Shown piece by piece: positions 1 through 64,000 of a DNA stretch of 64,000 nucleotides. The notes below the pieces were generated by a model. That model made no database searches, had not been told where the DNA came from, and saw only the letters and a list, made by a program, of their open reading frames with translations. The stretch is from NCBI RefSeq assembly GCF_910596095.1, contig NC_056538.1:21810501-21874500 (forward strand). The letters run 5' to 3'. The position numbers were made by a program, and so were the translations under genes. The first letter of the stretch is position 1. Every line of letters begins with the position of its first letter. The DNA comes from Thunnus maccoyii (Eukaryota > Chordata > Actinopteri > Scombriformes > Scombridae).

Positions 1-232
1 AGGGTGGCTGTGTGGAGGGAATATGCATGAACTTAACATAATATGTTATATAATATGAACATAATATGTTTATTATGCCCATCTGTCTATACTCTCCCCA
101 GGCTGGGAGTAGAAGTTAGTAGTGACAAGGGCCACAAAAATTGGAAAACTGGCCATGCAAAATTGTGAGAAAAGTATAAAAATGGTACATAAAAAAATGC
201 AGTAATAAAGACAATCTACCCCTTTTTCATAG

Positions 233-1146
233 ATTCCATGGAGTGCAAAAGTTGTCCGGAGGATTTCTGGTCCAGCCCCCAGCGTGACCACTGTGTTCCT
301 AAGAAAACAGAGTTCCTCTCCTACCATGAGCCCCTGGGTATCTGTTTGACAACAGCCTCATTGCTGGGCACATTTATCTGTGCTTTTGTCCTGGCGATCT
401 TCATCTATCATCGCAGCACACCTGTGGTACGCGCCAACAATTCAGAACTGAGTTTCCTGCTCCTAATCTCACTTAAACTATGTTTTCTGTGTTCACTGCT
501 GTTCATCGGCCGTCCCAGACTATGGACATGCCAACTGAGACATGCAGCATTTGGGATCAGCTTTGTTCTTTGTGTCTCATGTATCTTGGTTAAAACAATG
601 GTTGTTGTGGCTGTTTTCAAGGCCTCCAGACCAAGAGGTGGAGCCAGTCTGAAATGGTTTGGTGCTGTGCAGCAGAGAGGGACAGTTCTGGCCCTTATAT
701 CTATCCAAGCAGCAATCTGCACTGCTTGGCTTGTATCTTCCTCACCCACTCCTCATAAAAATAATCAATATCACAATGACAAGATAGTGTATGAGTGTGT
801 AGTCGGGTCTACAATTTGGTTTGCAGTGTTACTTGGTTATATTGGCATACTGGCAATCCTTAGCTTTCTGCTAGCATTTCTGGCAAGGAATCTTCCAGAC
901 AACTTCAATGAAGCTAAGTTCATCACTTTCAGCATGTTGATCTTCTGTGCCGTGTGGGTAGCCTTTGTCCCTGCTTATGTCAACTCACCAGGCAAATATG
1001 CAGATGCAGTGGAGGTATTTGCCATCTTGGCCTCCAGTTTTGGTCTCTTGGTGGCACTGTTTGGACCCAAATGTTACATAATCCTGTTGAGACCAGAGAG
1101 AAACACAAAGAAAGCACTCATGGGTCGAGGTACCACCAAGACATAA
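233..1146 (+). CDS. Gene A, OlfC/V2R-like receptor, last exon only (type 1)
   Basis: Only the final exon is in the window; the ligand-domain exons lie upstream of base 1. It follows a TTTTTCATAG acceptor at 232 and opens in phase 1, giving (D)[12 protein letters not shown]. It supplies the last three of the nine cysteines of the cysteine-rich linker, then seven hydrophobic segments and a short tail ending in TAA. The family C signature [18 protein letters not shown] is present in the third intracellular loop to TM6 region. The exon is 914 bp and its protein differs from gene B's last exon at fewer than ten positions, so A and B are a recent tandem pair. Bases 1-232 are the end of the preceding intron and repeat 9799-10031 of gene B almost exactly. 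Expected role: olfactory G-protein-coupled chemoreceptor at the sensory neuron membrane. Family assignment is firm; whether gene A is intact cannot be judged. Confidence 0.9.
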
Positions 1147-2019
1147 GAAGTAACTCTCACAAATATCAATTCAATTCCAACTGTGATCTGCTCATGAAAA
1201 GAAGAAAAGTAACCACCATTTTTAATTTAAAACCTTATTTAGGTAGAAGAATAATGTCAGAAGAAATTAGAAGATATAAAAAAAAAAAAAATTAAAAACT
1301 GAGTTCTCCATAGTCTTTGCGGTTTTGTTTTTTTCCCTGATTACATTCCCTTGAATTTGAAATATGAAAAGAAATTGTCTGTTAGTCATGCAATACACTT
1401 AAGCTTATAATCCTCAGTGATGGAAAACAACAATCTAATTTGTGTCTGTTGTAGCAATAAAAAAATTATTTTCTATTCATCAAAGCAGCTTTAAATCTGT
1501 CTTTGACACTTGATCGCAGCATAACAAGTTGAAAACACATCACTGCTGACATATTATCAATTTATACAGTTGTTATCGTGAATGTATCAGCAAAACATTG
1601 CCTTCACATCTATTTGTATTTCTGTCCATGTGACTAATGTAAGTCCAATATTCACTCTTTTTTAGGTGTATTTTATTTTAAGTTTTATTGGGAGTATTCA
1701 AACTACGTAAGGACACTGATGTTGAACCAATTTACTTAGCGTTTTGGATTTTTTAAGATTTTTTAAAATTAGATTTAGATTTTATAATTTAATTAAATAC
1801 ATCAAAGTCCAGAATATTTAGGCTACCATTAGATCAATTATTATATGCTATGTTTTTTCTTTCCATATGAAAATAAACACAATATGGTCTAGCTGAGACA
1901 GAGTGAAAAATTATTATTATTATCCAGGAGTTAGATTCCTTTTTTTTTGTTATCTATGACTGTGGCCATAGCTTGTGGCCATTGGTGCATAATTGAATGT
2001 AAACCCATAAATTGAGATT
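1147..2019. other. 3' flank of gene A, AT-rich, no gene
   Basis: This stretch is the 3' untranslated and downstream region of gene A. It is alignable by eye with 10946-11930 downstream of gene B, for example the shared passage on a signal starting CACTTGATCGCAGC at about 1507 and 11329. No coding sequence is seen. Confidence 0.6.
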
Positions 2020-2995
2020 TACCTTCCAGCTCAGTTCCTTCTTCACCACAATGGTCTGGTACAGCACCTATATTACCGCTGATGCTACACTGATTTGTCT
2101 GTTGACCTCATGCTCCATTTTACGCTCACTCATTAAGAGGGCCCTGAGATACTTGAGTCCCCTGCTGAAAACAGGCTAGCGCTGTTTCCCCTTCCTGAAT
2201 TGTCTGACAGTTTGCTTGAACTTCTTTGAGGCCAACTGAAAGTCCCTCTCCATGGCCTCCCCAAACTCCTCACGCCACACCCGCAACTCAGATTGACTGA
2301 ATATGGCCCACTCAGATTCCATGTTCCCAACCCCTCATTAGAAATTCCTCCAGAGGTGGGAGTTGGAGACCCCACTGAAAGGGGCCTTCACTGTTTCCAA
2401 GTCATTCTCACTACATGTTTGGGACTACCAGTTCTGTCCAGCAGACTCCGCTGACACCTGGTCCAACTCACCACAAGGTGGTGATCAGTTGACAATTCTG
2501 CTCCTCTCTTCACCAAAGCGTCCAAGACATATGGCTGTAGATCTGACGATATCTGGTATCAGGTACACTCATGAACCCACCTTATGCTCAAACATGGTTC
2601 ATAATGGCAAATCCATGACTAGCACTAGATGTTCACTGGCGAGCTCCCCTTCCAGACTTTGCTCCAGGAGGGTGTCCTGCTCTCCCTCTTCCAGGTGAGG
2701 TTCCTGCATTCCAGAGATGCCGCTTCATTGAGGTCTATGAATCACTCTTAGTCTGGTCCCTCACCGGGGAACCAACTTGCCTTAGGAGATTCTAGCAAGG
2801 GCTAATTTCCCCAACAACACAGCTCCCAGGGTCACAGTGACACATTAACTCCTCCACAACAATAATGTGGCAATTCTCAGAGGGGCAATTTCGGTAATCA
2901 CTGAAAGAATTCGATAGAGGAATGAGGATACAAGCAACTGAAATGAGTTCCCTTTGTAGGGTGTCTGGTCACACCCTTAGAGATAGAGTGAGGAG
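2020..2995 (-). mobile_element. Degenerate LINE remnant, RTE-like, minus strand
   Basis: The minus strand carries broken reading frames matching the fish RTE-type non-LTR retrotransposon pattern: a passage antisense to CACCACAAGGTGGTGATCAG (about 2470) corresponds to the endonuclease-domain motif resembling LSTDHHLVVSW. Towards the right end lies the usual 3' part of such elements, with the phrase CTGGTCCCTCACCGGGGA near 2753. Frames are broken throughout. A second copy of the same remnant lies at 11940-13010 downstream of gene B, so the insertion predates the A/B duplication. The exact LINE family is from memory, not a search. Confidence 0.55.
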
Positions 2996-3284
2996 CTGAA
3001 GTTCAAGTTCAAGTTCTTTATATTTACATCTCATTAGACAAGTATAAGAGAATAAAAATCTTTAGTTTCAGCTCCCCGACAATGCATTAAGGAAAAAAAA
3101 AATTAAAATATAAAAGCAAAAGCAATAGTAATAGATAAGAGCATTAACAACAAGAATATAAAACATATGAGTGTATGTATGTAAAGTGTGGTGTGCATGT
3201 GCCCTACCTATAATATATGAATAAATATCTATAAGTGTATAGTATATGTGTATGTACAAATATACATGCTTATGTATGTGTGTG
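2996..3284. repeat. AT-rich low-complexity / TATG-type microsatellite tract
   Basis: This tract is rich in TATG, TGTG and ATAT steps between two LINE remnants. The matching tract downstream of gene B (13025-13210) is shorter, so this one has expanded or the other has contracted since the duplication. Confidence 0.5.
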
Positions 3285-4010
3285 TGACATCAGGCCGGCT
3301 GCAGGCTATTAGTGTCCATTGTTCATCCACTGATGTCCTGGGCTGACCACACCACCCTCTGTAGTGCTTTGCGGTGGAATGCAGTGCAGTTACCATACCA
3401 GATGGTGATACATCCAGTGAAGATACTTTTGGTGATGTCTCTGTAGAAAGCCTGTAGAATCTTGGACCCCATGCTGATCTTATTCACCCGCCTGAGGTCA
3501 AAGAGGCATTGCTGTGCCTTTTTTCACCACATGGCTGGCATGCTTGTCCCAGGTGAGGTCCTCAGTGATGTGAAACTGGAAGCCACTGACTCTCTCCACA
3601 GCAGATCAATTGATGTTGATGGGGTCCAGCTGCCCTCTCTCCTTCCTGTCGTCCATGATCAGCTCCTTGGTCTTGTCGACGTTGAAAGAGAGATTGTTCT
3701 TCTGGCAGCACTGCCTCTCCTCTGTAGGCTGTCTCCTTGTCATCAGTGGTCAGGCCAATCAGTTTTGTGTCCTCAGCAAACTTAATCACAAGGTTGGAGC
3801 TGTTTGTAGCCACACAGACGTGTGTGTACAGGGAGTAGAGGTGATGACTCGGGACACATCCCTGAGGGGCTCCTGTGTTGAGGGTCAGAGGGACGGAGAT
3901 GTTGGAGCCCATCTCACTAACTGACGTCAGCCCATCAGGAATTCGTACATTGGGAGGGAGCTCGGACTAGAGGCACTGGTCCTTTGTATTGAAAGAGGCC
4001 AGCTGAGGTG
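3285..4010 (-). mobile_element. LINE reverse-transcriptase remnant, L2-like, minus strand
   Basis: On the minus strand, 3562-3912 reads NTGAPQGCV, then YSLYTHVCVATNSSN, then IKFAEDTKLIGL. These correspond to reverse transcriptase motifs of fish L2-type LINEs, where the catalytic box normally reads FADDT; here it is FAED, so the enzyme would be dead. Flanking frames are broken. A shorter copy of the same piece is at 13215-13510 downstream of gene B. Confidence 0.6.
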
Positions 4011-6159
4011 GTTTGGAACACTGCTGCCCCACTTGCCCATTAGGTTGTGGGCCAGTTTGTATAACTTTGCTGGGTCCTTAACAGGACCTTTGTGGTAAAA
4101 ATGGTTTAACCCAATATGTTTACCATCCTGCCTTCACACTGAGACAGCAGGTATGAGTGGTTTAGAAAGGACAGAATTTTTTCCACAGTATAAATCTGCC
4201 TATTATCCCTTGCCATCCTGTGAAGCAGGCTAGTTAATGCCCAGCCACATTGCTGTTTGGTTGCACACCTTGTGTAGGATGACCTCATGGGATACAGGGG
4301 AAGGCTGATCCTCCATTCTGATGGAGCTGCCAGGCTGTGATGCCTGATGAGCAGGATGGAGTGTAGCATCTTTCTTGTCATTCTTTTCCTTGCAGAGACA
4401 AGTTACATTATCATCCTTTTCATCCTTTCCTTCATCACATTCCCTCTCAGAGTTGAGAAGACTGCTACACAGCCAAGGATATTCTGCATCGGGGTCCTCA
4501 ACCATGTTAAGGGGTTGCCATTTGAGGCTCCCTACACTCTCAAGCACCACTCCAGACATCCTGCCAGCATGGGGCTACACTGCTGACAAGACTGAGTCTG
4601 CGAGCGATACCAGATAACCCTGGGTCTCTGAGAACTGAGTAAGAAATTTCACCACAGTGCATTTCACCACAGTGCACTTCATGATACTCATCTGAACGAA
4701 AGCAAGAATGCAATGTTTAAGGCCACAAGCTAATATAAAGGGAGTGCAGTTCAGGAAATTTGTCTGTCCACCAATAGGTGGAGGTAGTGGAGCTTCCGTG
4801 ATTGGTCATACAAGAAAATGCTTTCTATAGTGAGATACAGAGGGGGGTTCAACAGAAAACTAGGCTCTCCTATAGCCTTATTTACAGGCATATAGCGTTT
4901 AAGTTGCTTCTCAAGATATGCTAGTATCAAAAGCACCTAATGTAGCTTCACCTGATATCAAGTTTACTCGGGGTGATAAAAGCTGGGCGTCATGATTTAA
5001 GGGTCATTTTTGGTTAGTATCTCTCTATACATATCTAAGATTATTGATGATGTATCAATGCAGCGTCGACAGAGCTTGATACACAACCACTCCTCAAGAT
5101 TTATTGTATTATCAATTATACTGTCATAAGTATGTTCTTAAAACATCTTGCTGGAATTACCCAACATATTGCGATGTTCATTTACCTGTTAATTTACCTT
5201 TGTACATTACACTACAGTACTGTACTATTATTGGCAGTTATATGTAATTCATGTATTCATGTATATGTAATTCATATCACTGCATCTATAACTTTACTTT
5301 AGCCCTTTATTAGATTCTATTTACCACTCTGCATTAAGGCTTATTATGGTGAGTAAAAATGACTACTTCCCTGCACACACAGTAAAGCCCTGATCAGACA
5401 GAGTGTTTATTAGCAAGTTGGGGCAGCTTTTGTAACTGTTGATGTGAGTGAAGTTTTTTGCTTGCTGCTTTTGCGTTGCTGCACACCTTGCGTTTTTCCA
5501 CTATACGCCTTGCATTTTTGCAGGAGCTCTCTGAACGCATTTCATTTGCATCGCTTCATTTTCATTGCATCATTTGCATTTTGTCCCATTGTCCAATTGA
5601 TAGACTTGAGAGGCAGGCCTTCTTTGGTGGTGAAGACAACAAGTGGAGATAACAGTCATGGAGGACAAACTAGGGGTGGCTGTTGCTGGATACCCAGAGC
5701 TATATGACTTTACCAACCCTAGTTACCATGATCTGAACAGAAAACAGCAGTCCTGGAGTGAGTTTACTCACTAAAGGTTAAGCTAAGGACAGGTGATTTG
5801 GTGATTGCGTAGCAACAATAAAAAAGACACAGCAAGCTGTTCTTTTTTTAAATTGTAGGCTTCAATGAAAATGGCAGTGCGGTGCGCGTAACCTTATGCA
5901 ACCTAGAAAAAGCGCTCTGTCTGATCAGAATCTAATCATAGTTTTAACATTATCTTATGCTACTGTATTGCTTTTTTCTTGTGTATCTCTACTTTCATAA
6001 GTTTTTTTTCTCCGATGTGTGGCTGAGGTAAAACACTATTTATCAGTCTTTTCATAACGTCATTCTTTATTTTTGAGCATACTGTATGTCAAACCATGCT
6101 TAAGTGATGTAATCATGACATTCTGTGTCTGTACAACTAATTTCATTTGTATGCCCTGC
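4011..6159. other. Intergenic A-B, no recognised gene
   Basis: Several open stretches of 60-110 codons occur on both strands (for example 4230-4559 minus and 4375-4617 plus) but none has a recognisable domain, splice-consistent extension or match elsewhere in the window. Composition is AT-rich. I see no gene here. Confidence 0.5.
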
Positions 6160-6298
6160 CCCCAAACTACCGTCCACGCCCTGATGGGTGGTGTGATGTT
6201 ATGACAAAAATCACAAAAGGAGATCACATGACTCTTCATATAAAATTAAGTAACCTTGCATGAAGATAACAAAGAGGGGTGAAAGGAGGAGGGCAGTT
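6155..6298 (+). promoter_or_regulatory. Proximal promoter of gene B (type 1 block)
   Basis: This block is conserved with the regions upstream of C, F, G, H and I: a CCTGCCCC stretch, CTGATGGGTGGTG at 6181-6193, an AAAAGGAGATCACATGA stretch, and TATAAAA at 6239-6245. The TATA box lies 60 bp before the chosen ATG at 6299. An in-frame ATG at 6260 is only 21 bp past the TATA box and so is probably at or before the transcription start. Confidence 0.6.
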
Positions 6299-9200
6299 AT
6301 GGGGGCATTTCCTAATGTATTTTTGCTGTTGTATGTCTACCTGATCTTGATTTTATTGTCTTACTCCTGTTTCTTTACAGAGTCTTCCTCTCTTTTCTCA
6401 TCTTGTAAATTAAGGAGACAGTTTTATCTTAATGGGATGCACAAGCCTGGTGATGTGATTCTGGGTGGGCTGTTTGAAGTCCACTACACCTCTGTCTTCC
6501 CTGAGCTGACATTTACCTCAGAGCCACATCAGCTCACCTGTCAAGGGTAAGTCTCACACATATGCAGCAGACAGCATAAATCTGTGCAGATTGATGTATT
6601 GTGTATATTATTTTTTAGTAGTGATTGTGACATTTTATGTTAGGTTTGACCCTCCCGGGTTCAGGCATGCTATGACCATGGCCTTTGCTATTGATGAGAT
6701 CAACAGAAACTCCAACCTGCTACCTAATGTGACTCTAGGATACAGTCTTTATGACAACTGTGCCACACTTGTAATTGGATTCAGCGCTGCTTTGTCACTG
6801 GCCAGTGGTCGAGAGGAGCAGTTTCTGCTTCAGGAGACCTGTTTTGGGACCCCTCCAGTACTGGGGATTGTGGGTGATTCTTTTTCAACATTTTCTATCG
6901 CCACCTCTGATGTGATAGGTTTATTCAAATTGCCCATTGTAAGTTTCCTGTCTTCAATCTGTACTTTTGATGTGCTGTAATTTAGAATGATAGTATAGGA
7001 AAAGCATCCACACATGATGCTTTTTTACAGATTTATTGAATCTGCTTCTCCAACAAGCCTTTATTTGGTAAGCAGTGATTGTTTTATGTTTGATACTAAA
7101 ATGATAGGGTAAAATCATTTGAATGTAACACATAACCTGTTTGCATTATTATTATTCTTTATACTGTAGGTGAGTTATTTTGCCACATGTTCCTGCCTGA
7201 GTGATCGGCAACGGTTCCCCTCCTTCTTTAGAACAATCCCAAGTGATGCATTCCAGGTGAAACTGTAAAATAACAAATGCAAAATCTGTTTCACAAGAAG
7301 TATAGTGGGCTTCAAAATATGCCACCCTCCAACAAAACTAATTTTTTGTCTTATGCAGAAAAGTACTGTATTTGATTTGTGCACCATTGATAAAACTATA
7401 TGCATTTAGATGAAACAGCATAATGACATCAATCAACTCTCACCAAAAGAATATTCCAGACTATACATTAATCCCTCCTCTCTGTATTCAAATAGGTGCG
7501 AGCTATGATTCAGATTCTAAAGCGCTTCAGCTGGACCTGGGCAGGTCTGCTGGTCAGTGATGATGACTATGGACTCCATGTTGCCCGATCCTTTCAATCT
7601 GACCTTGCTGAGTCTGGTGGGAGTTGTCTGGCCTACTTGGAGATTTTGCCCTGGGGTGACAACCCAGCTGAACTCAGGAGGATTGTGGAAGTGATGAAGA
7701 AATCCACAGCTCGTGTGGTCATCGTGTTTGCACATCAGATCCATATGATTCAACTAATGGAAGAGGTGGGGATTCAGATCTCTCTATCTCCTGACTTCAT
7801 CATAAGTTAAACAATGATGACTTGTTCAAATGTAATAACACCGAACTTCCCTTTGTATGAAAAGCAGTGCTTATTGATTATTAATTGATTATTGGAATTG
7901 CATCTTAAGAGCTGGTGTAACACACTTGGTATCAAGACCTGTATCCTGAAATAAGCTGTTCTATATGTTATCTAGCAATATTAACTGTAACTCAGCTGTT
8001 TCTGACCATAGATTTGAGTGCACACCCCACTTTAAATCTATGACTTATCTCTTAATAATTTAATTACGTTGGCATGAGCTTTATAGTTTTGGTTCCATAT
8101 TTTAAATAAATAATATGTAATTGATATGTATTTAATATAATTCAATACACAGGTGGTAAAGCAGAATGTAACAGGCCTGCAGTGGCTCGCCAGTGAAGCC
8201 TGGACAGCAGCTGCTGTGCTGCAGACACCCCACCTCATGCCATACCTGGGTGGCACATTGGGAATTGCCATTCGAAGAGGAGAAATACCAGGCCTCAGGG
8301 ATTTCCTACTAACAATACGTCCTGAGCTACACCACAACAACAGCAATGGAAATAACATGGTGAGAGTTTAACCTTGCAATCAGATCTGTATTCCAATAAT
8401 AAAATGTTCTGTTAATAAAATGTTAACATTTTATTGTACATTACATACATTTCAGGTGAGGCAGTTTTGGGAACATACATTTCTGTGTAGATTTGCACCA
8501 CCTCCAGCAGATTGGGTAGAAGCTGGGGGAGCACTATGCACTGGAGATGAAGACATAGAGAATGTGGAGACTGAGTTTTTGGATGTATCCAACCTCAGAC
8601 CTGAGTACAATATTTACAAGGCAGTGTATGCTCTAGCATATGCCCTTGATGACATGCTGCAGTGTGTGCCAGGCAGAGGGCCTTTCAGCGGGCGCAGCTG
8701 TGCCACTCTACAAAAACTGGAGCCATGGCAGGTGTGATATCAATTTACATTCAACCTGTTTATGTTTTAAAAAGAGCTGCTACACCTTGGGTTACTGTAC
8801 TTACTGTAATAGATTTCCATTAGAAAATATGTTTGGGCAAAGACATTTTTAATGATTACATCAGTAGCTTGGTTTTGAACTCCTGGTTTTCTCAGAGTAG
8901 AAGACAAACCTTTAATCATAGAAGCCACAAGAGAAAAGAATAACAAGAGCCCATATATCAATGTTTTAGTACACCGCATTTAAACGTTAGTATGACTAAT
9001 TCCAGCAAACCTGTCAAACAGAACCTCTGAAAGCATATGTACAATCAAGAACAGTACTTTTTTCTGATGGAGTCCCCCCTTTCACACTATTTATGTGTTG
9101 TTTATTTATCTGATCCTGCCATAGCTTATGTATTACTTGGAAAAGGTCAACTTTACCACATCATTTGGTGATCAAGTGTCATTTGATGAGAATGGTGATG

Positions 9201-10945
9201 CCTTACCAATCTATGATATCATGAATTGGCTGTGGCTCCCTGATGGACGAACAAAAATTCAGAGTGTGGGTGTGGTTAAGAAGTCAGCCTTCAAAGGTGA
9301 AGAGCTCAAACTGGATGAGGACAGAATCTACTGGAACTTTGACTCCAAACAGGTTACTTCTGTTTATTGTTGTTTCTGCCATAGTAATGCATACAATAAC
9401 AGCATCAAATGGTGTAGAATAATAGCAGCAGAACTCTTATCCCCTTTAGCCACCCAGGTCAGTTTGCAGTGAGAGCTGCCCCCCGGGTACCCGCAATGCC
9501 AGAAAGAAGGGGCAGCCTGTGTGCTGTTTTGACTGCATCCCTTGTTCTGAGGGAAAGATCAGCAATGAAACAGGTTGGTATCCTTTATAAACCTATGTGA
9601 TGTATCATGGATTATGAATTGCATCACTTAATCTTCCCCTTAGGCACCCAGGTGGTGTAGGTGAAAAAGCAAATGTCCACTGCCTCAGAATCCCAAGTAC
9701 AATTCCTGTCATCAATGTGCCATGAAACATAACTGTCAGTGTTCACGGTTGGGATGGACAATGTCATTGTTGCTGCACAAGCAACAACTATTGTTGTCAG
9801 GGTGGCTGTGTGGAGGGAATATGCATGAACTTAACATAATATGTTATATAATATGAACATAATATGTTTATTATGCCCATCTGTCTATACTCTCCCCAGG
9901 CTGGGAGTAGAAGTTAGTAGTGACAAGGGCCACAAAAATTGGAAAATTGGCCATGCAAAATTGTGAGAAAAGTATAAAAAAAAGTACATAAAAAAATGCA
10001 GTAATAAAGACAATCTACCCCTTTTTCATAGATTCCATGGAGTGCAAAAGTTGTCCGGAGGATTTCTGGTCCAGCCCCCAGCGTGACCATTGTGTTCCTA
10101 AGAAAACAGAGTTCCTCTCCTACCATGAGCCCCTGGGTATCTGTTTGACAACAGCCTCATTGCTGGGCACATTTATCTGTGCTTTTGTCCTGGCGATCTT
10201 CATCTATCATCGCAGCACACCTATGGTACGCGCCAACAATTCAGAACTGAGTTTCCTGCTTCTAATCTCACTTAAACTATGTTTTCTGTGTTCACTACTG
10301 TTCATCGGCCGTCCCAGACTATGGACATGCCAACTGAGACATGCAGCATTTGGGATCAGCTTTGTTCTTTGTGTCTCATGCATCCTGGTTAAAACAATGG
10401 TTGTTGTGGCTGTTTTCAAGGTCTCTAGACCAGGAGGTGGAGCCAGTCTGAAATGGTTTGGTGCTGTGCAGCAGAGAGGGACAGTTCTGGTTCTTACATC
10501 TGTCCAAGCAGCAATCTGCACTGCTTGGCTTGTAACTTCCTCACCAACTCCTCATAAAAACAATCAATATCACAATGACAAGATAGTGTATGAGTGTGTA
10601 GTCGGGTCTACAATTTGGTTTGCAGTGTTACTTGGTTATATTGGCATACTGGCAATCCTTAGCTTCCTGCTAGCATTTCTGGCAAGGAATCTTCCAGACA
10701 ACTTCAATGAAGCTAAGTTCATCACTTTCAGCATGCTGATCTTCTGTGCAGTGTGGGTGGCCTTTGTCCCTGCTTATGTCAACTCACCAGGCAAATATGC
10801 AGATGCAGTGGAGGTATTTGCCATCCTGGCCTCCAGTTTTGGTCTCTTAGTGGCATTGTTCGGACCCAAATGTTACATAATCCTGTTGAGACCAGAGAGA
10901 AACACAAAGAAAGCACTCATGGGTCGAGGTACCACCAAGACATAA
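6299..10945 (+). CDS. Gene B, OlfC/V2R-like chemosensory receptor (type 1), 882 aa
   Basis: Exons: 6299-6546, 6644-6938, 7170-7256, 7496-7765, 8153-8359, 8456-8731, 9125-9352, 9450-9573, 10032-10945; all splice sites GT-AG and the frame stays open to TAA. Residues 1 to about 27 form a hydrophobic signal peptide. Residues to about 537 form the Venus-flytrap ligand domain, with SDDDYG at about 231 and SEAW with Glu315, equivalent to the CaSR amino-acid contact Glu297. Residues 538 to about 612 carry nine cysteines and the remainder the 7TM domain with [13 protein letters not shown]. Family members signal through G proteins in olfactory microvillous neurons and usually sense amino acids; the ligand here is unknown. 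The start was chosen because this ATG is conserved in every type 1 gene. The ligand-domain exon of CaSR/V2R is cut into four (87, 270, 207, 276 bp). AATAAA lies at 11081. Confidence 0.93.
9640..9800 (+). mobile_element. tRNA-derived SINE-like repeat in intron 8 of gene B
   Basis: The sequence GCACCCAGGTGGTGTAGG resembles the tRNA-like head of a fish SINE, followed by CAATGTCATTGTTGCTGC as in its body. A related copy sits at 18300-18455 in the same intron of gene C, and the window begins within the tail of gene A's copy. It is absent from the 68-72 bp equivalents in F, G and H, so it marks the A/B/C lineage. Confidence 0.5.
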
Positions 10946-11939
10946 GAAGTAACTCTCACAAATATCAATTCAATTCCAACTGTGATCTGCTCATGAAAAA
11001 GACAAGACAAAAAGTAACTTCCTTTTTTACTTTAAGACCTTACTTAGGAAGAATAATGCCAGAAGAAATTAGAAGATGTAAATAAACATTAATCAAAAAC
11101 TGAGTTTCCATTGTTGTTGCATTTCTTTTTGCCTGATTACATTCCCTCGGATTTTAAATATGAAAAAAAGAAATAATAAATAAAATAAATTATTTGTGAA
11201 TGAATAAGTCATACAATTCACTTAAACTTTTACACCCTCAGTAATGGAAAATAATAATCTATTTTTTGACTGTTGTAGTATTTAAGGAATTATTTTTTAT
11301 TCATTTAAGCTGAAAATCTTTTTTTGACACTTGATCGCAGCAGAACAAGTTGAAAACACATCACTGCTGACATATTAATTTATACAGTTGTTATGATGAA
11401 TGTGTCAGCAAACAATTGCCTTCACATCTATTTGTATTTCTGTCCACATGACTAATGTAAGTCCAACATTCACTATTCTGCTTCTTTTAGGCCTATTTTA
11501 TTTTAAGTTTAATTGGGAGTATTCAAACTACATAAGAACACTGTAAAAAGAAGCTACCTATCTATTTTTTAAGATAAGATAGTTGACCCGATTTACTTAG
11601 CTATTTGGATTTTTAAAGATCTTTTTAGATTATATTTCAATTTAGATTTTATAATTTGATTAAATATATCAAAGTCCAGAATATTTAGGCTACCATTAGA
11701 TCAATTATTATATGCTATTTTTTTTTCTTTCTACATGAAAATGAACACAATATGGTCTAGCTAAGACAGAGTGAAAAATAAAAGCTGCACTTTATAATTC
11801 CTCAGCATTACCTAATAACCTTCAACATTGATACATGTCTCATTATCCAGGAGTTAGATTCTTTATTATTGCTATCTATGACTATGACCATAGCTTGTGG
11901 CCATAGGGAAGAGTGTGAACCTAAACACGAAAATTGAGA
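10946..11939. other. 3' flank of gene B
   Basis: 3' untranslated and downstream sequence of gene B, with a candidate polyadenylation signal AATAAA at 11081. It is homologous to 1147-2019 downstream of gene A, with scattered small insertions. No gene is seen. Confidence 0.6.
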
Positions 11940-13010
11940 TTTGCCTTCCAGCTCAGTTCCTTCACCACAATGGTCTGGTGCAACACCTGTATTACCACCG
12001 ATGCTACATTGATTTGTCTGTCAACCTCATGCTCCATCTTACCCTCACTCGTGGGGAGGGCCCTGAGATACTTGCATCTCATTTATAACCACTGCAATTA
12101 CCTCAGAGACCTCTGCCAGGTATATGGGAAAGGTTTCCTGAGTCAAGTTTAGGAGTTCCTCAAAGTGCCCCATCACTGCCCAACGTCTCCAGTCAGGGTC
12201 AGCAGTTCTCCTCCCCTGCTGAAAACAGCCTTGGCTAAGCCCTGCTTCCCCTTCCTGAATTGTCTGACAGTTTGCCAGAACTTCATCGAAGCCAACCGAA
12301 AGTCACTCTCCATGGCCTCGCCCAAACTCCTCCTCCCACACTCGCAACTCAGAGCAGCCCCCTCTACAATACAGATCCTGAATATGGCCCGTTCAGATTC
12401 CATGTTCCCAACCCCTCATTAGCTGGGAATTCAAGACCCTATGGAAAGGGGCCTCCACTATTTCCTCACTACACGTTTGGGACTATCAGCTCTGTCCAGC
12501 AGATCCGCCACCACCTGGTCCAACTCATCACCAGGTGGTGATCAGTTGACAGTTCTGCTCCTCTCTTCACTGAAGTGTCCACGATATATGGCCATAGATC
12601 TAATGACATCTGGTACCATGTACACTTATCAACCCACCTTATGCTCAAACATGGTTCATAATGGCAAATCCATGAGTAGCACAGTCCAATAACAAAACAC
12701 CACTCGGCTTCAGATCAGTCACGCCATTCCTCACAATCACCCTCCCCCAGGTTGATCAGTCATTACCATATGGGTACTGACATTCCCTAGCAGAACTATG
12801 TAGTCACCAGGTGGTGAGGTCTATAAATCACTCTTAGTCTGGTCCCTCACCAGGGACCAGTTTGCCTTAGCAGACCCTAGCAAGGGCTAATACCCACAAC
12901 AACACAACTCCCAGGGTCACAGTGACACGCAAACCCCTCCACAACAATAAGATGGCAATTTTCGGAGGGGCAATTTGGGTAATGACTGAATGACCGTCAC
13001 ACCTTTAGAG
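11940..13010 (-). mobile_element. Second copy of the RTE-like LINE remnant, minus strand
   Basis: This matches 2020-2995 along most of its length, including CACCAGGTGGTGATCAG near 12530 and CTGGTCCCTCACCAGGGA near 12839. It is about 150 bp longer than the gene A copy in the part near 12070-12200 and 12680-12800. Frames are broken. Confidence 0.55.
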
Positions 13011-13214
13011 ACAGAGTGAGGAACTGAAGTTCAAGTTCAAGTTCTTCATATTTACATCTCATTACACAAGTATAAGACGGTGAAAATATTTAGTTTCAGC
13101 TCCTCAACAGTTCATTAAAGAAAAAATAAATATTTAAAATATTAAAAGCAAAAGCAGTACTAATAGATAAGAGTATAAACAACAAGAGTATAAAACATAT
13201 GAGTGTATGTCCCC

Positions 13215-13510
13215 TGTAGTGTCGTCGTTGCCTCATCATCGTTGGTGATCAGGCCAATAACTGTCGTGTCATCAAAAAATGTAATCACTAGGTTACAGCT
13301 GTGTGTAGCCACTCAGTCATGAGTGTACAGGGAGTAGAGGAGATGACTCAGGACACATCTCCGGGGGGCTCCTGTGTTGAGGGTCTGAGGGACGGAGATG
13401 TTGGAGCCCATTCTCACCAACTGACGTCAGCCCGTCAGGAACTCACACATTGGCAGGGAGCTTGGGGTAGAAGCGCTGCTCCTTCGTATTGAAAGAGGCC
13501 AGCTGAGGTG
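13215..13510 (-). mobile_element. Second copy of the L2-like LINE reverse-transcriptase remnant
   Basis: This corresponds to about 3720-4010 but lacks the left part of that remnant. The shared passages are GAGTGTACAGGGAGTAGAGG near 13320 and GGGACGGAGATGTTGGAGCC near 13389. No intact frame remains. Confidence 0.5.
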
Positions 13511-14814
13511 GTTTGGGCAACTAATAAGTGGGCCTTTGATGGATGGATGAATCTATGAATGTGGTGAAATTAAGATAATTAACTGTCTTACTGTCTTTTG
13601 TGATTGGAATATCTAAATAGGTGATTGTGTCTTTGAAGAGATTTAGCTAAAAGCCAGATAATGCTAAAAAAATTGAGTAGACAGAAAGAGCCAGAGTGGC
13701 TTCTGCTTCAAGTCAAGAAAAAAAATTCAAGAAAGAATTGATCACAATATTCTAAATTTGAACCCCAATTTAAAAAGAAAAAAAGGGTAATTGTTTACTG
13801 TGTTGAATGCTTTTAAAAAGTTCAACAACAATATCGTTTTGAAATACATTTTTGTATGAAGATATATGGATGTTATTGGAATCACAAAATTTCATGAGTG
13901 TCATTTATAATTTAACTTGTTTCTCAAGTGCCTAGCAAAAACTGTATAAAGCTATGATTTTATGAGTTATGTAATTGTATGATAATAAGTTGAAACTAAA
14001 ACAAAAAGTTCAGTTGCCCTTGACTTAGCTCTTCTGGATGGAGAAGAGCTAAGTATTCATAGCTAAGATATTTCTTTATTCAAGGTTAAAACTATCTATT
14101 TAATTGATAATTATTTATATTATTATATTAGTTTATATTGCTTTCTCTCACCTCCTCAAGCCATTTCCTTTCTGATCTGGGAAGGAAATTTTGCTTTTGC
14201 TGGTAAATAACATATAGCTCTCTCTGTAGGTTTACCAAACTCTTGATTGCTGAATCATTACTGCAAATTGAGATGTGATAACAATATACTCTGCACATGA
14301 CCTTTTTTTCTCCTGGCCAGTTCCCCTAAACTAACTTAACTTGACAAAAATGTAATGATTTATAGCACCAAAGTCATTATGAGTTTTCAGTTTTCACAAA
14401 ATAAGAATTTAATCTCTTATATTAAAAAAAAAGTATTGTATTAAAAATAGTTTGTTTGTTTTTCTGTTTCCAGCAGCCTATGTTTCCATGTCTAGATGCA
14501 CACCGTCTATGTTGAGTGCTAAGCTTGTAATTTTACTGTTACTATTGTTGTCTTTGTGATTCTTTTCCATTTCCACTGAAATTTGCAAGTGTTTTACCCT
14601 TTGTCTACATGTGAGGCATTAAGAAAAGTTAAAATATTATCATTCCATGAACATGATATTCCTGACCTAATTATTGTATTGTATTGTATTGTATTGTATT
14701 GTATTTTCAAAGTGAAGGCCTTGAACATAAATGTTATGTATATGGTTTAGGTTATTTTTGCGAAAATACTGCTGATTGACCGACAATTATTTTGAAAGGT
14801 GTATTATGCCCTTC
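13511..14814. other. Intergenic B-C, AT-rich, no gene
   Basis: No reading frame of note and no recognisable element. It contains a pentanucleotide (TATTG)n run at 14671-14705. Confidence 0.5.
14671..14705. repeat. (TATTG)n microsatellite
   Basis: About seven uninterrupted copies of the pentamer ATTGT. It is about 245 bp upstream of gene C's start codon, just outside the conserved promoter block. Confidence 0.9.
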
Positions 14815-14949
14815 CCCCTCTGCTACCTATGCTCTAATGGGTGGTGTTAAATATTCAACAATGACGTAAAAGGATGATATAACCCTGCATATAAAATTAA
14901 GTACCCATGCATATAGATTAGATACAGGAGTGAAGAGAGGATGGCAGTT
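14815..14949 (+). promoter_or_regulatory. Proximal promoter of gene C (type 1 block)
   Basis: It contains CTAATGGGTGGTG at 14834-14846, an AACAATGACGTAAAAGGATGA stretch just after, and TATAAAA at 14890-14896, 60 bp before the ATG at 14950. Spacing equals that of gene B. Confidence 0.6.
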
Positions 14950-17900
14950 ATGGGGGAATATTTGCTCTTGTGTATCTGTATGATCTTGATTTTGTCCTCT
15001 TCTTATTTTTTCTTGTCTGAATCTTCCTCTCTTTCCTCATCTTGTAAAATAAGGAGGCAGTTTAACCTTAATGGGATGCACAAGGTTGGGGATGTGATTC
15101 TGGGTGGGCTGTTTGAAGTCCACTATAGCTCTGTCTTCCCTGAGCTGACGTTCACCTCAGAGCCACATCAGCCCAGCTGCCAAGGGTAAGTCTCAAAATC
15201 ACACATTTAGATTATTAGAAATACTGTATTACAGTTTAGTGGTTAATAGTGACATTTTGTGTGTTAGTTTTGACCCTCCAGGGTTCAGGCATGCTATGAC
15301 CATGGCCTTTGCTATTGATGAGATAAACAGAAACTCCAGTCTGCTACCTAATGTGACTCTGGGATACAGTCTTTACGACAACTGTGCTACACTTGGTATT
15401 GGGTTCAGCGCTGCTTTGTCGCTGGCCAGTGGTCAAGAGGAGCAGTTCGCACTTCAGGAGACCTGTTTAGGGACTCCTCCAGTCCTGGGGATTGTGGGTG
15501 ATCCCTTCTCAACATTTTCCATTGCCACCTCCAATGTGCTAGGTTTATTCAAACTGCCCATTGTAAGTTTCCTGTCTTGAATTTCTTGTTTGCTTTTACA
15601 TATGCTGTATTTGACTATAAATTGTAAAAACAAGTTAAGTATTTGAAAAGTCTCTACTGATTTGCATGAGACACATAACCTATTTGCAGTATGTATTTTT
15701 CTTTATATTGTAGGTGAGTTATTTTGCCACATGTTCCTGCCTGAGTGATCGGCAACGTTTTCCATCCTTCTTTAGAACAATCCCAAGTGATGCTTTCCAG
15801 GTGAAACTCTGTTATAGAAATAAGACCTGCAAAATACTGTATGTCTTAATTAAGGTGTAACAAGCTTGAAAATATGTTTTCTAATCAAACACATCATTTG
15901 TGTATCATCATTTGTTTAGTGCGTCAATTTAACTATACAGTTTTATGAGAAAAAGCTTAATTGGATTAATGAACTATGATTCAATCGTGAGACTCGTATT
16001 GGAAAATTTACCCTAAAAGAATATTCCAGCCTGTACATTAATCCCTCCTCTCTCCAAATAGGTGCGTGCTATGATTCAGATTCTAAAGCACTTCAGCTGG
16101 ACCTGGGCAGGTCTGCTGGTCAGTGATGATGACTATGGACTCCATGTTGCCCGATCCTTCCAATCTGACCTGGCTCAGTCTGGTGGAGGTTGTCTGGCCT
16201 ATTTGGAGGTTTTGCCCTGGGGCAATGACCCAAAGCAATACACAAGGATTGTGGATATAATGAAAAAATCCACAGCTCGAGTGGTCATTGTTTTTGCACA
16301 TCAGATGCACATGGTTCAAATCATGGAAGAGGTTAGAGGATTAACATAAATTGCTATCTATGAATCTATAACAGGAAATTTATTTATTTGCCTCTTATTA
16401 ATTGATCAAAATTGCATAAAAATAGTAATGTGAATTATTTGGAATTGGGATTTGAAAAAATTGGTGTGGCAAAACTACAAACTCTTACCCATAATAATCT
16501 GATGCAACAGTTATGCTCCTCCAGTCTTTGTACCTGTATTCTACATTCACTAATACTATATGATATCTAAGTTTTGCTTCTATTCCTGTGACTGATCTGT
16601 TTTTAAGATAGATTGAAATTTGGAAACTGTAATTTAAATGAATGGCCTTTCTCTTAGTAATTTAATTACATCTGTTCTTCTCACTATCACTAAATGAATC
16701 AGCTATACTAGAGAGGTATTGTGTAGTTTTGTTGTTATTTAGTTCATCTTAGAAAGTAGACTGTAATTTTTTCACAGAAATCTATATAATGCATTGCACA
16801 GGTGGTGAAGCAGAATGTGACAGGCCTGCAATGGATTGCCAGTGAAGCCTGGACATTAGTTGATGGACTCCAGACTCCTGCCTTCATGCCGTACCTGGTC
16901 GGCACACTAGGAATAGCTATCCGTCATGGACACATATCTGGGCTTAGGGATTTCCTATTAAAAATTCATCCTAACCGACACCACAACAGTGAAAACAGCA
17001 TGGTGAGACTTTAAACTTACAATCTGATGAGAAATTGCAAGAATAATATATTGTCTTTTTTTAAAGGCATTTTTAATGCATTTCAGGTGAGGCAGTTTTG
17101 GGAACATACATTTCAGTGTAGATTTGCACCACCTCCAGCAGATTGGGTGGAAGCTGGGGGAGCACTATGCACTGGAGATGAGGACCTAGAGAATGTGGAG
17201 ATTGAGTTTTGGGATGTAACCAACCTCAGACCTGAGTACAATATTTACAAGGCTGTGTATGCCCTAGCATATGCCCTTGATGACATGCTGCAGTGTGTGC
17301 CAGGCAGAGGGCCTTTCAGCGAGCACAGCTGTGCCACTTTACAAAGACTGGAGCCATGGCAGGTGTGATATCAATTTACACTCCACCTGTTTATGTTTTA
17401 AAAACAGCTGCTACACCTAAAGGTACTTACTGAATACATTTTTGTGTAGAATATATGAAAAAAGACGATATGCACTACTGATATCAGTTCGCCAGCAATT
17501 ATTTTGTTTTTTGTTTTTTGTTTTTTTATGAGGGGGAAGGGGGCAATTAAAGAAAATATTAATTCCCAGAAAGAGAAAGGAGAAATAAATTGTCTTTTTT
17601 GTATGTTTTGAAGGTGATAATTATCCTTTGGTAATAGACTGATGAAACAAAACAATCGGATTTAGAAACTTTACATTTTTATGCTGTTTTCAGTAGGATG
17701 ACTAAATCCAGCAAACCTTGCACACAGATCCTCTACCCAATCAAGAACATTGTACATTGTAAGAATGTTGTTAAATTTATCTCTCTCTTTTGTAGCTTAT
17801 GTATTATTTGGAAAAAGTCAACTTCACTACACCATTTGGTGATCAAGTGTCATTTGATGAGAATGGTGATGCCTTGCCAATCTATGATATTATGAACTGG

Positions 17901-19402
17901 CTGTGGCTCCCTGATGGACGAACAAAAGTTCAGAGTGTGGGTGTGGTTAAGAAGTCAGCCTTCGAAGGTGAAGAGCTCAAACTGGATGAAGATAGAATCT
18001 ACTGGAACTTTGACCCCAAACAGGTTACTTCTGTTTATTGTTGTTTCTGCCTTAGCACAGCATCAAATGGTGTAGAATAACAGTGATTTAACTCTTTATT
18101 TTCCTTATAGCCACCCAGGTCAGTTTGCAGCGAGAGCTGCCCCCCAGGTACCCGCATGGCCAGAAGGAGGGGGCAGCCTGTGTGCTGTTTTGATTGTATC
18201 CCTTGTTCTGAAGGAAAGATCAGCAATGAAACTGGTTGGTATTCATTTCAACATTTTGTGATTTGATGTGGAATATTAATTTGTATTTAGGAATATAACC
18301 CCTGGTGGGTGCCCAGTTGGTGTTGAGGAAAAAGCATGGGCCGCAGAAACTCTGGTTCTATCCCTGGCAGCAGTGCCCAGTTTCTGTGACACTGTTCCCA
18401 GGTGGGAGGGACCATGTCTTTATTGATGCATTAGTGCCTCCAACTAGTTGAAATTCTGAATAAAATAAGATTCTTCCCATTTTTTCATTAGACTCCATGG
18501 AGTGCACCAGTTGTCCAGAGGATTTCTGGTCCAACCCCCAGCAAGACCATTGTGTTCCTAAGAAAACTGAGTTCCTCTCCTACCATGAGCCCCTGGGTAT
18601 CTGCCTGACAACCGCCTCATTGCTGGGCACATTTATCTGTGCTTTTGTTCTGGGGATCTTCATCTATCATCGCAGCACACCCATGGTACGCGCCAATAAT
18701 TCTGAACTGAGTTTCCTGCTCTTAGTGTCACTGAAGTTATGTTTCCTGTGTTCACTCCTGTTCATCGGCCGTCCCAGACCATGGACATGCCAACTGAGAC
18801 ATGCAGCTTTTGGGATCAGCTTTGTGCTTTGTGTCTCATGTATCCTGGTGAAAACCATGGTAGTTCTGGCTGTGTTCAAGACCTCCAAACCAGGAGGTGG
18901 AACCACTCTGAAGTGGTTTGGTGCTGTGCAGCAGAGAGGGACAGTTCTGGCTCTCACTTGCATTCAGGCGGCAATCTGCACTGCTTGGATTGTCTCTGCC
19001 TCACCAGCTCCTCATAAAAACATTCAATACCACAATGACAAGATAGTTTATGAATGTGTAGTTGGGTCCACAGTTGGTTTTGTGGTGTTACTTGGTTATA
19101 TTGGCTTACTGGCAATCCTTAGTTTCCTGCTAGCATTTCTGGCAAGGAATCTTCCAGACAACTTCAATGAGGCCAAACTCATCACTTTCAGCATGCTGAT
19201 ATTCTGTGCTGTGTGGGTGGCCTTTGTCCCCGCTTATATCAACTCCCCAGGCAGATACGCAGATGCAGTGGAGGTATTTGCAATCCTGGCCTCCAGTTTT
19301 GGCCTCTTAGTGGCACTGTTTGGACCCAAATGTTACATAATCTTACTAAGACCTGAAAGAAACACAAAGAAAGCAATCATGGGTCGAAGCACAACCAAGT
19401 GA
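14950..19402 (+). CDS. Gene C, OlfC/V2R-like chemosensory receptor (type 1), 875 aa
   Basis: Exons: 14950-15185, 15268-15562, 15714-15800, 16062-16331, 16802-17002, 17087-17362, 17796-18023, 18111-18234, 18492-19402, all GT-AG, frame open to TGA. Domain order is as in gene B: signal peptide, Venus-flytrap domain with SEAW, nine-cysteine linker, 7TM. An alternative in-frame ATG three codons upstream (14941) is not shared with paralogues, so 14950 is preferred. The ligand domain is the most distinct of the type 1 set. Exon 5 is two codons shorter than in the others, the usual YLGGTLG loop reads YLVGTLG, and the passage after SEAW is [11 protein letters not shown] instead of TAAAVLQTP. Exon 4 has [10 protein letters not shown] in place of DPAELRRIV. 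These changes surround the ligand cleft, so a different ligand preference is plausible. Gene C lies between the A/B pair and the type 2 pair D/E. Confidence 0.93.
18300..18455 (+). mobile_element. tRNA-derived SINE-like repeat in intron 8 of gene C
   Basis: It has a tRNA-like A-box region (GTGCCCAGTTGGTGTTGAGG), a B-box-like GGTTCTATCCC near 18355 and a SINE-type body (GTGACACTGTTCCCAGGTGG). It shares its position and family with the repeat in intron 8 of gene B. Confidence 0.55.
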
Positions 19403-20245
19403 TAAAAAAAATAAAATTTTCAACTAGTCAGAACTAATATATGTTTTGCATTTATTCAGTGCCATCTCCCATATAACAAACAAATAACTATCTTTCTAAC
19501 TTAAAAAAATGTCTGAACTGTAAATAATGAAGCCACGGAAATTAGAAGCAATAAAGAAATGTTTGCTTTTTTTTTTTTTTTTTTTTTTTGCTGGAACACA
19601 TTCCCTGGGAAATAAAAGAGTTATAATTTTTCTTGGCTTCCACCTCATGGAAATCGCACCACTTTTTATGTAACTATTGTAATTTGGTTGCCGAACAATG
19701 ACTATTTCAATTTTGTGGAAGTTGAAACTTTGCACAGTCCTTAATAGAATGTATCATATTTTTAACTCTGAGAAAAAAAGCGAAATATCATCTGCATATG
19801 ATGTATTTTTGTGGCTTTTTGTTCCCAAATTTATCCACTGAGTATCATTGTGAGTTCTAGCTTATGCACAGTACCAGTCAAATGTTTGGACACACTCACT
19901 CATTCAAGGGTTTTTCTTTAGTTTTACTATTTTCTACATTTTAGAACAATACTGAAGACATCAAAACTATGAAATAACACATATATTATTATATACCAGT
20001 CATGGTTGGCATTCAACCCAACACATATGGCCATGTATATGACCAATTGAGGGCATTAAAACAAAACATAAGCCCTATACATGCGTATATGTCAAAAAAT
20101 GTGAATCTACAATGATTACAATAAGTGATTTACATAATAAATCCCAAAATACTGGAAATACTCAATGTATACTAATTAAACAATAATGTTCAAAAAAGTG
20201 AAAGAAACAAATATATACATATATATATATTTATATATGTCAGTA
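19403..20245. other. Intergenic C-D, 3' flank of gene C
   Basis: The first part (to about 19800) is related to the 3' flanks of G and H, for example the shared AAATATCATCTGCATAT at about 19782. A run of 23 T lies at 19567-19589. The rest is AT-rich, with an AT dinucleotide tract near 20215-20236. No gene is seen. Confidence 0.5.
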
Positions 20246-20246
20246 G

Positions 20247-20916
20247 TAGGGGTGTGTCTGAATACAAATACATTATTTGGCAAAACACAAATAGTGATTT
20301 TTTACAAATATCTGTTTCATTCAAACATTTTAAAAATTATTTGTTTTTGGGAAGAAAAAAAAACTTGTCAAACATCAGCACGCAGGTCGGTTACATCGCT
20401 ATCTCAATCTCTCTCCTCTGCTCCACCGTTATGCCTATCAGCAGGTCTCAACGAAGGGAGGCCCATCCACCTGCTACATGATGCACATTTCCTTATTTGG
20501 ACATCACTCCAGGAGTTGGGTTTTTTTGCCAGAGATAAAGCTGAGCTACTGACACACGCAAAGTGCTCCCAAGGGACTCTCCATAACCTGTTGTTCCCCT
20601 TCTCCTTTCCATAAAGTTAGGTTGGAAAAAATAGGTAATAAATGAAAAGTGCAAAGCAATAATCGCCTTTGAAGTTCTTACCCACATGGTTACACAGTGT
20701 GCTGTCTCTGTGTTATGGGTGTATAAATAGGTAGAAGTCTGTCTGCAATGAGGCGATGAGTAAAGTTTTAGCTCAGTAGTCAGCGCAGTTGTCTATGATC
20801 TGGGAGACCCGGTGTGGGGACCTCCTTCCTAAGGTGGTTTATTCATGAATACTTTGTAAAATATTTGTATGAAACAAATATTCGTTAAAAAAACAAAACA
20901 AAACAAAACATCCCTA
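20247..20916. mobile_element. Non-autonomous DNA transposon, hAT-like
   Basis: The left end TAGGGGTGTG at 20247 and the right end ACATCCCTA at 20908-20916 are imperfect inverted repeats, and the ends carry the ACAAATA/TATTTGT repeats common in hAT-type fish elements. I see no clear 8-bp target duplication. Inside is a tRNA-promoter-like segment (see the entry at 29687). Related copies are at 29473-30200 and, in part, 45720-45845. Confidence 0.4.
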
Positions 20917-21194
20917 TCAAATAAAATCAACTCACAAAATTAATTTGTGAGAAAAAAACATTTTGGTTTTGTTTTTTTTTCTTAATATGAACTATAGAAA
21001 TACTGTCTGAATGGTGTTTCCATTCAAGCATTCCACTGCACATAAACTGATTGTTATAACCCTCATGAAGGCTGTAACATCTGCATTAGATTGCATTAGT
21101 TTTAGTTATGTATTCCTAATAAATAAATATCATTTTTTTTATGTATGGTAAAAAAAAGGTCCTGTTACATCATTTATCTTTGTCATTTGGTCTC

Positions 21195-21300
21195 CAAACA
21201 ACCCACTTTAGTAAATTAGGTGTGGCTGCTGGGTTAGCAAAGGTTACAGGGGATACAGTATATAACTTGTCTCATTCCCTGCTCTCTTTCTACCTGGGGG
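21195..21300 (+). promoter_or_regulatory. Proximal promoter of gene D (type 2)
   Basis: GGTGTGGCTGCTGGGTTAGC at about 21219 and TATATAA at 21259-21265, 42 bp before the first ATG. It is nearly identical upstream of gene E. It shows no resemblance to the type 1 promoter block. Confidence 0.55.
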
Positions 21301-24300
21301 ATGTTAAACAATATGACTCCACTTGCCATATTTCCCTTGATTTCCTCTGTATGGGTCCTCACTTCAACTTATGCCCCAATTTCCATCTTCACCTCTCTAT
21401 CCCCATCTGCAGCCAAAGTGTGCACTCTTCAAAACAGCTTTGAGCCAGGCTTTGTGGCAGAGGGTGACTATGTTATCGGGGGAATCTTCCCCCTTCACTA
21501 TATCCAGGAGATGCCAGACCTCAACTGCACCTACAGACCACCGCCAGTGAAGTGCAACGGGTGAGTTTAATGGTTTGGATTTAACTTGCTATATTCAGTT
21601 TGATGCTGTGTGATTTTGTCTCAAAAAACATGTTGTGACATTTTATTCCATCAGTTATGCAGGTTATAATTACATTCACCAGATTTTAGAATGCAGTAAT
21701 AATTTAACCTGACACAAAATAAGATAGTCTTTTATACACTGATGCACTTTTGTGCAGGTCAGGTCAAGTTTGAGTAAGATATTTAGGTTTTAGCAAATAA
21801 AGTTCCAGAGAGAAAAGGTGTGTCTGTAATTCCCAAATCATTTCTAAATAAATTCCAAAATGTTTCCTGAAAAGTACTGCATGTGCTCTAAGAAACCAAC
21901 CAGAGAAAAGAAAAAATTAAGAAAGAAAATTATTATTCATTTTTCAGTTAAAAACATATTTTCTGAGACAGTTGTCAATCATTGGAAATGTTATTCATCT
22001 ATGCTGAATTTGTATGTATGTTTGTGTACAAATTTTACATTTTGCATGTTTGGCTGACCTGGTGGTGGAAATTGTTGGATAATTAGGAACCTGAAAAATA
22101 AAGTGTTACCAAAGACACATATCTTGTTTACAAAAAAGGATGAGAAAGTAAAATATCTTAGATGCATAAAGATGACTAACTTTTACCTTTAAATTTGACC
22201 TTTTCTCCATCTTTGCTGTGTTCAATGTGTGTGTCTGCTGAGATACAGCTTTGATCCTAGGGCTTTCCGCTGGGCTCAGACTATGAGGCTGGCAGTGGAG
22301 GAGATAAACCAGAGTATGGAGCTGTTGCCCAATTACACCCTTGGCTACAAAATCTTTGATTCATGTGCACATCCGCTGACCGGCCAGAGGGCTGCTCTGG
22401 CTGTGTTGAACGGTTTGAGCGAGGACTACTCTCCCATGTGCAGAGGTGCCTCTCCACTCCTTGCTGTGATCGGGGATTCTGGTTCTGCCCAGTCCATCGT
22501 GATATCAAGAATGCTGCAGCCGTTCAGAATCCCAATGGTTAGTTAGGATGATTATGTTCTGTTATAATACCCCAAAAACATGTGTTCTCAAAATATTACC
22601 CTTTAATCTGTTCTTTATTTTCCCTTTGTAACCCAGATCAGCTACTTCTCAACATGTTCATGTTTCGCTGACAGAATAAAATATCCCAACTTCTTCAGAG
22701 TAATCCCTAATGATGACTATCAGGTGAGGGTTTGGCTTTTAGATTATAAGGGTTTTGATGATTTTCAGTGCTGCATCAATATGAAGACATTTTTGAAAAC
22801 ATCATATGTTTCTATGATGATGTCCAGTATTGTCCTGTGAAAACCTTGTGGCTCTTAAACTCAAGTTAAAACAATTCTTTACTAACACGAATGCTGTGTT
22901 TTTATCTGGATGGCAAATGATTGTAAAATTATTTCAACCAACAGAGATGCAGATTACCACCAAAAATAGTTTTACAAAGCTTTCACCTGGCAGTGATGAT
23001 ATATTATATTATTTTGCAGTGCTAGACAAAACCAAGAGCCAGTACATATTTAAAAAAAAAAAAAAAAAACTTTAATGTTTTGTTTGATGTTAGTTTACTT
23101 TGTTTTATTTTGTTTTGTTTCCTGATCCTAGGTGAAGGCCATTGCCCAGCTGCTGGTACGCTTCAACTGGACTTGGGTGGGGCTGATGCGAGGGGACACT
23201 GACTACGGGCGCTTTGCTATGCGAGGTTTACTGAGAGAACTACAGAGAACCAAAGTGTGTGTAGCATACCAAGAAATGATCCCTCTGCGCTACAATCGCC
23301 AGAGGGTTCAGGAGATCTTGCAGGTAGACACAAATACACACTAAATTTGAGTGTTACAGACAAAAGAGAGTTTTTATTTTACCTCAAGACATCTTATAGT
23401 AGACGCTGATGACAAATCAATCCCATTAAAGCCCCTGTGTAAATGGTGCTTGTGTGATTATAACACATTTTAAATGATTTTGATGGTATAAGCTTTTGTC
23501 TGTAAAATGTGACAATCTTGGGTTAGGTTTGACTAGACTTAGTTTTAACTTTCTTTCTTTTGCTTCTTTTTCTTTTCTCTCCTCCTTGTGAAACTCTTTC
23601 CTCCTTCATCATCTGTAAAGGTAATGCGTAGCTCTACGGCAAAAGTGGTGGTGCTATTTTCAAATGAGGGGGAGATGACACCTTTCTTGAGGGACTACAT
23701 GATGCAGAACATTACTGGAATCCAGTGGGTGGCTAGCGAGGCCTGGGTCACAGCATCTGTCTTTACAGGGAGCGAGTATTACCCCTACCTGGGGGGCACT
23801 ATTGGGTTTGGCATCAGAAAAGGTCATATCTCCAAACTCGGTGACTACCTGCTGACAGTAAACCCTCAGATGTATCCCAATAATCCACTGGTGCAGGAGC
23901 TGTGGGAGGCTCTGTACGGTTGCAGTCCTTCTCTGTCCTCTAGTTCCCGGTTGCCTCCCTGCTCAGGGCAGGAGTCCCTGTTGGATCAGCATTCAGCTTA
24001 CATGAATACATCCAGTCTAAGAGTTGCCTATAATGTCTATAAGGCTGTATATGCAATTGCTCATTCCCTGCACAACCTACTACTCTGTCAACCAGACCAA
24101 GGGCCTTTCCTCAACAACTCATGTGCACAAAGCAACAACATACAACCCTGGCAGGTATTGTCTAGTATTCTTATTGATTATTGCACTGTAAATCTTGCTT
24201 GAGTATTTCATATTATTTATTGTCTTTCAAGCTCCAACACTACCTCCAGGAAGTGACGTTCAGCATTGCTGGGGAGGAGGTGAACTTTGACCTGAAGGGT

Positions 24301-26542
24301 GATTCCACACCCTATTATGATATCATCAACTGGCAGAGAGGCACAGGTGGTAACATTGAGTTTGTCAACTTGGGGTTGTTTGATAGAACCAAGCCTGCCG
24401 GAGAGGAGCTGGTGATCCAGGAGGACAGGATAGTGTGGGCAGGTCATCAGAATGAGGCAAGCTGCTCACACTGTGTTTTTACCTTCATCACATACCAACA
24501 TTGCTGAAGCTCTGTAGTTTGAGGTGGAGGCAAGTCAAGTGCAAGGGACAAGCTGGCCATGAGTTTGTTTGCATGTATAATAGAGATGCAAACACCCATC
24601 ATATGACCCGTCTTGTGTTTTAATGCGTCCTGATGTATTCCTATGGCTAAATTCTTATAAAATATAAGCTAAGATGTTAGTAATGTTTCATTTGTATGCT
24701 GACTGTATTCAAATGAAACACTGCATTCCAAACACACAGGCACAAAAGCATGCTTTCATGTTATGGCCATTTTTTGAAACAGTAATGGGTGAATATTCTG
24801 CAGCCACAATTGTTCCCATTATTATTATGTTACATGCATTTTATATAAATTTCATAGAGCTATTTGTTGTTTAATTGAATGACAGATTGTTACATAGCTT
24901 ATAAAAAAAATAATTTTAACCAGCCCTGAGTGTGAAAATCTCTGCTAAGCTTCTCCGCCATTCTCTTGCTGGGTGCATTTTCTGACTAAAGCATTCAGGA
25001 ACATGTATAGGCCACAACGAATTATTATTTTTACTGTGTATTAACCAGCTGTGGATTGTTTGGTCTATAAAATGTCAGAAAATAGAAAAATGCACATCAC
25101 AACTTCCTAGAATCTAAAGTTTGTTATATCCAAAATGCAGACATTGAATTTACAGAGAGGTAAAACAGAGAAAACCAGCAAATCATCACATTTTAGAAGC
25201 TGGAACCTGGAAATATTGATGTTTTTCATGATAAATGGCTTGAAAAATATGTTTTCTTTTTTTCTGTCAATAGACTAATAAATTATTGTAAATAACTAAT
25301 AATTAAAATAACTAATCATTTTGGCACACTAATTTGACACTGCAGAGCTGAAAGACACTATTGTCTGTGTGCTCCTTAGGTGCCGGTGTCTGTATGCAGT
25401 GCCAGCTGTCTTCCAGGGTCCCGGAAGGCTGTCCGTCGTGGGGAGCCTGTCTGCTGCTTTGACTGTGTACCATGTGACAGTGGCAAAATTAGCAATCAGA
25501 CAAGTGAGCTTTCAACCAAGCAATAAAGATAACAATTAATATCTAATATATTTTATTGCAATCAGGTGATATTTGAATATGGAATTGTTTTAAATAAACT
25601 ATTCCTTTGTATTTCTTTTAAACATTTTCTTACTCTTTAGATTCCATAGAGTGCACATTTTGTCCTGAAGACTTCTGGTCAAACAAAGACAGAACAGCCT
25701 GCATCCCAAAGAAAGTGGAGTTCTTGGCCTATGATTCCTTGGGTATAGCCCTAACAGTGATCTCTGTTGTGGGTGCCTGCCTTACTATAGCGGTCCTTGC
25801 AGTCTTCTTCCATCACAGAAACACAGCCATAGTCCGTGTGAATAACTCTGAACTCAGCTTCTTCATCCTGTTTGCGCTGACTCTGTGTTTCCTGTGTTCT
25901 CTTGTGTTCATTGGAGAGCCAACAGCTTGGTCCTGCATGCTGCGCCACACAGCCTTCAGCATCACATTTTCACTTTGCATCTCCTGCATACTGGGGAAGA
26001 CTCTGGTGGTGTTGGCTGCTTTCACTGCCACCAGGCCAGGAAACAACATTATGAAGTGGCTGGGGCCCAAACAACAGAGGGCCATTATCTTTAGCTGCAC
26101 TCTGATTCAGGTGATTATTTGTGCTGCCTGGCTCATTGATGCTCCCCCTTACCCATCCCGAAATACACAATATGAACGTTCAAAAATCATACTGGAGTGT
26201 AGTGTGGGCTCTAGCCTTGCATTCTGGTGCGTTCTGGGATATATTGGTCTGCAGGCCTGTCTGTGCTTCATTCTGGCCTTTCTAGCCCGAAAGTTGCCGG
26301 GGAACTTCAATGAGGCCAAGTTTATCACTTTCAGCATGTTGATCTTCTGTGCTGTGTGGCTGGCATTCATCCCTGCGTATATCAGCTCTCCTGGAAATTA
26401 TGCAGATGCAGTGGAGTCATTTGCCATTCTGGCCTCCAGCTTTGGGTTGTTGTTCTGTCTGTTCGCCCCAAAGTGTTATATTATTTTACTGAAGCCTGAA
26501 AAGAATACAAAACAGCATCTAATGGGAAAAGAAAAGAAGTGA
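21301..26542 (+). CDS. Gene D, OlfC/V2R-like chemosensory receptor (type 2), 870 aa
   Basis: Exons: 21301-21560, 22249-22537, 22637-22723, 23132-23323, 23621-24154, 24232-24456, 25380-25503, 25641-26542; the frame is open to TGA. The protein has a signal peptide (first about 38 residues), a Venus-flytrap domain to about residue 529 with GDTDYG and SEAW (Glu316), a nine-cysteine linker and a 7TM domain with [13 protein letters not shown]. It shares only moderate identity with type 1 and has its own intron set: the large ligand-domain exon is cut into 87, 192 and 534 bp. The intron after 24456 has a GC donor (GAG|GCAAGC) and a CCTTAG acceptor; only this donor keeps the phase and gives the expected HQNE-VPVSVC junction. 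Two ATGs (21301, 21313) precede the signal peptide and either may be used. AATAAA lies at about 26776. Confidence 0.92.
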
Positions 26543-27190
26543 TATGCCTGAAGTTAACCTTGTAAAAGTGATTTTCTATTCAATGTGTAATGTTTAAAGA
26601 TAAATGTTTCAATGTTAAATTAAGTGTGATTAGGTCACATTTGTATAGACTGGACAGTGACTGTTGTATACAACTGATATTGCAGCATTACAAATGTAGT
26701 GCAGTGGTACAGGGAGTAAATAAGTATATATGCAAGGACCATATCACTCTAGTGTACTAATACATATTTTAAAGAAATAAAGATATGAAGTGTTCAGTAT
26801 TCTTTGAAGATTCTGAGGCTGAGTTTGTTGGGAAAAGACTTTCTGCTGATCTTCTGCCCTGCTACAACTATGAGCTCCAATCCAAAGTTAATGAGTTTAG
26901 AGTTTTACACACTAGACAGGAAAATCAGCAGTAATTTAATAATAATTATTAGCTTACAGTTTATAATCAGTATTAATTACTGATTACATACTGTGAGCTA
27001 TTGTAATGTAACATGTTCAGGCTTTTGTCCTGAGGGAACCTAAAACAAATTGTGTATAGTGAAATGCAAGGGGAGGGACAGGCATGGGGAATGTGTATGA
27101 AAAAAATGTGGAAAAAAAACAGTTTTCCAGCCCGTTCCTTTAACTGCAGACTTAACTATTAATAAGACATGAACATCATCAATAACTCAT
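26543..27190. other. 3' flank of gene D
   Basis: It is homologous to 36059-36484 downstream of gene E up to about 27025 (the shared end phrase is AACATGTTCAGGCT). The D/E duplicated unit therefore ends there. From about 27030 the sequence is different and leads into a type 1 receptor relic. Confidence 0.6.
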
Positions 27191-27211
27191 CAATAACCCT
27201 GCAATGCACAG

Positions 27212-27745
27212 GTGGTGAAGCAGAATGTTACAAGCCACCAGTGGATTGCAAGTGAAGCCTGGACAGCAACTACTGCGCTCCAGTCCCACGACCTCATGCC
27301 ATGCCTGGGCGGCACACTGAGCATCGCCATTCATCGAGGAGAAATACCAGGCCTTTCAGAATACATCCTGACCTGCACTAGAACAACACCTGTGAAAATA
27401 ACATAGTGATGGCCTTTTTCTTTATCTCACTGCCTGATCAGAACTGACTTGTCACATTATCATCATTATTCTAATCTTGGTTTTCTTGCCGCAAGTGAGG
27501 CAGTTTTGGGAGTACATATTTCAATGTAGATTTGCGCCACCTCCAGCACTATGCACTGGACAGGATAGTCTAGAGAATGTGGAGACTGACATTTGGATGT
27601 GTCTAACCTCAGGCCCGAGTACATTATTTACAAGCCCGTGTATGCTCTGGCGTATGCCCTTGATGACATGCTGCACTGTGTGCCAGGGAGAGGGCCTTTC
27701 AGCAGGCACAGCTGTGGCAGTTTGCAAAAATTGGAGCCATGGCAG
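27212..27745 (+). pseudogene. Relic of a type 1 OlfC receptor, two ligand-domain exons
   Basis: Pseudo-exon 27212-27405 corresponds to type 1 exon 5. It keeps the CACAG acceptor and reads [17 protein letters not shown], but a deletion after EIPGL shifts the frame. Pseudo-exon 27495-27745 corresponds to exon 6: [18 protein letters not shown] is followed by a small deletion and a frameshift, its acceptor AG|G has lost a base, and its donor has changed from GT to AT after GCCATGGCAG. No other exons of this gene were found in the surrounding 3 kb. It shows that a type 1 gene once stood between the two type 2 genes. Confidence 0.85.
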
Positions 27746-28115
27746 ATGTGATAACAACTTACAATTCACCTGTTTATGCTGCCTGGTGGTCTCCTCCCAG
27801 TTGGATGTGCCCTCCACTTAGAGGTGTGCAGGAGGCATCCTAATCCAATGCTCAAACCACTTCGTCTGGCTCCTTTCAATGCGAAGGAGCAGCCACCACT
27901 AGAGAGGTGATGTTCCACGATCCTAGAGCCAGTCATCATAGCTTGGGGTCAGCATGCCAAGGCCAATCAGGCCTAGCCACTAGACGCTCTTCAGTGAGCT
28001 CCCCTCAGGAACAAAGACACTGTTTGATAAGGGTTTTGAACTTGCTCAATCAGACCTGACAACACAGGCCCCAGCGTCATGGGTGTAGGCAAACCCCTCC
28101 ACCACACTGAGTAAA
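27746..28115 (-). mobile_element. LINE 3' fragment, RTE-like family
   Basis: The phrases CCTCCCAGTTGGATGTGCCC, GGCTCCTTTCAATGCGAAGG and CAAACCCCTCCACCACACTG are those of the 3' region of the same LINE family seen at 2020-2995. It abuts the receptor relic and may have taken part in its decay. Confidence 0.45.
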
Positions 28116-29472
28116 AGCAATATAGAAAAAAAAATTAAGTGTTGATGGATGAGGTTTAGGTTTCCCAAGAAGTGGCTGGACTAAAGGTAAAAGTATACCT
28201 GGCCATAAAACTGTTTAGAATTGATTAAAAAAAACAACACTCACCATATAAATCTCAGTGTTCACCTGTTTCTCATGTGGCTGCAGGTACAGATCCTGAA
28301 GCTGTGTTAAAGCTCACTTTTTGCCCCAAAGGACTCATTTCAGTGACGCCCTGGACTAATATGTCTGTATACTGAGAACTGTAAAATTCTGTATTTATAT
28401 TTTCCTTTCTTTTAGACTGTTTGGTGTTTACATGTGCACATTGTAAAATATCAACAGTAAATATTGTTAAAAACGAGATTACAGAATTATGTTGCTGTTG
28501 CATCTTTCTAGTGCCTCTAGAAACTGAAGAGACACTCCTTAGTTTTGTTGTACAGGACTGCCGAAAAGCATTCCCAAATCCCCATCCCAGGTCAGAGACA
28601 GGAGCTAAAACTGCCTGTTTAAGACAGAGGCTGAACTGAGGGGCATGAAGAGCATATATAAGTTAAATGAGTTTTTTTAGACTGTAAGTCATGTAAAGAT
28701 ATTCCAGCAAAGCCAAATATGGATCTGGAAATTTGCTCAATATGTCCCCTTTAAATGACTGGAGGCTAACAAAGACATGAGGTTTTAAGTTATTCTTTAA
28801 AGATTTTTATAGTTGGACATATTAAAGAAGAAGTCACAGGTTTTATCTTGTTAATACTCCAGTCTACATCTCATCACACTTAAAGTGTAATAAAAATCAT
28901 TTTATACTACTTCCAGATTATCAGATAAAAGCAAATAATTGAAACCTAAAAACTCAGCTGCTGCAATTGATCATACATGACAGGAGTTTGCAAACATTGT
29001 GATAGTTTTGCAATATAACTAGCTTATCTGTTTTATTGCACTGTATGTAATATGCTATGATTGAGCTCCCTCATTCTGCATCAAACTCTTTTTAACCCTT
29101 TTTACTAGTTTTTATTCATACTATTATTATATTGATATTATTCAGACAGAAAATATAGAAAGACAGAAATTGGTACTATGCATTTTTGTTATGAACTTTA
29201 ATTTTATTTCTATGCTTATATTATAATTTCAGCACATGATGAATATTCATTTGCATTGTCAGAAATGTTTCCATATAACAGATTACATGGGAATTTTCAA
29301 AATAATATTTAAATTGAGAAAATATTAATGCACAAAAACTAGCAAAGTGAATATTTAAATCACTTTGTGGACTCAGGCTTTCGTGCTATGCAGCACCTGC
29401 ATTAGTGAACCTCAGGAGGCCAGGCCTACATTAACTGTCTCACCTAGTGTACAACATGGGTTATCTTTATGA
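28116..29472. other. Intergenic relic-E, no recognised gene
   Basis: AT-rich sequence with short open stretches on both strands, none with recognisable similarity. Nothing supportable is seen here. Confidence 0.5.
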
Positions 29473-30200
29473 GAGTCTAGTGCTCCCAAGAGACTCTCCA
29501 TAACCTGTTGTTCCCCTTCTCCTTTCCACAAAGTTAGGTTGTAAAAAACAGGCAATAAATGAAAAGTGCAAAAGCAATAATCGCCTATGAAGTTCTTCCC
29601 TACACGGTAACACGGTGTGCTGTCTCTGTGTTATGGGTGTATAAATAGGTAGAAGTATGTCTGCAATGAGGCAATGAGTTAAGTTTTAGCTCGGTAGTCA
29701 GCGCAGTCGTCTATGATCTGGGAGACTCCGGTTTGAGACCCGGTGTGGTGACCTCCTTTGTAAGGTAGTTTATTCATGAACACTTATTGTAACATTTTAA
29801 TTTTATAAAATTAAAAGCATCATAAAAACAAAAACAGGATTTTTAAGCCTCTTTCCACTTTTACTCGAATACAAATACAAATACAAATAATTTTGCTGCC
29901 TCAACAAATACAAATACAAATACAGATACAAATACTGGGCCCTCTGAACATACCTAGTCAGTAGCTCAGCTTTATCCCTGGGGAACAACTTCAGAAGTGT
30001 TGTCCAAACTAGGAAATGTGCGTCATGTAGCAGGTGGATGTGACTCCCCTCATTGAGACCTCCTGATAGACTAACAGCGGAGCAGAGGACAGAGACTGAG
30101 ATAGAGATGTAACTGACCTGTGCACTGGTATTTGACATGTTTTTTTTCTTCCCGAAAACAAATAATTTGTAAAATATTTGTATGAAACAAATATTCATAA
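29473..30200. mobile_element. Rearranged copy of the hAT-like repeat upstream of gene E
   Basis: 29473-29790 matches the right half of the element at 20247-20916 (GGACTCTCCATAACC-like start), while 29840-30200 carries the left half in inverted order, with repeated ATACAA units around 29873-29935. It belongs to the same repeat family as the copy upstream of gene D, but has been rearranged since the D/E duplication or inserted separately. Confidence 0.45.
29687..29750 (+). other. tRNA-promoter-like segment inside the repeat
   Basis: TAGCTCGGTAGTCAGCG resembles a tRNA A box and GGTTTGAGACC at 29730-29740 resembles a B box (consensus GGTTCRANNCC). The spacing is tRNA-like. The matching segment in the copy near 20769-20815 has lost the B box. 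It is likely a tRNA-derived module carried by a mobile repeat, not a functional tRNA gene. Confidence 0.4.
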
Positions 30201-30509
30201 AAAACAGTATTTGTTCTTTCTTTTTTTGTTGTTAATATGAACTATAGAAATACTGTCTGAATAGTGTTTCCATTCAAGCATTCCACTGAGCATAAACTGA
30301 TTGTTATAACTCTCATGAAGGCTGTAACATCTGCATTAGATTGCATTAGTTTTAGTTATGTATTCCTAATAAACTGGCAACTGAGATTGCATATCACAAG
30401 TTGAAGTGCTCATGGTTTTTACAAATATAATCATATTTTTTATGTATGGTAAAAAAAAAGGTCCTGTTACGTCATTTATCTTTGTCATTCAGTCTCCAAC
30501 AACCCACTT

Positions 30510-30601
30510 TAGTAAATTAGGCGTGGCTGCTGGGTTAGCGAGGGTTACAGGGGATACACTATATAACTTGTCTCATTCCCTGCTCTCTCTCTACCTGGGG
30601 G
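30510..30601 (+). promoter_or_regulatory. Proximal promoter of gene E (type 2)
   Basis: Nearly the same as gene D's: GGCGTGGCTGCTGGGTTAGC at about 30520 and TATATAA at 30560-30566, 42 bp before the ATG. Confidence 0.55.
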
Positions 30602-33600
30602 ATGTTTAGCAATATGATTCCACTTGCCTTATTTCCCTTGATTTACTCTGTCTGGGTCCTCACTTTAACTTATGCCCCAATTTCCATCTTCACCTCTCTA
30701 TCCCCATCTGCAGCCAAAGTGTGCACTCTTCAAAACAGCTTTGAGCCAGGCTTTGTGGCAGAGGGTGACTATGTTATCGGGGGAATCTTCCCCCTTCACT
30801 ATATCCAGGAGATGCCAGACCTCAACTGCACCTACAGACCACTGCCAGTGAAATGCTATGGGTGAGTTTAATAGGTTTGAATTTAACTTACTATATTCAG
30901 CTGGATGCTGTGTGATTTTGTCTCAAAAAACATGTTGTGACATTTTTATTCTATCAAATGGATTATGAGTCCTTATACAAACAAACTCTAAAAACTCTGG
31001 ACAAAAAGCTAATGCATTTCCGTCACTGTAGGGTACTGGAGAAATACAATTTACCAGCCTTGAGAATTTTAGATTATTCTCAAATTTGTGCCTAGTTTAT
31101 AAAATTTTAAATGGTTTGGCTCCTCCTCCACTATGTGACTTTGTGTACACTCACTTAGTAAGCTCTATTAGATCCTCCAGAATATCCTCTATACAAGATT
31201 GTACCATACCATTTCGTCGCACTGCATTTGAACAGTCAGCTTTCTCTGTGAACACCACAACTCAGTGGAATGCCCTACCTGATGATATGAAGAACTGCAG
31301 TTCAATCAATACATTCAAGGCCAAATTAAAAAATCTACTAAAGACCAGCTCTGTGGCCACTGAGTCTAAACTTCATCTATGGTCTTCTTATTAGCGCAGG
31401 TAGTCTTGCTTTTAATTCGACAAGTTTACATTATTCATTTCTAATTGACATTGTGGTTGTCTGTAATTCCCAAATCATTTCTAAATAATTTCCAAAATGT
31501 TTCCTGAAAATTACTGCATGTGCTCCAAAAAACCAATCAGAGAAAAGACATTAAATTATTATTCATTTTTCATTTAAAAACATATTTTCTGAGACAGTTG
31601 TCAATCATTGGAAATGTTATTCATTTATGCTGAATTTGTATGTATGTTTGTATACAAATTTTACATTTTGCATGTTTAGCTGGCGTGGTGATGGAAATTG
31701 TTGGATAATTAGGAACCTGAAAAATAAAAATCAATGTGTGTGTGGTGTGTGCATATGTGTCTGCTGAGGTGCAGCTTTGATCCTAGGGCTTTCCGCTGGG
31801 CTCAGACTATGAGGCTGGCAGTGGAGGAGATAAACCAGAATATGGAGCTGTTGCCCAATTACACCCTTGGCTACAAAATCCTTGATTCATGTGCACATCC
31901 GCTGACCGGCCAGAGGGCTGCTCTGGCTGTGTTGAACGGTTTGAGCGAGGACCACTCTCCCATGTGCAGAGGTGCCTCTCCACTCCTTGCTGTGATCGGG
32001 GATTCTGGTTCTGCCCAGTCCATCGTGATATCAAGAATGCTGCAGCCGTTCAGAATCCCAATGGTTAGTTAGGGTGATTATGTTCTGTTATAATACCCCA
32101 AAAACATGTGTTCTCAAAATATTACCCTTTAATCTGTTCTTTATTATCCCTTTGTAACCCAGATCAGCTACTTCTCAACATGTTCATGTTTCGCTGACAG
32201 AATAAAATATCCCAACTTCTTCAGAGTAATCCCTAATGATGACTATCAGGTGAGGGTTTGGCTTTTAGATTATAAGGGTTTTGATGATTTTCAGTGCTGC
32301 ATCAATATGAAGACATTTTTGAAAACATCATATGTTTCTATGATGATGTCCAGTATTGTCCTGTGAAAACCTTGTGGCTCTTAAACTCAAGTTAAAACAA
32401 TTCTTTACTAACACGAATGCTGTGTTTTTATCTGGATGGCAAATGATTGTAAAATTATTTCAACCAACAGAGATGCAGATTACCACCAAAAATAGTTTTA
32501 CAAAGCTTTCACCTGGCAGTGATGATATATTATATTATTTTGCAGTGCTAGACAAAACCAAGAGCCAGTACATATTTAAAAAAAAAAAAAAAATTAAAAA
32601 AATTAATGGTTTGTTTGATATCAGTTTACTTTGTTTTATTTTGTTTTGTTTCCTGATCCTAGGTGAAGGCCATTGCCCAGCTGCTGGTCCGCTTCAACTG
32701 GACTTGGGTGGGGCTGGTGCGAGGGGACACTGATTATGGGCGCTTTGCTATGCGAGGTTTACTGAGAGAACTACAGAGAACCAAAGTGTGTGTAGCATAC
32801 CAAGAAATGATCCCTCTGCGCTACGATCGCCAGAGGGTTCAGGAGATCTTGCAGGTAGACACAAATACACACTAAATTTGAGTGTTACAGACAAAAGAGA
32901 GTTTTTATTTTACCTCAAGACATCTTATAGTAGACGCTGATGACAAATCAATCCCATTAAAGCCCCTGTGTGAATAGTGTTTACGTGATTATAGCATGTT
33001 TTAAGTGATTTTGATGGTATGAGCTGTCTGTAAAATGAGACAATCTTGGGTTAGGTTTGACTAGACTTAGTTTTAACCTGCTTTCTTTTGCTTCTTTTTC
33101 TTTTCTCTCTTCCTTGTGAAAATTAATTATCTGTAAAGGTAATGCGTAGCTCCTTGGCAAAAGTGGTGGTGCTCTTTTCAACCGAGGGGGAGATGACACC
33201 TTTCTTGAGGGACTACATGACGCAGAACATTACTGGAATCCAGTGGGTGGCTAGCGAGGCCTGGGTCACAGCATCTGTCTTTACAGGGAGCGAGTATTAC
33301 CCCTACCTGGAGGGCACTATTGGGTTTGGCATTAGAAAAGGTCATATCTCCAAACTCGGTGACTACCTGCTGACAGTAAACCCTCAGATGTATCCCAATA
33401 ATCCACTGGTGCAGGAGCTGTGGGAGGCTCTGTACGGTTGCAGTCCTTCTCTGTCCTCTAGTTCCCGGTTGCCTCCCTGCTCAGGGCAGGAGTCCCTGTT
33501 GGATCAGCATTCAGCTTACATGAATACATCCAGTCTTAGAGTTGCCTATAATGTCTATAAGGCTGTATATGCAATTGCTCATTCCCTGCACAACCTACTA

Positions 33601-36058
33601 CTCTGTCAACCAGACCAAGGGCCTTTCCTCAACAACTCATGTGCACAAAGCAACAACATACAACCCTGGCAGGTATTGTCTAGTATTCTTATTGATTATT
33701 GCACTGTAAATCTTGCTTGAGTATTTCATATTATTTATTGTCTTTCAAGCTCCAACACTACCTCCAGGAAGTGACGTTCAGCATTGCTGGGGAGGAGGTG
33801 AACTTTGACCTGAAGGGTGATTCCACACCCTATTATGATATCATCAACTGGCAGAGAGGCACAGGTGGTAACATTGAGTTTGTCAACGTGGGGTTGTTTG
33901 ATAGAACAAAGCCTGCCGGAGAGGAGCTGGTGATCCAGGAGGACAGGATAGTGTGGGCAGGTCATCAGAATGAGGCAAGCTGCTCATACTGTGTTTTTAC
34001 CTTCATCACATACCAACATTGCTGAAGCTCTGTAGTTTGAGGTGGAGGCAAGTCAAGTGCAAGGGACAAGCTGGCCATGAGTTTGTTTGCATGTATAATA
34101 GAGATGCAAACACCCATCATATGACCCGTCTTGTGTTTTAATGCGTCCTGATGTATTCCTATGGCTAAATTCTTATAAAATATAAGCTAAGATGTTAGTA
34201 ATGTTTCATTTGTATGCTGACTGTATTCAAATGAAACATTGCATTCCAAACACACAGGCACAAAAGCATGCTTTCATGTTATGGCCATTTTTTGAAACAG
34301 CAATGGGTGAATATTCTGCAGCCACAATTGTTCCCATTATTGTTATGTTACATGCATTTTATATAAATGTCATAGAGCTATTTGTTGTTTAATTGAATGA
34401 CAGATTGTTACATAGCTTATAAAAAAAATAATTTTAACCAGCCCTGAGTGTGAAAATCTCTGTTAAGCTTCTCCGCCATTCTCTTGCTGGGTGCATTTTC
34501 TGACTAAAGCATTCAGGAACATGTATAGGCCACAACTAATTATTATTTTTACTGTGTATTAACCAGCTGTGGATTGTTTGGTCTATAAAATGTCAGAAAA
34601 TGGAAAAATGCACATCACAACCTCCTAGAATCTAAAGTTTGTTATATCCAAAATTCAGACATTGAATTTACAGAGGTAAAACAGAGAAAACCAGCAAATC
34701 ATCACATTTTAGAAGCTGGAACCTGGAAATATTGATGTTTTTCATGATAAATGGCTTGAAAAATATGTTTTCTTTTTTTCTGTAAATAGACTAATAAATT
34801 ATTGTAAATAACTAATAATTAAAATAACTAATCATTTTGGCACACTAATTTGACACTGCAGAGCTGAAAGACACTATTGTCTGTGTGCTCCTTAGGTGCC
34901 GGTGTCTGTATGCAGTGCCAGCTGTCTTCCAGGGTCCCGGAAGGCTGTCCGTCGTGGGGAGCCTGTCTGCTGCTTTGACTGTGTACCATGTGACAGTGGC
35001 AAAATTAGCAATCAGACAAGTGAGCTTTCAACCAAGCAATAAAGATAACAATTAATATCTAATATATTTTATTGAAATCAGGTGATATTTGAATATGGAA
35101 TTGTTTTAAATAAACTATTCCTTTGTATTTCTTTTAAACATTTTCTTACTCTTTAGATTCCATAGAGTGCACATTTTGTCCTGAGGACTTCTGGTCAAAC
35201 AAAGACAGAACAGCCTGCATCCCAAAGAAAGTGGAGTTCTTGGCCTATGATTCCTTGGGTATAGCCCTAACAGTGATCTCTGTTGTGGGTGCCTGTCTTA
35301 CTATAGCGGTCCTTGCAGTCTTCTTCCATCACAGAAACACAGCCATAGTCCGTGTGAATAACTCTGAACTCAGCTTCTTCATCCTGTTTGCGCTGACTCT
35401 GTGTTTCCTGTGTTCTCTTGTGTTCATTGGAGAGCCAACAGCTTGGTCCTGCATGCTGCGCCACACAGCCTTCAGCATCACATTTTCACTTTGCATCTCC
35501 TGCATACTGGGGAAGACTCTGGTGGTGTTGGCTGCTTTCACTGCCACCAGGCCAGGAAACAACATTATGAAGTGGCTGGGGCCCAAACAGCAGAGGGCCA
35601 TTATCTTTAGCTGCACTCTGATTCAGGTGATTATTTGTGCTGCCTGGCTCATTGATGCTCCCCCTTACCCATCCCGAAATACACAATATGAACGTTCAAA
35701 AATCATACTTGAGTGTAGTGTGGGCTCTAGCCTTGCATTCTGGTGCGTTCTGGGATATATTGGTCTGCAGGCCTGTCTGTGCTTCATTCTGACCTTTCTA
35801 GCCCGAAAGTTGCCGGAGAAGTTCAATGAGGCCAAGTTTATCACCTTCAGCATGTTGATCTTCTGTGCTGTGTGGCTTGCATTCATCCCTGCTTATATCA
35901 GCTCTCCTGGAAATTATGCAGATGCAGTGGAGTCATTTGCCATTCTGGCCTCCAGCTTTGGCTTGTTGTCCTGTCTGTTCGCTCCAAAGTGTTATATTAT
36001 TTTACTGAAGCCTGAAAAGAATACAAAACAGCATCTAATGGGAAAAGAAAAGAAGTGA
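30602..36058 (+). CDS. Gene E, OlfC/V2R-like chemosensory receptor (type 2), 870 aa
   Basis: Exons: 30602-30861, 31775-32063, 32163-32249, 32663-32854, 33139-33672, 33750-33974, 34896-35019, 35157-36058; the frame is open to TGA. This is a recent tandem copy of gene D: every exon has the same length, introns align closely, and I count about 22 amino-acid differences in 870. The same GC donor (GAG|GCAAGC after 33974) is kept. Notable changes are YLGGTIG to YLEGTIG in the ligand domain, and LPGNFNEAK to LPEKFNEAK in the third intracellular loop. The Asn lost in the second is kept in every other receptor here and in CaSR. Eight of the differences lie in exon 1, mostly in the signal peptide. Intron 1 carries a LINE fragment that gene D lacks. 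AATAAA lies at about 36274. Confidence 0.92.
30953..31450 (+). mobile_element. LINE 3' fragment in intron 1 of gene E
   Basis: 31086-31394 reads [18 protein letters not shown], then [17 protein letters not shown] and [11 protein letters not shown]. This is the C-terminal tail typical of fish LINE reverse transcriptases. Intron 1 of gene D has about 170 bp of unrelated sequence at this position (21650-21820), so the insertion came with a loss, or D lost it. Confidence 0.65.
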
Positions 36059-36484
36059 TATCCCTGAAGCTAACCTTGTAAAAATGCATTTCTATTCAAT
36101 ATTCAATGATGTTTAAAAATAAATGTTGATTTAGTTCACATTTGTATAGACTGGACAGTGACAGTTGTATACAACTGATATTGCAGCATTACAAATGGAA
36201 ATAAAAAGGGAAATATATAGGTATATATACAATGACCTTATTACTCTAATGTACTCATAGATATTTTAAAAAAATAAACATATGAAGTGCTGAAAATTCT
36301 TTGAAGATTCTGAGACCCAGTTTGTTGGGAAAAGACTTTCTGTTGATCTTCTATCCTGCTACAACCATGAGCTCCATTTTTTATCAATTCAAAGTTAATT
36401 TTACACACTAGACAAGAAAATTTGTATTAATTTAATAATTAGTGATTACATAATGTGAGCTATTGTAATGCAACATGTTCAGGC
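36059..36484. other. 3' flank of gene E
   Basis: It matches the 3' flank of gene D (26543-27025) with several small deletions. The homology, and with it the duplicated unit, ends near 36484. Confidence 0.6.
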
Positions 36485-36589
36485 TCTACTGAGGTTGCCT
36501 GTTTCATGTGTGCTGGTAGGCTGTTCCAGAGTTTAGGAGTATAGATGGAAATAGCTGCATCTCCAGTATTTTTTTGAAAAAGCAGCTGG

Positions 36590-37060
36590 GTAACCCAGAT
36601 AGCAAAATTGCTGTCGCCCATATCTGGCCCACACCCGACACATTCATGTGGCCCACATACCGCATAGAATAGTGGCATTTGGGTGGCCCGCTCCTGTTTG
36701 CCAGATCCAGGCCACAAGCCAACCATAGCATTACTGCATGTCAACCAAAATGAACCAAATAAACAATATCTGGCCCAAATCTGGACCAGTTCCTTTTTAT
36801 TCTGGCCCTGATCCGGCCTACATTCCATATCCTCATTTGGCCCAAGCACTGCATGGAATGATGGCACTGGGGCGTTCAATTCAAGAAAGAAACAACAAGA
36901 AAGCCATAGCAATACCGCATGTCAACCAAGAACGCACCAAATAAACAAGAACTGGCCCACATTCCTAATGTTCATATGGCCCACATCTTGCATGGAATGG
37001 TGGCATTTTGGCAATGCACTCCTGTTTGCCAGCAACAGGCCTAGCAACATTGTTTTTGCA
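36590..37060. repeat. Short tandem array of ~180-bp TGGCCCA-rich units
   Basis: Two clear units share CATAGCATTACTGCATGTC / CATAGCAATACCGCATGTC followed by AACCAAATAAACAA-like sequence, at about 36723 and 36902. The partner phrase, a GGCCCA start, then TGCATGGAAT and GGTGGCATT, appears near 36650, 36838 and 36975. That gives a period of roughly 150-180 bp over two to three units. Open frames across it on the minus strand are by-products of this GC-richer repeat. Confidence 0.55.
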
Positions 37061-38461
37061 GTCACCACAGTCAACATGGTTTGCAAATTCCGGGACCTGT
37101 GGATAAAGCATTTGTGTGTCACGGGAAAGACAGCTGCCTTAATCTGTGCAGCCCCCAACAAGGTGCTATCAGTTAATCAGTTCAATTGGGCACATGTAGG
37201 GTTCAACCCTAATTGCACCAAACAAGGCAGTGGAAACCAGTTCTTAGGCTAGAGGTGGGGACTGTGGTTGGACTGTTAGGACAATGATACTTGGACTAAC
37301 ACAGAACAGTGAATTCCATTTTTATAAGAGGAGGAGGCCAGGGCATACTTTGCTGTAGAAAAATAATCTTCTGGGAGCATTTCCAGAGAATTTTACCTTC
37401 CCAATTGTTAACATTATCAGTGTGTATGCACCTACACTGAGCTTCACCTCTAAAATTTTATGATTAATTCAGTACCACAGTAAATCATATCTCATATCAT
37501 ATCATATCACATCCAGATTAGCCAGTTTTGAGTGTGCCGTATCTAGGCCAAAACTGGCCCAGATATGTTTTGATTGGGGGAATATCTTTTTGAAGAATGG
37601 TGTTCCTCAGCCTTGGCATTGATTCTGCAAGTTTCTGGAACTCTTCTGGAGGGATGAACACCATCAGGATAGAAACGTTTCATCATAGGATAAAGGTTAA
37701 TACTTTGTATTGATTTGCAGTGATCCTTCCCACTAAGGGGACAAGTGGACCCAAGCCATACCAGCAAAATGCCCCCCACAGCATAACAGAGTCACCAGAT
37801 CCCTTCACTGTAGGGGTCAAGCATTCAGACCTGTACCAGTTTTTCCTTTAATTTGTCACCCAACTGTAGCTCTCTTACTAGTATTGTTATTTATGTACAG
37901 CGAGCTCTGGCCAGACTAATTTCTGTGCAGTGTTTATTTCTCATTTATTGATTTAAGTTTTCTATATTCTAGTTATTACCATTTGTGAAATTTATGATAG
38001 TGTTATTAGATGTTAAGTTAGATATTATTTTATAAATAGTATAATTTTCCCTCTGTAGTGAGCATGATGCAGTTTTACTATGAAGTACTGTATATTATAT
38101 TCTAACTTCCATTTCTGTATCTTTCCGAGACAACACACCACACCCATTACTATAAATTACAAGTTATTTATTTTTTTATTTATTTATGTATTTATTGGGA
38201 CCATGTACAGTGTTAAACATAAATGTTACCATGTGATGTATTGTACAAGAATTTTCATCTGCAGCCCCTTCGGCAGGTCACAATTAAAACATATAACGGC
38301 ACAATAACAATTACTGGACTCTATATCTTGACAGAAATACCTGGCTCCTGTGTCCTGACCAACACCCCACAGGGACAGTCATACCCTCCTAACCAGCCAC
38401 CTACTTAAACCTATTCTATAGCTACAGTATATTAACACAATTAAATTGATATGTGTAATAT
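37061..38461. other. Intergenic E-F, unclassified repeats, no gene
   Basis: Contains a short CATAT-type tract at 37491-37510 and an interspersed-repeat-like stretch (37540-37850, with CCCCCCACAGCATAACAGAG near 37770). A further passage at 38160-38310, after a T-rich start, has GGGACCATGTACAGTGTTAA and resembles repeats common in fish. None could be assigned to a family with confidence, and no gene is seen. Confidence 0.4.
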
Positions 38462-38610
38462 GTCCTGCCCCCAAGGCCCATGCGCTGATGCGTGGTGTGA
38501 AAGATTAAACAATGACGAAATACATCCAAAAGGGATGACGCAGCGCTGCATATAAAATTAAGCAACCTTGTATGAAGAATAGAAACAGGGGTGAGGGGAG
38601 GAAGGCAGTT
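38462..38610 (+). promoter_or_regulatory. Proximal promoter of gene F (type 1 block)
   Basis: CCTGCCCCC, CTGATGCGTGGTG (one base different from the CTGATGGGTGGTG of gene B), GATTAAACAATGACG, AAAAGGGATGACG and TATAAAA at 38551-38557, 60 bp before the ATG. Confidence 0.6.
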
Positions 38611-41600
38611 ATGGGGGCTTTTTTTGACACACATTTGTTCTTGTGTGTCTACTTGATCTTGATTTTTTTCTCTTCCTCTTCTTTATTATCTGTGTTTTCC
38701 TCTCCTTCCTTATCTTGTAAATTATGGAGACAGTTTCATCTTAATGGGATGCACAAGCCTGGTGATGTGATTCTGGGTGGGCTGTTTGAAGTCCACTACA
38801 CCTCTGTCTTCCCTGATTGGACATTTAGCTCAGAGCCACGTCAGCCCAGCTGCCAAGGGTAAGTCTAACATACATACAGCAGACAACACAGATATGTGCA
38901 AATTATTCTGTTCTGCTCAGAGTATTCACGGCAAGGAAAAAAATGTCACTGTACTGAAATTCTTATGAAATGTAAATAATATATGTTTTCATGACAGTCA
39001 TTGTGATAGTTTTAAAAGATTAAATTACAACTGTAAAAATATGTCATTATAGCTGTATAATCTGTAATCAACATCAGTCCTCACAATGACATATTAATTT
39101 TTAGACATTAATACTGACATTTTGTGTTATAGATTTGACACTCTAGGGTTCAGACATGCTCAGACCATGGCCTTTGCTATTGATGAGATCAACAGAAACT
39201 CCAACCTGCTACCTAATGTGACTCTGGGATACAGTCTTTATGACAACTGTGGTGCACTTGTTATTGGATTCAGTGGTGCATTATCACTTGCCAGTGGCCG
39301 AGAGGAGCAGTTTCAGCTTCAGGAGAACTGTTTAGGGACCCCTCCAGTCCTGGGGATTGTGGGTGATTCCTTCTCAACATTTACTATCGCCGCCTCCAAT
39401 GTCTTAGGTTTATACAAAATGCCCATGGTAAGTTTCCTGTCTATTATCTCTTTTGTTGTTGTATTTTTAATGTTCTGTATTTGAATTAATTTCTTTTTTG
39501 AATGAGCATTGTTAAAATACACAAATATTTTGTCTGGGTCTGACTTGCATGAGAAGAGTTACTTGTGTGCATTCTGTATGTTTCTTTATAGGTGAGTTAT
39601 TTTGCCACATGTTCCTGCCTGAGTGATCGGCAACGATTTCCATCCTTCTTTAGAACGATCCCAAGTGATGCTTTTCAGGTGAAACCCTGTTAGCAAAATT
39701 GAGAACTACAAAATATGTTTCACAGGCAGTGCAGCAAGCTCATAAAAACAGGTCCCTAATAACAGAAATCTTTTGTTTTCTCTGAAGGAAATTAATTAAC
39801 TGTGATTGCATTGTGAAATTCATATAATAATATAATGTATTACAAATACAAGTTGCAGTTGTATTTGTTATTTTAAAAGAATATACTTGTCTGTGCACTA
39901 ATCCCTCCTCTCAATATATCCACTTAGGTGCGTGCTATGATTCAGATTCTAAAACGCTTCCGCTGGACTTGGGTGGGTCTGCTGGTCACCAGTGATGATT
40001 ATGGACTCCATGTTGCCCAGTCCTTCCAGTCTGACCTGGCTCAATCTGGTGGAGGTTGTTTGGCCTACCTAGAGGTTTTGCCCTGGGACAGTGACCCAAA
40101 TGAACTTAGGAAGATTGTACATTCGATAAAGACATCAACAGCCCGTGTTGTCATGGTGTTTGCACATGAAGGCCACATGATTCCGTTGATGGAAGAGGTT
40201 GGCATTAATATATAATCCATGTTTTTTAGGAAACATAACATGATGAATCATTATGCTCGTTTGTTTGTCTAAACCAAAAGTGACTGACCAAATTCCTGAT
40301 TATCATCATTTTCTATGAATTAAAACAATCTACAACTCAAGTTTCAGATCCAGTTGATTGTCATTGGGTCAAATTCTTTGACAATGTTTGATAATGTTAA
40401 CTGTATACTGTATATGTCAAAATTTTGACCTGTAGAAGATTCAGCTAGATAAAATAATTACTTTAAATATTTGAATATATTTGTGGATTTCCATCAGTGT
40501 GTAGGTATCAAAGGGCTGTTTTCCAACAATGGCAGGCATAATAAAATTGTTCTAATAATAAGATTAAATCGATCAGGTTACAAAATGAGCTTCAGCCTTG
40601 CATTTTACTCATGTTATTATAACTTCTCTCTTTTAACATAAAATGCAGCATGCAGACCCTACATTAAACTGAGATCCTATCTCTTAAAAATGAACTAATA
40701 TCTGTGATTATATGACTAAAGCCGGACAATAGAATTGTGGTAGACAAATTATTTGTTTCAAGGTACACTGTATTTTTCTGAATATATAATATTATATTTG
40801 ATATAATGCATTGCACAGGTGGTGAGGCAGAATGTGACAGGCCTGCAGTGGATTGCCAGTGAAGCCTGGACAGCAGCTGCTGTGCTGCAAACACCCCGAC
40901 TCATGCCGTACCTAGGTGGCACACTGGGCATTGCCATCCGTCGAGGAGAATTACCAGGCTTCAGGGATTTCCTATTAAGAATACGTCCTGGCCAACATGA
41001 CAGCAATAATTATGAAAATAGCATAGTGAGAGATTAAGCTTACAATTTTATCTGAAATTGCAGGAATAAAATATTTTAATTTCTGTTAATACTGTCTTGG
41101 ATACATTTCAGGTAAACCAGTTTTGGGAAGACACATTTCAGTGCAGATTTGCACCACCTCCAGCAGGATGGATGGAATCTGGGGGAGCACCATGCACTGG
41201 AGATGAGGACCTAGAGAATGTGGATACTGAGTTTTTGGATCTTTCTAATCTCAGGCCTGAGTATAATGTGTACAAGGCTGTGTATGCTCTGGCGTACGCC
41301 CTCGATGACATGCTGCAGTGTGTGCCAGGCAGAGGGCCTTTCAGTGGGCACAGCTGTGCCACTTTGCAAAGACTGGAGCCATGGCAGGTGTGATATCAAC
41401 TTACGCTTCACCTGTTAATGCTTTAAAACAGCTGCTACACCATGAGGTACTTACTGGTTGTAGTCTTGTGAGAACAGAATATTATGGAAAACAAGACACT
41501 ATTAATAATGATATTTATACTCTGGCTATTAATTTCATGATTTTCTTACAAAATTCTTTTAAATTTCAAATTTTATTTAATCAATTACTTAAGCCCAGCA

Positions 41601-43252
41601 GTAGACAGATAAAATTAATTCTGATTATGTTTTGTGACAGTGATAATGATATTAAACCATTTAAAAAACATCCCGAGAAATCCTGAATTTCAGGGTGTCT
41701 TAGTAGTTAAAATGTAGAAAGTTCAAAATCATCAAAACAGTAGGATAGTAGGATTTTGTTGGAGTCTGTCACACTCGTTATCTATGTAACTATTTTTTTT
41801 CTCTCTCTCATCCATTTGCAGCTTGTACATTATTTACAAAAGGTCAACTTCACCACAACATTTGGTGATCAAGTGTCATTTGATGAGAATGGTGATGCTT
41901 TACCAGTATATGATATCATGAACTGGCTGTGGCTCCCTGATGGAAGAACAAAAGTTCAGAATGTGGGTGAGGTTAAGAAGTCAGCATTGAAAGGTGAAGA
42001 ACTCACACTGGATGAAAACAAAATCTTCTGGAACTTTCAACTCAAAGAGGTCAATTCTTTGTTTTCAGATTTGGACTGTAGATCAGTTTTCAATTTTAGC
42101 AGTGTATAATAGTATAGAATGACAGATGTATATATTTTTCATCTTACAGCCACCCCGGTCAGTGTGCAGTGAGAGTTGTCCTCCAGGTACCCGCGTTGCA
42201 AGAAAGAAGGGCCAACCTGAGTGCTGTTTTGACTGCATTCCTTGTTCTGAGGGAAAGATCAGCAATAATACAGGTGGGTGTTCATTTTTCAATATTTTAT
42301 TTTTATAATATGTATCTCAACACTTCCCCTATTTTTGTTAGACTCTATGGAGTGCACGAGTTGTCCAGAGGACTTCTGGTCCAACCCCCAGCGTGACCAC
42401 TGTGTTCCTAAGAAAATTGAGTTCCTCTCCTACCATGAGCCTCTGGGTATCTGCTTGACAACCACATCATTGCTGGGCACATTTATCTGTGTTGTTGTCC
42501 TGGGAATCTTTACCCGCCATCACAGCACACCAATGGTACGCGCCAACAATTCAGAACTGAGTTTCTTGCTCTTAATCTCTCTTAAACTATGTTTTCTCTG
42601 CTCACTGCTGTTCATTGGCCGTCCCAGACTATGGACATGTCAGCTGAGACATGCAGCATTTGGGATTAGCTTTGTGCTTTGTGTCTCATGTATCCTGGTG
42701 AAAACCATGGTGGTTCTGGCTGTGTTCAAGGCCTCCAAACCAGGAAGTGGAGCCACTCTGAAGTGGTTTGGTGCTGTGCAGCAGAGAGGGACAGTTCTGG
42801 CTCTTACATCCATCCAGGCAGCAATCTGCACTGCGTGGCTTGTCTCCTCCTCACCAGCTCCTCATAAAAACACTCAATACCACAATGACAAAATTGTTTA
42901 TGAGTGTGTAGTTGGGTCCACTGTTGGGTTTGCGGTGTTGCTGGGTTATATTGGCTTATTGGCTATCCTCAGCTTCCTGCTAGCATTTCTGGCAAGGAAT
43001 CTTCCAGACAACTTCAATGAGGCCAAACTCATCACTTTCAGCATGTTGATTTTCTGTGCTGTGTGGGTGGCCTTTGTCCCAGCTTATGTTAACTCCCCAG
43101 GCAAATATGCAGACGCAGTGGAGGTATTTGCCATCCTGGCCTCCAGTTTTGGCCTCTTAGTGGCACTGTTTGGACCCAAATGTTACATAATCCTACTGAG
43201 ACCAGAGAGAAACACAAAGAAAGCAATCATGGGTCGAGGCATCACCAAGTGA
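38611..43252 (+). CDS. Gene F, OlfC/V2R-like chemosensory receptor (type 1), 881 aa
   Basis: Exons: 38611-38858, 39133-39427, 39592-39678, 39928-40197, 40819-41025, 41112-41387, 41822-42049, 42150-42273, 42342-43252, all GT-AG, frame open to TGA. The layout is as in gene B. Exon 8 is 124 bp and intron 8 only 68 bp, with no SINE. Exons 1-5, their introns and the promoter are very close to gene H, showing F and H to be counterparts in a duplicated block. Exon 6 keeps the longer form, with three more codons (around [11 protein letters not shown]) than G or H. An upstream in-frame ATG at 38572 would add 13 basic residues but lies just past the TATA box and is out of frame in H, so 38611 is preferred. 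AATAAA lies at 43347. Confidence 0.93.
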
Positions 43253-44952
43253 TAAAAGTAGCACTTCCAGCACAAAATGTATCAATTAATTTGATCCAGT
43301 CTATTTTTGCATTCAACAGTGGTCTTTACCAAAAGAAACTGGACACAATAAAGAAAGGTTAAAAAGTAAGTCTTGCTGTTTTTTCTGATCATTTATTCTT
43401 ACATTCTCTTGGATTTGAAAGAAGAAAAACATTTTGAACTGTGTGAACAATTGCATTCTCACTAGCGATGTTGAACATTAGTGCTGCCAGTCTTCATCTA
43501 TAATCCAATTCAAATTTCATTCCTTATCATTTTTAATATTCAAATTATATTTGAATTTTTAATGCTCAAATTTAGCCCATTATAAATATTTACTATGAAC
43601 CTATACACTGTATACACAGGCTTATGCATTGCCAATGCCACTATCAGCATGTGATTGTTAATTTGTTCTGTCCACTAGAGGGCAACATTACCAATAAACA
43701 GGTGATGGCTTTCTTGCTAAGTAATAATTAAGCTTAGGCACAAAATGAATAACATTAACTAAAATATAAATATTAAATAATCTTTTATTGTACAGGACCA
43801 TAGTAATTAAACTATGCACCTAACTGAAATATAAATAAATCCACGTCAGTATGTGCTTACATCAATACATGACGTGTTTTTTGGGTTGGATGATAGCAAA
43901 CGATAGCACGAGTTGGAGCTCTGGGTCCAAACCCCATACTGCTTTTTTAAATTTTTCCGTTTGTTGATGGAAATCCATAAACTTCCCACACATTGCTTCT
44001 TAAATGGCCAGGAGTGTTGATCTCCGTGGGTGCATCACTTTCTGCCACTTCTGATATTGTAAATGTCAGAGGTTAACATTAGCACATTGAATGTGAGATT
44101 GTGATTCAGTCAGAGTCAGAAAACTCACTGTTCATCAGATGTGACGAAAGCAATTTATTTTCTCGTGGGTAGGCCAAGATGAGAAGGGTGAGATCTGCTA
44201 ACGTCAGCCAACACATTTATAAAAATAAAAAAAACACATTCAAATAGTAATTTCAGCATTCGATTAGCATTTTTTTCCTATTAGATTTATTTTTGACTCC
44301 AGAAATTTGTTCCAACAGCTAAAGTGAATATAGAAATGTTATACTTGCATTACTGTACACTTGATATAGGCTTGGCTTCAGCATACAACTTTCTTACCTT
44401 CAATGACCAAAGTGATTATCCCTAACCCAATTACTATTGTACTAACAAATTGAGGAAGCTGTAACCAACAACAGTGGGAACAGCAGCAACATCAGCTTAT
44501 ACATTTCCAGTGGTAGCACAATGGGAAATACATCTACGCTGAAAAAAAAAACACTACACTTGGTCCTAGGGGAATGACATTGTGGATGAGCCCAACATGC
44601 TTATGTTAATAAGTCACTGAAATTAAGTTTAAAACCAGACTGATGAACTGATGAAGTGTCTTAATTGTGGTTCCATATACTGTTTGACTAATTTGCATCA
44701 GAGGCTACCAAATTCATATTATCCTTCTCACAATTTTAGTTTGCTTATCGCCTGGTTTTTGAATTACGTATTATCTTCAGGTGCCGGCTTCACAAAGCTT
44801 TAATTTGGGCATCACTTACTGTAGTTCAAGTTGCAAAATGTTGTTCTTACCTACAAATGCCACCTAAAGAATATACCTATGGGTTTCAGACAAATGCATG
44901 GTTTTAGTATTCTGCTACATTTCAGGTGAGGCACATAGAGTATCGTCATAGT
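43253..44952. other. Intergenic F-G part 1, AT-rich, no gene
   Basis: AT-rich sequence with short repeats of AAATT/ATTTGAA type near 43500-43570 and the repeat-associated phrase CCACTAGAGGGCAACATTA at about 43673. No coding sequence is recognised. Confidence 0.45.
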
Positions 44953-46627
44953 CATAGACTGTATATAAAGATGGACATAGCAAGGTGTGATGTCACTGAT
45001 TGGTTAGCATTGGAGCCAGTTTGAAGCCCAGAGGTGCTGCTTATGGTCTGCACCATCTTTTCTGTTTGGAGCCAGGACCTTCCAAATAAAGTGGAGGGTG
45101 TTGCCTTTCATGCTCCGGAAACACGCCCTCTGACCAAAGTGAATGTGAGCTTATAGTGATGGACAAAGCAGTTCCTTTCAGTGCCCTGAATCACTAGAAT
45201 CAGTTCATTAAAAGGATTCGTTCAAAAGATTTGTTCACCAAATAATTCAGTGTTTGACCCGAGCTTCAACTACGTAGTCCGACCCACTGTACTAACACAG
45301 CTGAACGATGTATATTCCTCATGATCCCCAGCTTCCAGAAGTGCTGTTGCTTTGTCAAACATGCAAAAACTCTGTTTATAAATCTTGATATTTTTATTGA
45401 AATGAAAACAAGAAATAGGTGCCGAACAGATGAAAGACTACTAAAAGAAAGTCTGACCACACTGCTATAATGCTCCCAAGGTGTTTACGTTCACCAACAG
45501 ATCAATGTTTCAATCCAAGCAGGATTGCCAGGATAGAAATAAGAGGGAGGTGGCATGTATTGACTCAGTCTCACTCAGTGAGTCTTTTCCTCTCAGCTGC
45601 AGCAGCACTGGTGAGCAGTTTCACGTAAAAAATCAGTGTTTGTCTGACATTGTTCAGCAGGTACAGGACATCCAGGAGGAGTTGCTACCCGAGCTGCTGC
45701 TAGTGTTTGCTACATGTTATCTGCTACATGATGCACATTTCCTAATTTGGACATCACTCCCGGAGTTGGGAGTGTTCCCCAGAGATAAAGCTGAGCTACT
45801 GACTCACACGCCAAGTGCTCCCAAGGGACTCTCCATAACCTGTTGATTGTGCTCATATGGCTTTGTAAGTGTAAACATGTGAGGAATTAGGCCATAGATT
45901 ATCTTGCGCTAACTCCCAGCTACATTGGCCTTTAGTTTGGAGAAAAGAATGGCCTCCATGTGAGTGTTTCCCTGGGAACGAATCACGTTCACTCCAAGTG
46001 GCAACCTCTGGGGCTGAAAAATTAAGCCAATGTGGAAGTGCCAAAAACTTGCATTTTATCTAATGGCCATCAGGGGCGACTCCACTGGCTGCAAAAAGAA
46101 GTCCAATTGTATGGAAGTCTATGAGAAAATAACCCTACTTCTCACTTGATTTATTACCTCAGTAAACAGTTTCCTAATGAGTTTATGGTCTCAATCGCTA
46201 GCGAAAATTAGCATTAGCATTAGCATTATCACTGTTAACCATAGATTGTAAATGCGCCATGCTAACCAAGCTAGCAGCTAGCGCTATGGTAAGCTTCACC
46301 CTCTCGTCCAAATATGGTAACTTCTGGCTCCAAAAATCGAACATGGCGACGGCCAAATCCAAGATGGCGATGGTCAAATCGCTACACTTGAGGCTTCAAA
46401 ATGTCAGTTTGCAAACCAATGGGTGATGTCACAGTGACAATGTCCATATTTTTTACAGTCTATGGTTCACTCACAGCAGTACCTGCACGTTTGCTTGCAA
46501 CTGACTAAGAGCTCAACTGAACTGAGAAATGAACAAATCATTTCATGAAGTGATTCAGGTCACCTCTTTCACCCAAAAAATTTGTTCTTTCAAACAAATC
46601 ATCTGCGACTGACACAGCACTACTAGC
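44953..46627. mobile_element. Nest of non-autonomous DNA-transposon pieces
   Basis: Two sets of inverted ends interleave. Set 1: CATAGACTGTATATAAAG at 44953 and TTTTTTACAGTCTATG ending at 46464. Set 2: TAGTGATGGACAAAGCAG at about 45157 and AGCACTACTA ending at about 46625, with sub-terminal GATTCGTTCAAAAGATTTG (about 45215) and its antisense counterpart near 46575. A third family, the hAT-like repeat seen near 20247, contributes 45720-45845. The order suggests repeated insertion of elements into each other. No transposase frame is seen, so all pieces are non-autonomous. Confidence 0.5.
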
Positions 46628-49023
46628 TCACTGGCAACACCTAGTGGTGGACACTTGGGCAAACATCAGCTGCTTCATGCTAAATTTTGCTAACAGGGTA
46701 GGCATCATAATCAAGTAACATTAAACCTACCAAAATATTACGACAGTAGTCCGACTCAGTGCAAGTCCCAGAGCTGGGGAGTGCAGCAAGTGAGCCAACC
46801 CAGTAAACATTGTTAGAACGGCGACATCATGTCCCTGGCCAAAAATGGTTCTGGTTGGATGCCAAAAACAGCAACATGCACGTGAAATGCGAATCTTTTT
46901 AGCAAGATTTTTTAGCAGATGTGTGCACATATTTGGAATATAGATATGCATGTCTAAATGTCAATTTCTCCTTTCTAATGAATATTTTGTCTGATCCAAT
47001 TTTGATTTAAAAACTGTTATGAGCAGATGGTCACAGGGTGTCGTCCTTTCAACATTCAATAAAGGTCGACCTGGACCTGACTTCAAAAAGTTATACTTCT
47101 CAAAGGTTTTACTGTGCAAAACATCTATGAGTGTTTTGTTTGTGTATTTTTCATTCAAAAACTTTTTTCTTTATTCTTTAATAGGTTGAGAGCCAATTGT
47201 CTGTCCTCAACAATCAAGCACCCTGATTTTATTCAAGGGTTGTATAGCTGATTGGCCAACGCAGCCTTCAGCCACAGTGACGTTGGGTTGCAGTTCTCCA
47301 AAAGTTGACTCTGGATCAACTTTTTTGCTGTAGGCCGGTGCGGCAGCGCTACGGCCAAAATCCCTGCAGCCTAAACACACTACCCCCATTCAAATAAAGG
47401 GGAGGACTCACATTTTTGCCACACTGCCTGATTTGGTCTGAATATGGCCTAAATCAGACTGCTCATTTTAAAGTATTTACATTCTCCCATGAGAATGTAA
47501 TTACTTATATTCTCATGGGAGCCCTTTGGTGAAGCCAAAGATTCAACCCCTACTATGCTTCAATGGGGGCTTAACTCAGTGGCAACTGCTTCGATTCCAA
47601 CAGCCTTTGCAAGAGCCGCTTCTGCCTCTTTCTCTTGCTATGGTGCACCCAGCTCTGCTTCAAGACGGGCTTTAACTATTTTTATTCCAATCTCTTTTTT
47701 AGCAAAAGCTGCCTTGGCTTCTGCATGTGCTCTAGCCAGTGCCACACTAACATGCTGATGAGTTCGGAGATCAATGACTGTTTGAGGCATGCAATTTTAC
47801 ATCCAGGCTCTGCATCATTTTGCACCTTTGACTTCCATCCATAGTTTTGGCTGGCAGAAATCAATGCCAGATACAAAGTCAGTGCACTGAGTGTGAAAAA
47901 CCTTCCAATCGTAATCATGGCTCTAGATCCAACTTCATTCTCTGAAGAGTGGGTGGCATTTCACTATACTGTTCTTTTTAATGTTGGAATTGAATTAAAC
48001 TCTTTCTTCGCTACTCCTCCGACGAGTTTTGTTGTTGTTGTTGTTGTGAATTGCAAGACTTTAATGAAGAGAAGGTGAAACTGCAATAAAAATACAAATA
48101 AGACTAATAAAAATTATTGATAATCCCTCTCCTACATGGAGGCAAGTCATTACACATACCACCTCAGTTGCAAATATAGTCCTGTAATACAACGACAATA
48201 AAAAAAATGTATCTCAATATATACAGAAATTGTTTGTGAACAAAATCTACTCACTGCCAATGCCACAGGAAGGGACATGAAGCAGGGTGACCATAGATTG
48301 CCCCACTCAAAACATGTGCTACTCAGAAATAAAGGCAAAAGACTTGCTACATGAATTACTTCACTTCCTGATTACGCACAACAAATAATATGTCAAAGTT
48401 ACACCACAGAGTGCATTCATGTTTGTACACAACTGAACATATCTGATATCTGTCAAGTTATCATATGCTTAATAACAGTCAGATGCAATAACCCTCAATC
48501 AAACAGATGCAGAGTAACAGTGAAAAATGGATGAGAATACAATATACTGAGATATCAAATGTGTAAGTATGCTGCTACCCTCTAGTGGACATTTCAGTAA
48601 ACTCTGACTGCACAATAGTGGAGTCAATACTCAAAGGCCTGACTTAAGAAATTTTTAAACTTGCTTTGGTGTGCTTGTGTCCCCACAAAGATATGTGGTT
48701 ATCCTCACTACACAGTAGCTCCTCTGATACATACATGTATCTGCTCAGGTGTTTGCAAGGTGGCAGTTAAATATGCGTTTTATTGTGATGCAGTCAGATT
48801 AATCAGATTCATTTTATATATGTATGGAAAGTCTACTTAATGGGACATTTAACAAACTAGCCATACACTGAGTTGATTGTCATGCAACTTTCATACATTA
48901 CTGTTCTCCACAACCTAATATAGGGTGGGACAGTTGCTAACATGGCTTTGGTGAAATGTTATTAAATGAGCGCACATTAATTCTGCCTCAATACAAAATC
49001 GCTTTGAAATGAAATGTATCTTA
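46628..49023. other. Intergenic F-G part 2
   Basis: Mostly unassigned. A (GTT)n-like run lies near 48029-48046. From about 48405 onward the sequence matches the region upstream of gene I (from about 62475), for example CTCTGACTGCACAATAGTGG near 48602 and 62668, so the duplicated block includes at least 600 bp of gene G's upstream DNA. Confidence 0.5.
47530..47920 (-). pseudogene. Decayed coiled-coil coding fragment, possible retroelement fossil
   Basis: The minus strand shows Ala-, Glu- and Lys-rich helical sequence (ALARAHAEAKAAFAKKEIG, KARLEAELGAP) like coiled-coil segments of proteins carried by some fish retroelements. It is short and broken. The assignment is tentative, and treated here as a fossil only. 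Confidence 0.3.
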
Positions 49024-49162
49024 GGCCCTGCCCCTACTTCTTTTCCTGCCCTAATGGGTGGTACGTGCAAGATTAAACTATACTGCAAGTTGATAAAAAG
49101 GGGTGACATAGCGCTAAAACTAAATGACTGGGCTTAGAAAAGGAGTTAACAAGAGGAAAGTC
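49024..49162 (+). promoter_or_regulatory. Proximal promoter of gene G (type 1 block, weak TATA)
   Basis: CCTGCCCC, CTAATGGGTGGT at 49051-49062, AAGATTAAACTATA and AAAAAGGGGTGACA. The TATA position reads GCGCTAAAACTAAATG, so it lacks the consensus seen in B, C and F; gene I has ATAAAAC there. Confidence 0.5.
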
Positions 49163-52100
49163 ATGTGGGCATTTTTAGATTTACCCTTGCTCATGTACTT
49201 CATGTTATTGTCTTCATATGTTTCCTATGCTGTGTCTTCCCCTCTCTATTCCTCCTCCTGCCAGTTACAGGGACAGTTTCATCTCAATGGGATGCACAAG
49301 GCTGGAGATGTGGTGGTGGGTGGGCTGTTTCAAGTCCACTTCTTTTCTGTCTTTCCTGACCTGTCTTTTACCTCAGAGCCACAAGAGACTACCTGCCACG
49401 GGTGAGACTATTGGAGAAGCAGCAAAAAGCATAACCTTAGGGAAATCAATCCCATATTTGAATGTATTCTTGATCAACATATATTATATAGCGTAGTTAC
49501 ATTGTGCTTTTATACTCTTTCAAACATATTAATTTTTTTCAGTCTTTTTTCAGTTTAAGTATGATAATTATTGCTATTTAACTGACTTAATTGTTTACAA
49601 AACATGCTACTTATGCAACATGTACCTCTTTGTATAGATATTATATCATATTGTATTTTTTTAAATATACATTGTGTTATTTTTTATGTTAGTTTTGATG
49701 TTCTAGGATTCAGGCAGACCCAGACCATGGCCTTTGCTGTTAATGAGATCAACAGAAACTCCAACCTGCTGCCTAATGTGACTCTGGGATACAGTCTATA
49801 TGATAACTGTGTCAAACTAGGAATTGGATTCCGTGCAGCATTGTCTTTAGTTAGCGGTCAAGGGGAAGAATTTATTTTAGACAAGAGCTGTGTAGGAGCC
49901 CCTCCAGTCCTGGGGGTTGTGGGTGATTCTTCCTCTACACGTACTATTGCTATCTCCACTGTCTTAGGTTTGTACAGAGTGCCAATGGTAAGTTTTATGC
50001 CTTACATCTAATAATTTGTTTGGATGATTTTTATTGAATTTCAAAATTTATGTCAATTGTAAACATGGAATAATCAACCTTAAAAAGTTGAAAGAGCCAG
50101 TGAAGGCTTTGAATGTGTTTAGGATGTGCAGTCTTTGTCCTTCACAGGTGAGTTATTTTGCCACATGTTCCTGCCTGAGTGACCGGCAAAAGTTTCCATC
50201 CTTCTTTAGGACGATCCCAAGTGATGCTTTCCAGGTGAACATTTGTCAGCAAAATGAAAATAGATAAAATATATCATGTGCAGTTAGCATACCTGTATTG
50301 CAGTGACACAACTATTCCTCTTGTATATGACCAGTCACATTCTTTGTGTCATGAATGGAGGTGTATAGTCTCAGATAACAAAGCTGAAAGGCAATAGTTG
50401 AACCTGGTCCATTGTGGAATCTGTTTAGCAGGTTTTGCACTAAAATGATATTCCAGCCTGTACACTAATCCCTCCACTCTCTATTCAAATAGGTGCGTGC
50501 TATGATTCAGATTCTTAAACGGTTTGGCTGGACTTGGGCAGGTCTGTTAGTCAGTGATGATGACTATGGACTCCATGCTGCCCGATCCTTCCAATCTGAC
50601 CTGGCTCAGTCTGGTGGAGGTTGTCTAGCCTATTTGGAGGTTTTGCCCTGGGGCAATGACCCAGCTGAGCTGAACAGGATCGTGGATATAATGAAAAAAT
50701 CCACAGCTCGTGTGGTCATCGTATTTGCACATGAGAGTCACATGATTGGCCTCATGGAAGAGGTTTGAGATTTAATTAATTTCGATGAAATCTTTTCTTT
50801 TTCCTCTTGGCTAATTTGACCAACCAAGATCCTGTGAATTATCACCTAAATAGATATTCAAAAAGTAAAATAATATAAATAATAAAAGCAGCGATATTTG
50901 GTCAATTTGAAAGTTTTAAGTTAAAATAAAATGTTTGCCTATCTGCAACAAATAAATAATTAATTGATTAGGTCACACCTGTTGTTATTTGTTTAAGGTG
51001 CTGTTTATAGGGTTTTTGAGTGAGATCACTAAATTAGACAAATTATACTGAACTACATCACTTTGCTCACTATAAAAGTGAATACACAACATTCTGTGGA
51101 TTAATAAGAAAAGAAACAAACTATGTAAACTGCTTATAATTAAGAAGACTAGACAATACTTTAGAAGCATTGCAGTGTAACCTTATATATTTGGTATGAA
51201 TCCTTGCACAGGTGGTGAAGCAGAATGTGACAGGCCGTCAGTGGATTGCAAGTGAAGCCTGGACAGCAGCTGCTGTGCTTCAGACCCCTGACCTCATGCC
51301 GTACCTGGGTGGCACTCTGGGCATCGCCATCCGTCGCGGAGAAATACCAGGCCTCAGGGATTTCTTACTAAGAGTGCGTCCTGACCTACACCACAACAAC
51401 AGCTATGAAAATAACTTGGTGAGAGTTGAACCTTCTAATGTGGTATTTTCAAGAACAATATATTATCACTGTGTATAACACATAGTTTTGAATATATTTC
51501 AGGTAAATCAGTTTTGGGAACACACATTTCAGTGCAGATTTGCACCACCTCCAGCAGGTTGGGTGGGAGCACTATGCACAGGAGATGAGAACCTAGAGAA
51601 TGTGGAGACTGAGTTTTTGGATGTGTCTAACCTCAGGCCTGAGTACAATGTGTACAAGGCTGTGTATGCTCTGGCGTACGCCCTTGATGACATGCTGCAG
51701 TGTGTGCCAGAGAGAGGGCCTTTCAGCGGGCGCAGCTGTGCTTCTTTGCAAAGACTGGAGCCATGGCAGGTGTGATATCAATTTACACTTCACCTGTTTA
51801 TGCTTTAAAAGAGCTGCTACACCTTAAAGTAGTGAATGCAGTTGTCTGAGCATAGAATATTAGGGAAAACAAGACATGCAATAATGACATTTGTACATGG
51901 CTATTGATTTCATGATGTTCTTACAAAAAATTTTCAAAGTAAATTATTTAAACTCAGCAATAGATGAATAAAATGAATTCTTATTTTGTTTTGTGAGATG
52001 GTATTGAACCAATTAGAAAGGACAGCATCCTGAATTTCAGAGTGTCTCAATATATAAATAGTTGCTACGAGTCTGTCACACTCCTTATCTCCGCATTTGT

Positions 52101-53579
52101 TTTTTAATTTTTTTTCTCTCTCTCATCCATTTGAAGCTTGTACATTATTTACAAAAAGTCAACTTCACCACAACATTTGGTGATCAAGTGTCATTTGATG
52201 AGAATGGTGATGCTTTACCAATATATGATATCATGAACTGGCTGTGGCTCCCTGATGGAAGAACAAAAGTTCAGAATGTGGGTGCGGTTAAGAAGTCAGC
52301 GTTCAAAGGTGAAGAACTCACACTGGATGAAAACAAAATCTTCTGGAACTTTCAATCCAAAGAGGTCAATTCTGCATTTTCAGACTATTTTCTCTTTTGA
52401 CAGTAGATCAGTTTTCAGTTTTAGCAGTATAAAGTAGTGTAGAATGACAGATATTTATTTTTGTTCTTAAAGCCACCCCGGTCAGTGTGCAGTGAGAGTT
52501 GTCCTCCAGGTACTCGCATGGCCAGAAAGAAGGGTCAGCCTGAGTGCTGTTTTGATTGCATCCCTTGCTCTGAGGGAAAAATCAGCAATAATACAGGTGG
52601 GTGTTCATTTTTCAGTTCAGCATTTTGTTTCACAAATATATATCTAACCACTTCCCCTATTTTCCTAGACTCTACGGAGTGCACCAGTTGTCCAGAGGAC
52701 TTCTGGTCCAACCCTGAGAATGAACTCTGTGTTCCTAAGAAAATTGAGTTCCTCTCCTACCATGAGCCTCTGGGTATCTGCTTGACAACCACATCATTGC
52801 TGGGCACATTTATCTGTGCTGTTGTCCTGGGAATCTTCATATATCATCGCAGCACACCCATGGTACGCGCCAACAATTCAGAACTGAGTTTCTTGCTCTT
52901 GGTGTCACTGAAGTTATGTTTCCTGTGTTCACTGCTGTTCATCGGCCGTCCCAGACTATGGACATGCCAGTTGAGACATGCAGCATTTGGGATCAGCTTT
53001 GTGCTTTGTGTCTCATGTATCCTGGTGAAAACCATGGTAGTTCTGGCTGTTTTCAAGGCCTCCAAACCAGGAGGTGGAGCCAATCTGAAGTGGTTTGGTG
53101 CTGTGCAGCAGAGAGGGACAGTTCTGGTTCTTACATCCATCCAGGCAGCAATCTGCACTACGTGGCTTGTCACATCTTCACCAACTCCTCATAAAAACAC
53201 TCAATACTACAATGACAAAATTGTTTATGAGTGTGTAGTTGGGTCAACTGTTGGTTTTGCAGTGTTACTGGGTTATATTGGCTTACTGGCTATCCTTAGT
53301 TTTCTGCTAGCATTTCTGGCAAGGAATCTTCCAGACAACTTTAATGAGGCCAAACTCATCACTTTCAGCATGCTGATTTTCTGTGCTGTGTGGGTGGCCT
53401 TTGTCCCTGCTTATATCAACTCACCAGGCAAATATGCAGACGCAGTGGAGGTATTTGCCATCCTGGCCTCCAGTTTTGGCCTCTTGTTGGCACTGTTTGG
53501 ACCCAAATGTTACATAATCCTACTGAGACCAGAGAGAAACACAAAGAAAGCAATCATGGGTCGAGGCACGACAAAGTGA
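49163..53579 (+). CDS. Gene G, OlfC/V2R-like chemosensory receptor (type 1), 875 aa
   Basis: Exons: 49163-49401, 49693-49987, 50148-50234, 50493-50762, 51212-51418, 51503-51769, 52137-52364, 52473-52596, 52669-53579, all GT-AG, frame open to TGA. Exons 1-2 are divergent from B, C, F and H (VNEINRNS where others have [26 protein letters not shown]) and match gene I, its block counterpart. Exons 5-9 are close to F and H. Exon 6 is 267 bp, three codons shorter than in B, C and F; gene H has the same deletion. The linker has [11 protein letters not shown] where other type 1 genes have QRDHC or QQDHC, and still keeps nine cysteines. Intron 8 is 72 bp and open in frame, so retaining it would add 24 residues without a stop. 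The start is the ATG conserved across type 1. Confidence 0.93.
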
Positions 53580-54628
53580 TAAAAATAACAGTTACAATAA
53601 AATTAAAAAACATTTGTCTGAACCAATACGTATTTTGAATTATTTCAGTAGTGAGCTGCCAACTCCTATATATAATAAATAATTAATTGTCTTTTAACCT
53701 TCAGAGCCTTCTTTTACCTTCTATTTAAATACAGACATCTGAAAAAGAGTAAAGACAGCAGTTACTAGAAGCAATAAAGAGATGTTTTTATGAAAAAAAT
53801 CATATTGTATTACCTCTTTCTTTTCTTGATCACATTCACTGGGATTTAAAATACTTTGAATGACATTTTCCGCAGTTTCCACTTCATTAAATCCCCTGGA
53901 AATCAAACCACTTTTTGTATGACTATTGTAGTAGTTAAAATGGGTTACCTAGAGTGGACTATTCCATTTTTGTGGAAGCTTTGAGCTTTTTTAGCTTTGA
54001 GAAAAACAGCAAAATATCACCTGCATATAATAAATTATGATGACTTTTTGTTCCAAAATTTATACACAGCATATTAGTATGAGTTCTAGCTCATGTAAGT
54101 GACTCATTTGCATACAACAAGCACTCTCTCCATCTGGAAAATCTTTGAAGGTATTCCATTTACAACAACCCTCATCCTTAGTGTAGAGTAAATAGAATCC
54201 TCTAAAACACAAACTTGGTAAGCACTGCAAATAAGTGTTTTTACTTAATACTCAAATGGCTTTTCAGCATGAAGACAAATTACATTTTTTGATGGAGCAT
54301 GTCTGGCTTGGTGTCATATAATTAATGGTCTCCTAACTAGACAGTCTTTGCTTAATGAAGCCCATTTGGACTAGCTTAACAAGTTGAGGCAAATATATTA
54401 AATATACTGTATATTGTCATAAACCAGCTCCAAGCATCACTGTAACTGTATAGTATATGTAGGATGATCCCTTACTTTACTTGCACATAAAGGGTAAGTA
54501 ATGGAAAGATAATCATGAAGTTATGAGGGACATCCCACAGGGACAGTCAGACCTTCCTAACCAGCCACCTACTTAAACCTATTCTATTGCTACAGTATAT
54601 TAACACAATTAATTTGACATGTGTAATA
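53580..54628. other. Intergenic G-H
   Basis: 3' flank of gene G, alignable with the 3' flank of gene H (59535-60260; shared TAACAAGTTGAGGCAAATAT near 54379 and 60072). From about 54535 it joins sequence matching the upstream region of gene F. No gene is seen. Confidence 0.6.
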
Positions 54629-54777
54629 TGTCCTGCCCCCAAGGCCCATGTGCTGATGCGTGGTGTGAAAGATTAAACGATGACAAAAAGCATCCAAAAG
54701 GGATGACGCAGCGCTGCATATAACATTAAGCAGCCTTGTATGAAGAATAGAACAGGGGTGAAGGGAGGAAGGCAGTT
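54629..54777 (+). promoter_or_regulatory. Proximal promoter of gene H (type 1 block)
   Basis: Nearly identical to gene F's promoter, including CTGATGCGTGGTG and GGGATGACGCAGCGCTGCA. The TATA box is changed to TATAACA at 54719-54725. Confidence 0.6.
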
Positions 54778-57700
54778 ATGGGGGCTTTTCTTGACACACA
54801 TTTGTTCTTGTGTGTCTACTTGATCTTGATTTTTTTCTCTTCCTCTTCTTTATTATCTGTGTTTTCCTCTCCTTCCTTATCTTGTAAATTACGGAGACAG
54901 TTTCATCTTAATGGGATGCACAAGCCTGGTGATGTGATTCTGGGTGGGCTGTTTGAAGTCCACTACACCTCTGTCTTCCCTGAGTGGACATTTAGCTCAG
55001 AGCCACGTCAGCCCAGCTGCCAAGGGTAAGTCTCACATACATACAGCAGACAACACAGATATGTGCAAATTATTCTGTTCTGCTCAGAGTATTCACGGCA
55101 AGGAAAAAAATGTCACTGTGCTGAAATTCATATGAAATGTAAATAATATATGTTTTCATGATAGTCATTATGATAGTTTTAGAAGATTAAAATACAACTG
55201 TAAAAATATATCATTATAGCTGTATAATGTGTAATCAACACCAGTTCTCACAATGACATATTAATTTTTAGACATTAATACTGACATTTTGTGTTATAGA
55301 TTTGACACTCTAGGGTTCAGACATGCTCAGACCATGGCCTTTGCTATTGATGAGATCAACAGAAACTCCAACCTGCTACCTAATGTGACTCTGGGATACA
55401 GTCTTTATGACAACTGTGGTGCACTTGTTATTGGATTCAGTGGTGCGTTATCACTTGCCAGTGGCCGAGAGGAGCAGTTTCAGCTTCAGGAGAACTGTTT
55501 AGGGACCCCTCCAGTCCTGGGGATTGTGGGTGATTCCTCCTCAACATTTACTATCGCCGCCTCCAATGTGCTCAGTTTATACAAAATGCCCCTTGTAAGT
55601 TTCCTGTCTTTGTTATTGTATTTTAATTTACTGTATTTGAATTAGTTTTTTTTTTAGGCCAATGATACACATTGTTAAAATATATAAATATTTTGTCTGG
55701 GTCTGACTTGCATGAGATGAGTAACTTGTGTGCATTCTGTATGTTTCTTTATAGGTGAGTCATTTTGCCACATGTTCCTGCCTGAGTGATCGGCAAAAGT
55801 TTCCATCCTTCTTTAGAACGATCCCAAGTGATGCTTTTCAGGTGAAACCCTGTTAGCAAAATTGAGAAATATAATATTTGGTAACACTTTCTATGGCATC
55901 CATGTCTATAATGCATTATAAACACACTTATAATGCATTATAATCTGCTTATCGCACTGTATAATTATAGTTATAAGCACTCATATCACAAATATTTTTC
56001 ACAGGCAGTACAGCAAGCTCGTCAAAAAAGAGGTCCCTAATAACAGAAATCTTTTCTTTTCTCTTAATGAAATGAATTAACCGTGATTGCATTGTGAAAT
56101 TTATATTACAAAAATTTACGTAAGTTACAATAACTGAAGTTGTATTTGTTATTTTAAAAGAATATACTAGTCTGTGCACTAATCCCTCCTCTTAATATAT
56201 CCACTTAGGTGCGTGCTATGATTCAGATTCTAAAACGCTTCCACTGGACTTGGATGGGTCTGCTGGTCACCAGTGATGACTATGGACTCCATGCTGCCCA
56301 GTCATTCCAGTCTGACCTAGCTCAGTATGGTGGAGGTTGTTTGGCCTATCTAGAGGTTTTGCCCTGGGACAATGACCTAAGTGAACTTAGGAGGATTGTA
56401 CATTTAATAAAGACATCAACAGCTCGAGTTGTCATCGTGTTTGCACATGAGAGCCACATGATTCAACTAATGGAAGAGGTTGGAATTAATATATAATCCA
56501 TTATTTTGAGAAACATAACACGATGAATCATTATGCTCGTTTGTTCATTTGTTTGTCTAAATCAAAAATCGTTGATGAAATCAAATCAAATAAATTCTGA
56601 CATTTATCATAATTTTCTATGAACTAAAATAATCTACAACATCGAGTTTAAGATCCAGTTGGATTGTCATTAAGTCAAATTCTTTGACAATGTTTGATAA
56701 TATTACTCAATACAGTATATGTCATTATATTATATTATGACCTATATTTTGACCTGATTCAGATAGATGAAATAATTACTTTAAATGTTTGAATACATTT
56801 GTGAATTTCAATCAGTGGGCATACATCAAAGGGCTTTTTTCCAACAATGACAGGCATAATAAAATTGTTCTCATTATTAGATTAAATTGATCAGGTTACA
56901 AAATTAGAACATCTGTTGTAAATTCAGTCTTGCATCTACTCACTTTATTGTTACTACTGTTTTTTTTGTTGTCGTTTTTTTTACATAAAATGCAGCATGC
57001 AGACCCTACTTTAACCTGAGATCCTTTCTCTTGAAAATGAACTCATATCTGTGATTATATGACTAAAAAAGCCAGACAATGGAATTGTGGTAGACAAATT
57101 GTTTGTTTCAAGATGCACTGTTTCTTTTCCACAAGTCTGAAAATATGTTTTATATGATGCATTGTGCAGGTGGTGAGGCAGAATGTGACAGGCCTGCAGT
57201 GGATTGCCAGTGAAGCCTGGACAGCAGCTGCTTTGCTGCAGACCCCCCGACTCATGCCGTACCTGAGTGGCACACTGGGTATTGCCATCCGTCGAGGAGA
57301 AATACCAGGCCTCAGGGATTTCCTATTAAAAATACATCCTGACCTACATGACATCAACGATTATGAAAATAGCATGGTGAGAGTTTAAGGTTACAATTTT
57401 ATCTGAAATTGCAGGAATAAAATATTTAAATTTCTTTTCTTATAAAAACATTCCAGGTAAATCTGTTTTGGGAACACACATTTCAGTGCAGATTTGCACC
57501 ACCTCCAGCAGGTTGGGTGGGAGCACTATGCACTGGAGATGAGAATCTAGAGAATGTGGAGACTGAGATTTTGGATGTGTCTAACCTCAGGCCTGAGTAC
57601 AATGTGTACAAGGCTGTGTATGCTCTGGCGTATGCCCTTGATGACATGCTGCAGTGTGTGCCAGGCAGAGGGCCTTTCAGCGGGCGCAGCTGTGCCACTT

Positions 57701-59534
57701 TACAAAGACTGGAGCCATGGCAGGTGTGATATCAACTTACACTTTACCTTTTTATGCTTTAAAACAGCTGATACACCTTAAGGTAGTGAATGTAGTTTTC
57801 TGAGCATAGAATATTAGGGAAAACAATACATTATGTAATAATGATATTTGTACATTTGATATTAATTTCATGATTTTCTTACAAAAATCTTTTAAAGTAA
57901 ATTATTTTCTTTAGATAATCATTTAAACCCAGCAGTAGACGGATAAAACTAATTCTGCTTTTGTTTTGTGACAGTGATAATGGTATTAAACCAAAAGGAC
58001 AGCATGCTGAATTTCAGGGTGTCTCAATATAGTTAATAATTATGACGAGTTTGTCACACTCCTTATCGCTGTATCTGGGCTTTTTTCTCTCTCTCAATTA
58101 TTTGCAGCTTGTACATTATTTACAAAAGGTCAACTTCACCACACCATTTGGTGATCAAGTGTCATTTGATGAGAATGGTGATGCTTTACCAGTATATGAT
58201 ATCATGAACTGGCTGTGGCTCCCTGATGGAAGAACAAAAGTTCAGAATGTGGGTGAGGTTAAGAAGTCAGCGTTCAAAGGTGAAGAACTCACACTGGATG
58301 AAAACAAAATCTTCTGGAACTTTCAATTCAAAGAGGTCAATTCTGCGTTTTCATATTAGGACTGTAAATCAGTTTTCAATTTTAGCAGTGTATAATCGTA
58401 TAGAATGACATATATATTTATCATCTTACAGCCACCCCAGTCAGTGTGCAGTGAGAGTTGTCCTCCAGGTACTCGCATTGCAAGAAAGAAGGGCCAACCT
58501 GAGTGCTGTTTTGACTGCATCCCTTGTTCAGATGGAAAGATCAGCAATAATACGGGTGGGTGTTCATTTTTTGATATTTTATTTTTATAATATGTATCTC
58601 AACACTTCCCCTATTTTTGTTAGACTCTATGGAGTGTACGAGTTGTCCAGAGGATTTCTGGTCCAGCCCCCAGCGTGACCACTGTGTTCCAAAAAAAATT
58701 GAGTTCCTCTCCTACCATGAGCCTCTGGGTATCTGCTTGACAACCACATCATTGCTGGGCACATTTATCTGTGCTGTTGTCCTGGGAATCTTTACCCATC
58801 ATCGCAGCACACCCATTGTACGTGCCAACAATTCAGAACTGAGTTTCCTGCTCTTAATCTCTCTTAAACTATGTTTCCTGTGCTCTCTTCTGTTCATTGG
58901 TAGTCCTAGACTATGGACATGTCAGTTGAGACATGCAGCATTTGGGATCAGCTTTGTGTTGTGTGTCTCATGTATCTTGGTGAAAACCATGGTGGTTCTG
59001 GCTGTGTTCAAGGCCTCCAAACCAGGAGGTGGAGCCAGTCTGAAGTGGTTTGGTGCTATGCAGCAGAGAGGGACAGTTCTGGTTCTTACATCCATCCAGG
59101 CAGCAATCTGCACTGCTTGGCTTGTCTCCTCCTCACCAGCTCCTTATAAAAACATTCAATACCAAAATGACAAGATAATTTATGAGTGTGTAGTTGGGTC
59201 CACTGTTGGGTTTGCAGTGTTGCTTGGTTATATTGGCTTATTGGCTATCCTCAGCTTCCTGCTAGCATTTCTGGCAAGGAATCTTCCAGACAACTTCAAT
59301 GAAGCTAAGTTCATCACTTTCAGCATGTTGATATTCTGTGCTGTGTGGGTGGCCTTTGTCCCTGCTTATGTCAACTCCCCAGGCAAATATGCAGATGCAG
59401 TGGAGGTATTTGCCATCCTGGCCTCCAGTTTTGGTCTCTTAGTGGCACTGTTTGGACCCAAATGTTACATAATCCTGCTGCGCCCAGAGAGAAACACAAA
59501 GAAAGCACTCATGGGTAGAGGCACAACCAGGTGA
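54778..59534 (+). CDS. Gene H, OlfC/V2R-like chemosensory receptor (type 1), 878 aa
   Basis: Exons: 54778-55025, 55300-55594, 55755-55841, 56209-56478, 57170-57376, 57457-57723, 58108-58335, 58432-58555, 58624-59534, all GT-AG, frame open to TGA. It is the block counterpart of gene F through exons 1-5 but looks mosaic. Exon 6 has gene G's three-codon deletion, and the end of the last exon reads EAKFITF and [10 protein letters not shown] as in A and B, where C, F and G have EAKLITF and KKAIMGR. In exon 3 the nearly invariant VSYFATCS reads VSHFATCS; the Tyr aligns next to the ligand-contact serines of CaSR. A one-base deletion puts the upstream ATG out of frame, supporting the start at 54778. 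A short palindromic repeat (TATAATGCATTATAA) lies in intron 3 near 55910-55945 and is absent from F. Confidence 0.93.
55876..55990. repeat. Short palindromic repeat insertion in intron 3 of gene H
   Basis: TATAATGCATTATAA-type units occur twice, next to GGTAACACTTTCTATGG, a phrase common at the ends of small fish repeats. Gene F's intron 3 lacks it, so it entered after the F/H split. Confidence 0.45.
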
Positions 59535-62500
59535 TAAAAGTAACAGTTAAAAAAATCATTAGTCTGAACCAATATGTATTTTGAATTAATTTAGTAGTGA
59601 TCTGCCAACTCCCATATATAACAAACAATTAACTGTCTTTTTAACTTCAGATATGTCTGAACTGTTAATAATAACCAGAGGTTACTAGAAGCAATAAAAT
59701 GTTTGTATAAAGAGATTCATATGATATTACCTCTTTTTTTTTCTTTCTCACAGTCACTGGGATTTAAAAGATCTGAATGACATTTTCCTCAGTTTTCCAC
59801 CTCATTAAACCACTTTTTATATGACTATTGTCCTGTAGTTATTCAAATGGGTTACCCAAAAAGGACTGATTAAACTTTGTGCAGTCCTCAATAGATAATA
59901 TCACATCTTTAGCTTTGAGAAAAACAGCAAAATATCATCTGCATATAATGTTCTTTTTTGACTTTTTTTCCACAAATTTATACACTGAATATTATTGTGA
60001 GCTCCAGTTTATGTAAACATCTCATTTGCATACAGAAGCACTCTTTCTTAATAAAGCCCATTTTGACTAGCTTAACAAGTTGAGGCAAATATATTAAATA
60101 TAGTGTATGTTGTCACAAACCAGCTCCAAGCATGTGACAATTAGGGGATTCAAGTCAAGGTAAAGTGACAAACAAATTTTATTGACAAGGGTAACGCTGT
60201 AACTGTACAGTATATGTAGGATTATCCCTTACTTTACTTGCACCTAAAGGGTAAGTAATAGTAAATTAATCATGAAGTTATGAGTGTCTCAGTATGATGT
60301 ATCACTTTACTTGAGTTTTTCAGTTTCAATTATCTGTCACCATTTTGGCATAGAAAGAAGGGCCCTTGCTGGGCCTACATTACCCAGTATGCCTTGTGGT
60401 CTGATAAAGATATCCGAGGGCGATGGCAGATGGAGATGGAGATTTTGAGCCAGACTTTGCTCTAGGACTGTTAATTGTGTCATTTTATTAAGATTTCATA
60501 TTTTTTCAGGAGAGAAAGTTACCATTTAGATTCCTAACATGTGGTCAGTTTATCCAAATAACGTCTGTTTGTAAATCTGCTACAACGTTTCGGAGCTGCT
60601 AGCTGGGTGACACAAGCAATATCTCGTAGCAGTTTGACTCCTGGGTCATCCCAGGGAGAACATGATCCAATGAACTGATGTGTGCAGCTCTTTGGTGAAT
60701 TACCACTGCACCGCTCTGATATCTCTGTAGCATTTTGATATATGATATAATTCCTTTTAAAAGAGAAATGTTGGTCTTACAGATGAATTCTAACAATTGT
60801 AACTGCCATATTAGTTTGTCTGAATGTAAATTGAAGCTTCGTGTTTTTACTGGACAGAACAACAGCGCTGCCTCTTGGGCTCTATATGTACAGATGTCAC
60901 CACCTTTCAATAAATAAAAAAAAATATTAAAATGAACATATATTAAATTTCATTTTATTTTATTAAACTACAGTTTGGGTTTTTATTATAGCTAAAAACT
61001 GAATAACATAATTTACTGCATCTCTCAGTCAATGAGGTTATTTTTTGTGAGAAATAAAGTGTTTGGTGGAGCTTTGAGTTGAGCTTGTTTTGTCACAGTA
61101 TAGTCAGGTATGCGTGTTGAGTACTTGGCAAGTTTGACTCCGTAGTACCTACTTCCAAGGATGGCAGGACATTTAGTAAATGAAATAAAATTTAATATAA
61201 ATTCATTGATAATTCTGTAATTAAAAGTAAATAACAGAAAAGTTTTGTAACATAACAAAAAGCGGACCTTCTTCGTCTCCATAATGGTCGATGAGGCTCA
61301 TAGGTAATGTAGGTTTGGCTATCAAAAACTGACAAAAAAAACTTGATTTCTCAATATCAAAGGTGAAATAATTAAAATGGATGGCCTTATCATATTGTTG
61401 AGTAATCAAGGACACTTTCATGTTTTTATGTTGAGAAATGTTGAGGATATCATTATCCGCCCACTGGACTGATGTGGTCTGTCTGAAATCCAAAGAAGAA
61501 GAAGAAATACGTAATCCATGGGGCACTCTAAAATCTACATTTTTTATTGAAAGAACATCATCAAACAGTTACATAAAACAACACAAATATCATAACAGCT
61601 CAGATAACTACACAACACAAAGACAATGATTCAAACAACATGTAAGCTACATGTTTTCAGAGATAGCAGTTTCCATAGCAACCACCATAGCAATGATAGA
61701 AAACGTTTGCATTCCAACAATTTTCTGGCAGGACCTGAAACAATCTTCGTAAAAACTGACAAACTAAACTTTAAAATACATTCACTGAATGAAGATCATA
61801 AAATTAAAATCCACATTTCTCACTAGAAATGTAATCAAAATGCATTTTAATGCCGAAGCTGTCTTTAAATATTGCATTTTCCACTGAGAATCAAAGGAAT
61901 GTCAGCTATTTTGTTTCTTTTCACAGACAGAAACTTGACAGACACGTGACGTGTGCGCAGGCCTATAGAAAAGAAGAGACCTAAAAAAACGTAGGCATCT
62001 CACAATTTTAAAGCCATTATTGTGAAACTAATATGTTTTTTGCTGTGGACAAATGTAGCTATTACACATTTTGATGTGAGACTTGGTTGGGTTGAGACAA
62101 AGCCATGGTTGTGGTATTTTGCTACATTTCAGCGCAATAGAGTAAGCTCCCTTGACCACCCGGGCCATGTAACATCAAAGGAAAAGTTTATTGGGGATTG
62201 AACATTGCCATGACTCCTCTCGTTGTTCACTTCTGACACCATGTAAATAATTGTGATGGAAGCTTTTTGTGGCTTTTGCTGGTTTTAATGAATTTTCCTC
62301 AGAGGAAGGTCACATAGCCTCCTACGTCTTCACTGTATTACCATACTGTATATGAAAGGCTCAGCCTGTAATTATAGAGAGTTACCATGTTGTGCTTCAT
62401 TTAGCTATGTATAAGGGTGTATGTATGTATACTATCATGTATATACCATTGATCATTGGAAAGACAAAGATCTAAGAGAGTGCGTTCATGTTTGTATACA

Positions 62501-63077
62501 ACTGAACATATCTGATATCTGCTAAGTTAATATATGCTTAATACCAGTCAGATGCAATGACCCTCAAACAAACAGATGCAGATGAGCAGTGAAAAATGGA
62601 TGATAATGCAATATTTTCTCATCAAATGTCTCTGTATGCTGCTACCCTCTGGTGGACATTTTAGTAAACTCTGACTGCACAATAGTGGAGTCAACAGACT
62701 AAGATCTGCTTGTGTCCCCACACAGATATGTGGTTATCATCACTACACAGTGGCTTTTCTGATACATACATGTACCTGATCAGATTTTTCCAAACTGTTA
62801 GATAAATATGTGTTTTATTGGGAGGTGATGCAGTCACATTAATCAGACTGAATTTAAGTACAACTTAATATAGATATGGAAAAATCTACTTAATATGACA
62901 TTTAACAAACTGTATAGCCATATACATAGTTAATTGTTATGCAGCTTTCAGAATTACTGTTATCTACAACTTAATATGGGGTGGGACAGTTGCTGACATG
63001 ACTGGTGAAATGTTATTAAATGTGCACACATTAATTCTGCCTCAATACAAAATCAATCTGAAATGAAATGCATCTTA
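59535..63077. other. Intergenic H-I
   Basis: 59535-60260 is the 3' flank of gene H, related to that of gene G. 60270-62470 is AT-rich with short, unrecognised open stretches (for example 61221-61526 minus). From about 62475 it matches the upstream region of gene G. No gene is seen. Confidence 0.5.
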
Positions 63078-63216
63078 GGCCCTGCCCTTACTTCTTCTCC
63101 TGCCCTAATGGGTGGTGCATGCAAGATTAAACTATACTGCAAGTCAATAAAAAGGGGTAACATGGAAATAAAACTACATGACTGGGCTCAGTAAAGGAGT
63201 TAACAGGAGGAAAGTC
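63078..63216 (+). promoter_or_regulatory. Proximal promoter of gene I (type 1 block)
   Basis: CCTGCCCTT, CCTAATGGGTGGTG ending near 63117, AAGATTAAACTATA, AAAAAGGGGTAACA and a TATA-like ATAAAAC near 63168. It is closely similar to gene G's promoter. Confidence 0.55.
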
Positions 63217-64000
63217 ATGTGGGCATTTTTAGACTTGTACTTGCTCATGTACTTCATGTTATTGTCTTCATACGTTTCCTCTGCTGTGTCTTCCACTCTT
63301 TATTCCTCCTCTTGCCGGTTACAGGGACGGTTTCATCTCAATGGGATGCACAAGGCTGGAGATGTGGTTCTTGGTGGGCTGTTTAAAGTCCACTTCTTTT
63401 CTGTCTTTTCTGACATGTCTTTTACCTCAGAGCCACAAGAGACTATCTGCCAAGGGTGAGTCTGTCAGTAAGGCAGCAAAAAGCAGAAACTGGGTGAAAT
63501 CAATCCCATTTTTGAATGTATTCTTGAAAAACAGATATTCTAAAATAATTACATTTTATCCCTTTTAAACATATTAGTTATTTGCAGTCTTTTTCAATTT
63601 AAGTATAATAATTATTGCTATTTAGCTGATTTAATTATTTGCAAAATATGCTCCTTGTGCAATATGTACCCCTTTTTACAGTTACTGTATCAAATTGTGG
63701 TATTTTTGTGTTAGTTTTGATGTTCTAGGATTCAGACATGCTCAGACCATGGCCTTTGCTGTTAATGAGATCAACAGAAACTCCAACCTGCTGCCTAACG
63801 TGACTCTGGGATACAGTCTGTATGATAACTGCGTCAAACTAGGAATTGGATTCCGTGCAGCATTGTCATTAGTCAGCGGTCAAGGGGAGGAATTTATATT
63901 AGAAGAGAGCTGTGTAGGAGCCCCTCCAGTCCTGGGGATTGTGGGTGATTCTTATTCTCAACCTACTATTGCTATCTCCACTGTCTTAGGTTTGTACAGA
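63217..64000 (+). CDS. Gene I, OlfC/V2R-like chemosensory receptor (type 1), 5' part
   Basis: Exon 1 is 63217-63455 (signal peptide and the start of the ligand domain, [17 protein letters not shown]) and exon 2 begins at 63715 and runs off the window; about nine bases of it should remain. The sequence is very close to gene G: MWAFLDL start, [36 protein letters not shown]. It differs in the ligand-cleft loop, with GDSYSQPTIAIS against [12 protein letters not shown] in G, where the other type 1 genes with exon 2 in view read GDSFST, GDPFST or GDSSST. No stop is seen in the visible part. With gene H it forms the second copy of the F-G block. Confidence 0.9.

Follow-up and report, generated by a model that had tools for sequence, protein, structure and literature searches.

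Extra introns in the ligand-domain exon of tandem OlfC genes of Thunnus maccoyii and their probable gain after the split from CaSR

Five OlfC genes of Thunnus maccoyii (B, C, F, G and H, here called type 1) carry three extra introns, I1 to I3, within exon 3, and we consider it very likely that these are genuine spliceosomal introns gained after the split from CaSR. The window analysed, a stretch of 64,000 nucleotides (C6:21810501-21874500 of a 782-Mb genome), belongs to a cluster of tandem OlfC genes, which encode V2R-like class C GPCRs. The split found in it is part of a wider pattern at the scale of the cluster, which is not visible from the window alone. In the human CASR gene the same stretch of coding sequence is one exon (exon 4), and the canonical gene has six stereotyped exons separated by introns of phases 2,0,0,0,1.

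The coding sequence equivalent to CaSR residues 165-459 is divided in the five type 1 genes into four exons of 87, 270, 201-207 and 267-276 bp (Table 1), giving nine coding exons rather than the six of canonical OlfC/V2R genes. The gene B segment (280 aa) aligned end to end with human CaSR 165-459, and on CaSR numbering the three introns lie at 193|194 (I1), 282|283 (I2) and 347|348 (I3). All 15 extra introns are GT-AG introns in phase 0 that are followed by a GTN codon, and the models of B, C, F, H and G otherwise fit the canonical phases (2,0,0,0,1). Gene B contains the Pfam domains ANF_receptor, NCD3G and 7tm_3, in that order. The initial annotation had described the four-exon split and the phase 0 introns in these five genes, and both were reproduced, the exon sizes and coordinates to the base. 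Its outer boundaries are canonical in general (the PWQ end of gene B is CaSR 459), but gene H reads L|VSHF rather than M/I|VSYF. The valine that it placed after each extra intron is present at all 15 sites of the five genes, but type 1 genes I and J, which lie mostly or wholly beyond the window, have Ile (ATA) after I3.

Separately from the split itself, the start of the intron that follows PWQ (about 8732-8830 of the window, and the corresponding stretch of C, F, G, H and a relic) looks unusually alike between paralogues, a likeness that may reflect constraint or conversion.

Table 1. Positions in the window of the split exon 3 and related features (all on the + strand)
Feature	Position	Strand	Remarks
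Gene B, complete, 9 coding exons	6299..10945	+	Pfam ANF_receptor, NCD3G, 7tm_3
Gene B exon 3a, 87 bp, CaSR 165-193	7170..7256	+	S170 (Thr here) and D190 positions
Gene B extra intron I1, 239 bp, phase 0	7257..7495	+	CAG^GTG; CaSR 193|194; in-frame stops
Gene B exon 3b, 270 bp	7496..7765	+	Y218 equivalent
Gene B extra intron I2, 387 bp, phase 0	7766..8152	+	GAG^GTG; CaSR 282|283
Gene B exon 3c, 207 bp	8153..8359	+	E297 equivalent
Gene B extra intron I3, 96 bp, phase 0	8360..8455	+	ATG^GTG; CaSR 347|348
Gene B exon 3d, 276 bp	8456..8731	+	End PWQ = CaSR 459
Gene C exons 3a-3d	15714..17362	+	I1 15801-16061, I2 16332-16801, I3 17003-17086
Type 2 gene D exon 3, three parts (87/192/534)	22637..24154	+	I1 and I4; without I2, I3
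Decayed type 1 fragment	27212..27745	+	I2 acceptor kept; I3 relic, acceptor AG now AA; exon 3d in two frames
Type 2 gene E exon 3	32163..33672	+	Structure as in D
Gene F exons 3a-3d	39592..41387	+	I1 39679-39927, I2 40198-40818, I3 41026-41111
Gene G exons 3a-3d	50148..51769	+	I1 50235-50492, I2 50763-51211, I3 51419-51502
Gene G parentage switch, support interval	51495..51802	+	Best estimate 51510-51514, just inside exon 3d
Gene H exons 3a-3d	55755..57723	+	I1 55842-56208, I2 56479-57169, I3 57377-57456

A region of 255 kb around the window was surveyed (its overlap with the window was verified) with a spliced protein-to-DNA aligner that we wrote and that recovered the introns of gene C from the gene B protein. 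Exon 3 was found at 35 loci, 31 of which were modelled; the other four were dropped as pseudogenes or fragments (21725190, 21790395, 21837709 and 21892616), and the 31-gene set omits at least one further gene, seen as a search match at about C6:21926460-21929391. The modelled genes comprise nine of type 1 (T1, with I1, I2 and I3), three of type 2 (T2, with I1 and a further intron, I4), 11 that are unsplit (U1-U11) and eight with other extra introns (X1-X8). The three type 1 positions are identical in all nine type 1 genes, in which I3 measures 80-105 bp, so the type 1 split is more than a chance feature of individual genes.

In type 2, genes D and E have I1 in common with type 1 and are without I2 and I3; a fourth intron, I4, is their own (CaSR 257|258, CAG^GTA, phase 0). 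They are 94-100% identical to one another segment by segment, and the intron after exon 4 is GC-AG (GAG|gcaagc) in both (D, 22200-26542; E, 31730-36058). At 36460-36921 of the window, on the minus strand, and upstream of gene E there are open frames with phrases that we take to be typical of LINE reverse-transcriptase C-termini.

The three extra introns had been put forward as a trait of type 1 receptors, which holds for I3, found in type 1 only, but not for the other two: I1 is common to type 1, type 2 (D and E) and X2, and the I2 position is used again in the distant gene X4. The type 1 split therefore did not arise as one event. I4 is confined to type 2. The 7TM exon is also affected, being split in seven of the eight X genes (X1-X4 and X6-X8; C6:21.67-21.92 Mb) with the same Gln|Val site among the split positions every time; across the 31 genes, introns of this exon lie at alignment column 159 after Gln (CAG^GTN; the main site) in seven, at column 65 in four and at column 188 in one.

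Altogether 66 extra introns were modelled at 20 positions in exons 3 and 6 of the 31 genes, a count that leaves out possible others in further exons of the X genes; the place of the third exon 3 intron of X2 differs between two alignments and is uncertain. In-frame stops are present in 61 of them and one shifts the frame (62 of 66 with a stop or shift). The four that are open and in frame (in X4, X6, X7 and X8, at two positions in a variable loop) are possibly coding loop and were set aside, leaving a conservative count of 18 distinct positions spread over 20 of the 31 genes.

These four open segments, and the fact that splicing is predicted here from sequence alone, are what could be said for a reading in which the apparent introns are never removed, being coding insertions or parts of pseudogenes. 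We hold that reading to be extremely improbable. Read-through of each of the 15 type 1 introns of the window meets at least one in-frame stop, and the flanking frame is intact: the spliced coding sequences are unbroken with a single terminal stop (883 codons in B, 876 in C, 882 in F, 879 in H and 866 in G, stop included) and predict intact proteins of 865-882 aa. Purifying selection is evident in all four small exons and all ten pairs of the five genes, with dN/dS below 1 throughout (0-0.45 in 3a, 0.15-0.34 in 3b, 0.15-0.69 in 3c and 0.16-0.43 in 3d). In the same ten pairs exons 3a-3d are 77-97% identical, compared with 46-74% for I1-I3 in nine pairs and 86-88% in the pair F/H.

The amino-acid pocket of CaSR, which we take to involve positions S170, D190, Y218 and E297, is represented by T, D, Y and E, located in exons 3a, 3a, 3b and 3c, respectively. 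Splicing of the pre-mRNA would leave the class C receptor unchanged, its Venus flytrap pocket being of the amino-acid type, so the extra introns are probably neutral to protein function.

The interpretation of the extra introns as gains had been proposed from the window alone, and comparison with relatives in the same genome makes it the better-supported reading, with 11 of the 31 OlfC genes of the cluster and the CaSR orthologue unsplit. This orthologue (C13:20175237-20176076), 71% identical to human CaSR over the stretch, lacks I1-I3 and does not share the four-exon split; its 7TM exon is unsplit as well. Two further class C genes (on C17 and C10) are uninterrupted over 732 and 768 bp of the stretch. 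An independent search of the genome gave uninterrupted matches covering residues 1-278/280 at eight OlfC places and CaSR, and residues 1-258/259 in the other three unsplit genes. These counts do not include the fragmentary class C matches at other places of the genome, such as C5:19.07 Mb, C3 and C4. Relatives were also sought in viral contigs and none was found.

From exon 2 on, the unsplit genes have only the four canonical introns, with phases 0,0,0,1; the phases after exon 2 are the same in every U and X gene (19 in total) and in T2a, T1z and T1J. An origin of the unsplit genes as retrogenes is ruled out because the canonical introns from exon 2 on are all kept in 11 of 11. U10, whose model ends at 737, has one TAG and is probably a pseudogene in its last exon. 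Before tree building, terminal introns that had been modelled spuriously in U1 and U5 were removed, and later models of both genes are without them.

One class C gene stands apart from the cluster, a singleton at C6:11.88 Mb (C6:11876501-11884500; L042) in which exon 3 and the 7TM exon are each in several pieces, and which may be an OlfC gene outside the cluster. It lacks I1-I4; one of its exon 3 positions is shared with X1, and the main 7TM position is shared in one of two alignments. A few of the intron positions of the cluster may therefore predate the cluster.

As an alternative, the introns could already have been present in the ancestor of OlfC, with losses in zebrafish, in CaSR and in the unsplit genes. 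What speaks for this is that distant paralogues share some positions: X2 has I1, X4 uses the I2 position, and the main 7TM site is occupied in seven of 31 genes and perhaps in the singleton. The history of that 7TM site is indeed shortest with one gain and one loss. As a general account we nevertheless regard ancestry followed by loss as improbable. It would have to explain the CaSR orthologue and 11 cluster genes that are without any extra intron of exons 3 and 6, the 11 having retained the canonical ones, whereas one gain with no loss suffices for 17 of the 20 positions, including I3 and I4. A uniform count of six coding exons is also reported for zebrafish OlfC (PMC1764893).

Gain of the introns within OlfC is thus the reading that we followed in reconstructing their history, with gains dated against paralogues and CaSR of the same genome only. 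On a CaSR-rooted tree, parsimony required 23 changes for the full set of positions and 21 after two positions had been set aside. I3 and I4 take one gain each, and I1, I2 and the main 7TM site two changes each; for I1 and I2, a single older gain with two and three losses, respectively, is only slightly less parsimonious. Support for the key nodes is weak (71% for T1+T2, 57% for U+T and 54% for another), and with several deep nodes at 54-71% parallel gains are likely, not proven. When the I1 of X2 and the I2 of X4 were compared with the introns that types 1 and 2 have at these sites, no match was significant (best E 0.31); for introns of such age the comparison is uninformative.

In the history that we favour, I1 would have been gained in the ancestor shared by types 1 and 2, and the X2 lineage would have acquired it either separately or through an earlier gain; I2 and I3 would have been added on the type 1 stem, with I2 arising separately in X4, and I4 on the type 2 stem. 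Insertion would have been precise, without loss of codons, mostly between codons and mostly at G|GT or AG|GT sites. Consistent with this, 15 of the 18 extra positions are in phase 0. In at least one gene, GT follows the intron at 11 positions and AG precedes it at 11, against a background of 5-7% each; the AG count is partly circular, since the donor matrix of the aligner favours AG before an intron; GT after the intron carries no score.

Homologues that lack a given intron have ^GT in 24 of 27 cases at 7TM column 65 and in 9 of 23 at I3, and AG^GT in 10 of 24 at 7TM column 159. At I1 the idea of a pre-existing site is unsupported, AG^GT being found in 0 of 19 unsplit homologues and ^GT in three. 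Overall, the sites agree with the MAG^N proto-splice pattern reported for intron gains in serpin genes (PMC2746811). The valine that follows the introns was considered as a special signal and rejected; it follows from insertion at proto-splice sites that resemble G|GT, and at I3 genes I and J carry isoleucine. Valine also follows the canonical exon 2/3 junction, before VSYF.

Sites of the form AG|GT are equally what would be predicted if the introns arose by tandem duplication of AGGT-containing pieces of exon, or as copies of a mobile intron-forming element. Such copying would be expected to leave similarity behind, which was not seen: the ends of the 19 window introns did not resemble their flanking exons (38 comparisons, lowest p 0.06), and no window intron matched the window outside its own homologues at E<=1e-3 when sites I4 and I2 were kept apart. 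A laxer search of the 19 introns against one another gave two weak pairs of 22-24 bases between different sites. The traces could have decayed, the introns being old, and we consider an origin by either of these routes unlikely, although less so than an ancestral presence of the introns.

The four small exons of type 1 are all symmetric (0-0) and, standing in a tandem array, could offer points of exchange between paralogues. Gene G (49193-53579) is a natural chimera, I/J-like in its 5′ part and F/H-like in its 3′ part, with the switch near the border of intron 3 and exon 3d. Compared with gene I (C6:21874216-21877596) and gene H, it has 326 informative sites for I and 40 for H from exon 2 to I3, and 152 for H and 30 for I between exon 3d and the last intron; when J and F take the place of I and H, the counts are 333 versus 29 in the 5′ part and 102 versus 38 in the 3′ part. 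I3 adjoins the exchange point, and the break itself is not placed inside I3.

Another reading of this arrangement is that the splitting is adaptive, the short symmetric exons being kept for exchange between tandem receptors or for exon skipping. Besides the symmetry and the switch in G, a contrast between genes B and C may be cited for it: their fourfold sites differ at 10 of 24 in exon 3c and at 3 of 36 in 3d (Fisher p 0.0035), the sole pair of ten below 0.05.

Several details of gene G run counter to it. The switch fits best just inside exon 3d and not in the intron, an I-like patch follows at 51711-51782, and in exon 6 neither parent is clear (41 versus 31 informative sites). Breakpoint scans of six triples with G placed the break at I3 or its edge in three, and in exon 3c, I2 and I1 in one each; in four triples without G the breaks lay elsewhere. 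Trees of the two halves, built without I and J, both keep G beside F+H, the main difference being the length of the G branch (0.457 versus 0.048). Gene conversion among OlfC genes is also reported in catfish (PMC6588630), so extra introns need not be required for exchange. We therefore find an adaptive origin of the splitting decidedly unlikely, slightly more so than an origin by duplication or element copying. The preferred account remains one of introns that are probably neutral, whose small symmetric exons would provide exchange points, near one of which gene G switches.

Extra introns in a class C chemoreceptor have a precedent. In zebrafish, every full-length gene of the same receptor family, OlfC, reportedly comprises six coding exons, the phases being strictly conserved (PMC1764893), as against nine coding exons in type 1 here. 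The premise that gene structure in this family is usually fixed thus stands for zebrafish, but not for the present genome, with its approximately 18 extra positions. The nearest parallel is TAS1R3B of ray-finned fishes, in which an acquired intron splits exon 3 and a further intron was gained in exon 6 (PMC10781636); that case concerns two gains in one gene, compared with about 18 positions in 20 of 31 tandem OlfC genes.

Intron gains described in serpin genes (PMC2746811) are similar in that the introns are GT-AG, measure 68-178 bp, lie at MAG^N sites, fall between codons in five of seven cases and are absent in zebrafish; they differ in belonging to another family and in comprising seven introns in five genes, with no tandem array or chimeras described in the available text. 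Another fish olfactory receptor family is likewise reported to have gained introns, but there one to three introns entered genes that were ancestrally intronless. Introners are a known route to many new introns (PMC9860276), whereas the window introns have no repeated intron sequence. Our searches of the open-access literature brought up no description of additional introns in exon 3 of OlfC genes.

The split genes may have practical consequences for gene counts. One mining pipeline is described as discarding EXONERATE models whose exons outnumber the tblastn hits separated by at least 100 bp (PMC10869828); as I3 measures 80-105 bp in the nine type 1 genes, genes of this kind could be mis-modelled.

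Vertebrates are considered to gain introns rarely, by a mechanism that is not settled (PMC2746811). We suggest, tentatively and as a possibility that we would not yet favour, that the OlfC clusters of this fish lineage are a hotspot of vertebrate intron gain, with about twenty gains in one family and one cluster and some proto-splice sites hit twice in separate paralogues, and that the new introns then served as junctions for ligand-domain exchange, giving rise to chimeric receptors. A single tandem cluster that holds unsplit genes together with several partly shared split states, alongside CaSR as an outgroup, forms a compact natural series in which gains could be ordered and dated and in which proto-splice insertion could be tested against parallel gain or loss.
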